44,287 bases of DNA from a virus, in IMG/VR virus record IMGVR_UViG_3300022927_000039, positions 1 through 44,287 of that record, one strand, 5' to 3'. This document shows positions 1-44,287 of this stretch, in pieces. Every line of letters starts with the position of its first letter. Positions within the stretch are counted from its first letter, which is position 1. The position numbers and the translations under genes are program-made. The notes under the pieces were generated by a model. That model had not been told where the DNA came from and searched no databases. It worked only from the letters and a program-made list of their open reading frames with translations.

Positions 1-36
1 AATTGAATTTAATGGTTGAAAGTCTTAACAGTTAAA

Positions 37-417
37 TTAGTTTGGCTTAATAACTAATTGGACTCCTCTTCTTTTAATTCTTTTTCTTAACAAATTTTGT
101 AGACTGGTTGTAGGACCAAAAAGTATTTCAACATCTTTCATAACAAAAGTACTAAGATATTTATGAAATATTTTCATTTCATGATTTAAAAATACATCTA
201 TTGGTAATTGTCTATTACTTTCCCACCACCACATGTCACCTAATTCTAAAAAAAGTTTTTTAAGATTTTTATCTGGAAGTTTATCATAATCATAAAAAGT
301 TAAGATAGTGTTGTCGTGGTTAACTACAATTCCTATGTACTCTTCACCGCCATAAAGTATACCTGTAAGGAAGGGATATTTTTCTTGTGTTTCTTGTATT
401 AGTTTGTCTTTCTCCAC
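37..417 (-). CDS. Hypothetical protein, 126 aa
   Basis: Family not recognised. It is a soluble protein with an acidic, aromatic middle (a DMWWWES stretch near residue 62) and a strongly basic tail (RKRIKRRG). There is no signal peptide or membrane segment. The start codon is GTG; no ATG lies close upstream and no clear ribosome binding site is visible, so the start is uncertain. It is divergent from the late gene at 491, and the shared intergenic region holds that gene's late promoter. Function unknown. Confidence 0.7.
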   Translation of the reverse strand: MEKDKLIQETQEKYPFLTGILYGGEEYIGIVVNHDNTILTFYDYDKLPDKNLKKLFLELGDMWWWESNRQLPIDVFLNHEMKIFHKYLSTFVMKDVEILFGPTTSLQNLLRKRIKRRGVQLVIKPN

Positions 418-439
418 AAAACTATTTAGTCAATTATAT

Positions 440-447
440 GATAAATA
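440..447 (+). promoter_or_regulatory. Late promoter, GATAAATA
   Basis: GATAAATA matches seven of eight bases of the T4 late promoter TATAAATA read by the gp55 sigma factor, and recurs before many virion-type genes here. It lies 43 nt before the gene at 491. Confidence 0.65.
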
Positions 448-490
448 CTGTAATATAAAGAGTTAATTATAGAGTAAAAAATTAAAAAAT

Positions 491-1291
491 ATGAGTTATG
501 GTGATCACAGATTGTTTCTTTACGAAGATATTATAGATATAGTGGTACACTCTGACGGTATATATGTGGATAACAGGCCTATGAATAATAAAAAACTAAT
601 TGCACATAAAGGTATTAACAATGAAATACTTTTTAATATAAGGGACAGGGATAGAAAATTACAAAATGTTTTTTCTGATGTTTTAATGGCTACATTAATA
701 AATCCTTCAACAAAAAGAAGAGTATTTTATAGACTTTTAGAACATACAAGTGATGTAGGTAAAGTAAAACTTACATTAGAAAATTCTGATTTGCAAAGTG
801 TAGATGCAGGCATGTACACAATGTATGTATCAAGAACAGATCAAGATGGGATAGAACATCCGGTTTTTACAAATCAAAATAATGCAGTAAAATTTGATAT
901 AGAAATTACCGATCAGTTAGGTATGGAGCCAGTAGAAACACAAGTAGGAAACACTTTTACTCAAACAGCAAGTGTAGATGCCGGTGACTCTGCAAATATA
1001 TTTGTTTCTTCGGCCTTTAGTGGTAATCAAGATAGAAATTTTCAAACTGCTTTGCACACTATTGCCATTTATCCTGATGCTTATACTGGAAACATTACAG
1101 TACAAGGCAGTTGTGTAGAAGGTACTCCTGAGAACGACGATGCTAGTATAGATTGGTTTGACTTAGAAACATTGACTTTAACATCAGAAAGCAATATAAT
1201 AAATAAAAACTATCAGGTAAACAGTAATTGGATTCGTTTAATTCACACACCTAGTAGTGGAAATATTTCGCAAGTTCACATTAGAAATTAA
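491..1291 (+). CDS. Putative virion structural protein, 266 aa
   Basis: Not assigned to a named family. The sequence is rich in beta-type segments with many Asn, Thr, Ser and Val residues, few Cys, and no membrane helix. The first 100 residues (YEDIIDIVV, then a short region with RDRDRK and an immunoglobulin-like stretch ending DAGMYTMYVS) recall baseplate or fibre-associated beta domains. The second half, after about residue 140, is a further beta-rich domain. A GATAAATA late promoter upstream supports a virion role. Function inferred only from composition and promoter. Confidence 0.7.
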   Translation: MSYGDHRLFLYEDIIDIVVHSDGIYVDNRPMNNKKLIAHKGINNEILFNIRDRDRKLQNVFSDVLMATLINPSTKRRVFYRLLEHTSDVGKVKLTLENSDLQSVDAGMYTMYVSRTDQDGIEHPVFTNQNNAVKFDIEITDQLGMEPVETQVGNTFTQTASVDAGDSANIFVSSAFSGNQDRNFQTALHTIAIYPDAYTGNITVQGSCVEGTPENDDASIDWFDLETLTLTSESNIINKNYQVNSNWIRLIHTPSSGNISQVHIRN

Positions 1292-1320
1292 TTGACAAAT
1301 CACTTAATATCCTGTATAAT
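1292..1320 (+). promoter_or_regulatory. Consensus sigma70 promoter of the primase gene
   Basis: TTGACA at 1292-1297, a 17-nt spacer, and TATAAT at 1315-1320: a perfect match to the bacterial housekeeping promoter. The -10 box ends 6 nt before the primase ATG at 1327, so transcription should begin at or next to the start codon and give a leaderless mRNA. Confidence 0.85.
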
Positions 1321-1326
1321 AATACT

Positions 1327-2304
1327 ATGGATATCGATATTCTTGTTGAGCAAGTACACAGGCTCTTATTAGATCATTTGCCTATTAAGACAAGCAAAAC
1401 ACCTAGTGGCTGGAGGACTATGGACTGTCCTATGTGTACTGATAAAAGAAAACGCGGCGGTCTCATTACAACAGGAGCAAAAATATCCTATAATTGTTTT
1501 AATTGTGGCTTTACTACTGGTTGGGAACCTAACCCTACATTAGGTAAGAAATATAAAGATCTTGCTGACAAGTTAGGTGCGACAGCAGAAGAAATACATA
1601 AGGTCCAAATAGAAATTTTAAAATATGCAGAAATATTAGAAACTGAACAAGAAACTGATTATGTATATAATTTGCAAAAGTTTGATACAGTACGACTTCC
1701 AGAATCAGTTATAAGTTTAGATGATTTAGATATAGATCATCCTGTAAAAAAATATGCTATAGACAGAGGCATAGATGGTCTCTACCCTTTAATGTTCTTT
1801 AATGAACCTCTGTACAAGCAAAGATTAGTAGTCCCCTTTACTTATAATAATGAATTAGTTGGTTGGACAGGAAGACATATAAATCCTCCTGATAAGACTA
1901 CACCTAAATACTTACATAATATGCCGTCTGGATATGTTTTTAATATAGATAGATTTGCAGACAGTAAAAGAGAAATTGTTATAGTGACAGAAGGCGTCTT
2001 TGATGCTATAATGATAGATGGTATAGCAATACAAGGAAATAGTGTAGGGCCTGAACAGGCACACCTAATAGAAAAATTGGGCAAAAGAATTATTATATGT
2101 CCTGACAGAGATGAGGCTGGTACAGAATTGATGTTGCAGGCCGCTGAACTAGGGTGGGAAGTAAGTTTCCCGCCTTGGCATGCAGATTGTAAAGATGCCG
2201 CTGATGCAGTTATTAAATATGGCAGACTTGCTACAGTGGACAGTATTATTAGAAATGCTGTAGATAATGAATTAAAGATTAAAGTTAGAGCTAAAATGGT
2301 ATGA
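1327..2304 (+). CDS. DNA primase, zinc finger plus Toprim
   Basis: Makes RNA primers for lagging-strand replication, presumably working with the helicase at 3096. Residues 34-37 (CPMC) and 57-60 (CFNC) form a four-cysteine zinc site, followed by a core region and a Toprim fold with the EG motif near residue 221 (VTEGVFDA) and a DRDE motif near 260 (CPDRDEAG). The size of 325 aa is close to T4 gp61-type primases. It is transcribed from a perfect sigma70 promoter with no room for a leader. Its stop overlaps the start of the next small gene (ATGA). The primase call is firm; orthology to T4 gene 61 in particular is likely but not proven. Confidence 0.92.
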   Translation: MDIDILVEQVHRLLLDHLPIKTSKTPSGWRTMDCPMCTDKRKRGGLITTGAKISYNCFNCGFTTGWEPNPTLGKKYKDLADKLGATAEEIHKVQIEILKYAEILETEQETDYVYNLQKFDTVRLPESVISLDDLDIDHPVKKYAIDRGIDGLYPLMFFNEPLYKQRLVVPFTYNNELVGWTGRHINPPDKTTPKYLHNMPSGYVFNIDRFADSKREIVIVTEGVFDAIMIDGIAIQGNSVGPEQAHLIEKLGKRIIICPDRDEAGTELMLQAAELGWEVSFPPWHADCKDAADAVIKYGRLATVDSIIRNAVDNELKIKVRAKMV

Positions 2305-2459
2305 ACGAAAAGTTTCAACATTGGAAAAATATTTGTAGACTACATTGGAAGGAAATTGTTACTATGTCTATAGCATTACATTGGATTGTAGACTTATTAA
2401 TATTAGGACCAATAGTTTTCTTTTTGGGATATTTGTTTGGAGTACATGTAGGACATTAG
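2301..2459 (+). CDS. Small membrane protein, 52 aa
   Basis: Starts in an ATGA overlap with the primase stop, so it is probably translationally coupled. It has an amphipathic, tryptophan-containing N-terminus and one hydrophobic helix over roughly residues 29-47 (VDLLILGPIVFFLGYLFG). The position between primase and the SGNH gene suggests early expression. Function unknown. Confidence 0.6.
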   Translation: MNEKFQHWKNICRLHWKEIVTMSIALHWIVDLLILGPIVFFLGYLFGVHVGH

Positions 2460-2460
2460 T

Positions 2461-3108
2461 ATGAAATTATATGTAAACGGTTGTAGTTTTAGTTATGGTA
2501 ATACATTAGAAAATAAATTGGCATGGCCTGATTTTATGGAAGACTTTGATGTGATAAACGAAAGTTGGATAGGTAGTAGTAATAAAAGAATTTTAAGAAG
2601 AACTATAAACTACATAGAAAATAATGCTTATCATGATACATTTTTTGTAATACAATTATCTGATTGGTTTAGAGATGAATGGTATGATGCAGAATTTGAT
2701 ACATGGATAGGAATGTGTAAAGATCATGTTGTTTTAGATGATATATCATATAATAGAAGTGATATAGATCAGGAAGAATTAAATAGAAAGGTTAAAACAT
2801 TTATACAACATTCTTTATTACATAGAACAATAAAAACTGTAGAACAAGAAACATTTAATCTTTTAAATACGGCAATAGCATATTTTAATCAAAATGATGT
2901 CAAATATTTGATTACAGGAATGAGTTCTAGATGTATGCCACATGAAAATAATGTAAATATTGTTGTTCCAGGAAATTTTATTAAGCCTATAAGCATAATT
3001 GCAGGTAATAACATCATTAGCACTAGTGATAGTCATCCAGACAAACAGGGTCATAAACTAGTTGCAAGATATATAAGAAGTGAGATAGAAAAGATATGGC
3101 AGATATAA
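2461..3108 (+). CDS. SGNH/GDSL-like hydrolase, 215 aa
   Basis: The N-terminus NGCSFSYGN (residues 6-14) matches block I of SGNH hydrolases, with Ser9 as the likely nucleophile. The C-terminal DSHPDKQGH supplies the D-x-x-H catalytic pair, and an Asn/Gly-containing block (TGMSSR) lies between. The family hydrolyses esters of lipids or acylated sugars; the phage substrate is unknown. It is one of three such proteins in the window (others at 18554 and 19603). Its 3' end overlaps the helicase gene by 13 nt. The fold call is good; activity is inferred. Confidence 0.72.
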   Translation: MKLYVNGCSFSYGNTLENKLAWPDFMEDFDVINESWIGSSNKRILRRTINYIENNAYHDTFFVIQLSDWFRDEWYDAEFDTWIGMCKDHVVLDDISYNRSDIDQEELNRKVKTFIQHSLLHRTIKTVEQETFNLLNTAIAYFNQNDVKYLITGMSSRCMPHENNVNIVVPGNFIKPISIIAGNNIISTSDSHPDKQGHKLVARYIRSEIEKIWQI

Positions 3109-4478
3109 AAACATATAATGAAGAAACACAAGAACTTTTTTTAAGGTTTTTGTTGAGCGATTCAGACTTATTTGCAAGGTGTCAGAATATAGTCAACCCG
3201 GTGTACTTTAATTTAAAGTATAGGAAAGCAGTTGATTTATTTATAAGTCATAGCACTGAGCACAATTCTATTCCTACTCCTGAACAAGTAAGTGCAGTTG
3301 CAGGAGTACAATTAGAGCCTATTCCAAATGTAACTCCTGATCATCATGAATGGTTTATGAATGAATTTGAAACTTTTTGCAGACACAAAGCATTAGAAAA
3401 AGCAATTATAGAAAGCACAGACTTATTAGAAAATCAAGACTATGGCACAGTTGAAAATAAGATTAAAGATGCAAGTCAAGTTGGTTTGGTTAAAGACTTG
3501 GGTTTAGAATATTTTGAAAATCCCAAAGAAAGATTACAATGGATCAAAGATCAAGCAGGGGCAATTAGTACAGGTTGGAAGGGTATAGATCACAAACTTT
3601 ATGGTGGCCTGAACAGAGGAGAGATGACAATCTTTGCTGGTGGTTCTGGTGCAGGTAAAAGTTTGTTTTTACAAAATTTTGCAGTCAATTGGGCATTAGC
3701 AGGATTTAACGTTGTTTACATTAGTTTAGAGCTTAGTGAACAACTTATTAGTATGAGATTAGATAGTATGGTATCTGGTTATGGCACAAAAGAAGTGATG
3801 CGTAATATGGATGATGTAGATTTGAAAGTGCGTATGAAAGCCAAAGGTGCTGGTAAATTAAGAGTTAAACAAATGCCTAACGGTGTTAATGCAAATGATA
3901 TCAGAGTATTTTTGCGAGAATATGAAATATCCTGTGGTGAGAAAGTAGATTGTTTACTTGTGGATTATTTGGATTTGATGATGCCTATTAGTGCAAAAGT
4001 AAGTGGCAGTGATTTGTTTATTAAGGACAAATATGTATCTGAAGAGTTGCGTAACCTAGCAGTAGAAAGAGACTTACTATTTGTAACGGCTTCACAGTTA
4101 AACAGAGGCGCAGTAGAAGAAATAGAATTTGATCATCATCATATAGCAGGTGGTATCAGTAAAATACAAACAGCAGATAATGTTGTAGGTATTTTTACAA
4201 GTAATGCTATGCGAGAAAAAGGTAGATATCAAATACAGTTTATGAAAACACGTTCTAGTAGTGGTGTAGGCACCAAAGTAGATTTAAGATTTGATCCTGA
4301 TACACTTAGAATAGAAGATTTACAAGACGGAGATGAAGATGCTGATACAATCACAACTTCAAGCCTAGTAGATCAACTAAAACGTAGTAATACAATTAAA
4401 GCAGATGAGCCAGAACAGAAAGATACTATAGGCCAAGCGATGAACATGCGAGAGTTCCTGAAAAAGAATGATTTATAA
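3096..4478 (+). CDS. Replicative DNA helicase, DnaB / T4 gp41 type
   Basis: A 460-aa hexameric 5'-3' helicase expected to drive the replication fork with the primase at 1327. The N-terminal helical domain (about 1-120) precedes a RecA-like core with Walker A GGSGAGKS near residues 182-189, Walker B LLVDYLDL near residue 290, and a DnaB-type ASQLNRG segment near 332. The tail ends NMREFLKKNDL. The length is typical of the T4 gp41 family. The start overlaps the SGNH gene by 13 nt, consistent with one operon from the primase promoter. Confidence 0.93.
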   Translation: MADIKTYNEETQELFLRFLLSDSDLFARCQNIVNPVYFNLKYRKAVDLFISHSTEHNSIPTPEQVSAVAGVQLEPIPNVTPDHHEWFMNEFETFCRHKALEKAIIESTDLLENQDYGTVENKIKDASQVGLVKDLGLEYFENPKERLQWIKDQAGAISTGWKGIDHKLYGGLNRGEMTIFAGGSGAGKSLFLQNFAVNWALAGFNVVYISLELSEQLISMRLDSMVSGYGTKEVMRNMDDVDLKVRMKAKGAGKLRVKQMPNGVNANDIRVFLREYEISCGEKVDCLLVDYLDLMMPISAKVSGSDLFIKDKYVSEELRNLAVERDLLFVTASQLNRGAVEEIEFDHHHIAGGISKIQTADNVVGIFTSNAMREKGRYQIQFMKTRSSSGVGTKVDLRFDPDTLRIEDLQDGDEDADTITTSSLVDQLKRSNTIKADEPEQKDTIGQAMNMREFLKKNDL

Positions 4479-4479
4479 T

Positions 4480-4487
4480 GATAAATA
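4480..4487 (+). promoter_or_regulatory. Late promoter, GATAAATA
   Basis: GATAAATA immediately after the helicase stop, 27 nt before the ATG at 4515. It marks the switch from replication genes to the block of late genes. Confidence 0.7.
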
Positions 4488-4514
4488 GCATTATACATAT
4501 TTTATGGAGACGAC

Positions 4515-4787
4515 ATGCGTAAAACTCGCAGTATATTAGAAGAACTAAATCAAATTTCTGTTGATAGAGATAGGAATCATGTGGTCTCAAATAGGGGAGA
4601 GCATGTCATCAATAGTGCTATTAATCTTATAGAACAGATTGAAACACATTATGATGAACAAACTGCTAAAGATCTTAAAAACAGATTAATTAACAGCATT
4701 AAAGCAAAAGATATTAAAAAATTCTCCCGAGGTATTGGTAAGGTTATCAAAGAATCACAAAGGGAAATTGACAATGCTAATAAATGA
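4515..4787 (+). CDS. Hypothetical late protein, 90 aa, possible head-targeted leader
   Basis: A mostly helical, charged protein. The beginning, MRKTRSILEELN, contains an I-L-E site at residues 7-9 like the T4 gp21 protease consensus; the remainder carries a RGEHVINSAINLI helix and a basic C-terminal helix. ATGGAGACGAC before the ATG provides a ribosome binding site. It overlaps the next gene by 14 nt. Similar small proteins are, from memory, common next to the helicase in T4-like marine phages. Function unknown. Confidence 0.72.
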   Translation: MRKTRSILEELNQISVDRDRNHVVSNRGEHVINSAINLIEQIETHYDEQTAKDLKNRLINSIKAKDIKKFSRGIGKVIKESQREIDNANK

Positions 4788-5412
4788 AATTGTAGTTAAA
4801 GAAAAAGACGTCAATTTACCTGGTAATCCTGTACCTATAAAACACGGTAAAGAAGTTACCTTAGGTAATGAAAAATTTGTTTATGATCTTAACAATAATA
4901 TTTGGTTAAGAAAATCTGACGGACAAGCAATCCCTCAAAATAGCGAAGCACATATGGTTCTTATGGCAACACAAGGGTATGAACCAGATGGAGTAAACCA
5001 ATTAAGTCCTGGAGCCTGGAAGACTGTCAAAGGTACTATTAATAATTTGATAGGAGGACCTCTTGGTGTTGCAAGTAGAGCTGATCCAAATGCATCACTC
5101 CTAGGAAAAATATCAGGTGTGATAGGTGATGGGTTACAAAGATTAATTAGAGGTCTTGGTAATAAAAGAAAAATACAAATTATTAATGTTGGCGACATGG
5201 TACAATGGAATGCTGAAAAAAATAATAAAAATATTAAAAAAGGTGACTTAGTACAAGGTCCTGTAATAGCAGTTGCAGGAGATTCTTATCCAGCAGGAAT
5301 ACCTTCAGAAGGCGGAGCAACAGAGGTACCGCAAGGAAAACTTTTAATCAAATCTAAAACAGGTGTGATATTTACAAAACCTATTGATCGTGTACAAAAA
5401 GTTCAGGGTTAA
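4774..5412 (+). CDS. Putative internal/virion protein, 212 aa
   Basis: The chosen start gives MLINEIVVKEKD, which fits the shared leader seen in this block (V-K-E at residues 8-10), and is preceded by AAAGGGAAAT; an upstream in-frame ATG at 4735 would remove this match. The middle has a glycine-rich segment and a basic stretch (GLGNKRKIQI). The C-terminal half (NVGDMVQWNA ... GDLVQGPVIAVAG) looks like a small beta-barrel. Function unknown; packaging in the head is inferred from the leader. Confidence 0.7.
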   Translation: MLINEIVVKEKDVNLPGNPVPIKHGKEVTLGNEKFVYDLNNNIWLRKSDGQAIPQNSEAHMVLMATQGYEPDGVNQLSPGAWKTVKGTINNLIGGPLGVASRADPNASLLGKISGVIGDGLQRLIRGLGNKRKIQIINVGDMVQWNAEKNNKNIKKGDLVQGPVIAVAGDSYPAGIPSEGGATEVPQGKLLIKSKTGVIFTKPIDRVQKVQG

Positions 5413-5414
5413 AA

Positions 5415-6671
5415 ATGAAATTTGTCGAAATCTCAAATAGTTTCCTTAAGGAAATTATACTAGAAGCAGAAAATAAAAATACTCATTTAGAGCATTTGGA
5501 AGACAATATTTTTAACAAAGGATACCAAGGCGCCAAAGAAGCAATAAATTATTTGTTTAGTCTACATGAGATGCTAGAAGGAAGTTCCAAAACTCCAGTC
5601 AGCATGACAACAAAATGGGACGGTGCACCAGCCATTATTGCAGGCAAAGATCCTCAATCAGGAAAATTTTTTGTAGGCACCAAAGGTGTATTTGCACAAA
5701 AACCCAAATTAAATTTTACAGAAAAAGACATTGAGGAGAATCATCCTGCTGAAGAGTTACAAAATAAATTAAAACTTGCATTAAAAACTTTAAATAGTTT
5801 GAACTGGAATACAGTTGCTCAAGGAGATATGCTTTTTTCTAAAAGTGATTTGAAAACTGTAGATGTTGACGGGGAGGAATGTATTGTTTTTAAACCAAAT
5901 ACCATAGTGTATGCAGTACCCACAAACAGTGACCTAGCAAAAGAAATTTCTAGTGCAGAAATAGGAATTGTTTGGCATACAGAGTATGTAGGAGGGCCTA
6001 CGTTAGCCGATACAACTGCTAAATTTGGTTTTGACAGTAGTGTACTTGGTAATAGTAATAAAGTTTGGCATAGAGATGCATTAATAAAAGATTTTAGTGG
6101 AACAGTGACACTTACACAAGAAGAAAGTGATAATATTATAAATTCTATAAAACAAGCAGATAGTTATTTAAAAAGTATAGATTCAGAAACATTTGCTTGG
6201 TTAGAAAAAGGTAATGATTTAATAGGTAAAGATTTCCTACAACAACTAAAGGCCCATGTAAATAATAATATTAGAGCAGGAGCATTTGATGAGCCCACTA
6301 AGTTTGCACAGGGGTTTGTACAAAAGTATATAGATTTTATGCAAAAGAAAATAGACGGTTATAAAACACAGGCTAAACAGGACGAAATGACAGAAAAATT
6401 AGTACAAGGTGTAAAGTTTATTAAAGAACACGTTCCTGGGATAGTGAGCGTATATGATCTGTATTTAAAGATAATACAATCTAAAGTAAACATAATTAAA
6501 AAGTTAGAAACAATTAGACAGTTACCTACATTTAAGGAAACTGAAAACGGATATGAAGTAACAGGCGAAGAAGGGTTTGTTGCAGTTGACAGAATAGGTA
6601 ATGCATTAAAACTAGTAGATAGACTGGAGTTTAGCAGACTGAACTTCGGAACAGGAGCACCTGGAAAATGA
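5415..6671 (+). CDS. Nucleotidyltransferase/ligase-like protein, 418 aa
   Basis: The body shows motifs reminiscent of the covalent nucleotidyltransferase superfamily (DNA/RNA ligases, capping enzymes): KWDGAP at residues 67-72 as motif I (K-x-D-G with Lys67 as candidate AMP acceptor), AQGDMLF near 135-141 like motif III, and IVFKPN near 157-162 like motif IV. The leader MKFVEISNSFLKEIILEAEN has an I-L-E|A site. The helical C-terminal half (about 230-400) matches no ligase domain I know. Inferred to bind ATP or a similar nucleotide and to be packaged in the head; activity unproven. It starts 2 nt after the previous stop. Confidence 0.6.
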   Translation: MKFVEISNSFLKEIILEAENKNTHLEHLEDNIFNKGYQGAKEAINYLFSLHEMLEGSSKTPVSMTTKWDGAPAIIAGKDPQSGKFFVGTKGVFAQKPKLNFTEKDIEENHPAEELQNKLKLALKTLNSLNWNTVAQGDMLFSKSDLKTVDVDGEECIVFKPNTIVYAVPTNSDLAKEISSAEIGIVWHTEYVGGPTLADTTAKFGFDSSVLGNSNKVWHRDALIKDFSGTVTLTQEESDNIINSIKQADSYLKSIDSETFAWLEKGNDLIGKDFLQQLKAHVNNNIRAGAFDEPTKFAQGFVQKYIDFMQKKIDGYKTQAKQDEMTEKLVQGVKFIKEHVPGIVSVYDLYLKIIQSKVNIIKKLETIRQLPTFKETENGYEVTGEEGFVAVDRIGNALKLVDRLEFSRLNFGTGAPGK

Positions 6672-7483
6672 GCATGCCAGAAAACAAATTTAATTTTAAA
6701 CTAATTGATCAAGAAATATCTGAAGCAAGACTGTTTAGGACATCAAATAATTTTAGAAATTTAACAGGCAGAGAAGTAGCAAATTTATTATATTTAACAA
6801 CACTATCTACATGGATGATGACTAAAGATAGTAAGCAGGAAAGTTTTGCAAGATCTTATTTAAAGCAATCTACTCAGTATGGCCCTTATATTTTATTCAG
6901 AAGTCATGCAACTGATTTATTTTTATTAGCATATCATGTTAATGATCCAGAAAATAAAAATATTAAATTAAAAAATAATATCGAAAGTAAAAGATTTTTA
7001 AAATCCCTACAATTTAATAATAGACAACATTGGTTAAATATGTCTAAGATTAGTAGTGGTAAAGATAGAAACAGTGAAATGTATTCTTTTTTTATGAGAT
7101 TAGAATCACAACTCAAAATTAGCGACTCCAGATATAAAAAATGGAGAAGACTTGTTAGTGATTGGGGCAACTTAAAATATACAGCCAGACAATTAGTAGT
7201 TACATCTATACTTCAAGAATATAGACGAATTGCAAAAGGCAGTGAAATGGTAAGCCCATTGAGCACAATGACAAGATATAAAAAATATATTGTTACTGAT
7301 AAGGAAAAACCAAGTACAGCAAAAAGAGTTGCCGGTGCAGTTGCTGGTGCGGCCGCAGGCAGGTATGCAGGTAAGAAGATTGCACAAAAAACAGGAAAAA
7401 ATATTGATAAATATAAGAAGTACGGTACAGGTATTGGAGCAATAGCAGGATACTGGGCAAGTGGAAGGCAGAGACAAAAATGA
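6668..7483 (+). CDS. Putative internal protein, 271 aa
   Basis: Overlaps the previous stop by 4 nt (ATGA). An alternative ATG at residue 3 is equally possible. The beginning contains KLIDQEISEARLF, an I-S-E|A site like a T4 prohead-protease cut. The middle is helical and rich in Arg, Lys and Trp. The C-terminal 70 residues hold a glycine/alanine-rich glycine-zipper-like segment (AGAVAGAAAGRYAGKK, then GTGIGAIAGYWASG), which suggests membrane insertion or oligomerisation. Membrane penetration during genome delivery is a speculative reading. Confidence 0.65.
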   Translation: MSMPENKFNFKLIDQEISEARLFRTSNNFRNLTGREVANLLYLTTLSTWMMTKDSKQESFARSYLKQSTQYGPYILFRSHATDLFLLAYHVNDPENKNIKLKNNIESKRFLKSLQFNNRQHWLNMSKISSGKDRNSEMYSFFMRLESQLKISDSRYKKWRRLVSDWGNLKYTARQLVVTSILQEYRRIAKGSEMVSPLSTMTRYKKYIVTDKEKPSTAKRVAGAVAGAAAGRYAGKKIAQKTGKNIDKYKKYGTGIGAIAGYWASGRQRQK

Positions 7484-7920
7484 ACAAAATACAAAAAGAT
7501 GCAATAGTAGATTCGTTTAATAAAAAATGGAAATACAGAAAAGACAAAGAACAATATGGTATGGCCGATGCATGGAAAATTATCTATTCTCCAAATGCAG
7601 AAGGTAAGTATGTAGGTGATTGCGAAGACTATGCTCTATCAATTCTTTACAGACTATGTGGTGAAAGCCATTTAAAAATGTGGTGGATGCTTATTACTCA
7701 TCAAGCAGGTATCTGTTTAGTGGGTCCAAGTAAATGGAAAGTATCTCACGCAGTATTAAGATATAAAGGCGAGTATGTAGATAACTGGACTAAAAAGTTT
7801 GGCCCTAAATCTGCAATAGAAAAGAATCACACTTTCCATATTTTTTATGGATATGGTTGGGCATACTTCACTGCAATAAAAATGGTTATCAGTAAAATAG
7901 TAAGAACATTAAAAAAATGA
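7480..7920 (+). CDS. LapG-like transglutaminase-fold cysteine peptidase, 146 aa
   Basis: GDCEDYA at residues 46-52 is the signature of bacterial transglutaminase-like cysteine peptidases (LapG group). Cys48, His90 (VSHAVL) and Asp101 (YVDNW) form a complete candidate C-H-D triad in the right order. There is no signal peptide. Residues 124-142 (YGWAYFTAIKMVISKIV) could form a membrane-associated helix. It overlaps both neighbours (ATGA with the gene before, 4 nt with the gene after), so it belongs to the late internal-protein operon, but lacks the shared leader. Processing of a virion or host envelope protein is inferred. Confidence 0.72.
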   Translation: MNKIQKDAIVDSFNKKWKYRKDKEQYGMADAWKIIYSPNAEGKYVGDCEDYALSILYRLCGESHLKMWWMLITHQAGICLVGPSKWKVSHAVLRYKGEYVDNWTKKFGPKSAIEKNHTFHIFYGYGWAYFTAIKMVISKIVRTLKK

Positions 7921-8369
7921 AAATAAAAGAAATTATCAGAGAAGAAATAGATCAAGCAGAAGCAAGTCAGGTTTATCAATCTTTGATTGCTACAAATACT
8001 CCTATGGGAAGATTAACTGCATATTATTTTCAACAAACAAGAAATAGTGCTAAACATACTTCTATAGATAGTGCTCAGCAAGAAGCAGAAATTTTAGCAA
8101 AGGCGGCTCTTGATAAAATTAAAGATGACGATCTAGGAGTTGAAAAACTTAGCAAAGAAAAAATAGAGAAATACAAAAAATATAGTGATAAGTTTTATGG
8201 TAATCAGTATGTTAAAGTTGCAAGAGACCAATTACCTCAAGAATTACAAGCCTATTTGCCCATAATAGATCAAGGATTAGGTAAAGGATTTAGATCGGGT
8301 GTAAGTGTAGGTTCAAATTTATCTAAATTATTCGATCCTAGTAACATAAAATATTCTAGAAAAAGATAA
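7917..8369 (+). CDS. Putative capsid-packaged protein, 150 aa
   Basis: The leader MKIKEIIREEIDQAEAS closely follows the shared M-K-I-x-E-I pattern and contains an I-R-E site at residues 7-9. The remainder is helical and charged, with no catalytic motif or membrane segment. Translation is coupled to the peptidase gene through a 4-nt ATGA overlap. Its stop codon lies inside the late promoter of the next gene. Function unknown. Confidence 0.72.
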   Translation: MKIKEIIREEIDQAEASQVYQSLIATNTPMGRLTAYYFQQTRNSAKHTSIDSAQQEAEILAKAALDKIKDDDLGVEKLSKEKIEKYKKYSDKFYGNQYVKVARDQLPQELQAYLPIIDQGLGKGFRSGVSVGSNLSKLFDPSNIKYSRKR

Positions 8370-8372
8370 ATA
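8365..8372 (+). promoter_or_regulatory. Late promoter, GATAAATA
   Basis: GATAAATA overlaps the stop codon of the preceding gene and lies 41 nt before the ATG at 8414. Confidence 0.7.
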
Positions 8373-8413
8373 AGTACATATAGAAGTTAAAAGACTTCAT
8401 AAAGGAGAATAAA

Positions 8414-8674
8414 ATGGCACAATCAGATAGAAGAGCGGCGGCGGCTGGTGAGTTTATTGGTAAAGACGTATTTTTAAAGTCATTCCAACAACAATCAGGA
8501 AACATTAGTGCTTCTGATTTAACACAATTAGTTAGTTCAGCTCAAAACTTAAACCTTTCAGTTCTTAAAGTTGGTAGTGTATCAGGTGATACAGTAAACT
8601 TAATTGTTGAAGGTGCTGATAATTTAGCAAACGGTGACATTGCAGGTTACGTGATCGGCGATACATCATTCTAA
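8414..8674 (+). CDS. Small abundant-type late protein, 86 aa
   Basis: A stand-alone late unit with its own GATAAATA promoter, a strong AAAGGAG binding site and a terminator right after. The N-terminus is Arg/Ala rich (SDRRAAAAGEF). The rest alternates polar and hydrophobic residues like a small beta-domain ending GYVIGDTSF. No Cys or Trp. The insulated arrangement suggests high expression, as for a capsid decoration or tail accessory protein, but no family is recognised. Confidence 0.75.
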   Translation: MAQSDRRAAAAGEFIGKDVFLKSFQQQSGNISASDLTQLVSSAQNLNLSVLKVGSVSGDTVNLIVEGADNLANGDIAGYVIGDTSF

Positions 8675-8690
8675 ATTTAACAGAATATTA

Positions 8691-8720
8691 AAAATCCTCA
8701 CTATGTGGGGATTTTTTTTG
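8691..8720 (+). terminator. Rho-independent terminator
   Basis: The AAATCCTCAC / GTGGGGATTT stem with a TAT loop (one G-T pair) is followed by a run of T. It closes the 86-aa gene unit. Confidence 0.85.
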
Positions 8721-8730
8721 ACTAAAAGTT

Positions 8731-8738
8731 GATAAATA
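8731..8738 (+). promoter_or_regulatory. Late promoter, GATAAATA
   Basis: GATAAATA just downstream of a terminator and 43 nt before the ATG at 8782, so the next gene depends on this promoter. Confidence 0.75.
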
Positions 8739-8781
8739 AAAGTAAGAGAGCCAAACGGCTCAAAATACATAGGAGAATATA

Positions 8782-9027
8782 ATGGCACAAGCAAATCCAA
8801 ACGCGGCAGTTAGAGCAAGTAACGGTCTAGGTCCACGTACAGATATTTTAGAAGTTGATGACGTAACAGCAGTAACAGTTGAAGCGGCATGTTTAGAAGC
8901 ACAAAACGAAGGTTTTGTAGTTGTAGGCGTTGAAGGTTTAACTTCAGGTTCACACATTGCACTACAAGGTGCAGGTGCAACACCATCTATTACAGGCGCA
9001 ACATTAATCGCAACATTTGGTGGTTAA
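8782..9027 (+). CDS. Small abundant-type late protein, 81 aa
   Basis: The second insulated unit: late promoter, TAGGAGAAT binding site, gene, strong terminator. Starts MAQANPNAAVRASNG. A central acidic/valine stretch (DILEVDDVTAVTVEAA) leads to a Gly/Thr-rich end (GAGATPSITGATLIATFGG). No membrane helix and only one Cys. Probably a small, highly expressed virion component, judged by the arrangement rather than homology. Confidence 0.75.
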   Translation: MAQANPNAAVRASNGLGPRTDILEVDDVTAVTVEAACLEAQNEGFVVVGVEGLTSGSHIALQGAGATPSITGATLIATFGG

Positions 9028-9055
9028 TCAAACGTAACAACAAACGATAATATTT

Positions 9056-9084
9056 AATCCCCACTTTATGTGGGGATTTTTTTG
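9056..9084 (+). terminator. Rho-independent terminator
   Basis: A perfect 9-bp stem AATCCCCAC / GTGGGGATT with a TTTAT loop and a T-run. Its stem sequence is nearly the same as the terminator at 8691. Confidence 0.9.
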
Positions 9085-9104
9085 ACTTCAGAAAATTAAA
9101 AGTC

Positions 9105-9112
9105 GATAAATA
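9105..9112 (+). promoter_or_regulatory. Late promoter, GATAAATA
   Basis: GATAAATA 21 nt before the ATG at 9134, downstream of a terminator. It probably drives the operon from 9134 through the giant gene and onward. Confidence 0.75.
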
Positions 9113-9133
9113 GTAATATACAAGGAGACACAC

Positions 9134-9538
9134 ATGAGTTTAATAAGAAGTGGTGCAATGGGTAGTAGTGAAGTACTATCGAGTAATATAGAATACTACA
9201 CATTGTTTACGACATTAAATATCACAAGAACAGGTGATTTTAATGACAATACACAGAAAGATTTTGAAAGCATAGTGCAAGTAATAGGATTAAGAGCACA
9301 ACCAGTGGTTATGAATAATCCAGTTGCATTAAATGGTATAGGTGCAAATTTATTAGAAAATTACGGAGCACCAAGCCTTACAGGTGCAGGTTGGATTTTT
9401 AAATTTGCATTTGAAAGAGAAGGAGCTCATACTATAGATTTGCTTAAAGATGAATTGGACGGAATTGTATTAAATGATGGAACAATAGATACAAAAAGTT
9501 CAGTCAATATGGAATTTACTAAACAAGATTTATTATAG
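9134..9538 (+). CDS. Putative virion protein, 134 aa
   Basis: Has a strong CAAGGAGACACAC binding site and a late promoter. The sequence is beta-rich and polar, with a glycine-containing centre (NGIGANLLENYGAP) and a C-terminal stretch DELDGIVLNDGTIDT. No Cys. Not recognised as a named family; late expression suggests a structural or assembly role. Confidence 0.72.
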   Translation: MSLIRSGAMGSSEVLSSNIEYYTLFTTLNITRTGDFNDNTQKDFESIVQVIGLRAQPVVMNNPVALNGIGANLLENYGAPSLTGAGWIFKFAFEREGAHTIDLLKDELDGIVLNDGTIDTKSSVNMEFTKQDLL

Positions 9539-9546
9539 GATAAAAA

Positions 9547-9786
9547 ATGCCTAAAAAGCCAAAAACAGAAATAGCAACTAAACCTTATGTTGAAAGCGGT
9601 AACATAGAGGCTCACATAATTGCTGACATGCTTCGTATAGAAAGCATTACCTCCGAATTAAGAGAATTTAAAGAAACTACAAAAGGAAGATTAGACAAAT
9701 TAGAAAGTTGGATAATCGCTATTGTTGGTTTAACCTTCACAACCTTAATGACAACAGTAGTAGGACTGTTAATGAAAATATTATGA
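9547..9786 (+). CDS. XhlA-like coiled-coil membrane protein, 79 aa
   Basis: A helix with heptad-like spacing (about 25-55, including LRIESITSELREFKE and LDKLESW) leads straight into a C-terminal transmembrane segment (about 57-77, IIAIVGLTFTTLMTTVVGLL). This layout and the LDKLESWI junction resemble the XhlA/haemolysin family found beside phage lysis genes. No endolysin is next to it, so a virion or membrane-docking role is equally possible. Its stop overlaps the next start (ATGA). Confidence 0.6.
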   Translation: MPKKPKTEIATKPYVESGNIEAHIIADMLRIESITSELREFKETTKGRLDKLESWIIAIVGLTFTTLMTTVVGLLMKIL

Positions 9787-10076
9787 GAATAGACGAATTT
9801 ACAGATGTAGAAATTACAGAAGGTAGAATGGTATGGCGCCGAATGGGAAATACTGTTAAACGTGCAGTTCGTTGTACATCTGGTAGACGTAAAGGAAGAG
9901 TTGTAGCAAATGCGGCCCAATGTAGTAAGCCAATAGATATGAAGAAAAGGCTTACATTAAAAAGAACAAAAGCAGGTATGGGTAGAAGATTAGCCTTTAA
10001 GGCAAGAAGAACTAAAAGAACTAATCCAGCATCTAAAAGATTAAAAACTTTAAATAAGCCAGTTAGAAGAAGATAA
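9783..10076 (+). CDS. Lys/Arg-rich putative internal protein, 97 aa
   Basis: The start at 9783 gives MRIDEFTDVEITEGRMV, a good match to the shared leader with I-T-E|G at residues 11-14; a longer reading from 9708 lies inside the previous gene and is rejected. After the leader the protein is extremely basic, with a short cysteine module VRCTSGRRKGRVV ... AAQCSKP and a long run of Lys/Arg. Probably binds DNA or RNA within the capsid after cleavage. The two Cys could hold a metal or a disulfide. TAATG overlap with the next gene. Confidence 0.72.
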   Translation: MRIDEFTDVEITEGRMVWRRMGNTVKRAVRCTSGRRKGRVVANAAQCSKPIDMKKRLTLKRTKAGMGRRLAFKARRTKRTNPASKRLKTLNKPVRRR

Positions 10077-13000
10077 TGAAATTTAAAGATGTAAGGACAA
10101 TAGAATCTTTATTAAAAGAATACGGTATGACTTCAGGACCCTCTACATCTGTTGGAAATCAAAAGTCCGGAAGTATTGTAAACAAGCCTAGTTCTTCATC
10201 TTTGAAAAAACCAAGTACTTCTATAGTAAGAAAACCATCATCTAATAAAACAATACAACCTAAAGATTTATCTATGACTACATCTAAAGCAGGTGACTTA
10301 AAAAAAGATTTTGTCTTTCCTGATGAAAAGGGTAATGAATTAAAGATTGTTTCACCTGCAGGTAAAAGAACGTCACTACCTAACGATAAAGAAGATGTAG
10401 TTATCGCATTAGATAAAAATAATGAGCCTGTGGTTTTTGATAAAGATGCAGATGTATCTTACCCAGAAGTACAAGAAGGCAAATTAAAAAAATTAGCCAA
10501 AAAGAAAGGTAAAAAATTCCAAATTAGAAAACTTAAAGGAAAAATTAAAAAGTTATCCAAGAAAAGATTAAAAGAAGCAGATCCAAAACTTTTTGAAATA
10601 AATTTTAATAAAAAAGAAATTGCATCAGAAGCCTTAGATATGCCAGTAAAGTGTGGCTTTGAAGCAGAAACATTTTTTTATAGTGTAGATGGTTCAGGTT
10701 CTTCTGATGTAGATGATATGAGCATCAGTGATATCGAATACGAATATGGTGATTTACCAGATCAAGCATACGAAGATTATCAAGATTGGTTATATGATAA
10801 AGGACAATCAGAATATTTGGACGACTTAGTGAGTGATAAAGTCCAAGAAGTCAAAGAAGATGAAGAATGGTTGAACGACTTTATAGACAGCAGTAGTGGC
10901 CCAAGTTCAGAAGCAATCGAAATATACAAAAAAGATTTTGAAGAAGCAGACCCACAAGAATACGAAAACCGTGAGGAAGATGGTTGGGAATACATGAACT
11001 GGGTTAGAGAATATGTAGAAGAAGAATACGAAGACGAATATTTAGAATGGCTTGACCTTGCAGTCAGAGAAGAATATGATTTAAATGATGAGGCCAGAGA
11101 AGCCGCTGAAAGCGACTACAGTATGGAAGACTGGATATATGACACATACAGTTATATGAGCAGTTTCCTTGATGAGTATGGATACGACTATAGCAGAGGC
11201 GGAAGTGGTGTGTCAGATGTTGCTGATGAATTGTATAATGGTTGGATAAAACAACATAGTAGTTTTGATGAGTACCCAGAATCAGGAGATTACGGAGACA
11301 CTTATACAACAACTTCATGGGCAGTAGAAACTGACAGCAGTATAGATCCCGATGAAGGTGCGGCCGCAGAATTAATATCACCAGTATATAGTTCTCCTAG
11401 AAAAATGCTGGAAGAAATGAGAAGTCTTTTTAACTGGAGCGAAGATAACTTCGGCACTAATAATACCACAGGTTTACATGTAACAATGAGTTGGAACGGA
11501 TCTAGAGATGGAGATGCAGAATTAGGAGGACTAGAACCAAACAAATTAAAAATGGCATTGTTATTAGGTGACGAATACTTATTAGCACAATGGGGAAGAC
11601 GTAGAAACAGTTATACAAAAAGTCAATATCAAAATTTATTAAAACATGCAGAAGATATGAAACGTGGAAATAAAGACAGTTTCTTAACGTTACAAAAAGA
11701 ATTAGAAAAAGGCATTAGCAGAGAAAAGTTTTCAAGTATTCATTTTAAAAACCAAAAAGATAATGATAGCGAAAATGAATTAATAGAATTTAGAATAATG
11801 GGTGGTGCTGACTACAACACAATGTATGAAAAAGTTGTTAAATCAGTTGTAAGATATGCAACCATTATGAACGCAGGTTATGATGAAGATGCGTTTAGAA
11901 CAGATTATATAAATGCTTTGTTTAGATTAATCCGTAAGAGCCAAGAGATAGACCCTGAAAAGACAAAAGAACTAGAGGTTCATAATCATCCTGTGATAGA
12001 TTCTGCAAAAGAAATAGTTGGTAAAAAAGATTATTTTGATGTTATAAGATTTTTAAATAATTCTGTTAATTATTTTAATGAATATGAAGAATTAAGTGAT
12101 CCAGATGCTGATAAAAAATGGAAACAGAGTGTCAAAGATTATGAAAAAGGCACAGGCGACAAGATGGATATTGTTGAAGTTGAAGAGGGAGAGCCAATCA
12201 GAGGCTATATACAACCAGACGCAATAGCACCCAGCAAAAGAGCACCAGCGGCATTAAAAAGATCTCAGGAAATGTTTGGTAGGGCAGTAACACTTCTTGC
12301 AAGAGATATTGCTGACAATAAAGCGAGAGGAATGCCTAATGCAAAAAGCATAAGAATATTCAGAGAATATGCTAACAAAATAAAATTAAACAGTAAAACT
12401 TTAGAAAAAATTGCCATCCAAAGTATGGATGACTTAAACTTTAATGGTACTGACAAAGAGAACATAGTAAGATTAGAAAAAGGTGTACAAAGTTTATTTA
12501 AACAAGACATTATAAAAAAACCAACCTTCCTAACGCCACAAGAAGTAGATGCCATACTTAAAAAGTCCTGGCAGTTTGCAATGTCTGATGATAAAAAAGA
12601 TAATATTAAATTAAATAAATTTATAGAATTATTAGTAAAAGTATCTCCCTACAAAGATACAGATCAAGTACAAGATGATTTAAGACAGGTATTTAAAACA
12701 AGGCAAGAAAACGAATTTGCTAGATATATGAAAAGTGGGTCTTACGGAAGTAGTGGTTTATTAAAGGCAGGAAAAATAACAACTCCTGGTGCTGTTAAAG
12801 AATTACTATCCTTCCTAGAACCATATAGTGGATATGAACATCCTACAAGTCCAGATCATCATATCAATATAAGAAGTGATGACAACTATGAAAATGTCGC
12901 ACAGATGAGAATGATACAGCGAATGAGAGATCGTATGGATCATTTGCAAGATTTACAAACTGAGGACAAAGAAAAATATCAAAGCATAGTAAAGCAATTA

Positions 13001-16000
13001 CAATCAATTGGACAAGACTTTATAACTGCATTGAAGCCTGTAGACTTTCAAAATGAACTTGGATTAAAAGACAATGATGAAGATGGTAGAAATTTCTTAG
13101 GAATAAGTAATTTCAGCGACCACGATGACCGACTAAGTAAATGGAACGACATTTTAGATGATTTAACAAAAATGTCTGAACCTGATCAGGACACGTGGAA
13201 TTTTCCAAAATCATATGATGACTTAGTCTTTAGCCAGATTAATTTATCTGAATTGTACAAAGCAAAATCACGTGATCCTGGTAATTATGAATCATCAGAA
13301 ATAAAAGCATTAATTAAGGAAAGATTTGCGGCAATTAAAAAATTCTTAACAGGATTTGATAAAATTTTCCAAAAGGAAGGTTTCCTAGATTTAAAATCCG
13401 AAATTAAAAATAAAAATCAACTGGACAAACGCAACAAAGATTTTGAAAAGAATATCAGAGGCTCTGAAAAAACTAAATTTAATATACCATCACACAGTTG
13501 GGTATACATAGATAAAGAATTTTTTGACACTATCACAGATGAAGACTACAATGATAGAGAGGCATACTTGGAAAATCATTTAGAACATTTTAATGAAGAA
13601 CTAAACACAGGCAAGGTTTATGTAATTGCCGCAAGTCATTTTGGTGATGCCGAAGATGCCACAAACGGTTTAGAACTTATTGATACATTTGAAAAAAATA
13701 AAAACTATTATCATTCTTGGAGAAGAACTGGTTATAATAAAATACTCAGCAAATTTAAACAAACGTATGGAATTTCCTGGAGAGAATTAACTGGTGAAAG
13801 GATAGCAGATAAAACATTAATACAGGGTGACGGTGATGTATATCAAAAATTAAAAGAAATTGGCATTGCAATCACACACAAAGGCGACAGTAGAAAAGGC
13901 ATGGACGGTGTACAAGATTTAGTTCCAGATAATGAAACAGAAAATCCAAGAAGTGGCGAACCACTTAACAGAAGTAGCAGTATGAGTTGGGAAAACATCA
14001 ATGATGATGCTGAAGAAAAACGTTTTAACGCATTTGATTGGAGTGTGTACCCGGAACAAATGAAAGGGTTAGTTGCCAAAGAAATGAAAGACAAAATAAG
14101 TAGTTTTGGCAGTTTCCAAGTAGCATTAGATAACATACTTAAAAGAGTATTAGACGGTGATACAGGTATTGAAATAGGCCCTAACAAAAATAGCATAATA
14201 AAAGCGGCTGATGTAGAAGGCTACACAAAAGAGCATTCAGCAAAAATAGGTGCTGAAACTGATTGGATAAATCTAGCAGATCATTTAGGTATAGAACTTG
14301 GTGTAAATAACCAAGGTGCAGAACTGTTAAAGAAAACATATAATATGTATGATGAAAACACCCAAGGTAACTTTGCCGCAGATGGTGTAAGTATAGAAAG
14401 GTGGTTAGATGCTGTACAAAAATCCAAAGAATATATACAAAAAAATTATACTGTAAGTGGTGGAAATTATTTTAGAGACAAAGATTACATTGGTGGCAGA
14501 TTAGGCGGACCTGAAGATGCAGAAAAAACAATATCGACACCACCAGAAAAAGAATTTAATTCAGATTACGATTTAGCAAGAAACCGTTGGCCTAAGTTTG
14601 ATGAAATGATGCGAAATGGTATGCAGAACTATTTGGCTAGAGGTTCTGTAAATGACCTAGTAGGATTTTTAAATAATGCAAGTAATGACAGACGTTTTCA
14701 AAATGCAGTATTAGATACACTTGCAGATACACCAGATAGTGGTATGGGTGCTTTTGATGACTTTCAATCTGTATTAGCATCAGCAAGGATGAATATGTCA
14801 AGACAAAATCAAGAAAGTGTGTTAGACAAGTTTGACAAACTACCTTTACAAGAACGGTTGCGTATTATAAACGAATCAGATGTATTAGAAAAGTGGAGCA
14901 AAAAATATAAGGACAGTATCAACTGTAGCAACCCTAAAGGTTTCAGTCAAAAGGCTCATTGTGATGGTAAGAAAAAACAAGAAGGTAGAATAGAAGATAC
15001 TTTTGCAACAGATAGAATTGATAAACACGATAAACCTCAAAAGAAAAAGAAAAAAGAAAAAATGGAAGAGGGTGCCTTACCAGATAACTCTGTCGTTAGA
15101 ATGTTAAACAAATTACTTGCAGAGCCTATGCCAGCAAGTGATATTAAAAAACAAATGGATGCCTATTTTGCTCTACCTGTACCTTCCATGTTAAAAGCAT
15201 TTAGAGACAGACGTTCAGAGGGCGGAGACGACGCATGTTTAAGGCCTATACTAAGAAGTTATATTAAGCAACAGTTAGATCCTTCATCACAAAAACAAGT
15301 AAATCTAAATGAAGGAATAATGATCTCTGAATATGAAGATCTAGAAGCAGAAAAAATTAAAATACAGGATATTATTAAACAATTAGATATTGAAGATGAA
15401 AAAGACAGAGGGATAATAGACCAAATTTGGAGAATACTAAATTCAGATCATATTCAAACAGTTATTGGTTCAGTAGTAGCAAGACCTATAGCAGACGAAA
15501 CAGCAATGGATAAACTTGAAGCAACTAAAATACTTACAAAGGTAATTTATCAAGTAGAAGGCAGTTATGATAAAATTAAATCTTTTTTAGATGATTTAGA
15601 AAAAACAGGTTCTGCTTATGATGTCGATGCTATCAAGAAACCTATTAATGCATTATCAAATGTGTTTAAGTCAGATGTAGGATTTACAGTATTTAAAACG
15701 TTACTACCATACGGAGTAGGATCTAATAGAAAAGGCCCAGGTGAATTTGCATTAGCAATGCTTAGTGATAGAGTTCAATTAAGTGACTCTACAGGAGATA
15801 TTAAAGTAGATGGTGACCTAGTAGAAGTCAAAGCAAGTAAGAGTGAGACAAGTTCAGGTGGCGGAAGATTAGGTATGCACGGATTAACTGGAGATGATGC
15901 TACAGCAAGACTATTGAAATATGAAAACGATATACCTTCCATAGCACAACATTTAAAAGATCCCAGAAACAAAACTCTAGGATTCGGAAAGTTTTTAGAA

Positions 16001-16372
16001 TATCTAAATACAGATTTACCTGTAGGAGACAAAAGAAGAGGGTTAATTGTTAAAGATTTATATACAGGCGTCTTTATACCAAAAGCAGTACAAAAGATTG
16101 CAAAAGCAGTTCAATCGTCAAATCAAAGTATAGAGATAGCAAAGCAATATGCTGGTGCAAATTATATAGATTATGTAAGTAAAGGTAAGTTTGATTCATT
16201 ATTAGCAATAGATTTGTATACAGGCAAAACAGCATATATGAAAAGTGAAGATGAGTTTATAGAATTTATAGAAGGTCCACACTCAGGTTCGTTGGGTGTA
16301 AGTGCTGTAAGTTCTAATTCTAATCCAGCAGAAGTATTTGTGCAGATGAAATTTAAAAAGGGTAAAGTATGA
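10076..16372 (+). CDS. Giant 2098-aa putative internal protein: amidoligase-like and PD-(D/E)XK-like regions
   Basis: The largest gene in the window. The leader MKFKDVRTIESLLKEYG ends in L-K-E. A Ser/Pro/Lys-rich linker (about 20-180) follows. From about 190, GFEAETFF, then GLHVTMSW near 465 and EFRIMGG near 571 fit the order of amidoligase (carboxylate-amine ligase) motifs, with a very acidic insert between. Near 1618, NPKGFSQKAHCDGKKK is a short basic Cys module followed by a Lys-rich stretch. Near 1887-1917, GPGEFAL, GDIKVDGD and VEVKAS resemble a PD-(D/E)XK nuclease site. The long helical middle is unassigned. TAATG coupling upstream, ATGA downstream. Enzyme calls are inference from motifs. 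Confidence 0.68.
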   Translation: MKFKDVRTIESLLKEYGMTSGPSTSVGNQKSGSIVNKPSSSSLKKPSTSIVRKPSSNKTIQPKDLSMTTSKAGDLKKDFVFPDEKGNELKIVSPAGKRTSLPNDKEDVVIALDKNNEPVVFDKDADVSYPEVQEGKLKKLAKKKGKKFQIRKLKGKIKKLSKKRLKEADPKLFEINFNKKEIASEALDMPVKCGFEAETFFYSVDGSGSSDVDDMSISDIEYEYGDLPDQAYEDYQDWLYDKGQSEYLDDLVSDKVQEVKEDEEWLNDFIDSSSGPSSEAIEIYKKDFEEADPQEYENREEDGWEYMNWVREYVEEEYEDEYLEWLDLAVREEYDLNDEAREAAESDYSMEDWIYDTYSYMSSFLDEYGYDYSRGGSGVSDVADELYNGWIKQHSSFDEYPESGDYGDTYTTTSWAVETDSSIDPDEGAAAELISPVYSSPRKMLEEMRSLFNWSEDNFGTNNTTGLHVTMSWNGSRDGDAELGGLEPNKLKMALLLGDEYLLAQWGRRRNSYTKSQYQNLLKHAEDMKRGNKDSFLTLQKELEKGISREKFSSIHFKNQKDNDSENELIEFRIMGGADYNTMYEKVVKSVVRYATIMNAGYDEDAFRTDYINALFRLIRKSQEIDPEKTKELEVHNHPVIDSAKEIVGKKDYFDVIRFLNNSVNYFNEYEELSDPDADKKWKQSVKDYEKGTGDKMDIVEVEEGEPIRGYIQPDAIAPSKRAPAALKRSQEMFGRAVTLLARDIADNKARGMPNAKSIRIFREYANKIKLNSKTLEKIAIQSMDDLNFNGTDKENIVRLEKGVQSLFKQDIIKKPTFLTPQEVDAILKKSWQFAMSDDKKDNIKLNKFIELLVKVSPYKDTDQVQDDLRQVFKTRQENEFARYMKSGSYGSSGLLKAGKITTPGAVKELLSFLEPYSGYEHPTSPDHHINIRSDDNYENVAQMRMIQRMRDRMDHLQDLQTEDKEKYQSIVKQLQSIGQDFITALKPVDFQNELGLKDNDEDGRNFLGISNFSDHDDRLSKWNDILDDLTKMSEPDQDTWNFPKSYDDLVFSQINLSELYKAKSRDPGNYESSEIKALIKERFAAIKKFLTGFDKIFQKEGFLDLKSEIKNKNQLDKRNKDFEKNIRGSEKTKFNIPSHSWVYIDKEFFDTITDEDYNDREAYLENHLEHFNEELNTGKVYVIAASHFGDAEDATNGLELIDTFEKNKNYYHSWRRTGYNKILSKFKQTYGISWRELTGERIADKTLIQGDGDVYQKLKEIGIAITHKGDSRKGMDGVQDLVPDNETENPRSGEPLNRSSSMSWENINDDAEEKRFNAFDWSVYPEQMKGLVAKEMKDKISSFGSFQVALDNILKRVLDGDTGIEIGPNKNSIIKAADVEGYTKEHSAKIGAETDWINLADHLGIELGVNNQGAELLKKTYNMYDENTQGNFAADGVSIERWLDAVQKSKEYIQKNYTVSGGNYFRDKDYIGGRLGGPEDAEKTISTPPEKEFNSDYDLARNRWPKFDEMMRNGMQNYLARGSVNDLVGFLNNASNDRRFQNAVLDTLADTPDSGMGAFDDFQSVLASARMNMSRQNQESVLDKFDKLPLQERLRIINESDVLEKWSKKYKDSINCSNPKGFSQKAHCDGKKKQEGRIEDTFATDRIDKHDKPQKKKKKEKMEEGALPDNSVVRMLNKLLAEPMPASDIKKQMDAYFALPVPSMLKAFRDRRSEGGDDACLRPILRSYIKQQLDPSSQKQVNLNEGIMISEYEDLEAEKIKIQDIIKQLDIEDEKDRGIIDQIWRILNSDHIQTVIGSVVARPIADETAMDKLEATKILTKVIYQVEGSYDKIKSFLDDLEKTGSAYDVDAIKKPINALSNVFKSDVGFTVFKTLLPYGVGSNRKGPGEFALAMLSDRVQLSDSTGDIKVDGDLVEVKASKSETSSGGGRLGMHGLTGDDATARLLKYENDIPSIAQHLKDPRNKTLGFGKFLEYLNTDLPVGDKRRGLIVKDLYTGVFIPKAVQKIAKAVQSSNQSIEIAKQYAGANYIDYVSKGKFDSLLAIDLYTGKTAYMKSEDEFIEFIEGPHSGSLGVSAVSSNSNPAEVFVQMKFKKGKV

Positions 16373-17004
16373 AAATAAGTGAATTATTTTTAAGTAAAGA
16401 AGAATTAGAAAAACGCAAACGTTCACGTCTAGACGCAGAAGCCGGCGGCGGTGGCGGTGGCGGTGGCGCCGGAGGCGGTGCAGGCGGCGGTGCAGGAGGC
16501 GGCGGTGCCGCAGGTGGCACAGGCGGAGCAACAGGTGGAACAAGTTCAGGTGGAGACGGAGGGTCTGCAGATAGTGGTAGCACCGGAGATAGTGGTACTA
16601 CATCCTCCGATTCCACTCCTAGTAGTGATGCACCAGTAAGTAGAGGTTATGCATTTTTAGGTAGTATGGTCCCTGGTAAAAAGAAAAAGAAAAAGAAAAA
16701 GAAAACTTTTAAGTACGGTAAAGGCATATACGAAAACTTAAATGACTATGCTATGGATTTAGAGTTTGCTGTGAAAGAAGCAAGGGATATAACAAAACAA
16801 ATTAAATATGCAGATATGCATATGGACATTATTTCTAAACTGTCATTACTTGCAGAAAAATATGGTGTAGAAATAGATGAATATGATATTAATCAAGTCT
16901 ATAAAGCCAAGAATAATTTAGAAAGTGCAATATTTGAATTAGATCAAGTCTTTGAAGAAAAACTAAGAGAAATAAAAAATAAAATAGACGATGAAAATAT
17001 TTGA
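16369..17004 (+). CDS. Polyglycine/polylysine protein with leader, 211 aa
   Basis: The leader MKISELFLSKEELEKRKRS fits the shared pattern (S-K-E at residues 9-11, a weaker match). Residues about 25-60 are almost pure Gly with Ala, then a Ser/Thr/Gly/Asp-rich linker, a run of nine Lys near residue 104, and a helical domain (about 120-211) rich in Lys and Glu. The DNA of the Gly tract is a GGC/GGT/GGA repeat far richer in G+C than its surroundings, and the Lys tract is an AAAAAG repeat. Both are prone to length change. ATGA overlap at the start. Probably a flexible structural or packaged protein. Confidence 0.72.
   Translation: MKISELFLSKEELEKRKRSRLDAEAGGGGGGGGAGGGAGGGAGGGGAAGGTGGATGGTSSGGDGGSADSGSTGDSGTTSSDSTPSSDAPVSRGYAFLGSMVPGKKKKKKKKKTFKYGKGIYENLNDYAMDLEFAVKEARDITKQIKYADMHMDIISKLSLLAEKYGVEIDEYDINQVYKAKNNLESAIFELDQVFEEKLREIKNKIDDENI
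16441..16560 (+). repeat. GC-rich GGN low-complexity tract
   Basis: About 120 bp of degenerate GGC/GGT/GGA/GCA triplets coding for Gly and Ala in the gene at 16369. It is a sharp compositional island in an AT-rich genome. Confidence 0.9.
16678..16703 (+). repeat. AAAAAG short tandem repeat
   Basis: Four to five AAAAAG-type units coding for consecutive lysines in the gene at 16369; a plausible slippage site. Confidence 0.75.
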
Positions 17005-18541
17005 TGCAATACAACAGGTAATACCCTGCCCTAAAACAAGATCTATTGGATGCCAATGTAGTAGACTGGAAGGTATCACTGAGGCCGAAGAAACAATCAA
17101 AGCAATAGCACAACTTGAACATACTGAAGGTAATGTACAAGGTGCTGTAAAGTTTAAACAAAAACCCGGACAGCCTACAATAATTAAAGGCATAGTAAAA
17201 GGGTTAACACCAGGTAAACATGGCTTTCACATACACGAATTTGGCGATCTAAGTGATGGTTGTGCTAGTGCAGGTGGCCATTACAATCCAGACGGTGTTG
17301 ATCATGGCAGTTTACAACAAGGGCATGTAGGTGACTTAGGTAATATAGTTGCAGATAAATCAGGTACAGCAAGATTTCAAATCAAAGCAGAAAGGGTAGA
17401 ACTTTCTGACATAGTAGGTAGAGCAATAGTTATTCACGCAGATGAAGATGATTTAGGTCAAGGCGGTGATGAAGAAAGTTTAAAAACAGGTAATGCAGGA
17501 GACAGAGTTGGCTGTGGTGTTATTAGACTAAGGGAAGTTGTAGAAGAAGAATACAATAGAAAGTTATCAGATAAACATTTTGATAGAAGTCAAATGCCAC
17601 AAATAAATAAAAATGATTTAGATGCATCACCATTTACATATAAAAGAGGTTCTATAAGTATTAGTAATATAAAGCCAGTACAAACTCAACGAGTTCAAGG
17701 ACTGAGTAAAAAAGCACAAGATATTTTCCTAAATAATGAAGATAAGCCTTTTATTCTAGATAAAAATGGCTATCTAATAAATGGACACCATAGATATGAT
17801 GCGGCTCATATGTTGGGAATGAAAAAGGTAGATGCTATAATGGTAAATTCTGAAATAGAAGATATTATGAATCATTTTTCTCATACAACTAGTGACAGAG
17901 AAGTAATGCCAGAACATTATTTTAAATCTTTATATGAGAAAAAATTAAAAGCGATAAGTGAAACAATAGAAGCATCACAAGATATGAGTGCTCTTCTTAA
18001 AGGTATAGAAGCAGATTTAAAACAACGAGAAAAAGATCTAAAAAAGTTACCTAAAAAAAGCATATACGATGAAAATTATAAGTCGCAAGATGTTACAAAG
18101 CAAGGAAGAAATTTAAGTGCTAAAGTAAAGCAGTATTTAAAAGGCAAAAACACAATACTAACAAAAGTTAAAGTAGCAGACTTAGACATGAAAACACCAG
18201 GGTTTGGCAGGATTATAGGTGATTTGGGTGATGTGAATTTTGCTGACACAACAGACCCTATAGTGGTAGATGTTGATGGCAAAACTATATTGGATGGATT
18301 CCACAGAGTTCAAAAAGCAAAAGATATTGGTAAAGAAGAAATACCAGCATATATAGTAGACGAAAACCTTGCTGACGGTAAAGTGAAAGGCAAGAGTAGA
18401 CCAGGGCGTGTAAAACGTGCAGGTGCAAGTTGTAAAGGTTCCGCAACGGAACTTCGCAAGAAGGCCAAAAAGTATAGTGGTGAGCGAGGCAAAATGTATC
18501 ACTGGTGTGCCAACATGAAGGCTGGCAAGAAAAAATCCTAA
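16991..18541 (+). CDS. Cu/Zn superoxide dismutase fused to two ParB-like domains, 516 aa
   Basis: Residues about 46-182 form a complete Cu/Zn SOD: His80, His82, His97 and His149 as copper ligands, His97, His105, His112 and Asp115 as zinc ligands, Cys91-Cys175 as the structural disulfide, and Arg172 as the substrate-guiding arginine. Two ParB/sulfiredoxin-like domains follow, with NGHHRYDAA near 264-272 and DGFHRVQKA near 435-443. The end is a basic Cys module (SCKGSATELRKK ... YHWCANMKAGKKK). The leader MKIFDAIQQ plus I-T-E|A at 29-32 lies just before the SOD domain. Cu/Zn SODs are usually exported, yet no signal peptide is seen. Inferred to be a packaged protein that disposes of superoxide. 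Overlaps the previous gene by 14 nt. Confidence 0.88.
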   Translation: MKIFDAIQQVIPCPKTRSIGCQCSRLEGITEAEETIKAIAQLEHTEGNVQGAVKFKQKPGQPTIIKGIVKGLTPGKHGFHIHEFGDLSDGCASAGGHYNPDGVDHGSLQQGHVGDLGNIVADKSGTARFQIKAERVELSDIVGRAIVIHADEDDLGQGGDEESLKTGNAGDRVGCGVIRLREVVEEEYNRKLSDKHFDRSQMPQINKNDLDASPFTYKRGSISISNIKPVQTQRVQGLSKKAQDIFLNNEDKPFILDKNGYLINGHHRYDAAHMLGMKKVDAIMVNSEIEDIMNHFSHTTSDREVMPEHYFKSLYEKKLKAISETIEASQDMSALLKGIEADLKQREKDLKKLPKKSIYDENYKSQDVTKQGRNLSAKVKQYLKGKNTILTKVKVADLDMKTPGFGRIIGDLGDVNFADTTDPIVVDVDGKTILDGFHRVQKAKDIGKEEIPAYIVDENLADGKVKGKSRPGRVKRAGASCKGSATELRKKAKKYSGERGKMYHWCANMKAGKKKS

Positions 18542-18548
18542 ATAAATA
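18541..18548 (+). promoter_or_regulatory. Late promoter variant, AATAAATA
   Basis: Follows the SOD-fusion stop and ends 5 nt before the ATG at 18554. The spacing equals that of the motifs at 20509 and 31135, which predicts a leaderless transcript. Confidence 0.5.
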
Positions 18549-18553
18549 AATGC

Positions 18554-19606
18554 ATGTACGACATATCTACAGACATATTTTCCGATATAGATTATTTTTC
18601 TTCTCTTGATGAAATTCAAAAAGTTATCTATTATCATGATAATCGATTCATAAGAGATACTAACCAAGATAATATTTCTTTTAACAAAATAAGACAAATG
18701 TATTACAAAAGGAGTATGAATAATTTTCATGTTGACTGGCAAGAGAAATGTGACAGACCAGAATATTCTATGAAGTTTAAATTTAGTTTAGGGGATACTC
18801 TAGAATCACTTTACAATAAACAAGAAAGTTTTGAAGAAAAAGTACTGAAAAGAGAGGGGTATATAGATATAGATGGAAAATGTAATGATAATGTTTCATA
18901 CTATGTCAATAAACACGGATTTCGTTGTGAAGAGTTTACTGATACAGATTCTATTGTATTTTTTGGTTGTAGTCATACATTTGGTACAGGGTTGGATCAA
19001 GATGATATTTGGACTGAATTAGTAGCAAAAGAATTAGGATTAAGATCGGTAAATATATCCTGCCCTGCAATTGGTATAGATTTTTGGAATCTTTACATAA
19101 ATTATTTTTTTAAACATGAGGTAAAGAATTGCAAGGCTATTGTAGTATTACTTCCTCCTTCTATAAGATATTCTTATTTTTGTAATTGGTATGATCACGA
19201 AAATCCAAAGTATGAATACCATGAAAACATTTTTCATGAAACTGGAACTGACATTATACAAATGGAATGGATTAGAGATTTCAGAAGAAAGACTACTTTA
19301 AATACTGGTAGAGTACCTTTTGTACATAAGTATTTTAATGATACTGATACAGAACCAGATTGGATCGGACATAATCAAAATATTTTATTGGGTAAGGAAA
19401 ATTGTTTAGAGAGAACATCTACAGGTGTACAATCTATACAAAAAATAGCATATCAGTCTAACATACCTTTAATAGTAAAGAGTTCTTATTCTTTTGCAGA
19501 AGAATACCGTGCCGATGATTTTGATTTTGCTAGAGATATGGCACATTACGGAAAAAGAACACATCATAATTTTGCTTGTGATATAGTAAACAAATTATCA
19601 TTATGA
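18554..19606 (+). CDS. SGNH hydrolase-like protein, 350 aa
   Basis: FGCSHTFGTG near residues 136-145 is the SGNH block I with Ser139 as nucleophile. The C-terminal DMAHYGKRTHHNFA carries the D-x-x-H element. A 135-residue N-terminal region of unknown fold precedes the hydrolase domain. It is paralogous in layout to the next gene (304 aa), which shares G-C-S-x-T-(F/Y)-G-T-G and the D-x-x-H...H-x-x-A ending. The start has no binding site but lies 5 nt after a late-type motif. It overlaps the next gene by 4 nt. Role perhaps in removing acyl groups from surface glycans; not established. Confidence 0.7.
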   Translation: MYDISTDIFSDIDYFSSLDEIQKVIYYHDNRFIRDTNQDNISFNKIRQMYYKRSMNNFHVDWQEKCDRPEYSMKFKFSLGDTLESLYNKQESFEEKVLKREGYIDIDGKCNDNVSYYVNKHGFRCEEFTDTDSIVFFGCSHTFGTGLDQDDIWTELVAKELGLRSVNISCPAIGIDFWNLYINYFFKHEVKNCKAIVVLLPPSIRYSYFCNWYDHENPKYEYHENIFHETGTDIIQMEWIRDFRRKTTLNTGRVPFVHKYFNDTDTEPDWIGHNQNILLGKENCLERTSTGVQSIQKIAYQSNIPLIVKSSYSFAEEYRADDFDFARDMAHYGKRTHHNFACDIVNKLSL

Positions 19607-20517
19607 GTAAAAATTTAGGTAAATTAAATTTAACGAATGGAAAGATGTACAGATATCTAAAAGAGATATATCAGAATGATAAAGACATGTATATGGAATT
19701 TTTATCAAGACTAATACAAAAAAGATCAGTTCCTATAATACCTGAAGAAAAAAAATTAAATGATGAAGGATATTACGTAGGAATTGATACTTTTAATTGT
19801 GATGAAAACCCTGATAGTTTAGAAAAATTGAAAAAGAATAATTGGGTTGAAGATGGTAAACTTGTACAAATAGAATATAAGATTAACAAACATGGATGCA
19901 GAAGCAAAAATTTTGATGAAATAAAAGATAAAGAAGTAATTATTGGAATAGGCTGTAGTATTACATATGGCACTGGGTTACATCAACATCAAACATGGAT
20001 ACACCAACTAGCAGATAAAATGGATTGTGAGTATATTAATTTATCCGTTCCAGGTTGTTCAACAAATATTTCAAGTATGTACTGTACAGAATACCTTCTA
20101 GAAGAGTTTAAAAAGGTCAAGGGAGTATTTTTACTTATACCCCCGCCTAATAGACTGGATTTAATTAGTTTCACTGATATACAAGAAGCAGAAAAGCCAT
20201 TAGAAGATCAAGACGTTAGCCTTCAGCCATTTTTTAATGACAAATATCTGGATAATTGGGAAGATAAAAATTTAACTAGAGATCTTTTAAACCACATATG
20301 TAGTCTAGAGCATACCACATTTTTAAATTATCATAGGGACGAAGCATTGTTAAAATATAGATGTAAGTCTCTTAATATACATTTTAGTTCTTTAGATAGT
20401 AACTTACTTTATTATAAACCTAGTTATACTAAAGCAAGAGATCTCAGTCATGATGGGCCAGAGATTCATAATGATATTGCCAACGAATTTTTTAGTCTTT
20501 ATAACGAAGATAAATAG
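19603..20517 (+). CDS. SGNH hydrolase-like protein, 304 aa
   Basis: The second of a tandem pair. IGCSITYGTG at about residues 116-125 (Ser119 as nucleophile) and DLSHDGPEIHNDIA at the end mark the SGNH fold. NLSVPGCSTN resembles the Gly block, and LLIPPPNR the region near block III. The N-terminal 110 residues are unassigned. Its start overlaps the previous stop (ATGA), so the pair is co-translated. The adjacent duplicates have diverged strongly, which suggests different substrates. Confidence 0.7.
   Translation: MSKNLGKLNLTNGKMYRYLKEIYQNDKDMYMEFLSRLIQKRSVPIIPEEKKLNDEGYYVGIDTFNCDENPDSLEKLKKNNWVEDGKLVQIEYKINKHGCRSKNFDEIKDKEVIIGIGCSITYGTGLHQHQTWIHQLADKMDCEYINLSVPGCSTNISSMYCTEYLLEEFKKVKGVFLLIPPPNRLDLISFTDIQEAEKPLEDQDVSLQPFFNDKYLDNWEDKNLTRDLLNHICSLEHTTFLNYHRDEALLKYRCKSLNIHFSSLDSNLLYYKPSYTKARDLSHDGPEIHNDIANEFFSLYNEDK
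20509..20516 (+). promoter_or_regulatory. Late promoter, GATAAATA, leaderless spacing
   Basis: GATAAATA overlaps the end of the SGNH gene and ends 5 nt before the ATG at 20522. In T4 geometry (motif at -13 to -6) the first transcribed base would be the A of the ATG. Confidence 0.65.
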
Positions 20518-20521
20518 TATT

Positions 20522-20908
20522 ATGAAAATAAATGAAATAATATCAGAGACTACAGCAGGTGCTGTTGCCACAGTGGCAGTACCACTTGGTGGTATGCGTA
20601 AACGTCCAAATCCTAGTATTTTTGGTAAAACAAAGAAAAAAGTAAAAGAAGGTGAGGCCAGAGACAGGGCCGCTAAAATATTACACGATTTAGTTGAACC
20701 CATGATAGATGATTTCAGTAGCATGGACGAACTAGAAAGTTATATGGCAGACAATATGCCAGAATTTTATAGAGGTCGTGATACAGGCAAAGCAATAGAA
20801 GATGCTATTAATATGCTTTCACATTTAGACTTACCCGAAGGTAAAAGCCCACACAAAAAAGGCACAGCCAAGTATAAAAAGCATATGGCGGCAATGCATG
20901 CCGGATAG
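20522..20908 (+). CDS. Putative packaged protein with leader and basic tail, 128 aa
   Basis: The start at 20522 gives MKINEIISETTAG, the cleanest leader in the window, with I-S-E|T at residues 7-10. A longer reading from 20450 lies inside the previous gene and is rejected. A proline/glycine segment follows (PLGGMRKRPNPS), then a helical acidic domain and the basic C-terminal tag SPHKKGTAKYKKHMAAMHAG, a motif I recall at the end of many T4-like marine phage proteins. Probably cleaved in the prohead and carried in the virion. Function unknown. Confidence 0.72.
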   Translation: MKINEIISETTAGAVATVAVPLGGMRKRPNPSIFGKTKKKVKEGEARDRAAKILHDLVEPMIDDFSSMDELESYMADNMPEFYRGRDTGKAIEDAINMLSHLDLPEGKSPHKKGTAKYKKHMAAMHAG

Positions 20909-20910
20909 AA

Positions 20911-21132
20911 ATGAGAACAGTCAAAGGTAAAAACAAAGTCTTAAAATTTATAAGTAATCCAGAAACAAGTTTTTTCAATAAACTTAACTTAGAAGGCTTT
21001 ATAGGTGTAAATACTTTAAACGAACGAGAACTTTATATAGCAGAAGAAATGTATAAGAAAGATGTTATTAAAAAGGTTCGTAAAGGAGAAATCATTGGCT
21101 ACAAAGTATATCCACAAAAAGAAACCTTATAA
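20911..21132 (+). CDS. Hypothetical protein, 73 aa
   Basis: Starts 2 nt after the previous stop. Basic, mainly helical (LNERELYIAEEMYKKDVIKK), with a short beta-like end. No membrane segment or known motif. Its 3' end overlaps the next gene. Confidence 0.6.
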   Translation: MRTVKGKNKVLKFISNPETSFFNKLNLEGFIGVNTLNERELYIAEEMYKKDVIKKVRKGEIIGYKVYPQKETL

Positions 21133-21514
21133 TAAGGCACATCTAAAAAGTAAAATAGACAATCTTGCAAAAAATGTTGCAAAAAAGGGCGTCTATGTTG
21201 TAGGTAAAAGCGAACCTGGATATAAGGTATTAGATTGCATATCTAATAATATAATTATAGACAATATTCCATTTAAATCTGTTGCAGACGAACTTACTAA
21301 TGAATTAAATAAAGCAGAAGACCCTAAAAGTGTTTCTTTATTTAATTTAAAAATCCATATAGATAGATATTATAAGCATATGAACGATATCCTTTTTTAT
21401 AGGCATACTATTTCTAGTAGTAAAGACGTTTTTAAAGTATCAGGTGCCCGGGCAAGATTGTTAGATTCTATTCACATGGCTAAAGAAGCCAGAAAATATA
21501 TTAATTTAATTTAA
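21095..21514 (+). CDS. Hypothetical basic protein, 139 aa, TTG start
   Basis: I chose the TTG at 21095 because an AGGAG at 21084-21088 sits 6 nt before it; the in-frame ATG at 21062 has no such site. This start overlaps the preceding gene by 38 nt. The product begins MATKYIHKKKPYNKAH, is rich in Lys and contains a helical C-terminal region (GARARLLDSIHMAKEARKYI). No known domain. Start-site confidence is moderate. Confidence 0.6.
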   Translation: MATKYIHKKKPYNKAHLKSKIDNLAKNVAKKGVYVVGKSEPGYKVLDCISNNIIIDNIPFKSVADELTNELNKAEDPKSVSLFNLKIHIDRYYKHMNDILFYRHTISSSKDVFKVSGARARLLDSIHMAKEARKYINLI

Positions 21515-21531
21515 TTAAACATTCATCAAAT

Positions 21532-21539
21532 GATAAATA
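21532..21539 (+). promoter_or_regulatory. Late promoter, GATAAATA
   Basis: GATAAATA 32 nt before the ATG at 21572. Confidence 0.7.
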
Positions 21540-21571
21540 AGAGTATACAAATTTATACTTAGGATTATATC

Positions 21572-22870
21572 ATGCATTTAAGAGATTTAAATACAAGCGG
21601 AAAAACTAAAATAAACAAAATTAATAGTCTATTGAAAGAACATTTTGGAATGTCTGTAGCAGTAGGTTCTTTTCCTAAAAAGGAAAAACTTACTACTGTA
21701 AAAGAAATGACTGAAAAAGCGATTATCAAACTTAAAGATACAAATAAGCATTTTCAATTAGAACCTGAATATGCAAAGTATTTAGGCATTAAGGATGTTA
21801 TCGATACAATGCTATCAGAAGGCATGTATGCAGAATCACCTGCTTATGAATCTATGTGTAGTAGTTTAAGAGAAACCATTAAAGAATTAATGGATTCTGG
21901 TTACACTATGGATGAAGCAAGTAAAGAATGTATGAATAGATTTAGAAAAGATTCCAGATATGCTTATGATGATGAGCATGTTTTACCTATAGTATTAACA
22001 GCGGCAAAAGAATATTATGAAGCAAGTTGTAATTCTAAACATGAATCATTAGAAGAAATTGCAATAGATGGCCCACAAACAGATTTAAACCAAAAACTTC
22101 TTAGCGAACTAGCAAAAGAGTGTGGTGTAGAATTAGAAGATGTGACAAGTTTAGAAGCAATTGAAGAAAAAATTAATATGTTTGCAGAAGTAAGTGGCAA
22201 AAGCAGAGATGCAGTTGTTGGTTTCTTAAACGGTTTAGAAGAAGATGCAGTTGCAAACGGTATCCAAATGTTTGGTAAGAAAGTTGCAGAGCAAAACAAA
22301 TTTACAGGTGCAAGAAAAGACGCGATTGCACAAGGTAAAGATGAGTTCGAAGTAGACGGCGAAACTTACAAAGTTACTGGCGATACATCAGATGAAAAGA
22401 AACAAGCAAAGAAAGAAAGTATGTTCGATGATATTATAAACGATATGCTTTCTGAAGAAGTTGAATCTGTAGAAGAAGCAGAAGTTGTTATGGCGGTTAG
22501 AGCATTAGCAGATGATATCCAGGATCATGTAGAAAGATTAGGAAGAATGGTAAATGAAGATCTACCAGCAATAGCAGATCAAATGATAAATGAATTTGGT
22601 GCAGATAAGGCTTCCCAGTTTAAAGACTCAGCAGAGAGTGTTTTATCACAGGCGTTAGAAGCATCAAAACAAGCAAAAGACGGTGTCAATCAAATAGTGG
22701 GTAATATTACAGGTCAACCAACAGACTTAGGTCTAGGTGATACAAGTGATCTTGGCTCAGATGATGTAAGTTTAGATGATTTAGCCTCTGAACCTGAAAT
22801 GGATGTAAACGAACCAGCCGCATCAGGCCCAGAAGATGAACCATTAGGACGTGCACCAATAGAGGTGTAA
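21572..22870 (+). CDS. Acidic putative head/scaffold-type protein, 432 aa
   Basis: The beginning, MHLRDLNTSGKTKIN then NSLLKEHFGM, has an L-K-E site near residue 25 like the other head-targeted proteins. The body is helical and strongly acidic. The segment FEVDGETYKVTGD near residue 265 is a small beta unit. The last 80 residues are Asp/Glu/Ser/Pro-rich, ending PLGRAPIEV. High charge, helix content and a late promoter suit a prohead core or scaffold component, but no homology to T4 gp22 is evident. It abuts the next gene. Confidence 0.65.
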   Translation: MHLRDLNTSGKTKINKINSLLKEHFGMSVAVGSFPKKEKLTTVKEMTEKAIIKLKDTNKHFQLEPEYAKYLGIKDVIDTMLSEGMYAESPAYESMCSSLRETIKELMDSGYTMDEASKECMNRFRKDSRYAYDDEHVLPIVLTAAKEYYEASCNSKHESLEEIAIDGPQTDLNQKLLSELAKECGVELEDVTSLEAIEEKINMFAEVSGKSRDAVVGFLNGLEEDAVANGIQMFGKKVAEQNKFTGARKDAIAQGKDEFEVDGETYKVTGDTSDEKKQAKKESMFDDIINDMLSEEVESVEEAEVVMAVRALADDIQDHVERLGRMVNEDLPAIADQMINEFGADKASQFKDSAESVLSQALEASKQAKDGVNQIVGNITGQPTDLGLGDTSDLGSDDVSLDDLASEPEMDVNEPAASGPEDEPLGRAPIEV

Positions 22871-23197
22871 ATGCTTATTAAGGATATTACAGAGTCATAT
22901 AATGATGACTTATTAAGTGCAGTACAAGATTTACTTGCCGTAATATCTTCTAAAAATCTTAAAAAAATAAAAACAGATAAATTTAAAAATATTTTAGCAA
23001 AGCAGGGATATGTTGCTTCTACTGAGGAAATTATCCAGGCTGTTGATACCAGTGGATTTGCTAGTAGTGTAGATGATCAAGAGATAATACCTAACAGTGA
23101 ATTATCTGGAGATATAGATACTGATGCTGAACCCAGTGTTAATGTAGGTAAAATGGCTGGTAATCAGGCAATGAAAGATATTAAGGCGGATTTATAA
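22871..23197 (+). CDS. Putative packaged protein, 108 aa
   Basis: The leader MLIKDITESYNDD fits the shared pattern with I-T-E|S at residues 6-9. A basic helix (KKIKTDKFKNILAKQG) and an acidic, Asp/Ser-rich second half follow. Starts directly after the previous stop and overlaps the next start by one base (TAATG). Function unknown. Confidence 0.68.
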   Translation: MLIKDITESYNDDLLSAVQDLLAVISSKNLKKIKTDKFKNILAKQGYVASTEEIIQAVDTSGFASSVDDQEIIPNSELSGDIDTDAEPSVNVGKMAGNQAMKDIKADL

Positions 23198-23517
23198 TGG
23201 CAAATATATTTGTAAATGCAACTCAGGCTAGAAAGGACACCAGAAATAATAGTGTTATACATTCAGAAGTTACTGCTATAGAAAGTGCCGTTATTGCAAA
23301 TATAGATGCTGGTGTACTATATGCAAATGTCATCAGTTCAACAACTATGACTAACAGTAATGTTTATTACAATGTATGGAACAGTATCACAACTGATCCT
23401 ACAAAATTAGATCAAATGAATTATGTTAAAAAACATTTCGAAGATCTAGGGTATGGAGTAGCCGTTAAAACAAATACTTCGTCCAATTCTACAATTACCT
23501 GGAATATTTCCTGGTAA
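23197..23517 (+). CDS. Hypothetical late protein, 106 aa
   Basis: TAATG overlap with the previous gene. The sequence (NATQARKDTRNNSVIHSEVTAIESAVIANIDAG, here only described by its start and end) is polar, and the second half has KKHFEDLGYGVAVKTN, followed by a short Asn/Ser/Thr-rich end with Trp. It resembles small structural or fibre-associated proteins but is not recognised. Last gene before an early-type promoter. Confidence 0.6.
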   Translation: MANIFVNATQARKDTRNNSVIHSEVTAIESAVIANIDAGVLYANVISSTTMTNSNVYYNVWNSITTDPTKLDQMNYVKKHFEDLGYGVAVKTNTSSNSTITWNISW

Positions 23518-23522
23518 ATATC

Positions 23523-23551
23523 TTTACAAATAATTAAAAATCAGTTATAAT
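23523..23551 (+). promoter_or_regulatory. Sigma70-like promoter of the exonuclease gene
   Basis: TTTACA at 23523-23528, a 17-nt spacer, TATAAT at 23546-23551. The -10 box ends 5 nt before the ATG at 23557, so the mRNA should be leaderless, like the primase mRNA. Confidence 0.75.
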
Positions 23552-23556
23552 ATATT

Positions 23557-24225
23557 ATGTTAGTATCGAAGTACGACTACCCAAATCTAAAAAGAATACA
23601 AACAAAACAAGGCAGACGATATGTAGGTAAGGACGAAAAGCCTGTACCTAGTGTTACAACTATTCTTGGAGATACTGGCGACAAAACTGCTCTCATAGCC
23701 TGGCGTAAACGTGTAGGTGAAGCAGAAGCAACTCGTATAAGCACAGAGTCAGCAGGACTTGGTACCAAAGTTCATAATGCATTAGAAAAATTTATACTAC
23801 AGGAAGATTACGAAATTAAAGGTAATAATCATATCAGTATTATGGCTAAAAATATGGTTACTGAAATGATAGACAAAGGATTAAGTAAAGTAGACGAAAT
23901 ATACGGAGTTGAAGTTGGGCTTATAGCAGAAGGTTTATATGCCGGAACAGCAGACGGTGTAGGAATGTGGGAAGGCGAAGAAGCGATCATAGACTTTAAA
24001 ACTGCAAAAAAAATTAAAAAACGTGAATGGATTGAAGACTATTTTATGCAAGGATGTGCATATGCATTAGCACATAATGAAATGTTTGGTACAGATATTA
24101 AAAAAGTTGCAATACTTATGATAGATAGGGAAGGCAAATATGCTGACTTTGTTATAGAAGGTAAAGAATTTGAAGAGTACTGTGATAAGTGGAGTAATAG
24201 ACTCGCAGACTTTTATTCCAAGTAA
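23557..24225 (+). CDS. RecB/Cas4-type PD-(D/E)XK exonuclease, 222 aa
   Basis: All elements of the RecB-nuclease/Cas4/MGME1 group are visible: His73 (KVHNALEK), Asp133 (GTADGVG), the D-F-K triad Asp146-Lys148 (IIDFKTA) and the QxxxYA motif at 165-170 (QGCAYA). The N-terminal PSVTTILG is also typical. Expected to act as a metal-dependent DNA exonuclease in recombination or host DNA degradation. Early-type promoter with no space for a leader. Confidence 0.88.
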   Translation: MLVSKYDYPNLKRIQTKQGRRYVGKDEKPVPSVTTILGDTGDKTALIAWRKRVGEAEATRISTESAGLGTKVHNALEKFILQEDYEIKGNNHISIMAKNMVTEMIDKGLSKVDEIYGVEVGLIAEGLYAGTADGVGMWEGEEAIIDFKTAKKIKKREWIEDYFMQGCAYALAHNEMFGTDIKKVAILMIDREGKYADFVIEGKEFEEYCDKWSNRLADFYSK

Positions 24226-24235
24226 GTCATAAAGT

Positions 24236-24243
24236 GATAAATA
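24236..24243 (+). promoter_or_regulatory. Late promoter, GATAAATA
   Basis: GATAAATA 25 nt before the tail-fibre-like gene at 24269, with a CAGGAG binding site between. Confidence 0.75.
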
Positions 24244-24268
24244 CTACTGAATCAGGAGATTTTTTAGT

Positions 24269-26932
24269 ATGGCAACAGCAAACAACAATGTAATAATATC
24301 AAGAATTCAAAACCGTAGAGGATTGAAGCAGGATCTTCCTCAACCTTTGAGAGAAGGTGAAATCGGATTTGCTACTGACAGTAAGCAAGTATATATAGGT
24401 GGTAATTTACAGGGAGAAAATGCTAATTTAAGTATTTTTGAAACGACGTCAGGTGCTGAAACATTCACAAAAAGTATTGCAAACACTAGAATAATTGCAT
24501 TTACTGTTCCCCATAAAAAATTCCCTAAAAATATTTCTTTCGATGGTATTTCAAAAACTAAATTATGGAATATAACAGATGAAACTTATAGCGGCAGTGG
24601 GTTAAATGTATTTAACGAAAATATAACACAGACACCAACTGCTTCAGTTACTGCAAATAATACAGGCACTTCTTTTACATTGAATTCTAGTAATACATAT
24701 ATTTCTTCTGGTGACGTTGTCACTGGTGATGATATAACAGGAACAGTAACAGTTGTATCTTTTGATGCTCCTAACGTAGTATTATCATCTAATCAAAGTT
24801 TAACAACATCTAATGTACTTACATTTACGCCTAACAATATTAAAAATATACTTACTAATGAACAATTTAAATCAAGTGGTATCAAGGTAATAAAAAATAA
24901 TAAAGTTCTAATAGGTGACGATACTAATATTGACCCGTCATCTTCCACAGACTACAGTTTCCAAACAACAACTTTAGGCTCAAACGTTCACACATTAAAT
25001 TTCCGTGTTGCTCCATTGCAAACTGATGAGGTTTCAATTAATTATTATGGCAATGCGGCTATTATAAGAGCCTTATCGAATGTTAGTACAATATACCCAG
25101 GATCTTCAGCACAAAGTTTTTATGATCAATATAATATTCCTGTTTATAGACAACTTACAAATGATCTTATAAGAGTATCTGAAACATCAGGAAAAGGTTT
25201 TATAGGATTAGAGTTTAAGCATTTAGCAGTATATGAAGATGGAGCAACAATATCTTCTCCTAATTCATTATCACTAGGAACATTACTTGCAAGTAGAAGT
25301 GATTTAAAAAGTACTTCAGAAGTAAATGTATCACAAAGTGGGGCAACAATAACAGTAGCAGTCGGTAGTAATAATCAGTATAGTAATTCAGGTGTAAACG
25401 ATCATATATTGTTTTCTGATACAGACGATTGGTTAAGCGATAAAGCATTACAAGTTTCCAATGTACAACCTAATACTTTAGAAGTAACCCTACCAACGGG
25501 TAATACATGGCAAACTGCTAGAGCAGTAACGGCTTCTCAAGCATCTCTTTCAACGGTTACAATTACAGCAGATATAGAAGGATTAAGAAGTGGAGACTAT
25601 GTAAGTTTTGCAGGTGCAAACGCAACATTATTTACTAGTGGTCCGTATCAAGTTAGCAATGTTACAAGCAATTCGTTTACTGTGACTGAAGCAGGAATTC
25701 TTAGTGCAATTCCAGGCGGTTTAGATTACATTATACATGGCACAAATAATACATCTAATGTACAGATTATAAGTAGTAGTCATGGATATACACAACGTGG
25801 TTACATAGACGTAGCAACGTCAAGTGATTCTTCTATAGGCACATCTAATTTTCAAATAGGTGATACGGATGATGGAGCAGTATTAACTACTAATACGTTC
25901 TTAATAGAAGCAAATTCGGCTGTAACCGGTAATGTCACAGGAACTTATGACGTAATAATTAACGAGTCTACAGCAAATGTAACGCCTGTAATAAGTTATG
26001 ATTTATCAACATTTACTACTTTACCTGAAGTTTTAGCAAATGTGGCTAACTCATCAGAATTTTTAGATGTACAATATATACCAGGGTCTACTAATAAAGT
26101 ATATGTAACAACAAAGGCGTCAGCAGATTCAATATCAGCAGGTAATCCAGGCGGTGCGATAGAATTTGGATTACACAATGATGCTAACAATACATTAGGC
26201 ACGTTAGGATTAAATGCTGGAAGTAAAACTAAAGTAAATAACACGGTAAAAGCAAAATTAGAATCCTGGCTGAATGGATTAATGGATAGCAAAGATGTAA
26301 ATTTATTTACTGGTGTGGAAGTTAGTGATCCTTATAGTGTTGGTAGCTCAAACTTATCGAACTTTATCCTTAATATTCAAACAAGAAACAGTGATAATAC
26401 AAGGTATATACAATTTGCTACACGTGAAGAAGCACAGGCCTTTAACCATATTTGTAATAATATTTATTTTGCTACAGCATCTTCAGAAATTAGAGGTCTT
26501 GTAAATATAGAAACTAATATAGAATTACTTACAAGTGAATCGACCGGTGGTGGTTCTAAAGTCACAACATTTGATGACTTAGAGGACGATGTTATTACTA
26601 ATGTAGGTACTCTACAATCATTATCTAAACAAATAGATACTGCTGATTATGATTCTTTTATTATAGATTATACTGTAAAGTATGATGGAACAACTGATGG
26701 TAATTATAGAAGGATTGGTACAATGTATTTAAATGTGTTCAATAATTCTTCAACTGGTAATAGTGGAATTATTTTTCAAGACATAGCAAGTGATGTAGCA
26801 GATACATTAAGTGGTAATGTTGTATTTAGTGCTTCATACAATTCAAGCAACTCTGCAATAACACTACAGGCAGTAAACTCTACATCTAAAGCATTAGGAA
26901 TAAATTATCTAACTAAACGTTGGTCATCATAA
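24269..26932 (+). CDS. Tail fibre-like virion protein, 887 aa
   Basis: The N-terminus has ISRIQNRRGL ... PLREGEIGFATDSKQVYIGG, the motif that begins many phage tail fibres and receptor-binding proteins (the GEIGFATD-x-x-x-x-x-IG repeat found in Mtd- and hyaluronidase-like fibres). The remainder is a long beta-rich, Asn/Thr/Ser-rich shaft (RSDLKSTSEVNVSQSG and similar) without Cys-rich or enzymatic motifs. It is late-controlled. Likely attaches to the baseplate and contacts the host surface. Confidence 0.8.
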   Translation: MATANNNVIISRIQNRRGLKQDLPQPLREGEIGFATDSKQVYIGGNLQGENANLSIFETTSGAETFTKSIANTRIIAFTVPHKKFPKNISFDGISKTKLWNITDETYSGSGLNVFNENITQTPTASVTANNTGTSFTLNSSNTYISSGDVVTGDDITGTVTVVSFDAPNVVLSSNQSLTTSNVLTFTPNNIKNILTNEQFKSSGIKVIKNNKVLIGDDTNIDPSSSTDYSFQTTTLGSNVHTLNFRVAPLQTDEVSINYYGNAAIIRALSNVSTIYPGSSAQSFYDQYNIPVYRQLTNDLIRVSETSGKGFIGLEFKHLAVYEDGATISSPNSLSLGTLLASRSDLKSTSEVNVSQSGATITVAVGSNNQYSNSGVNDHILFSDTDDWLSDKALQVSNVQPNTLEVTLPTGNTWQTARAVTASQASLSTVTITADIEGLRSGDYVSFAGANATLFTSGPYQVSNVTSNSFTVTEAGILSAIPGGLDYIIHGTNNTSNVQIISSSHGYTQRGYIDVATSSDSSIGTSNFQIGDTDDGAVLTTNTFLIEANSAVTGNVTGTYDVIINESTANVTPVISYDLSTFTTLPEVLANVANSSEFLDVQYIPGSTNKVYVTTKASADSISAGNPGGAIEFGLHNDANNTLGTLGLNAGSKTKVNNTVKAKLESWLNGLMDSKDVNLFTGVEVSDPYSVGSSNLSNFILNIQTRNSDNTRYIQFATREEAQAFNHICNNIYFATASSEIRGLVNIETNIELLTSESTGGGSKVTTFDDLEDDVITNVGTLQSLSKQIDTADYDSFIIDYTVKYDGTTDGNYRRIGTMYLNVFNNSSTGNSGIIFQDIASDVADTLSGNVVFSASYNSSNSAITLQAVNSTSKALGINYLTKRWSS

Positions 26933-26941
26933 AATCAGTGA

Positions 26942-27373
26942 ATGTTTTCAAACACACATACATCACAGGATAGACTTAAAATTTGGAGAGACTTAAGAAA
27001 CGATCCCTCTTATGATCTTGATTCCATTTTAGAGTGTTTTTCAAATATTAAAATTTGTTCTAGATATATAGATTACTATACTCCCAAAAGTTGGCCTACT
27101 CCCTTTGAAATTGTTAGTGAAGGACATTTTTGCCAAAGCGGAATAACACTAGTCCTTCTGTCTACATTGCTTCATAAAGGTTTCATATTAGAAGGAGAAA
27201 TAGATTTATGTGTGATAAGTAATAACATAAATGGTAATACAGGTTTAGTAGGGATTCAAAATAATAAAGTATATAATTTTGAAAAAGACAGTATTGTAGA
27301 TATAGATTATCTTAAAGAAAATGCTACAATATTTCATAATAATAAAATACACACAAATGATATTTTATATTGA
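26942..27373 (+). CDS. Hypothetical protein, 143 aa
   Basis: Begins 9 nt after the fibre gene stop. Contains several Cys (LECFSNIKICSRY, GHFCQSG, IDLCVIS) and a beta-rich second half (NGNTGLVGIQNNKVYNF). No signal peptide. Could be a fibre-assembly chaperone by position, but nothing in the sequence shows this. Confidence 0.6.
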   Translation: MFSNTHTSQDRLKIWRDLRNDPSYDLDSILECFSNIKICSRYIDYYTPKSWPTPFEIVSEGHFCQSGITLVLLSTLLHKGFILEGEIDLCVISNNINGNTGLVGIQNNKVYNFEKDSIVDIDYLKENATIFHNNKIHTNDILY

Positions 27374-27400
27374 CATTTAAATAGTTTTAAGTTACAATAT
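27372..27400 (+). promoter_or_regulatory. Sigma70-like promoter of nrdA
   Basis: TTGACA at 27372-27377, a 17-nt spacer, TACAAT at 27395-27400. It leaves a leader of about 45 nt with an AAGGA binding site. TTTAAATA near 27430 is a weaker, late-like match. Confidence 0.8.
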
Positions 27401-27450
27401 AAATTAGGTAAATATATTTACAATTTAACTTTAAATAGACAAGGACACAC

Positions 27451-29739
27451 ATGCAGGTTAAAAAGAGAGACGGCACACTAGAGAATCTAAATATAGATAA
27501 GTTGCATAAAGTTGTGATGTATGCATGTGAAGGAATCAGTGGCGTCAGTGCATCAGAAGTAGAAATAAATTCTCAAATTCAATTTTTTGAAAGTATAGCA
27601 ACAGAAGACATTCAAGAAACACTTATCAAAAGTGCCGCAGATTTAATATCAGAAGAAACACCAAACTACCAATATGTAGCAGGTAGGTTAATTAATTATC
27701 ATTTGCGTAAACAAGTTTATGGAACATTTACTCCTCCGTGTCTATGTGATATCATACAAGATAATATAGATAAAGGATTTTACGATCCGGAATTTACAGA
27801 TTTATACACAAAAGAGCAAATCAATGAACTAAATGATCACATTAAACATGATCGAGATGAAGTATTGACTTATGCGGCTATGGAACAATTTCGTGGTAAG
27901 TATCTAGTACAAAATAGAGCAACAGGTGAAATTTTTGAAACTCCACAAGTTGCATACATGATGATTGCGGCAACATTGTTTGCTAAGTATCCAGAAGAAA
28001 CTAGATTACAATATGTAAAAGCATATTACGATGCTATCAGTCTATTTAAAATTTCTTTGCCTACGCCAGTTATGGCCGGTGTTAGAACACCACAAAGGCA
28101 ATTTAGCAGTTGTGTATTGATTGAAACTGATGACAGTTTAGATAGTATTAATGCTACTAGTGCCAGTATTGTAAAATATGTAAGTCAAAAGGCAGGCATA
28201 GGAATAGGAGCAGGTAGTATTAGAGCAGTAGGGTCAACAATTAGAAATGGTGACGCAACTCATACAGGTGTTATCCCCTTTTATAAAATGTTCCAGTCAG
28301 CAGTTAAGAGTTGTAGCCAAGGTGGTGTAAGAGGCGGAGCGGCTACATTATACTATCCTATATGGCATTTAGAAGTTGAGGACTTATTAGTATTAAAGAA
28401 CAATAAGGGCACAGAGGACAACAGAGTGCGTCATATGGACTATGGTGTACAGTTTAACAAACTGATGTACGAAAGACTTATTAGTGGTGGTAATATAACT
28501 TTGTTTAGTCCTCATGAAGTTCCTGAACTATACGAAGCATTCTTTAACAATCAAGACAAATTTAAAGAATTATACGAAACGGCAGAACGTAAAACAAGTA
28601 TAAAGAAGAAATCTATTCCTGCAATTGAATTATTCAGTTCTTTTGTAACAGAAAGAAAGGACACAGGTAGAATTTATTTAATGAATGTAGATCATGCTAA
28701 TACTCATGGAGCATTTTTAGAAGAGGTAGCACCAATAAAACAAAGTAATTTATGTTGTGAAATTGATCTACCTACAAAACCATTGAATGATGCTAAAGAC
28801 GAAGAAGGTGAAATTAGTTTATGTACTCTAAGTGCAATCAATTGGGGAGTAATTAAAGACTTACAAGAAATGGATAAAATTTGTAATTTAGCAGTTAGAG
28901 GATTAGATGAATTATTAGATTATCAGGAGTATCCTATAATAGCCGCTGAATTAAGCACAATGAATAGGCGTCCGTTAGGTATTGGTATTATTAACTTTGC
29001 ATATTGGATGGCAAAAAATGATAGCACATATCAAGAACCTAAATTAGAGTTGATTGACGAATGGGCAGAAGGATGGAGTTATGGTTTAATTAAAGCAAGT
29101 ATCGAACTTGCTAAAGAAAAAGGTGCATGTCCCAAGAATATGGAAACAAAATATGGACACGGTATTACACCTAATCAAACATACAAAAAAGATGTTGACG
29201 AATTAATTAAAAATAAAGAACGTATGGACTGGAAAGGATTGCGTAAGGAACTAAAAGAACATGGTATTAGAAATAGTACACTAATGGCATTAATGCCTGC
29301 AGAAACATCCGCACAGATTAGTAATAGTACTAATGGTATTGAACCCCCAAGAAGTTTTGTAAGTATTAAACAAAGTAAACACGGTGTACTAAAACAAGTT
29401 GTGCCAGGCTTTCCATATTATAAAAACAAATATGATCTACTGTGGGATCAAAAGTCACCACAAGGTTATTTAAAGATAATGGCCGTACTTCAAAAATATA
29501 TTGACCAGGGAATTTCGGTAAATACATCTTATAATCCAGAACACTATGAAGATGAAAAAGTACCAATGAGTGTATTGATACAAGACATCCTGATGTTTTA
29601 TAAGTATGGTGGCAAACAATTATACTATAATAATACATTTGACGGACAAGGTGAAATAGATATTAATAAAGAAGATAATCTACCTGAATTAGATGCAGGA
29701 GAAATAGATGAAGAAGATTGCGAGAGTTGTAAAATATAA
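27451..29739 (+). CDS. nrdA: Ribonucleoside-diphosphate reductase alpha subunit, class Ia
   Basis: Reduces NDPs to dNDPs to feed phage DNA synthesis. Residues 1-90 are an ATP-cone (KKRDGTLENLN ... GRLINYHLRK), the allosteric activity site. The catalytic features are present: SSCVLIE (first redox Cys), NLCCEID (thiyl radical Cys and Glu), ISLCTLSAIN (second redox Cys), KQLYYNNTF with the radical-relay Tyr-Tyr pair, and the C-terminal CESCKI pair that shuttles electrons. 762 aa is the normal length. TAATG overlap with nrdB and a shared sigma70-like promoter. Confidence 0.96.
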   Translation: MQVKKRDGTLENLNIDKLHKVVMYACEGISGVSASEVEINSQIQFFESIATEDIQETLIKSAADLISEETPNYQYVAGRLINYHLRKQVYGTFTPPCLCDIIQDNIDKGFYDPEFTDLYTKEQINELNDHIKHDRDEVLTYAAMEQFRGKYLVQNRATGEIFETPQVAYMMIAATLFAKYPEETRLQYVKAYYDAISLFKISLPTPVMAGVRTPQRQFSSCVLIETDDSLDSINATSASIVKYVSQKAGIGIGAGSIRAVGSTIRNGDATHTGVIPFYKMFQSAVKSCSQGGVRGGAATLYYPIWHLEVEDLLVLKNNKGTEDNRVRHMDYGVQFNKLMYERLISGGNITLFSPHEVPELYEAFFNNQDKFKELYETAERKTSIKKKSIPAIELFSSFVTERKDTGRIYLMNVDHANTHGAFLEEVAPIKQSNLCCEIDLPTKPLNDAKDEEGEISLCTLSAINWGVIKDLQEMDKICNLAVRGLDELLDYQEYPIIAAELSTMNRRPLGIGIINFAYWMAKNDSTYQEPKLELIDEWAEGWSYGLIKASIELAKEKGACPKNMETKYGHGITPNQTYKKDVDELIKNKERMDWKGLRKELKEHGIRNSTLMALMPAETSAQISNSTNGIEPPRSFVSIKQSKHGVLKQVVPGFPYYKNKYDLLWDQKSPQGYLKIMAVLQKYIDQGISVNTSYNPEHYEDEKVPMSVLIQDILMFYKYGGKQLYYNNTFDGQGEIDINKEDNLPELDAGEIDEEDCESCKI

Positions 29740-30836
29740 TGACAGTTTTAAATACAAAAAATAGAGTAGATCATACCAAAGTAAAAATGTTCTTAGATCC
29801 AACAGGAGGGCCTGTAGTACAAAGATATGATACACTTAAATACAAACAGTTTGATAAACTAACTGATAAACAGTTAGGATTCTTTTGGCGACCAGAAGAA
29901 GTAGATATACTTAAAGATGCAACAGATTTCAAAAACTTATCAGATCATGAGCAACATATCTTTACCTCTAATTTAAAGAGACAAATACTATTGGATAGTG
30001 TACAAGGACGCTCTCCTAATATTGCTTTCCTACCTGTAGTAAGCCTACCAGAATTAGAAACCTGGATAGAGACATGGGCATTTTCAGAAACTATACATAG
30101 CAGAAGTTATACACACATTATTAGAAATGTGTATGCAAATCCTAGTAAAGTGTTTGATGAAATGTTAGACATTAAAGAAATATGTGATTGTGCAGATAGT
30201 ATTACAGAAAACTATGATAAACTGATAGAATATAATCTACTCAGAGATACAGGCAGTAAGAAATACGACATATATGAGCATAAGAAACGTATATATAAAT
30301 GTTTAATGAGCGTAAACATATTGGAAGGCGTACGTTTTTATGTATCATTTGCATGTAGTTGGGCATTTGCTGAACTTAAAAGAATGGAAGGTAATGCTAA
30401 AATTATAAAATTAATTGCCAGAGACGAAAATGTACACCTGGCAAGTACACAGCAGATGTTGAAGTTTTTGCCCCAGGAGGACAAGGACTTTGCAAAGATA
30501 CAGAAAGAATGTGCAGAAGAGTGTAAGCAGATGTTTATAGATGCTGTAGAACAGGAAAAGGCATGGGCAGATTACTTGTTTAAAGATGGCAGTATAATAG
30601 GACTTAACGCAGAACTACTAAAACAATATGTTGAGTTTATAGCGGCCAAAAGAATGCACGCCGTAGGCTTAGAAAAGGTATATAATAGTGGGACTAATCC
30701 TTTACCATGGACACAGGCATGGATAACAGGAGGTAGTGTACAGGTGGCACCTCAAGAAACAGAAATAAGTAGTTATGTTATAGGTGGCACAAAACAAGAT
30801 GTCAATGAAGACACATTTAAAGGATTTAGTTTATAA
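29739..30836 (+). CDS. nrdB: Ribonucleoside-diphosphate reductase beta subunit, class Ia
   Basis: The diiron-tyrosyl radical subunit that starts catalysis in NrdA. Iron ligands are seen in DHEQHIF (Asp region), FSETIHSRSYTHI (Glu, His and the radical Tyr), LEGVRFY (Glu) and ARDENVHL (Glu, His). The C-terminal DTFKGFSL is the tail that docks to NrdA. 365 aa, typical for the family. Overlaps nrdA by one base at its start and the next gene at its end. Confidence 0.96.
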   Translation: MTVLNTKNRVDHTKVKMFLDPTGGPVVQRYDTLKYKQFDKLTDKQLGFFWRPEEVDILKDATDFKNLSDHEQHIFTSNLKRQILLDSVQGRSPNIAFLPVVSLPELETWIETWAFSETIHSRSYTHIIRNVYANPSKVFDEMLDIKEICDCADSITENYDKLIEYNLLRDTGSKKYDIYEHKKRIYKCLMSVNILEGVRFYVSFACSWAFAELKRMEGNAKIIKLIARDENVHLASTQQMLKFLPQEDKDFAKIQKECAEECKQMFIDAVEQEKAWADYLFKDGSIIGLNAELLKQYVEFIAAKRMHAVGLEKVYNSGTNPLPWTQAWITGGSVQVAPQETEISSYVIGGTKQDVNEDTFKGFSL

Positions 30837-31126
30837 TGTATAATACGGAAGCATTAATCGGAAAAATTGTAACAATTAAATTAGTGACTGGAGTTGAGTT
30901 AATGGCTAAACTTATGTCATTTGTAAAAGCGGATAATATTATATTTTTAGAAGAACCTAGAACAGTTATCATTATGGATAATCAAATTGCTGTTGTTCCA
31001 TATCAATACACGGGCCCAAGTATAGAGGTTGCGATGAGTACAGATAATATACTTTCTATAGTGGAATCTCTTGAAAGTTCTGCTAACGACTATTTAAAAT
31101 TAATAGAGAATCCAGAATCTAAGTAA
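30836..31126 (+). CDS. LSm-like small protein, 96 aa
   Basis: The TAATG overlap with nrdB puts it in the nrd operon. The segment IGKIVTIKLVTGVELMAKLMSF followed by NIIFLEEPRTVIIMDN (both only quoted in part here) follows the strand order of Sm/LSm-type barrels, and the end is helical. Such small proteins recur in T4-like marine phages. RNA binding is possible but unproven. Confidence 0.6.
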   Translation: MYNTEALIGKIVTIKLVTGVELMAKLMSFVKADNIIFLEEPRTVIIMDNQIAVVPYQYTGPSIEVAMSTDNILSIVESLESSANDYLKLIENPESK

Positions 31127-31134
31127 TCAAAAGG

Positions 31135-31142
31135 CATAAATA
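31135..31142 (+). promoter_or_regulatory. Late promoter variant, CATAAATA, leaderless spacing
   Basis: CATAAATA ends 5 nt before the PAAR gene ATG at 31148, the same spacing as at 18541 and 20509. Confidence 0.55.
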
Positions 31143-31147
31143 GTAGT

Positions 31148-31441
31148 ATGCCAGGAATAGCAAGAGTAGGTTTAGATAATGCAGGGGGCGGTGTAATCGT
31201 CGGTCCTGGTGCACCTACCGTACTTGCTGACGGTTCTATAGTTAGTTGTGCTTCAGCGGCTATACCAGGAGATCAGGTTTTTACTCACGGCGAAGCACCT
31301 CACACCGTAGCAAGTATCGTTACTGGATCAACTTCAGTATTTGCTGAAGGCCGCCCTGTTGCTATGCATCAATTTAGTACTGTGACATGTGGTCATAATG
31401 TAGAAGGTACTGTACCAGCAACGGTTCAAGTAGGCATATAA
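31148..31441 (+). CDS. PAAR-repeat spike-tip protein, 97 aa
   Basis: Matches the PAAR family (T4 gp5.4 type): repeated gly-rich turns such as GPGAPTVLADG, IPGDQVFTHGEAPH, STSVFAEGRPVAMHQFS and TCGHNVEG. His and Cys residues (including HGEAPH, MHQF, TCGHN) could bind the tip metal ion. Family members cap the central spike of contractile tails and sharpen it for membrane piercing. It shares a TAATG with the radical SAM gene, so the two are translationally coupled. Confidence 0.87.
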   Translation: MPGIARVGLDNAGGGVIVGPGAPTVLADGSIVSCASAAIPGDQVFTHGEAPHTVASIVTGSTSVFAEGRPVAMHQFSTVTCGHNVEGTVPATVQVGI

Positions 31442-32472
31442 TGCCAAATCTCATTTCAGTTCGTGGTCCTCATGCTCGTGGAGTAATGGACTTTATCAGA
31501 ATACAATGGAACATGGGTAATTCATGTAATTATGAATGTGAATATTGTCCTCCTATATTACATGACGGTTCTAAGCCTTGGTTAGAAAAAGATACATACA
31601 TAAAAACAATAGAGCGTCTATGTGAATACTATAATAGAATAGGGAAAAGAACAGATTTTGAATTAATAGGTGGTGAAGTCACTGTGATACCAGGGTTCGA
31701 GGATATAATTAAAAAGATCAGCCAGTATAACTCAACCAGTGTTGTTTATACAAATGCCAGTAGAACGGTTAATTGGTGGAGTAAAGCAAAACATTATATG
31801 GATAGTGTTGTACTAACATTCCATCCTCAGACACAGGATAAACAACATTTTTTAGACGTAATAAATGAGATCAAAGAAGATGTTAAAATAGATATAAACA
31901 TTGCAGGTGTAGGCGAAAAGGTAGAAGAATTAGGAGATTTTGCTGAAGAATGCAGGGATTTATTTAAAGATTGTGAACATAATTACTATTATAACGTCAG
32001 TATATGCGTAAAGACTATGTATAAGAAGCTCTTAGGGCGTCACAGTAAGCAGGAAACATACTGGAACTACACAGACAAGGAGTTAGAAATACTACAAAAA
32101 CCCGGCATTGCACCTATGCCAATAGAGCCTGCAGAACCTGAAGAACAAGATGATGGTAATATCTCAGAGTCTCAAGAATTCATAAATACAGATATAATGA
32201 CAGAGTTTTTATATGACGATGGAACAAAAAAATTTGTACAACACCATCAAATAATAAATGAAGGTCTTAATAAATTTAAAGGACTAAAATGTCATTTAGG
32301 ATATGAAAGTTTAAATATAGACGCCAGTGGTGAAATATATAGTAGTTGGTGTGGAGCAGTAAATTTTGGTAATATTACAAGTACTGATTGGTATATACCA
32401 GATTCTATGACCATATGTCCTTTTGATTTTTGTAATAATATATCGGATATTTCTATTACTAAAACTGTTTAG
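31441..32472 (+). CDS. Radical SAM/SPASM-like enzyme, 343 aa
   Basis: Cys29, Cys33 and Cys36 (CNYECEYC) form the CX3CX2C site for the SAM-binding [4Fe-4S] cluster, and IGGEVTV is the GGE motif that holds SAM. The C-terminus has further cysteines (GLKCHLGYESLNID, SSWCG, TICPFDFC) as in SPASM/Twitch domains that hold auxiliary clusters in peptide- and protein-modifying enzymes. An acidic Pro/Glu linker (PMPIEPAEPEEQDD) interrupts the fold. The substrate is unknown; the PAAR protein is a candidate because the two genes overlap. Its last 14 nt overlap the convergent gene. Confidence 0.85.
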   Translation: MPNLISVRGPHARGVMDFIRIQWNMGNSCNYECEYCPPILHDGSKPWLEKDTYIKTIERLCEYYNRIGKRTDFELIGGEVTVIPGFEDIIKKISQYNSTSVVYTNASRTVNWWSKAKHYMDSVVLTFHPQTQDKQHFLDVINEIKEDVKIDINIAGVGEKVEELGDFAEECRDLFKDCEHNYYYNVSICVKTMYKKLLGRHSKQETYWNYTDKELEILQKPGIAPMPIEPAEPEEQDDGNISESQEFINTDIMTEFLYDDGTKKFVQHHQIINEGLNKFKGLKCHLGYESLNIDASGEIYSSWCGAVNFGNITSTDWYIPDSMTICPFDFCNNISDISITKTV

Positions 32473-33610
32473 AAATATGATATTTAGATAAATCTTCGTT
32501 TGCTAAAAACGATAACAAGTGCAATGTTTTACCTTCTTCTGTAAAGTCAAGATCAAGTTTCATACTCGATCTTCGATCTTTATCTTTATATACAATTTTT
32601 AATTTCTCATTTGCTTTGTTTTTGCTGTTAATGTGTATTAATTTTTTCATATCACTGGAAATTAAAGAATTTTCTATTTTTGATTGGCCATTTCTTTTTA
32701 AATTTTCACTCCAATCATCACAGAGAGAGTTACTAAAAGTTTCATAAATATCTCTGTTTTCAAATATATAACCTAAGTAATTTATATATGTATCTCCATC
32801 AGTTTTTAAAAATTTCTCAGCATTAACTTTTTCAAGAGTTGTATTAAAAATATTATTTTGTCCACGATCGTATATAAAAGTTCTTAACAATAAGTATCCG
32901 GGTGCTGTTTGTGATAGTCCTTTTGATTTATATTCTAAGTTCTCTAATGTGTTGATTGCTGATAATACTTCTGTATCTTTAATAAATTTTCCTATAAAAT
33001 CAAATTCTATATTACATTTATGTATATCATAAAGCCATCTACCTTTTTCGTTCATTATATTAGTAAAAGTATTTCCCAGTAAGTTTCCATGTGATACTTT
33101 TATATTGCATCGTTTTTCTAAAACATCTTGTAAGATTTCTTTTAAATCGTTAACATTATGGTCATACAATGAATATTCTATAAATAAATTTTCTGCTTTT
33201 ATGTTTTCAAAAATGTATTGTATATTATCTTTAGAAGAATTAAGGTACACTAGACTATTATTTTTATTGTTACCGCATAAAAATATATAAAATTTAACGT
33301 TTAATTCGGTTAGGCGATCTATATCATTTTTACTTTTAAAATTACCATAAGTAAATAACATTAAATTAATACCCTCTTCATAACAATATTCTGCAAAAGA
33401 TATAATTTTTGTATAAAATAAAGGGTCTCCAAAATAAGAATGACATATAATGTCTTTTGGGTTTTCTTTAGAAATAAAATTTTTGACTTCTTCTAAGTCA
33501 AGTTCTCCTGTAGGGAAATTTCTTTTTCCAAATTTATGATATAACCAATGGCCCTGAGGAGATGTCGAATTAAAAACATCAGATTCTGATGTTAAGTCTA
33601 TAAAAAGCAT
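32459..33610 (-). CDS. Radical-SAM-like protein lacking the cluster cysteines, 383 aa
   Basis: Residues about 50-115 (HSYFGDPLFY ... INLMLFTYGNF ... LTELNVKFYIFLCG) follow the GGEPL, TNG and strand layout of the radical SAM barrel, but the N-terminus has no CX3CX2C. It may therefore be a non-catalytic partner or use another chemistry. The C-terminal 150 residues are helical and charged. It follows the subtilase by 8 nt on the same strand and converges with the true radical SAM gene. The fold assignment is inference. Confidence 0.6.
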   Translation of the reverse strand: MLFIDLTSESDVFNSTSPQGHWLYHKFGKRNFPTGELDLEEVKNFISKENPKDIICHSYFGDPLFYTKIISFAEYCYEEGINLMLFTYGNFKSKNDIDRLTELNVKFYIFLCGNNKNNSLVYLNSSKDNIQYIFENIKAENLFIEYSLYDHNVNDLKEILQDVLEKRCNIKVSHGNLLGNTFTNIMNEKGRWLYDIHKCNIEFDFIGKFIKDTEVLSAINTLENLEYKSKGLSQTAPGYLLLRTFIYDRGQNNIFNTTLEKVNAEKFLKTDGDTYINYLGYIFENRDIYETFSNSLCDDWSENLKRNGQSKIENSLISSDMKKLIHINSKNKANEKLKIVYKDKDRRSSMKLDLDFTEEGKTLHLLSFLANEDLSKYHISKQF

Positions 33611-33618
33611 TTATAGAT

Positions 33619-35235
33619 TTATTTTGGTCCGTCAAACAATGGCATAAATGTTGGAGTAATAATTGGAGCCAACTGCCAATCTAATGTTTGTGCCTGATCA
33701 TATTCGTCATTATCAGTGTCGTAATAGAAAGCATTAGTACCTTCAACTAGTTCGTCTTCACTGGTGTTGTACACACTGACAGCAAACTCTTCAACTAATG
33801 TTATACCGTTTACTTTACCTCTTACACCAAACAAATAATGTGATGGTGCTTGATCGGCTGTTAATGTAGAAGTATCTGCAGTAAGTATTCCTGTATTTGT
33901 ATCAAATGACATCCATGGACTTAAAGGACTAAATGTTAATACGGATACATTAGATGCCCCACTATTAAGACCTAAATCCACAGTAACTGATTGTCCTCTT
34001 TGTACCTTTGCCACTGATCCAGATGGGTAATTAAACAAGTCTTGAGTAGCATTAACACCACCTGCATCAACCTGTAGAATTGTTTTATTTGTATTAGATG
34101 TACTAAATCCACCGTCAGTTGCCGCATTTGCTAAATTTAATTTTTGTATTCCTTTTAATGAACCTTCAGCAACTAGAATTTCTTTAATTCTATTTGAATC
34201 TTCTGTTGGGTGCTTTTCAATATATCCTAACACACCACCTGCAACTATACCTGCACTTACACTAGTACCTGTACCGTCCGTGTATGTTGTGCCTGTTTCA
34301 CCCATTTCCGCTCCACTTACATTTACACCAATAGTAAAGATGTCAATTGCCGCACCATAGTTGTTGATTGATGTTACAGGATCTGAGCCGTCCCATGGGG
34401 TATTTGTAAATGATGTAATATTATAAGAAGTATCATGCGAACCCACAGTAATTATCTCATTAACTCCTGCTGGTGAATAATTATTTACATCACTTCCTTG
34501 GTTACCTGCAGATGCAACTACAACAATATTTGAATTATTGATTTCTGCAATTTTGGAATCTATTATATCATTTTGTGTTGTTACCCATGGAGCACAAAGT
34601 ACTTTAACATCATTTGGATTATTAGCATTATGATGAACCAAACAGGCATCTAGAGCATTCATTACGTTACCTAAACTAATTGTTCCTGCTAACTGATCAA
34701 ATAATTTGACATTTTGAACTGTGGCGTCTTTTGCAAGACCAACATTTTGTCCATTGATTAAACTTCCCACGAATGTTCCATGTCCTGTATAATCATCATA
34801 GTCGCCATCTACTGTTGTAAATAGGTTATTAATAGTAGAACCACTGAATTCTGAATGGGTTGATTGTACTCCGGAATCTATAAGATAGCATGTTTTTCCT
34901 GAACCTGTATATTTTGGTTCAAATGCACTATACCCTGGGTCAACATCTTGGTTAACCATTGCATTTGCTTCTTCTAAATCAACGTGCCTGTTGTCTACAT
35001 ATAAAAAGTGATTAGTATTCATTGCTTGTAAACTTACGCCTGAATCACTATCACTTAGACTAGAATATTTTAATCCCACTATTGCTGAAACTTGTTCTGC
35101 TGTTGCTTCTACTTCATATGTTAGATTTAATGCAAATGTTTTTTCTATTCCTGCACCCGCTGTACTAAGAGCATTTTCTGCCTCGGTAGCATTACTATGA
35201 GTGTCTGAATCCATTACTACTATATATTTTGCCAT
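33619..35235 (-). CDS. Subtilisin-like serine protease (S8) with propeptide and Ig-like C-terminus, 538 aa
   Basis: The catalytic triad is complete: Asp120 (YLIDSG), His152 (GHGTFVG), Ser325 (GTSVSAG), with oxyanion Asn245 (SAGNQG). Residues 1-60 look like an I9-type inhibitory propeptide (YIVVMDSD ... VSAIVGL), so self-processing is expected. Residues about 400-505 form an Ig/cadherin-like domain (SPLSPWMSFDTNTGILTAD in part). No signal peptide, so it acts in the host cytoplasm or the virion. A GGAG binding site and a minus-strand GATAAATA promoter precede it, indicating late expression. Confidence 0.9.
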   Translation of the reverse strand: MAKYIVVMDSDTHSNATEAENALSTAGAGIEKTFALNLTYEVEATAEQVSAIVGLKYSSLSDSDSGVSLQAMNTNHFLYVDNRHVDLEEANAMVNQDVDPGYSAFEPKYTGSGKTCYLIDSGVQSTHSEFSGSTINNLFTTVDGDYDDYTGHGTFVGSLINGQNVGLAKDATVQNVKLFDQLAGTISLGNVMNALDACLVHHNANNPNDVKVLCAPWVTTQNDIIDSKIAEINNSNIVVVASAGNQGSDVNNYSPAGVNEIITVGSHDTSYNITSFTNTPWDGSDPVTSINNYGAAIDIFTIGVNVSGAEMGETGTTYTDGTGTSVSAGIVAGGVLGYIEKHPTEDSNRIKEILVAEGSLKGIQKLNLANAATDGGFSTSNTNKTILQVDAGGVNATQDLFNYPSGSVAKVQRGQSVTVDLGLNSGASNVSVLTFSPLSPWMSFDTNTGILTADTSTLTADQAPSHYLFGVRGKVNGITLVEEFAVSVYNTSEDELVEGTNAFYYDTDNDEYDQAQTLDWQLAPIITPTFMPLFDGPK

Positions 35236-35277
35236 TTTGACTCCGTTTCGATAACTAAATGTTATAATTACTTATTA

Positions 35278-35285
35278 TATTTATC
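35278..35285 (-). promoter_or_regulatory. Late promoter on the minus strand, GATAAATA
   Basis: Reads GATAAATA on the minus strand, 42 nt before the subtilase ATG. AATAAATA lies a few bases further upstream. It would control the subtilase and the radical-SAM-like gene. Confidence 0.65.
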
Positions 35286-35310
35286 ATATTTATTCAAATA
35301 ACAAATTGTA

Positions 35311-36360
35311 ATGACAGAAATAAGAATAGGAAATCCAAACTTTTTAAGTTTACATTACGAATACCCTGAACTTAAACCAGGACAGGAATTCATTAAGGGA
35401 GATATTTCTTCTGATATACAAGAGTTTTCCAAAGAAAAAACAAAAGAACTTATAAGTGACCAACTTAGTGAATTTAAAGATGGTACTCTATGTTTAAGCG
35501 GAGGGTATGATAGTCAATTTTTAGCACTCAGTATGATAGAATCTGACTTTAAATTTAGTGTTGTTATATACGAATCACTTTGGGGAAATAATGTTGTAAA
35601 TGCAAATGATGTTATGTTTTCAGAAAAATTTTGTAAAAAATATAATTTACCATATGAAATCATATCCATAGACGCAAAGGATTTTTTTGAAAATACAAAA
35701 ATGCTACCTATGGTAAAAAAATACAGAAATTGGAGCCCACAGATATTATTTCATATATACTTTCTAAATACATTAGAAGCGGAGAAAATAATAATAGGTG
35801 GTGACCCTCCGTGGATCACATTTGGAAACAATAAAGCCCATAATGTTAATTTATTTGGTTATGTAGAAAAGTACTATGTACCCTATCAAATATATGCTGA
35901 TTTAAAAAACAAAAAACTTTTAAAAGGTATTTTCCATCAAAGTCCTGATCTATATCACTTGGGTATGGCAAATAATATAGACATACTTAAGAAGTATAAC
36001 GTTTATCAACCAACAAACGATAATTTTATATATGAAAAATATAGATATAAAGAAATTTATTATAATAATATTTTAGACATTCCCTTAGAACATAGATTAA
36101 TGACAGCCACAGGGTTTGAGAATCTTAAAAAACATTATGCTAGTATAACAGGCATATACGATAATTTCGATAAAGAATTTAGAGCTCCACTTGAAGAAAT
36201 TGCTGTTAGAAGTCTTATAACATCTGAAAATAAACCTCCAGCCATACAAAGAATAAAATTTAATAAAGATATAAATGAGCTATATTTTATGAAAAAGTTT
36301 GAGGAAACAATAAAGACCTCTGAGGCTCAACCATTAAAAGATTTCCTTTTTGATTTCTAA
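35311..36360 (+). CDS. Asparagine-synthetase-like PP-loop protein, 349 aa
   Basis: LSGGYDS at residues 62-68 is the PP-loop that binds ATP pyrophosphate in N-type ATP pyrophosphatases. IIGGDPPW near 161-168 matches the GGDE-type motif of asparagine synthetase and of the lasso-peptide cyclases derived from it. The glutaminase domain is absent, so it would need ammonia or another amine, or act as an amide-forming cyclase. It is divergent from the subtilase. Together these genes resemble a peptide-modification set. Substrate unknown. Confidence 0.7.
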   Translation: MTEIRIGNPNFLSLHYEYPELKPGQEFIKGDISSDIQEFSKEKTKELISDQLSEFKDGTLCLSGGYDSQFLALSMIESDFKFSVVIYESLWGNNVVNANDVMFSEKFCKKYNLPYEIISIDAKDFFENTKMLPMVKKYRNWSPQILFHIYFLNTLEAEKIIIGGDPPWITFGNNKAHNVNLFGYVEKYYVPYQIYADLKNKKLLKGIFHQSPDLYHLGMANNIDILKKYNVYQPTNDNFIYEKYRYKEIYYNNILDIPLEHRLMTATGFENLKKHYASITGIYDNFDKEFRAPLEEIAVRSLITSENKPPAIQRIKFNKDINELYFMKKFEETIKTSEAQPLKDFLFDF

Positions 36361-36412
36361 ATACCAAATACGCCAAAATTGGCCTATAATATATAAAATA
36401 TTTATATACTAA

Positions 36413-36420
36413 TATAAATA
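36413..36420 (+). promoter_or_regulatory. Late promoter, exact TATAAATA
   Basis: Identical to the T4 late consensus. It lies 45 nt before the small frame at 36466 and probably starts the micro-gene operon. Confidence 0.65.
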
Positions 36421-36465
36421 CCGCATATAACATATTATAAACTGAAAATATATCAACCTCCCATC

Positions 36466-36594
36466 ATGATTAGAAGTTTATTCACAATATGGTTAAGTAT
36501 GTCTATCCAGACATCCGATAACCTATACGGTGCATTGCGAAGTGTTAGGGAAGTTGTTGACTGGAGCATTAGTAATGAGCGAAAAACAAATTAA
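36466..36594 (+). CDS. Micro-protein, 42 aa
   Basis: Begins MIRSLFTIWLSMSIQ, an amphipathic or membrane-prone helix, then a charged end (VREVVDWSISNERKTN). No clear ribosome binding site. Overlaps the next small frame by 20 nt. Coding status uncertain. Confidence 0.4.
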   Translation: MIRSLFTIWLSMSIQTSDNLYGALRSVREVVDWSISNERKTN

Positions 36595-36679
36595 TAAAAT
36601 AAAAGATCGTTTAGAAGTCTTTACTTTAGTCAGTATATTCTTGGTTTCATTACTAGCAGTATCGCCTAGTATACATTAA
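36575..36679 (+). CDS. Micro membrane protein, 34 aa
   Basis: A charged start (SEKQINKIKDRLE) runs into one hydrophobic helix (VFTLVSIFLVSLLAV). A GGAG lies about 8 nt before the ATG. It fits the row of tiny membrane proteins that follows. Confidence 0.45.
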   Translation: MSEKQINKIKDRLEVFTLVSIFLVSLLAVSPSIH

Positions 36680-36692
36680 CACAGGAGAGAAA

Positions 36693-36941
36693 ATGAAAAA
36701 TTTATTTGTTATAGCAATGTTAGGATTATTTGTATTAGACGTAAATGCAGATTGGAGAATGGACAGATTTGATCTAAACGATGATGGATTTGTTGTTAAA
36801 AAAGAATTAAAACAAGCAGGTTGTGAAGTCAAAGTAGGACTTTTTAATGCCGCTGATAAAAATGATGATGGTAAACTTTCTAAAAAAGAACTTAGAGTTG
36901 CTTCTGAGTATATTGTAAAAAGAAGGTGTCCTAGGAGTTAA
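36693..36941 (+). CDS. Secreted EF-hand protein, 82 aa
   Basis: The signal peptide MKNLFVIAMLGLFVLDVNA should direct export to the periplasm. The mature part has two EF-hand loops, DLNDDGFVVKKE and DKNDDGKLSKKE, each with Asp/Asn at loop positions 1, 3 and 5, and two Cys (AGCEV, RRCP) that may pair. CAGGAGAG precedes the ATG. Calcium binding in the host envelope is likely; its use to the phage is unknown. Adjacent to a run of small membrane proteins. Confidence 0.82.
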   Translation: MKNLFVIAMLGLFVLDVNADWRMDRFDLNDDGFVVKKELKQAGCEVKVGLFNAADKNDDGKLSKKELRVASEYIVKRRCPRS

Positions 36942-36942
36942 A

Positions 36943-37167
36943 ATGGCCTGGATGGAAAAAGCAACATTAGATTTATCAAATGCACAATACGAACCAAGGG
37001 TAAGTGAAATAGTAAGAGATTTCGTTATGGAAAATACTTGGAATACACCGTTTATTATAAAAACAGGTAGAGATATAGGCGTAAGAGCAAAAGTAACAAT
37101 GATATTAGATGAGATAACATATCACACAAAGTGGGAAGATGACGAGATAGAGGTTCTTAAAGTTTAA
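36943..37167 (+). CDS. Hypothetical protein, 74 aa
   Basis: A TAGGAG site overlaps the end of the EF-hand gene. A small soluble protein with RDIGVRAKVTMILDEITYH in the centre and an acidic end (KWEDDEIEVLKV). One base overlaps the next start. No family recognised. Confidence 0.6.
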   Translation: MAWMEKATLDLSNAQYEPRVSEIVRDFVMENTWNTPFIIKTGRDIGVRAKVTMILDEITYHTKWEDDEIEVLKV

Positions 37168-37295
37168 TGACACAGATAGTATACAAAATTATAGACAAAT
37201 CAGGAATTACAAAGAAGTTAGAAACTAAAATAGAATTTTTTACATACGGATTATTATGGTATGTATTTTTTATAAGTTTTATAGAATTAGTTTAG
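37167..37295 (+). CDS. Micro membrane protein, 42 aa
   Basis: TAATG overlap with the gene before. A basic N-terminal half (KIIDKSGITKKLETK) is followed by one aromatic-rich helix (FFTYGLLWYVFFISFIEL). Probably sits in the host inner membrane. Confidence 0.55.
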   Translation: MTQIVYKIIDKSGITKKLETKIEFFTYGLLWYVFFISFIELV

Positions 37296-37303
37296 GAGTA
37301 ATA

Positions 37304-37399
37304 ATGAATACTTTTTTAAATTTTTTTAAAAGAGGTTGGGTAAAAACTTTTTTTAAATATTGGGTACAACCTTGGCACCCAAAAGGATGTATAAGATAA
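37304..37399 (+). CDS. Micro-protein, 31 aa, aromatic and basic
   Basis: TTTAGGAGTAATA before the ATG is a good ribosome binding site, which argues it is real. Rich in Phe, Trp and Lys (FKRGWVKTFFKYWVQ, ending KGCIR), so likely a membrane-surface helix. It could also be a short peptide precursor, given the modification-type enzymes nearby; that is speculation. One base overlaps the next start. Confidence 0.5.
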   Translation: MNTFLNFFKRGWVKTFFKYWVQPWHPKGCIR

Positions 37400-37524
37400 T
37401 GGAAATAATATTTATATCAACACTTGGATTACTTGTATCAGCAATTTTTTTAGAAAAAGCACCTATGCATGATATTGTTACAGCACTCCAATACGAAAAG
37501 TTGAGAAACAAAAGTGGAAACTAA
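37399..37524 (+). CDS. Micro membrane protein, 41 aa
   Basis: Begins at the last base of the previous stop. An N-terminal hydrophobic helix (EIIFISTLGLLVSAIFL) is followed by a short charged tail (ALQYEKLRNKSGN). Overlaps the next GTG-started gene by 11 nt. Confidence 0.5.
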   Translation: MEIIFISTLGLLVSAIFLEKAPMHDIVTALQYEKLRNKSGN

Positions 37525-37699
37525 AAACTACACAGAAGCAACTCCGCAAGAAGTTCATGAATGGCAAAACGGCGGTGATTTTTTTATGACAGGTGATTTT
37601 GATGTTATGAAAATGTTTGTTGTTATACCAGCAGTAATTCAGATTGTAGTATTTGGTATGATGTTAGTAGTATTTAAATTAAATACATTCTTGTTTTGA
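37514..37699 (+). CDS. Small membrane protein, 61 aa, GTG start
   Basis: Starts at GTG inside the end of the previous gene. A soluble N-terminus (TEATPQEVHEWQNGGDF) precedes one C-terminal transmembrane helix (MFVVIPAVIQIVVFGMMLVV). No strong binding site is visible. Function unknown. Confidence 0.5.
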   Translation: METKNYTEATPQEVHEWQNGGDFFMTGDFDVMKMFVVIPAVIQIVVFGMMLVVFKLNTFLF

Positions 37700-37854
37700 T
37701 CAAAGACGCAGTAAAGGCCGTTATTGGTGTAGGCAAAAATAACGGCACTTTTAAACCCACTCCATTGCGAATTATTCTATTCGCTTTTTTAGTAGCAGGT
37801 ATATTTTTAGGTTTTATATCATTATTGCTACTCTTGACAAGTATTATTTTATAA
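37696..37854 (+). CDS. Small membrane protein, 52 aa, TTG start
   Basis: A TTG start overlaps the previous stop by 4 nt (TTGA). A basic N-terminal half ([17 protein letters not shown]) and one strongly hydrophobic C-terminal helix ([19 protein letters not shown]). Its end overlaps the ferredoxin promoter. Confidence 0.5.
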
Positions 37855-37861
37855 GTATAAT
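37834..37861 (+). promoter_or_regulatory. Consensus sigma70 promoter of the ferredoxin gene
   Basis: TTGACA at 37834-37839, a 16-nt spacer, TATAAT at 37856-37861. Both boxes are perfect. A TTAGGAAG binding site and the ATG at 37883 follow. Expected to be active early with host RNA polymerase. Confidence 0.8.
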
Positions 37862-37882
37862 AAATATAAATTTAGGAAGATT

Positions 37883-38221
37883 ATGGCTTTTATAGTAGGT
37901 AGTCCATGTGTCGGATGTAAAGACACAAAATGCGTAGAGGTTTGCCCTGTAGACTGCTTCTATGAAGGACCTGATATGCTAGTAATTAATCCAGACGAAT
38001 GTATTGATTGTGCTTTGTGTGAACCAGAATGTCCAGTAGATGCAATTTGGAGTGACGATGAATTACCATCAGAACAAATTCCTTTTATAGAAATAAATGC
38101 TAAACTATCTGAGGTGTGGCCAAACATAGCAGAAACAAAAGATGCAATGGCACATGAAAGTCCATACTCCATAGAAGAAGCAATAGCAATAGGTGAGAAA
38201 CATGTCGAAGAAAACCAATAA
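37883..38221 (+). CDS. fdxA: FdxA-type 7Fe ferredoxin, 112 aa
   Basis: Cys9, Cys12, Cys17, Cys21 ([14 protein letters not shown]) and Cys40, Cys43, Cys46, Cys50 ([12 protein letters not shown]) form the two-cluster N-terminus of proteobacterial FdxA ferredoxins ([3Fe-4S] plus [4Fe-4S]). The segments [17 protein letters not shown] and SEVWPNI are near-diagnostic of this family, as is the length. It is a soluble electron carrier; the partner in infection is unknown. The consensus early promoter stands out among neighbouring small genes. The host chromosome would normally encode such a protein, so acquisition from a host is likely. Confidence 0.9.
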
Positions 38222-38345
38222 ACCAGTAACAAGGTCACACTTGCAACTGTTTACGCACGACTCACCTTTCGGACACAAAGTACAAAAGGATAAAACAAAA
38301 ATTATACCTCGCAAAGAAAAGTATAAGGATAAAGAAAATGATTGA
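38202..38345 (+). CDS. Small basic protein, 47 aa
   Basis: Overlaps the end of the ferredoxin gene by 20 nt, with an AGGTGAG binding site. Rich in Lys ([18 protein letters not shown]). No membrane helix. Function unknown; possibly co-expressed with the ferredoxin. Confidence 0.5.
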
Positions 38346-38520
38346 TGGCGTAATACTTATGGCAATAATTATACCTGCTTTAATAGGATTATTTTCTATG
38401 ATGTTTAACATTATTAACAGCGAAGGCGGAACAAAAGGTATAAGCAAAGAAGTATATTATGGTAGAAAAACAGGCAAACAATATACTGCAGAAAAAACCA
38501 GAGACCAACATATAGTTTAA
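38338..38520 (+). CDS. Small membrane protein, 60 aa
   Basis: Overlaps the previous gene by 8 nt, with AAGGATAAAG in front. An N-terminal hydrophobic helix (GVILMAIIIPALIGLFSMMF) is followed by a basic soluble tail (YYGRKTGKQYTAEKTRDQ). Function unknown. Confidence 0.6.
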   Translation: MIDGVILMAIIIPALIGLFSMMFNIINSEGGTKGISKEVYYGRKTGKQYTAEKTRDQHIV

Positions 38521-38524
38521 AACT

Positions 38525-38532
38525 GATAAATA
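38525..38532 (+). promoter_or_regulatory. Late promoter, GATAAATA
   Basis: GATAAATA 35 nt before the lipase ATG at 38568. Confidence 0.7.
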
Positions 38533-38567
38533 CTACTATAATAATTTTTATTATTTAGGAGTAACAA

Positions 38568-39374
38568 ATGTCAGTAAAAGATATGTCTTACCGTGAACGC
38601 GGATTATTGCTTAGTATGTTCGCACATCAATGCTATTGCGAACCAAAAGATCTATTAAAGAAGAGACCTGGAATAAAAAGTCTAGATCCTCTTAAAAAGT
38701 TTTTAAACAAACCACTTCCACCAACATATATAGATGTTGATGGAGCCCAAGCCTATGTAATGAGTGATAGCAAAGATGTCCTTATTGCATGTAGAGGTAC
38801 GGAACCCACACAGATAAATGATATTTTAGCAGATTTAAAAATGTTCCCTGTTAAACATCATATATCAGGAAGAGTACACAGGGGATTTTATGCAGAGTAT
38901 GACAAAGTTATTCCTGGTATCAAAGAAGCATTAACAAAACATAACAAAAAAGGTGATAAAACTGTATGGGTCACAGGACATAGTTTAGGTGGAGCAATGG
39001 CTGTACTTGTTGCGGCTGAGTTAAGACCAAATGGTGGCTTACATACATTTGGTCAACCAAGAGTTGGTAATGCAGAATTCCTTAAAGCATTGGACGGTAT
39101 CAAATATTACAGATATAGAAACAACAATGATATTGTTACAGCAGTACCACCATCATGGTTATTCTTTAAACATGGTGGAGTTTTAAGATATATTAACACA
39201 TATGGTAATATTAGAAAAGCAACTCCTTGGCAAAGATTTAAAGATAAATGTAGAGGTCATTGGACTGCACTTAAATCTTTTAATTTAATAGATGGTTTTG
39301 CTGATCATAGTATGGGATTATATCATGAATTCTTATACAACATGGACGACAACGGCGAGCAATTACCTAAATAA
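38568..39374 (+). CDS. Class 3 lipase-like alpha/beta hydrolase, 268 aa
   Basis: GHSLGGAMA at about residues 137-145 is the nucleophile elbow (Ser139). An Asp in NNNDIVTAVPP and a His in DHSMGLYHEF complete the triad in class 3 order, and HTFGQPRVGN is the conserved strand motif. ACRGTEP near residue 78 is typical of the oxyanion region. No signal peptide, so it acts in the cytoplasm or in the virion. TTAGGAG binding site and late promoter. It might attack host membrane lipids at lysis or entry. Confidence 0.87.
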   Translation: MSVKDMSYRERGLLLSMFAHQCYCEPKDLLKKRPGIKSLDPLKKFLNKPLPPTYIDVDGAQAYVMSDSKDVLIACRGTEPTQINDILADLKMFPVKHHISGRVHRGFYAEYDKVIPGIKEALTKHNKKGDKTVWVTGHSLGGAMAVLVAAELRPNGGLHTFGQPRVGNAEFLKALDGIKYYRYRNNNDIVTAVPPSWLFFKHGGVLRYINTYGNIRKATPWQRFKDKCRGHWTALKSFNLIDGFADHSMGLYHEFLYNMDDNGEQLPK

Positions 39375-39383
39375 GGAAAACAT

Positions 39384-39641
39384 ATGAATTGGTTAATAAT
39401 ATTAGCACTAAAAAGCATACTATCAAGTATAATTGGTAGTAGTTTTTATCAGTGGTTTAAAAATACTAAAATGGGTGTATGGTTCCAAGTAAAAATGGAT
39501 AACACAATGGAGTGGGTAGCAAATAGATATGATTTAGAAATTGCTAGTCGCGAAGAAAAATGGTTAAAGCAATATCCATTACTTGGACAACGTATTGTAG
39601 ATTTAGAAAAAGAAGTAGCAAAACTTAAAAAGAAAAAATAG
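39384..39641 (+). CDS. Membrane-anchored coiled-coil protein, 85 aa
   Basis: Starts 9 nt after the lipase stop with an AAGGAAAA site. An N-terminal hydrophobic segment (LIILALKSILSSIIGSSFY) is followed by a soluble part and a C-terminal coiled coil (RIVDLEKEVAKLKKKK). Co-transcribed with the lipase, so a lipase partner or anchor is possible. Confidence 0.6.
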   Translation: MNWLIILALKSILSSIIGSSFYQWFKNTKMGVWFQVKMDNTMEWVANRYDLEIASREEKWLKQYPLLGQRIVDLEKEVAKLKKKK

Positions 39642-39674
39642 CAATACATAGTTTTAACTTTGCATTTAAATCAC

Positions 39675-39682
39675 GATAAATA
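39675..39682 (+). promoter_or_regulatory. Late promoter, GATAAATA
   Basis: GATAAATA 33 nt before the ATG at 39716. Confidence 0.7.
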
Positions 39683-39715
39683 GATGCATAATAACATAGG
39701 TTTAAGGAAAAAAAT

Positions 39716-39886
39716 ATGTCCAACAAAACACCATACGAAATACGTCTGGATTTAGTTAGAGAGGCAAAAGAAATACTTCAGGCAAAGGCAAAAAACCCTG
39801 AAGACATGCCAACAACAGAAGATGTTTTAAAAGAAGCAGAACGTCTCAACGAATTTGTTTCCAAGAAACCCTTTTCAGATAGGTAA
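39716..39886 (+). CDS. Small helical protein, 56 aa
   Basis: TTTAAGGAAA provides the binding site. Almost wholly helical and charged (YEIRLDLVREAKEILQ, then TTEDVLKEAERLNEFV). It has its own late promoter and a terminator, like the units at 8414 and 8782. No family assigned. Confidence 0.68.
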   Translation: MSNKTPYEIRLDLVREAKEILQAKAKNPEDMPTTEDVLKEAERLNEFVSKKPFSDR

Positions 39887-39897
39887 AACTCTTTAAT

Positions 39898-39924
39898 AAA
39901 AAAGCACCACAAGGTGCTTTTTTT
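39898..39924 (+). terminator. Rho-independent terminator
   Basis: The AAAGCACC / GGTGCTTT stem with an ACAA loop and a T-run. It closes the 56-aa gene before the tRNA cluster. Confidence 0.9.
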
Positions 39925-39958
39925 ATGACCTTTTTATTCACCTATAAAAATTCTTAAA

Positions 39959-39966
39959 TATAAATA
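39959..39966 (+). promoter_or_regulatory. Late-type motif TATAAATA before the tRNA cluster
   Basis: An exact T4 late consensus 17 nt upstream of tRNA-Thr and downstream of a terminator; the best candidate promoter for the tRNA genes. Confidence 0.5.
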
Positions 39967-39983
39967 CTTGAGTAATGAAACAG

Positions 39984-40059
39984 GCTGGATTAGCTCAGTT
40001 GGTAGAGCAACTGATTTGTAATCAGTAGGTCGTCAGTTCGAATCCGACATCCAGCACCA
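39984..40059 (+). tRNA. tRNA-Thr (anticodon TGT)
   Basis: A 7-bp acceptor stem GCTGGAT/ATCCAGC, anticodon arm ACTGA-TTTGTAA-TCAGT, TTCGAAT T-loop and an encoded CCA end. Reads ACA, an abundant codon here. Confidence 0.95.
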
Positions 40060-40076
40060 ATTTAAGAGAGACAGAT

Positions 40077-40277
40077 ATGCCAAAGGCAAAGACAACAAAA
40101 ACAAAAGCAAAAACAAAAACTCCAGCAAAAAAGAAAGCAACCAAAGTAACACCAAATCCATGGAGTGGAGACGTTATTGCGGCAAACATTCGTAAGAATG
40201 CGGAACAAATCAGCAAGAACATTATGAAAAATGCTGAAAGAATAGGTGCTAATATTAAAGCACTTATGGATAGATAA
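40077..40277 (+). CDS. Basic protein between tRNA genes, 66 aa
   Basis: AAGAGAGACAGAT precedes the ATG. The N-terminal third is a Lys/Thr/Ala tail (PKAKTTKTKAKTKTPAKKK), like histone or nucleoid-protein tails. A helical repeat follows (IRKNAEQISKNIMKNAERIGANIKA in part), with heptad-like spacing of NAE-I. Possibly DNA- or RNA-binding. It would be transcribed together with the flanking tRNAs. Confidence 0.65.
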   Translation: MPKAKTTKTKAKTKTPAKKKATKVTPNPWSGDVIAANIRKNAEQISKNIMKNAERIGANIKALMDR

Positions 40278-40282
40278 TTTCG

Positions 40283-40358
40283 GGGGCCATAGCTCAGCCG
40301 GGAGAGCGCCTGGTTTGCAACCAGGAGGTCCGGGGTTCGATCCCCCGTGGCTCCACCA
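40283..40358 (+). tRNA. tRNA-Ala (anticodon TGC)
   Basis: Acceptor GGGGCCA/TGGCTCC with one G-T pair, anticodon loop TTTGCAA on a CCTGG/CCAGG stem, TTCGATC T-loop, CCA encoded. Confidence 0.95.
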
Positions 40359-40364
40359 ATTTAG

Positions 40365-40439
40365 GCGGATGTAGTATAACGGCTATTATGAGACCTTGCC
40401 AAGGTTTAGATCCGAGTTCGATTCTCGGCATCCGCTCCA
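40365..40439 (+). tRNA. tRNA-Gly (anticodon GCC)
   Basis: Acceptor GCGGATG/CATCCGC, anticodon loop TTGCCAA, T-arm CCGAG-TTCGATT-CTCGG, encoded CCA after T73. Reads GGC and GGT. Confidence 0.93.
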
Positions 40440-40442
40440 AAC

Positions 40443-40532
40443 GGAGAGTTGGCTGAGTGGTCGAAAGCGGCACCCTGCTAAGGTGTTAACCGGGCAACTG
40501 GTTCGAGGGTTCGAATCCCTCACTCTCCGCCA
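40443..40532 (+). tRNA. tRNA-Ser (anticodon GCT)
   Basis: 90 nt with the long variable arm of a class II tRNA (CCGGGCAACTGGTTCGA region), acceptor GGAGAGT/ACTCTCC, anticodon loop CTGCTAA, encoded CCA. Reads AGC/AGT, serine codons used heavily in this window. Confidence 0.94.
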
Positions 40533-40598
40533 GTTTGTAATACATGAATTTTTAGATAAACTTAAATAAAGATATAAATTATTTTACATAAGGTAAAA

Positions 40599-41525
40599 AT
40601 GGCAAAAAAGAAAACATCAAAGAAAATTAATCTAGATACACCTAAAGACTCGCAACCTAAAAACAATGAGCAAGATGTGATGTATAGGCTCCTTGATCAA
40701 AAGATCGAGATACCACTAGGTCTACTTAGACAAAAACATATTTTTATTGCCACACCATGTTATGGTGGGCAAATTGGTGAGCCATATTTTAGAAGTATGA
40801 TGAGGTTAGCAATATTGTGTAACAAATATGATATACAATATACTATCAGTACATTAGCAAATGAAAGTTTGGTTACTAGAGGACGAAACACACTGGTTAG
40901 TTTCTTCATGGAAAACAAACAAGCAACTCATCTGTTCTTTATAGATGCTGATATTGAATTTAATCCAGAAGATATTTTGAGAATGGTCGCATATGATAAA
41001 CCAGTTATTGTTGGAGCATATCCTAAGAAAGCAATAAATTGGCAAAGCATAATGAGTGCGGCACGAAACGATCCAGATGAGACACCTGATACTATTGAAG
41101 GACACAGTTCTAACTATGTAGTAAACTTTGACTTTTTACAGGACGATAAAGGCAATAGAACATCACAGGTTTTTATACAGGATAATTTAGTAAAACTTAA
41201 AGATGCTGGTACAGGATTTATGTGTATTGAAAAAAGTGTTATTCAAGAATTATTTGATAAACACCCTGAAATGAAATATGTTAATGATATTAATGTAGAC
41301 AAAAAATTCGAACCGTTTATGTATGCATTATTTGATACAATGATTGATCCTGAAAGTAGACGTTACCTGTCAGAAGATTATACATTCTGTAGGTTATGGC
41401 AAAATAATGGTGGTGATGTTTGGTTAGATCCACGAACAGCATTGAACCATGTGGGGCATTATACATTTAGAGGCAATATTAGAAAACTATTTACTGGTGA
41501 AAATCAAAAAACTAAAAAGGACTAA
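40599..41525 (+). CDS. GT-A type glycosyltransferase-like protein, 308 aa
   Basis: After a Lys-rich N-terminus, IFIATPCYGGQIGEPY starts a Rossmann-like nucleotide-sugar fold. NESLVTRGRNTLV and FFIDADIEFNPEDI carry the substrate-binding and DxD-type (DAD) metal motif. The C-terminus (DYTFCRLWQNNGGDVWLDP in part) is also typical of phage glycosyltransferases. Likely adds sugar to phage DNA, a virion protein or a host surface glycan. It precedes a second glycosyltransferase by 2 nt. Confidence 0.8.
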   Translation: MAKKKTSKKINLDTPKDSQPKNNEQDVMYRLLDQKIEIPLGLLRQKHIFIATPCYGGQIGEPYFRSMMRLAILCNKYDIQYTISTLANESLVTRGRNTLVSFFMENKQATHLFFIDADIEFNPEDILRMVAYDKPVIVGAYPKKAINWQSIMSAARNDPDETPDTIEGHSSNYVVNFDFLQDDKGNRTSQVFIQDNLVKLKDAGTGFMCIEKSVIQELFDKHPEMKYVNDINVDKKFEPFMYALFDTMIDPESRRYLSEDYTFCRLWQNNGGDVWLDPRTALNHVGHYTFRGNIRKLFTGENQKTKKD

Positions 41526-41527
41526 TT

Positions 41528-42385
41528 ATGAGCAATGAAAAAATATCTGTACTTTTACCCACAAGAGGTAGAACTGATGTACTTAAAAGTAGTTTAGAAT
41601 CTCTGATTACAAAAGCAAGTGATCCTTCTAGAATAGAAATTCTATTTGGTATAGATGAAGATGATGTTCAAGCAACAGAGTATATAAAGAACGATTTAAA
41701 ATCTTTATTTACTGACAACGGTATAGAAGCAAGAGCTAATGTATTCAAACCATTAGGTTACGAAAACTTACATGTGTACGTTAATACACTGGCCGCAAAT
41801 GCCACAGGTGAGTGGTTGTTCTTTTGGAACGATGATTGCTTAATGGTTTCTGAAGGATGGGATGATGTTATTCTTAGTTATTCCGGACAATTTAAATTAC
41901 TAGGACCAAAGGATAATCACGATGGGCATCCTTACGCAATATTACCTGTTGTTCCTAGAGATTGGTTTATACTTATGGGACACCTAAGTCAAAATGCACA
42001 GAATGATGCATGGCTAAGTCATATTGCATACATGTTAGATATATTTGAAAGAGTAGACTTTGAGTTTATTCATGATCGTGCAGACATTACCGGCAATAAT
42101 GATGACGAGACATTCAAAAACAGGAAGTATATGGAAGGTAATCCCGAAGACCCTAAAGACTTTGGACATCCAGACATGCAACAATCTCGTGTAAACTCAG
42201 CACATAAAATAGCATGGTTCTTAGATAAAATAGGACAAAAATCAGAATGGTGGGAAAAAGTTAAAGCAGGTGAGCAAGATCCATTTGAAAAAATGGTATG
42301 GCAAGAAGGTGTTAAAGGTGCTGGCCAATTACAGGCAGTAGACCAAAAAGAAAAATTACCTGACGATACCAAAATAGAACTATAA
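41528..42385 (+). CDS. Glycosyltransferase family 2-like protein, 285 aa
   Basis: ISVLLPTRGRTDVLKSSLES is the family 2 N-terminus, followed by ILFGIDEDD and FFWNDDCLM, the last in the place of the DxD motif. The C-terminal half (WFLDKIGQKSEWWEK in part) is unassigned. Probably works with the preceding enzyme, from which it is separated by 2 nt. Acceptor unknown. Confidence 0.8.
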   Translation: MSNEKISVLLPTRGRTDVLKSSLESLITKASDPSRIEILFGIDEDDVQATEYIKNDLKSLFTDNGIEARANVFKPLGYENLHVYVNTLAANATGEWLFFWNDDCLMVSEGWDDVILSYSGQFKLLGPKDNHDGHPYAILPVVPRDWFILMGHLSQNAQNDAWLSHIAYMLDIFERVDFEFIHDRADITGNNDDETFKNRKYMEGNPEDPKDFGHPDMQQSRVNSAHKIAWFLDKIGQKSEWWEKVKAGEQDPFEKMVWQEGVKGAGQLQAVDQKEKLPDDTKIEL

Positions 42386-42412
42386 AAACTTCAAAAAATG
42401 TCATAATTTAGG

Positions 42413-42440
42413 TTGACAACTCCTCAATTTATGCTATCAT
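42413..42440 (+). promoter_or_regulatory. Sigma70-like promoter
   Basis: TTGACA at 42413-42418, a 16-nt spacer, TATCAT at 42435-42440. It serves the operon starting at 42476 and excludes a start codon at 42413. Confidence 0.78.
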
Positions 42441-42475
42441 ATATGTATAGTTTAAATAAAAAGGTAGGAGTTTTT

Positions 42476-43060
42476 ATGCAATACGACATTTATCAAATCA
42501 AAGTAACTGACGAGATACACGATTACGTCAATTCAAACGAAGGCGGACACACAGGTGCCGCTAAAAAATATCCACTATATCATGCAAAAATGGAAACTAT
42601 GCATGGTAGAGGCGATGACAGAAAAATAAATTTTAAATCAGAATTCTTTTCACACTACACTAAAGTATGTGAAGTAGACGGTAGATTTTGTGGTCTTACA
42701 CAGGGTGATAGTGTAGACTATACGGTCACCAATAAAAACGAGGTATTCTCAATTCTTAACCAATACTACTTAGATGAAGATACTGGTGAAGATATTGTTT
42801 TTGATAAACATGTATCAGGTTTTAAAATGAAAACAATTACTCGTAAAGATGGTGAAGTTGTAACATACAGAGATATGCATTCATTATCAGTAGGAGATAT
42901 TATTGCTGAAGTACCACAGATTGGTTACGAAGTGATGAGAAAAGAAGACATAGTTAAAGAAACTAGATATTTTATTGTTGAGTCATATGGATTTAGTGAC
43001 ATTACAGATAAAATATCAAATGAAGATATTGCTATTAATAGAATTGCGGAGGCTGTTTAA
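42476..43060 (+). CDS. Hypothetical early-type protein, 194 aa
   Basis: The ATG at 42476 follows GGTAGGAGTTTTT, a strong binding site; an earlier in-frame start at 42413 falls inside the promoter and is rejected. The product starts MQYDIYQIKVTDEIHDYVN and is rich in Asp, Tyr and Lys. A central DGRFCGLTQGD segment and a VGDIIAEVPQIGYEVM strand region suggest a compact mixed fold. Not recognised. First gene of a three- or four-gene operon ending with the exonuclease. Confidence 0.72.
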   Translation: MQYDIYQIKVTDEIHDYVNSNEGGHTGAAKKYPLYHAKMETMHGRGDDRKINFKSEFFSHYTKVCEVDGRFCGLTQGDSVDYTVTNKNEVFSILNQYYLDEDTGEDIVFDKHVSGFKMKTITRKDGEVVTYRDMHSLSVGDIIAEVPQIGYEVMRKEDIVKETRYFIVESYGFSDITDKISNEDIAINRIAEAV

Positions 43061-43431
43061 TGATTAAGAATAGAAACACACAAATTCTTTCCAAAGGCTA
43101 CAAGTCAACTGAACAACTTAAAGAATTTATGGAAGTTGTTGTTGGGTTAAAGTTAAGACCAGTACATGGTAAAGACAATGCTTTTTGGGTAACTGGTGAG
43201 AAAGATGGCGATTACATTGATGGTTCTAAATACTACAAAATAGTATTTGGACATGTAGCAATGGAAAAATTTGTAAATGGGCCTGATGGTTATCAAGTAA
43301 AACAAGTTAAGGAAGGCTATGGATTTGATTTACAAGCGACTGGTGACTACAATGCTTGGAGTATGCTAGGTAGGTACAGAGATAAAATTAAGGAAGCCTT
43401 AGAAAATAAAAAACAAGCGGAGGCAGTATAA
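43060..43431 (+). CDS. Hypothetical protein, 123 aa
   Basis: Overlaps the previous stop (TAATG), with a GCGGAGG site. Basic and aromatic, with VTGEKDGDYIDGSKYYKIVF in the middle and a helical Lys-rich end (IKEALENKKQAEAV). No known motif. Confidence 0.65.
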   Translation: MIKNRNTQILSKGYKSTEQLKEFMEVVVGLKLRPVHGKDNAFWVTGEKDGDYIDGSKYYKIVFGHVAMEKFVNGPDGYQVKQVKEGYGFDLQATGDYNAWSMLGRYRDKIKEALENKKQAEAV

Positions 43432-43589
43432 TGGCAGTTAGACATATTGAAAGTGGTTGGGCTGATTTAGAAAGAGCCAAACAAAGAAAAAAGGAAGGCC
43501 TCAACGGAGAGCAATTAGAAGAAAACCAATGTATATGTGGCGAGTTTGACTGCAAAGAAGAATATGCACATTGGACATCAGGATTTTAA
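43431..43589 (+). CDS. Small two-Cys-pair protein, 52 aa
   Basis: Starts in a TAATG overlap with a GCGGAGGC site. A basic helix (WADLERAKQRKKEG) is followed by CICGEFDCKEEY with three Cys and then HW near the end, a possible small metal site (C34, C36, C41, H47). Immediately followed by the exonuclease ATG. Confidence 0.6.
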   Translation: MAVRHIESGWADLERAKQRKKEGLNGEQLEENQCICGEFDCKEEYAHWTSGF

Positions 43590-44129
43590 ATGGCCACTCA
43601 TGCAATGATAGATATAGAAACTTTAGGCACTTTGCCTGAAAGTGTTATCTTATCTGTGGGCGGAGTAAAGTTTGATCCTTTTACATCTAACGAACCTTTT
43701 GATGGAAAGCATTGGAAATTAGATGCAGACTCTCAAACTGAAAAGGGCAGATTTGTTGATGACAAAACATTAGAATGGTGGGCTAAACAAGATCAAGCCA
43801 TACAGGATGTTGCCTTTACAGACGAAGGTAGAGTGCCTGTGGATACTTTTATGAAAGAACTTAATGCTTGGCTAACAGGGTGTGAAACAATCTGGTGCCA
43901 AGGTCCTCAATTTGATATGGTTATTATAGAACATTTATTCAGAGACTTTGATCATCATATGAATTGGTTCTTTTGGCAAGTAAACGATTGCAGAACATTA
44001 TTTAAGATGATGCCTGTAGATCCTCGTAAAGCCATACAGCAAAATTTACATGATGCTCAGGCTGACGCACACTGGCAAGCAGTATGCGTTCAGCAATTTT
44101 ATCGTGATTATAAAGTATTACCTAGGTAA
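43590..44129 (+). CDS. dexA: DEDD-type 3'-5' exonuclease, DexA-like, 179 aa
   Basis: Asp8 and Glu10 in MIDIETLG are the first acidic pair. QGPQFDMVII provides the third Asp, and DAQADAHWQA supplies the final His/Asp pair. These are the elements of RNase T/DexA-type exonucleases. In T4, DexA degrades DNA 3'-5'. The start directly follows the stop of the small Cys gene, in the operon from the sigma70 promoter at 42413. Confidence 0.85.
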   Translation: MATHAMIDIETLGTLPESVILSVGGVKFDPFTSNEPFDGKHWKLDADSQTEKGRFVDDKTLEWWAKQDQAIQDVAFTDEGRVPVDTFMKELNAWLTGCETIWCQGPQFDMVIIEHLFRDFDHHMNWFFWQVNDCRTLFKMMPVDPRKAIQQNLHDAQADAHWQAVCVQQFYRDYKVLPR

Positions 44130-44202
44130 TAGATAATTTTACGACTTTGTTGAGTCTTCCAGATTTCATTAAATTATGAAATTTTTTAAATGCTTTCTTC
44201 AT
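44122..44202 (-). CDS. Possible micro-protein, 26 aa
   Basis: On the minus strand, TTGGAGAGAATAGC precedes an ATG that opens a 26-codon basic frame starting MKKAFKKFHNLMKSGRLNK. Its end overlaps the 3' end of the exonuclease gene. The good binding site is the only support. Confidence 0.35.
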   Translation of the reverse strand: MKKAFKKFHNLMKSGRLNKVVKLSIT

Positions 44203-44254
44203 GCTATTCTCTCCAAGTTAGTGAATCTACATGTCGAAAACCCTTCATTGTGTT

Positions 44255-44271
44255 CAACTCCAAAAGAGTTG
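44255..44271 (+). other. Small hairpin near the window end
   Basis: CAACTC and GAGTTG form a 6-bp stem around CAAAA. There is no T-run on either strand, so a terminator role is not supported. Confidence 0.3.
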
Positions 44272-44287
44272 TGTATTCTGTCTTTGA

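Follow-up and report, generated by a model that had tools for sequence, protein, structure and literature searches.

A subtilase, an AsnB-like enzyme and a cysteine-less radical-SAM-shaped protein that probably mature a late viral protein

Introduction

Why would a phage keep a radical SAM enzyme, a radical-SAM-shaped protein, a subtilase and an asparagine synthetase (AsnB)-like enzyme beside the gene for a putative spike tip? The question is raised by five genes in a virus sequence (IMG/VR record IMGVR_UViG_3300022927_000039), whose whole length of 44,287 nucleotides is called the window here. A sequence-only reading had proposed that these genes form an enzyme island that modifies a virion protein or a small peptide. 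Our analysis indicates that the subtilase, the AsnB-like enzyme and the cysteine-less radical-SAM-shaped protein probably mature a late viral protein.

In the literature we found no described system with this combination (radical SAM, subtilase, asparagine synthetase, PAAR, phage). A broader search returned only genome papers, with the gene set absent from the listings, and those searched internally mention neither PAAR nor asparagine. A role in anti-phage defence was also considered and rejected: the search gave only generic viperin-like and subtilase matches.

Results

A conserved core with an accessory radical SAM gene

The genes concerned, and one short open reading frame downstream, are:

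31148..31441, plus strand: PAAR gene, 97 aa, putative spike-tip protein of the T4 gp5.4 type (PF05488)
31441..32472, plus strand: radical SAM (rSAM) gene with a four-Cys C-terminal region (twitch/SPASM-like), an accessory member
32459..33610, minus strand: "partner" gene, predicted radical-SAM fold without cluster cysteines (model, fold search, family alignment)
33619..35235, minus strand: S8 subtilase gene (PF00082, alignment, catalytic residues)
35311..36360, plus strand: PP-loop enzyme (PP) gene, AsnB/beta-lactam-synthetase fold, synthetase domain alone
37304..37399, plus strand: 31-aa peptide with a KYW(I/V)xPWxP core

All five island genes were recovered at the positions first assigned to them, and the proposed island is real, with linkage that is conserved across loci. 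The order PAAR-rSAM-partner-S8-PP is found in 52 of 65 distinct loci, all from uncultured phages; the set lacks rSAM in 12 and is rearranged in one. PAAR, partner, S8 and PP together are present in 64/65. With PP as anchor, S8 is found in 75/75 loci, the partner in 73/75 and PAAR in 72/75, while the adjoining lipase and ferredoxin genes occur in only 37/75 and 27/75. With S8 as anchor, PP lies within 5 kb in 39/39 loci, the partner in 37/39 and PAAR in 38/39. Independent occurrence with no conserved linkage, the outcome named as contrary to the proposal, was not seen: the genes are syntenic across dozens of divergent phages, and their linkage goes beyond chance. The carriers form a family of uncultured T4-like viruses. 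Among named phages, rSAM, PP, the partner and a distant partner have no match, and S8 matches only generic phage subtilases at 25–29% identity. A pattern scan of genome contigs gave no cellular homologues of rSAM or PP.

The core of the island is PAAR, partner, S8 and PP, and rSAM is an accessory gene. The radical SAM gene had been seen as the centre of the island; it is dispensable, and we rejected it as the core since 12 distinct loci have an intact core and no rSAM. No rSAM homologue was detected elsewhere in the 12 (incomplete) records of phages with the core and without the island rSAM. The protein appears to belong to the radical SAM superfamily by its CX3CX2C motif, whose cysteines (C29, C33, C36) are invariant among 25 relatives. 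Its matches to PF04055 (5.8e-6) and to the NCBIfam STM4011 family (6.7e-16) are both below cut-off. The earlier label "SPASM-type" holds in part: the same relatives all retain four cysteines in the C-terminal region (C284, C304, C326, C331), but their spacing is not canonical and the Pfam SPASM model gives no match. "Auxiliary-cluster region of twitch/SPASM kind" would be the safer description.

Late promoters and the PAAR protein

Two T4-type late promoter-like elements were found in the island:

31135..31142, plus strand: CATAAATA, 12 nt 5' of the PAAR start
35278..35285, minus strand: GATAAATA, about 50 nt 5' of the S8 start, serving the S8-partner unit

In T4-like cyanophages, late genes are reported to have the promoter NATAAATA (PMC2984593). 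ATAAATA precedes PAAR in 80/86 distinct loci, exactly at -12 in 73 of them, against an expectation of 0.046 per 150 bp. It also precedes S8 (62/68 distinct loci) and a nearby class 3 lipase gene (26/27), and is found 5' of rSAM in 1/77 and 5' of PP in 7/66.

The PAAR protein matches PF05488 (E 1.4e-6), and H47, H52 and C81 are invariant among 83 homologues. Its stop codon overlaps the rSAM start (TAATG at 31439-31443), which bears out the coupling of the two genes noted earlier. A 250-kb relative encodes T4 gp23 and a single detected PAAR, the one inside the island; the protein is thus a small PAAR and the only one of a T4-like phage, as expected for a gp5.4-type tip. No gp5 was identified in the window. 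In three rearranged loci (L158-L160), PAAR lies directly 3' of S8 on the same strand, behind the S8 late promoter, and the two genes form one operon. In locus L042, an S8-like gene lies directly 3' of PAAR. The suggested tie of the island to PAAR is strengthened by this adjacency in two different rearrangements and by the late promoters of both genes.

Three enzyme-like proteins of the core

The partner falls in no sequence family. Its AlphaFold model resembles radical SAM enzymes (Foldseek, SkfB 1.4e-8 and SuiB 2.5e-8; VIA against MoaA, Z 16.0 over 224 residues, rmsd 3.7), and a profile comparison reaches SuiB with E 0.006; that between rSAM and the partner is not significant. The partner is thus predicted to have the radical SAM superfamily fold. 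CX3CX2C is absent from 151/151 partner ORFs, and a conserved N-terminal loop of the QGxWxxHRxGKR type replaces it. The description of this protein as a barrel relative without its cluster is well founded. As the motif is also absent in 22 loci without detected rSAM, we rejected the idea that the partner is an intact radical SAM enzyme where the rSAM gene is missing.

S8 matches PF00082 (7e-19), and the catalytic triad Asp120, His152 and Ser325 and the oxyanion residue Asn245 are each invariant in 69/69 homologues. It had been described as a protease with a propeptide. The protease assignment stands on the S8 triad; the N-terminus is propeptide-like, since an alignment to 3afg, a subtilisin-like proform, begins at residue 13, but it matches no Pfam propeptide model. 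A signal peptide is not evident. The C-terminal domain ends in a YYD...YDxVVNY-type tail. Neither terminal domain is common to any other protein of these loci, so that the evidence for a virion location of S8 is confined to its promoter and its linkage.

PP has an AsnB/beta-lactam synthetase fold (VIA Z 14.3 to 1ct9, 268 residues, rmsd 3.6), and this structural match, over about 260 residues, is better than those to LarE or TilS. Its SGGxDSQ motif is invariant (65/65), while overall identity among homologues drops to 25–30%. The Pfam Asn_synthase model gives no match; weak profile matches are to TilS and NAD synthetase. The PP-loop domain of this 349-aa protein begins near residue 40, which leaves too little sequence ahead of it for a glutaminase (N-terminal Ntn) domain, in agreement with the first description of the gene. 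The C terminus is mostly aromatic (FDF or FDW in 39/66).

Co-divergence and joint loss

Tree-distance correlations were calculated over 34 rSAM-bearing loci, with partial values controlling on NrdB. Partner, S8 and PP co-diverge strongly: correlations are 0.80 for S8-PP, 0.72 for partner-S8 and 0.68 for partner-PP (partial, 0.77, 0.69 and 0.64), although neighbouring phage genes may co-diverge through joint inheritance or recombination, so that this mirror-tree result does not prove that the proteins interact. Co-divergence is lower for rSAM with these three (partial 0.36–0.48) and weak for PAAR with S8 and PP (partial 0.12–0.15). Correlations with partner, S8 and PP are seen as well for the LSM-like gene upstream (partial 0.40–0.50).

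In the L042/L250 lineage, the Ser/GTS and GHGT motifs of S8, the SGGxDS motif of PP and the partner have been lost together. The rSAM of L042 is intact despite these losses. For the S8-like and PP-like remnants of this lineage, synonymous and nonsynonymous nucleotide differences number 39 vs 12 and 36 vs 7, and both remnants are under purifying selection.

Discussion

We propose a late tail-tip and protease module, a model that as a whole we hold tentatively. PAAR would be the spike tip (gp5.4 type) of a T4-like phage. S8 would be produced late as a cytoplasmic zymogen that works with the tip, in the simplest case as a protease associated with it and active in the host envelope; in T4, the tip gets as far as the periplasm (PMC7600766). 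PP would activate a carboxylate with ATP and form an amide on a late protein, for which S8 is the most likely candidate and PAAR a less likely one. The partner would no longer do radical chemistry and may instead bind the substrate and present it to PP, and the true rSAM may add a further, optional modification. Against the module, PP has no late promoter and may thus be produced at a different stage. The weak co-divergence of PAAR with S8 and PP, the correlation seen for the LSM-like gene and the lack of S8 terminal domains shared with other proteins of the loci also count against it. In a more specific form of the model, a stand-alone AsnB-type ligase and a radical-SAM-fold protein with a new conserved site in place of the iron-sulphur site would together modify a virion protein (tip-associated S8 or the PAAR tip) covalently; such RiPP-like chemistry on a tail-tip protein is possible but rather unlikely.

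In a rival reading that we consider about as probable as this specific form, S8 digests host proteins as a late intracellular or lysis-phase protease, and PP and the partner, which are only co-inherited with it, make or process an amino acid derivative, a tRNA or a small molecule. The likewise late lipase next door would fit, S8 has no virion-specific domain that we could find, and PP-loop enzymes, which include tRNA and cofactor modifiers, supply the weak profile matches of PP. However, S8, PP and partner are kept together in at least 73/75 loci while lipase and ferredoxin vary, in one lineage the partner disappeared along with the active sites of S8 and PP, and the structure of PP fits AsnB/beta-lactam synthetase better than LarE or TilS. 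Improbable, in our judgement, is that S8 is a self-contained effector or a processing protease of tail or head assembly, with partner and PP as non-catalytic adaptors or chaperones. The selection on S8-like and PP-like proteins without catalytic residues in L042/L250 is consistent with this idea, but those residues are invariant in all other homologues examined, even where PP identity is at its lowest.

Equally improbable is a RiPP-like pathway in which the enzymes mature a small peptide, such as the KYWxPW peptide at 37304, and not a large protein. The enzyme types are like RiPP maturases (a partner fold nearest SkfB and SuiB, a subtilase, and an AsnB-like enzyme of the sort that lasso clusters have), and the peptide is confined to rSAM-bearing phages, save one locus that ends before the rSAM position. 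However, the peptide is missing in 17/35 rSAM-bearing tree rows and its distribution tracks one clade; on these grounds the peptide was rejected as an obligate rSAM substrate. The Cys-containing tiny gene remarked on before does exist, but its Cys is not conserved. The original impression that no precursor is evident was upheld: between 1.2 kb before LSM/PAAR and 2.5 kb after PP, no short ORF family is conserved over the core loci, the largest being present in 27/56, and PAAR and partner abut in most core loci without rSAM, leaving no space for a precursor.

Several known systems share parts of the island. In QHNDH maturation, the radical SAM enzyme QhpD and the cytoplasmic subtilase QhpE are encoded with their protein substrate QhpC (PMC7876137), and the island also pairs a radical SAM enzyme with a subtilase. 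In contrast, rSAM is optional here, and the core is formed by an AsnB-like enzyme together with a Cys-less protein of rSAM fold. S8 reaches only 8.7e-8 against the QhpE model NF049966 (score 31.8, cut-off 165), the mycosin model scores higher, and no QhpC-like subunit, flavoprotein, transporter or other Qhp gene was recognised among the neighbours scanned. With NCBIfam scores so far below cut-offs and no further Qhp gene, we rejected a QHNDH system. Lasso peptide clusters also place an AsnB-type synthetase beside a protease, but theirs is transglutaminase-like; lasso peptide biosynthesis was rejected on the S8 protease, the lack of PqqD-type and Asn_synthase Pfam matches and the lack of a conserved precursor ORF. 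The partner would share the fold of the radical SAM RiPP maturases SuiB and SkfB, with its conserved loop instead of CX3CX2C. PP shares the fold and ATP pyrophosphatase motif (SGGxDS) of AsnB, beta-lactam and carbapenam synthetases; unlike them, it has no glutaminase-type N-terminal domain and has its own C-terminal FDF/FDW, and identity to them is 8–12%. The closest parallel to the tip is the T4 gp5/gp5.4 spike: shared are a small single-domain PAAR, its T4-type late promoter and the presence of T4 gp23 in the phage group. In T4, the spike genes are not known to be linked to genes for a subtilase, an AsnB-like enzyme or a radical-SAM-fold protein.

For enzymology, a radical-SAM fold in which a conserved loop has replaced the cluster motif offers a clean target, and lineages with and without active sites, or with and without rSAM, are natural controls. 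If the proposed module is correct, envelope penetration in these T4-like phages would have to be pictured differently, with a protease acting alongside the spike tip, and RiPP-type enzymes modifying a tail tip would, as far as we know, be a new layer of phage biology.

Organization of the island

The island lies between NrdB and LSM-like genes on one side and a run of mini-genes on the other in the 44,287-bp window, a virus record of IMG/VR:

31148-31441, + strand: PAAR protein (PF05488, 1.4e-6)
31441-32472, + strand: rSAM, radical SAM enzyme (PF04055, 5.8e-6, and NCBIfam STM4011, 6.7e-16, each below cut-off)
32459-33610, - strand: partner, Cys-less protein (radical SAM fold by AlphaFold model)
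33619-35235, - strand: S8 subtilase (PF00082, 7e-19)
35311-36360, + strand: PP, PP-loop enzyme (AsnB/beta-lactam synthetase fold by AlphaFold model)

The rSAM start overlaps the PAAR stop (TAATG). The cluster cysteines and four C-terminal cysteines of rSAM are invariant in the alignment of relatives. Its earlier description as SPASM-type is only partly supported because Pfam SPASM does not match the protein. Elsewhere in the window, a 2098-aa protein (10076-16372) matches neither Pfam nor PHROG at E 0.01. Of two adjoining proteins (40599-42385), one matches a glycosyltransferase (phrog_14945), and the other belongs to phrog_1574 and matches a glycosyltransferase weakly.

Conserved linkage across viral loci

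Viral contigs were scanned with rSAM, PP, and S8, and gene content was mapped by profile HMMs, yielding 65 distinct loci. The order NrdB-LSM-PAAR-rSAM-partner(-)-S8(-)-PP is found in 52 of these, the same order minus rSAM in 10, an rSAM-less arrangement with an inverted PAAR-partner pair in 2, and PAAR-S8like-PPlike-...-rSAM in one (L042). All 39 distinct loci anchored on S8 contain PP; 37 have the partner and 26 an adjoining rSAM, and PAAR lies no more than 5 kb away in 38. Anchoring on PP (75 loci) recovers S8 in 75/75, the partner in 73/75, and PAAR in 72/75. Given these counts and the conserved order, the genes do not occur independently of one another, the outcome that would have refuted the sequence-only reading. 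Searches of 12 incomplete records from rSAM-less phages found no rSAM homologue at another position.

Among more distal genes, a lipase is present in 37/75 PP-anchored loci and a dicluster ferredoxin (37883-38221; phrog_8732, 139 bits), which could serve as electron source for rSAM, in only 27/75. In the related locus L150, two inserted proteins (4650-7197) occupy the slot between PAAR and partner that holds rSAM elsewhere; each has a hydrophobic N terminus and matches cytochrome c weakly, and one also weakly matches copper monooxygenase. L042 carries fatty acid desaturase-type genes and an alpha/beta hydrolase (6089-9112) between its degenerate S8/PP pair and rSAM.

Predicted structures of partner and PP

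Sequence comparison was almost blank for both proteins, and AlphaFold models were built from family alignments (mean pLDDT 73.6 for the partner and 85.9 for PP). The partner model resembles radical SAM enzymes, with SkfB nearest (1.4e-8), then SuiB (2.5e-8), and a VIA Z of 16.0 against MoaA. None of 151 partner ORFs contains CX3CX2C; after the first strand, in the position expected for the cluster loop, lies a conserved QGxWxxHRxGKR-like loop. All 69 homologues compared share N152, W192, D195, G280, D299, and W300. We infer that this looks like a new site, not decay. The PP model resembles beta-lactam synthetase (7e-7) and AsnB (VIA Z 14.3, 268 residues), sharing their fold but not the glutaminase domain.

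Co-divergence and joint loss

Tree-distance correlations across 34 rSAM-bearing loci were 0.80 for S8-PP, 0.72 for partner-S8, and 0.68 for partner-PP (0.77, 0.69, and 0.64 as partial values with NrdB removed). Partial correlations with these three genes were 0.36-0.48 for rSAM, 0.12-0.24 for PAAR, and 0.40-0.50 for the LSM-like neighbour. Part of the correlation could come from neighbouring genes being inherited together.

The lineage of L042 and L250, two related loci, is a natural experiment on this coupling. The S8-like protein has lost its GHGT and Ser motifs, the PP-like protein has lost SGGxDS, and the partner is gone; the L042 rSAM is intact. S8, PP, and partner therefore seem to be active as a set, with rSAM separate. 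Both remnants are still open reading frames, with synonymous:nonsynonymous changes between L042 and L250 of 39:12 and 36:7. This excess of synonymous change suggests that S8 and PP may have kept some role other than catalysis.

Phage type and probable late expression

A 250-kb relative, L061, has a T4 gp23 match (2.9e-81), and its single PAAR is that of the island. The twelve radical SAM matches in this T4-like record are comparable to the 12 radical SAM genes reported for a marine T4-like genome (PMC5332604).

Among 86 distinct regions upstream of PAAR, 80 carry the T4/cyanophage late promoter NATAAATA (PMC2984593), in 73 cases exactly 12 nt from the start; 62 of 68 regions upstream of S8 carry it as well, and chance predicts 0.046 per region. 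The motif is rare ahead of rSAM (1/77) and PP (7/66). Because the motif is common before both, PAAR and S8 look like late genes. Usually rSAM lies behind PAAR and the partner behind S8, each pair on the same strand. PAAR and S8 stay together in two different rearrangements: in loci L158-L160 an inverted PAAR is directly 3' of S8, on the same strand and downstream of the S8 late promoter, and in L042 the S8-like gene directly follows PAAR. The class 3 lipase (38568-39374) has a strongly conserved late promoter (26/27 loci) and is thus a second late hydrolase in the neighbourhood of S8.

Search for a substrate

No short ORF family spans the core loci (PAAR, partner, S8, and PP), the largest reaching 27/56. 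Conserved mini-genes of 20-80 aa at 36466-37854 include several with hydrophobic segments, an EF-hand protein whose N terminus is hydrophobic, and a KYWxPW peptide. The KYWxPW family, which includes the 31-aa Cys-containing peptide pointed out in the sequence-only reading, was an attractive candidate: it occurs in 37/69 rSAM loci and 1/21 without rSAM, that one being cut off before the rSAM position. As an obligate substrate the peptide was rejected: its Cys is not conserved, it is confined to one clade, and it is absent from 17/35 rSAM-bearing tree rows. The lack of a core-wide short ORF and these features of KYWxPW point towards a protein rather than a small-peptide product, and linkage favours S8 and PAAR as substrate candidates.

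Proposed role of the island

PAAR would be the spike tip and S8 a late zymogen acting together with it, PP would be an ATP-dependent amide-forming enzyme working on S8 or PAAR, the partner may be a substrate-binding subunit of PP, and rSAM would be an optional extra. We infer all of the chemistry assigned to these enzymes. In T4, the tip protein passes into the periplasm (PMC7600766). Protein maturation by a radical SAM enzyme together with a cytoplasmic subtilase has a precedent in QhpD/QhpE (PMC7876137). This gene set was not found as a described system in the literature searched, nor in named phages. We place the island with protein or peptide maturation cassettes, a known kind, and there is a real chance that it is something more.
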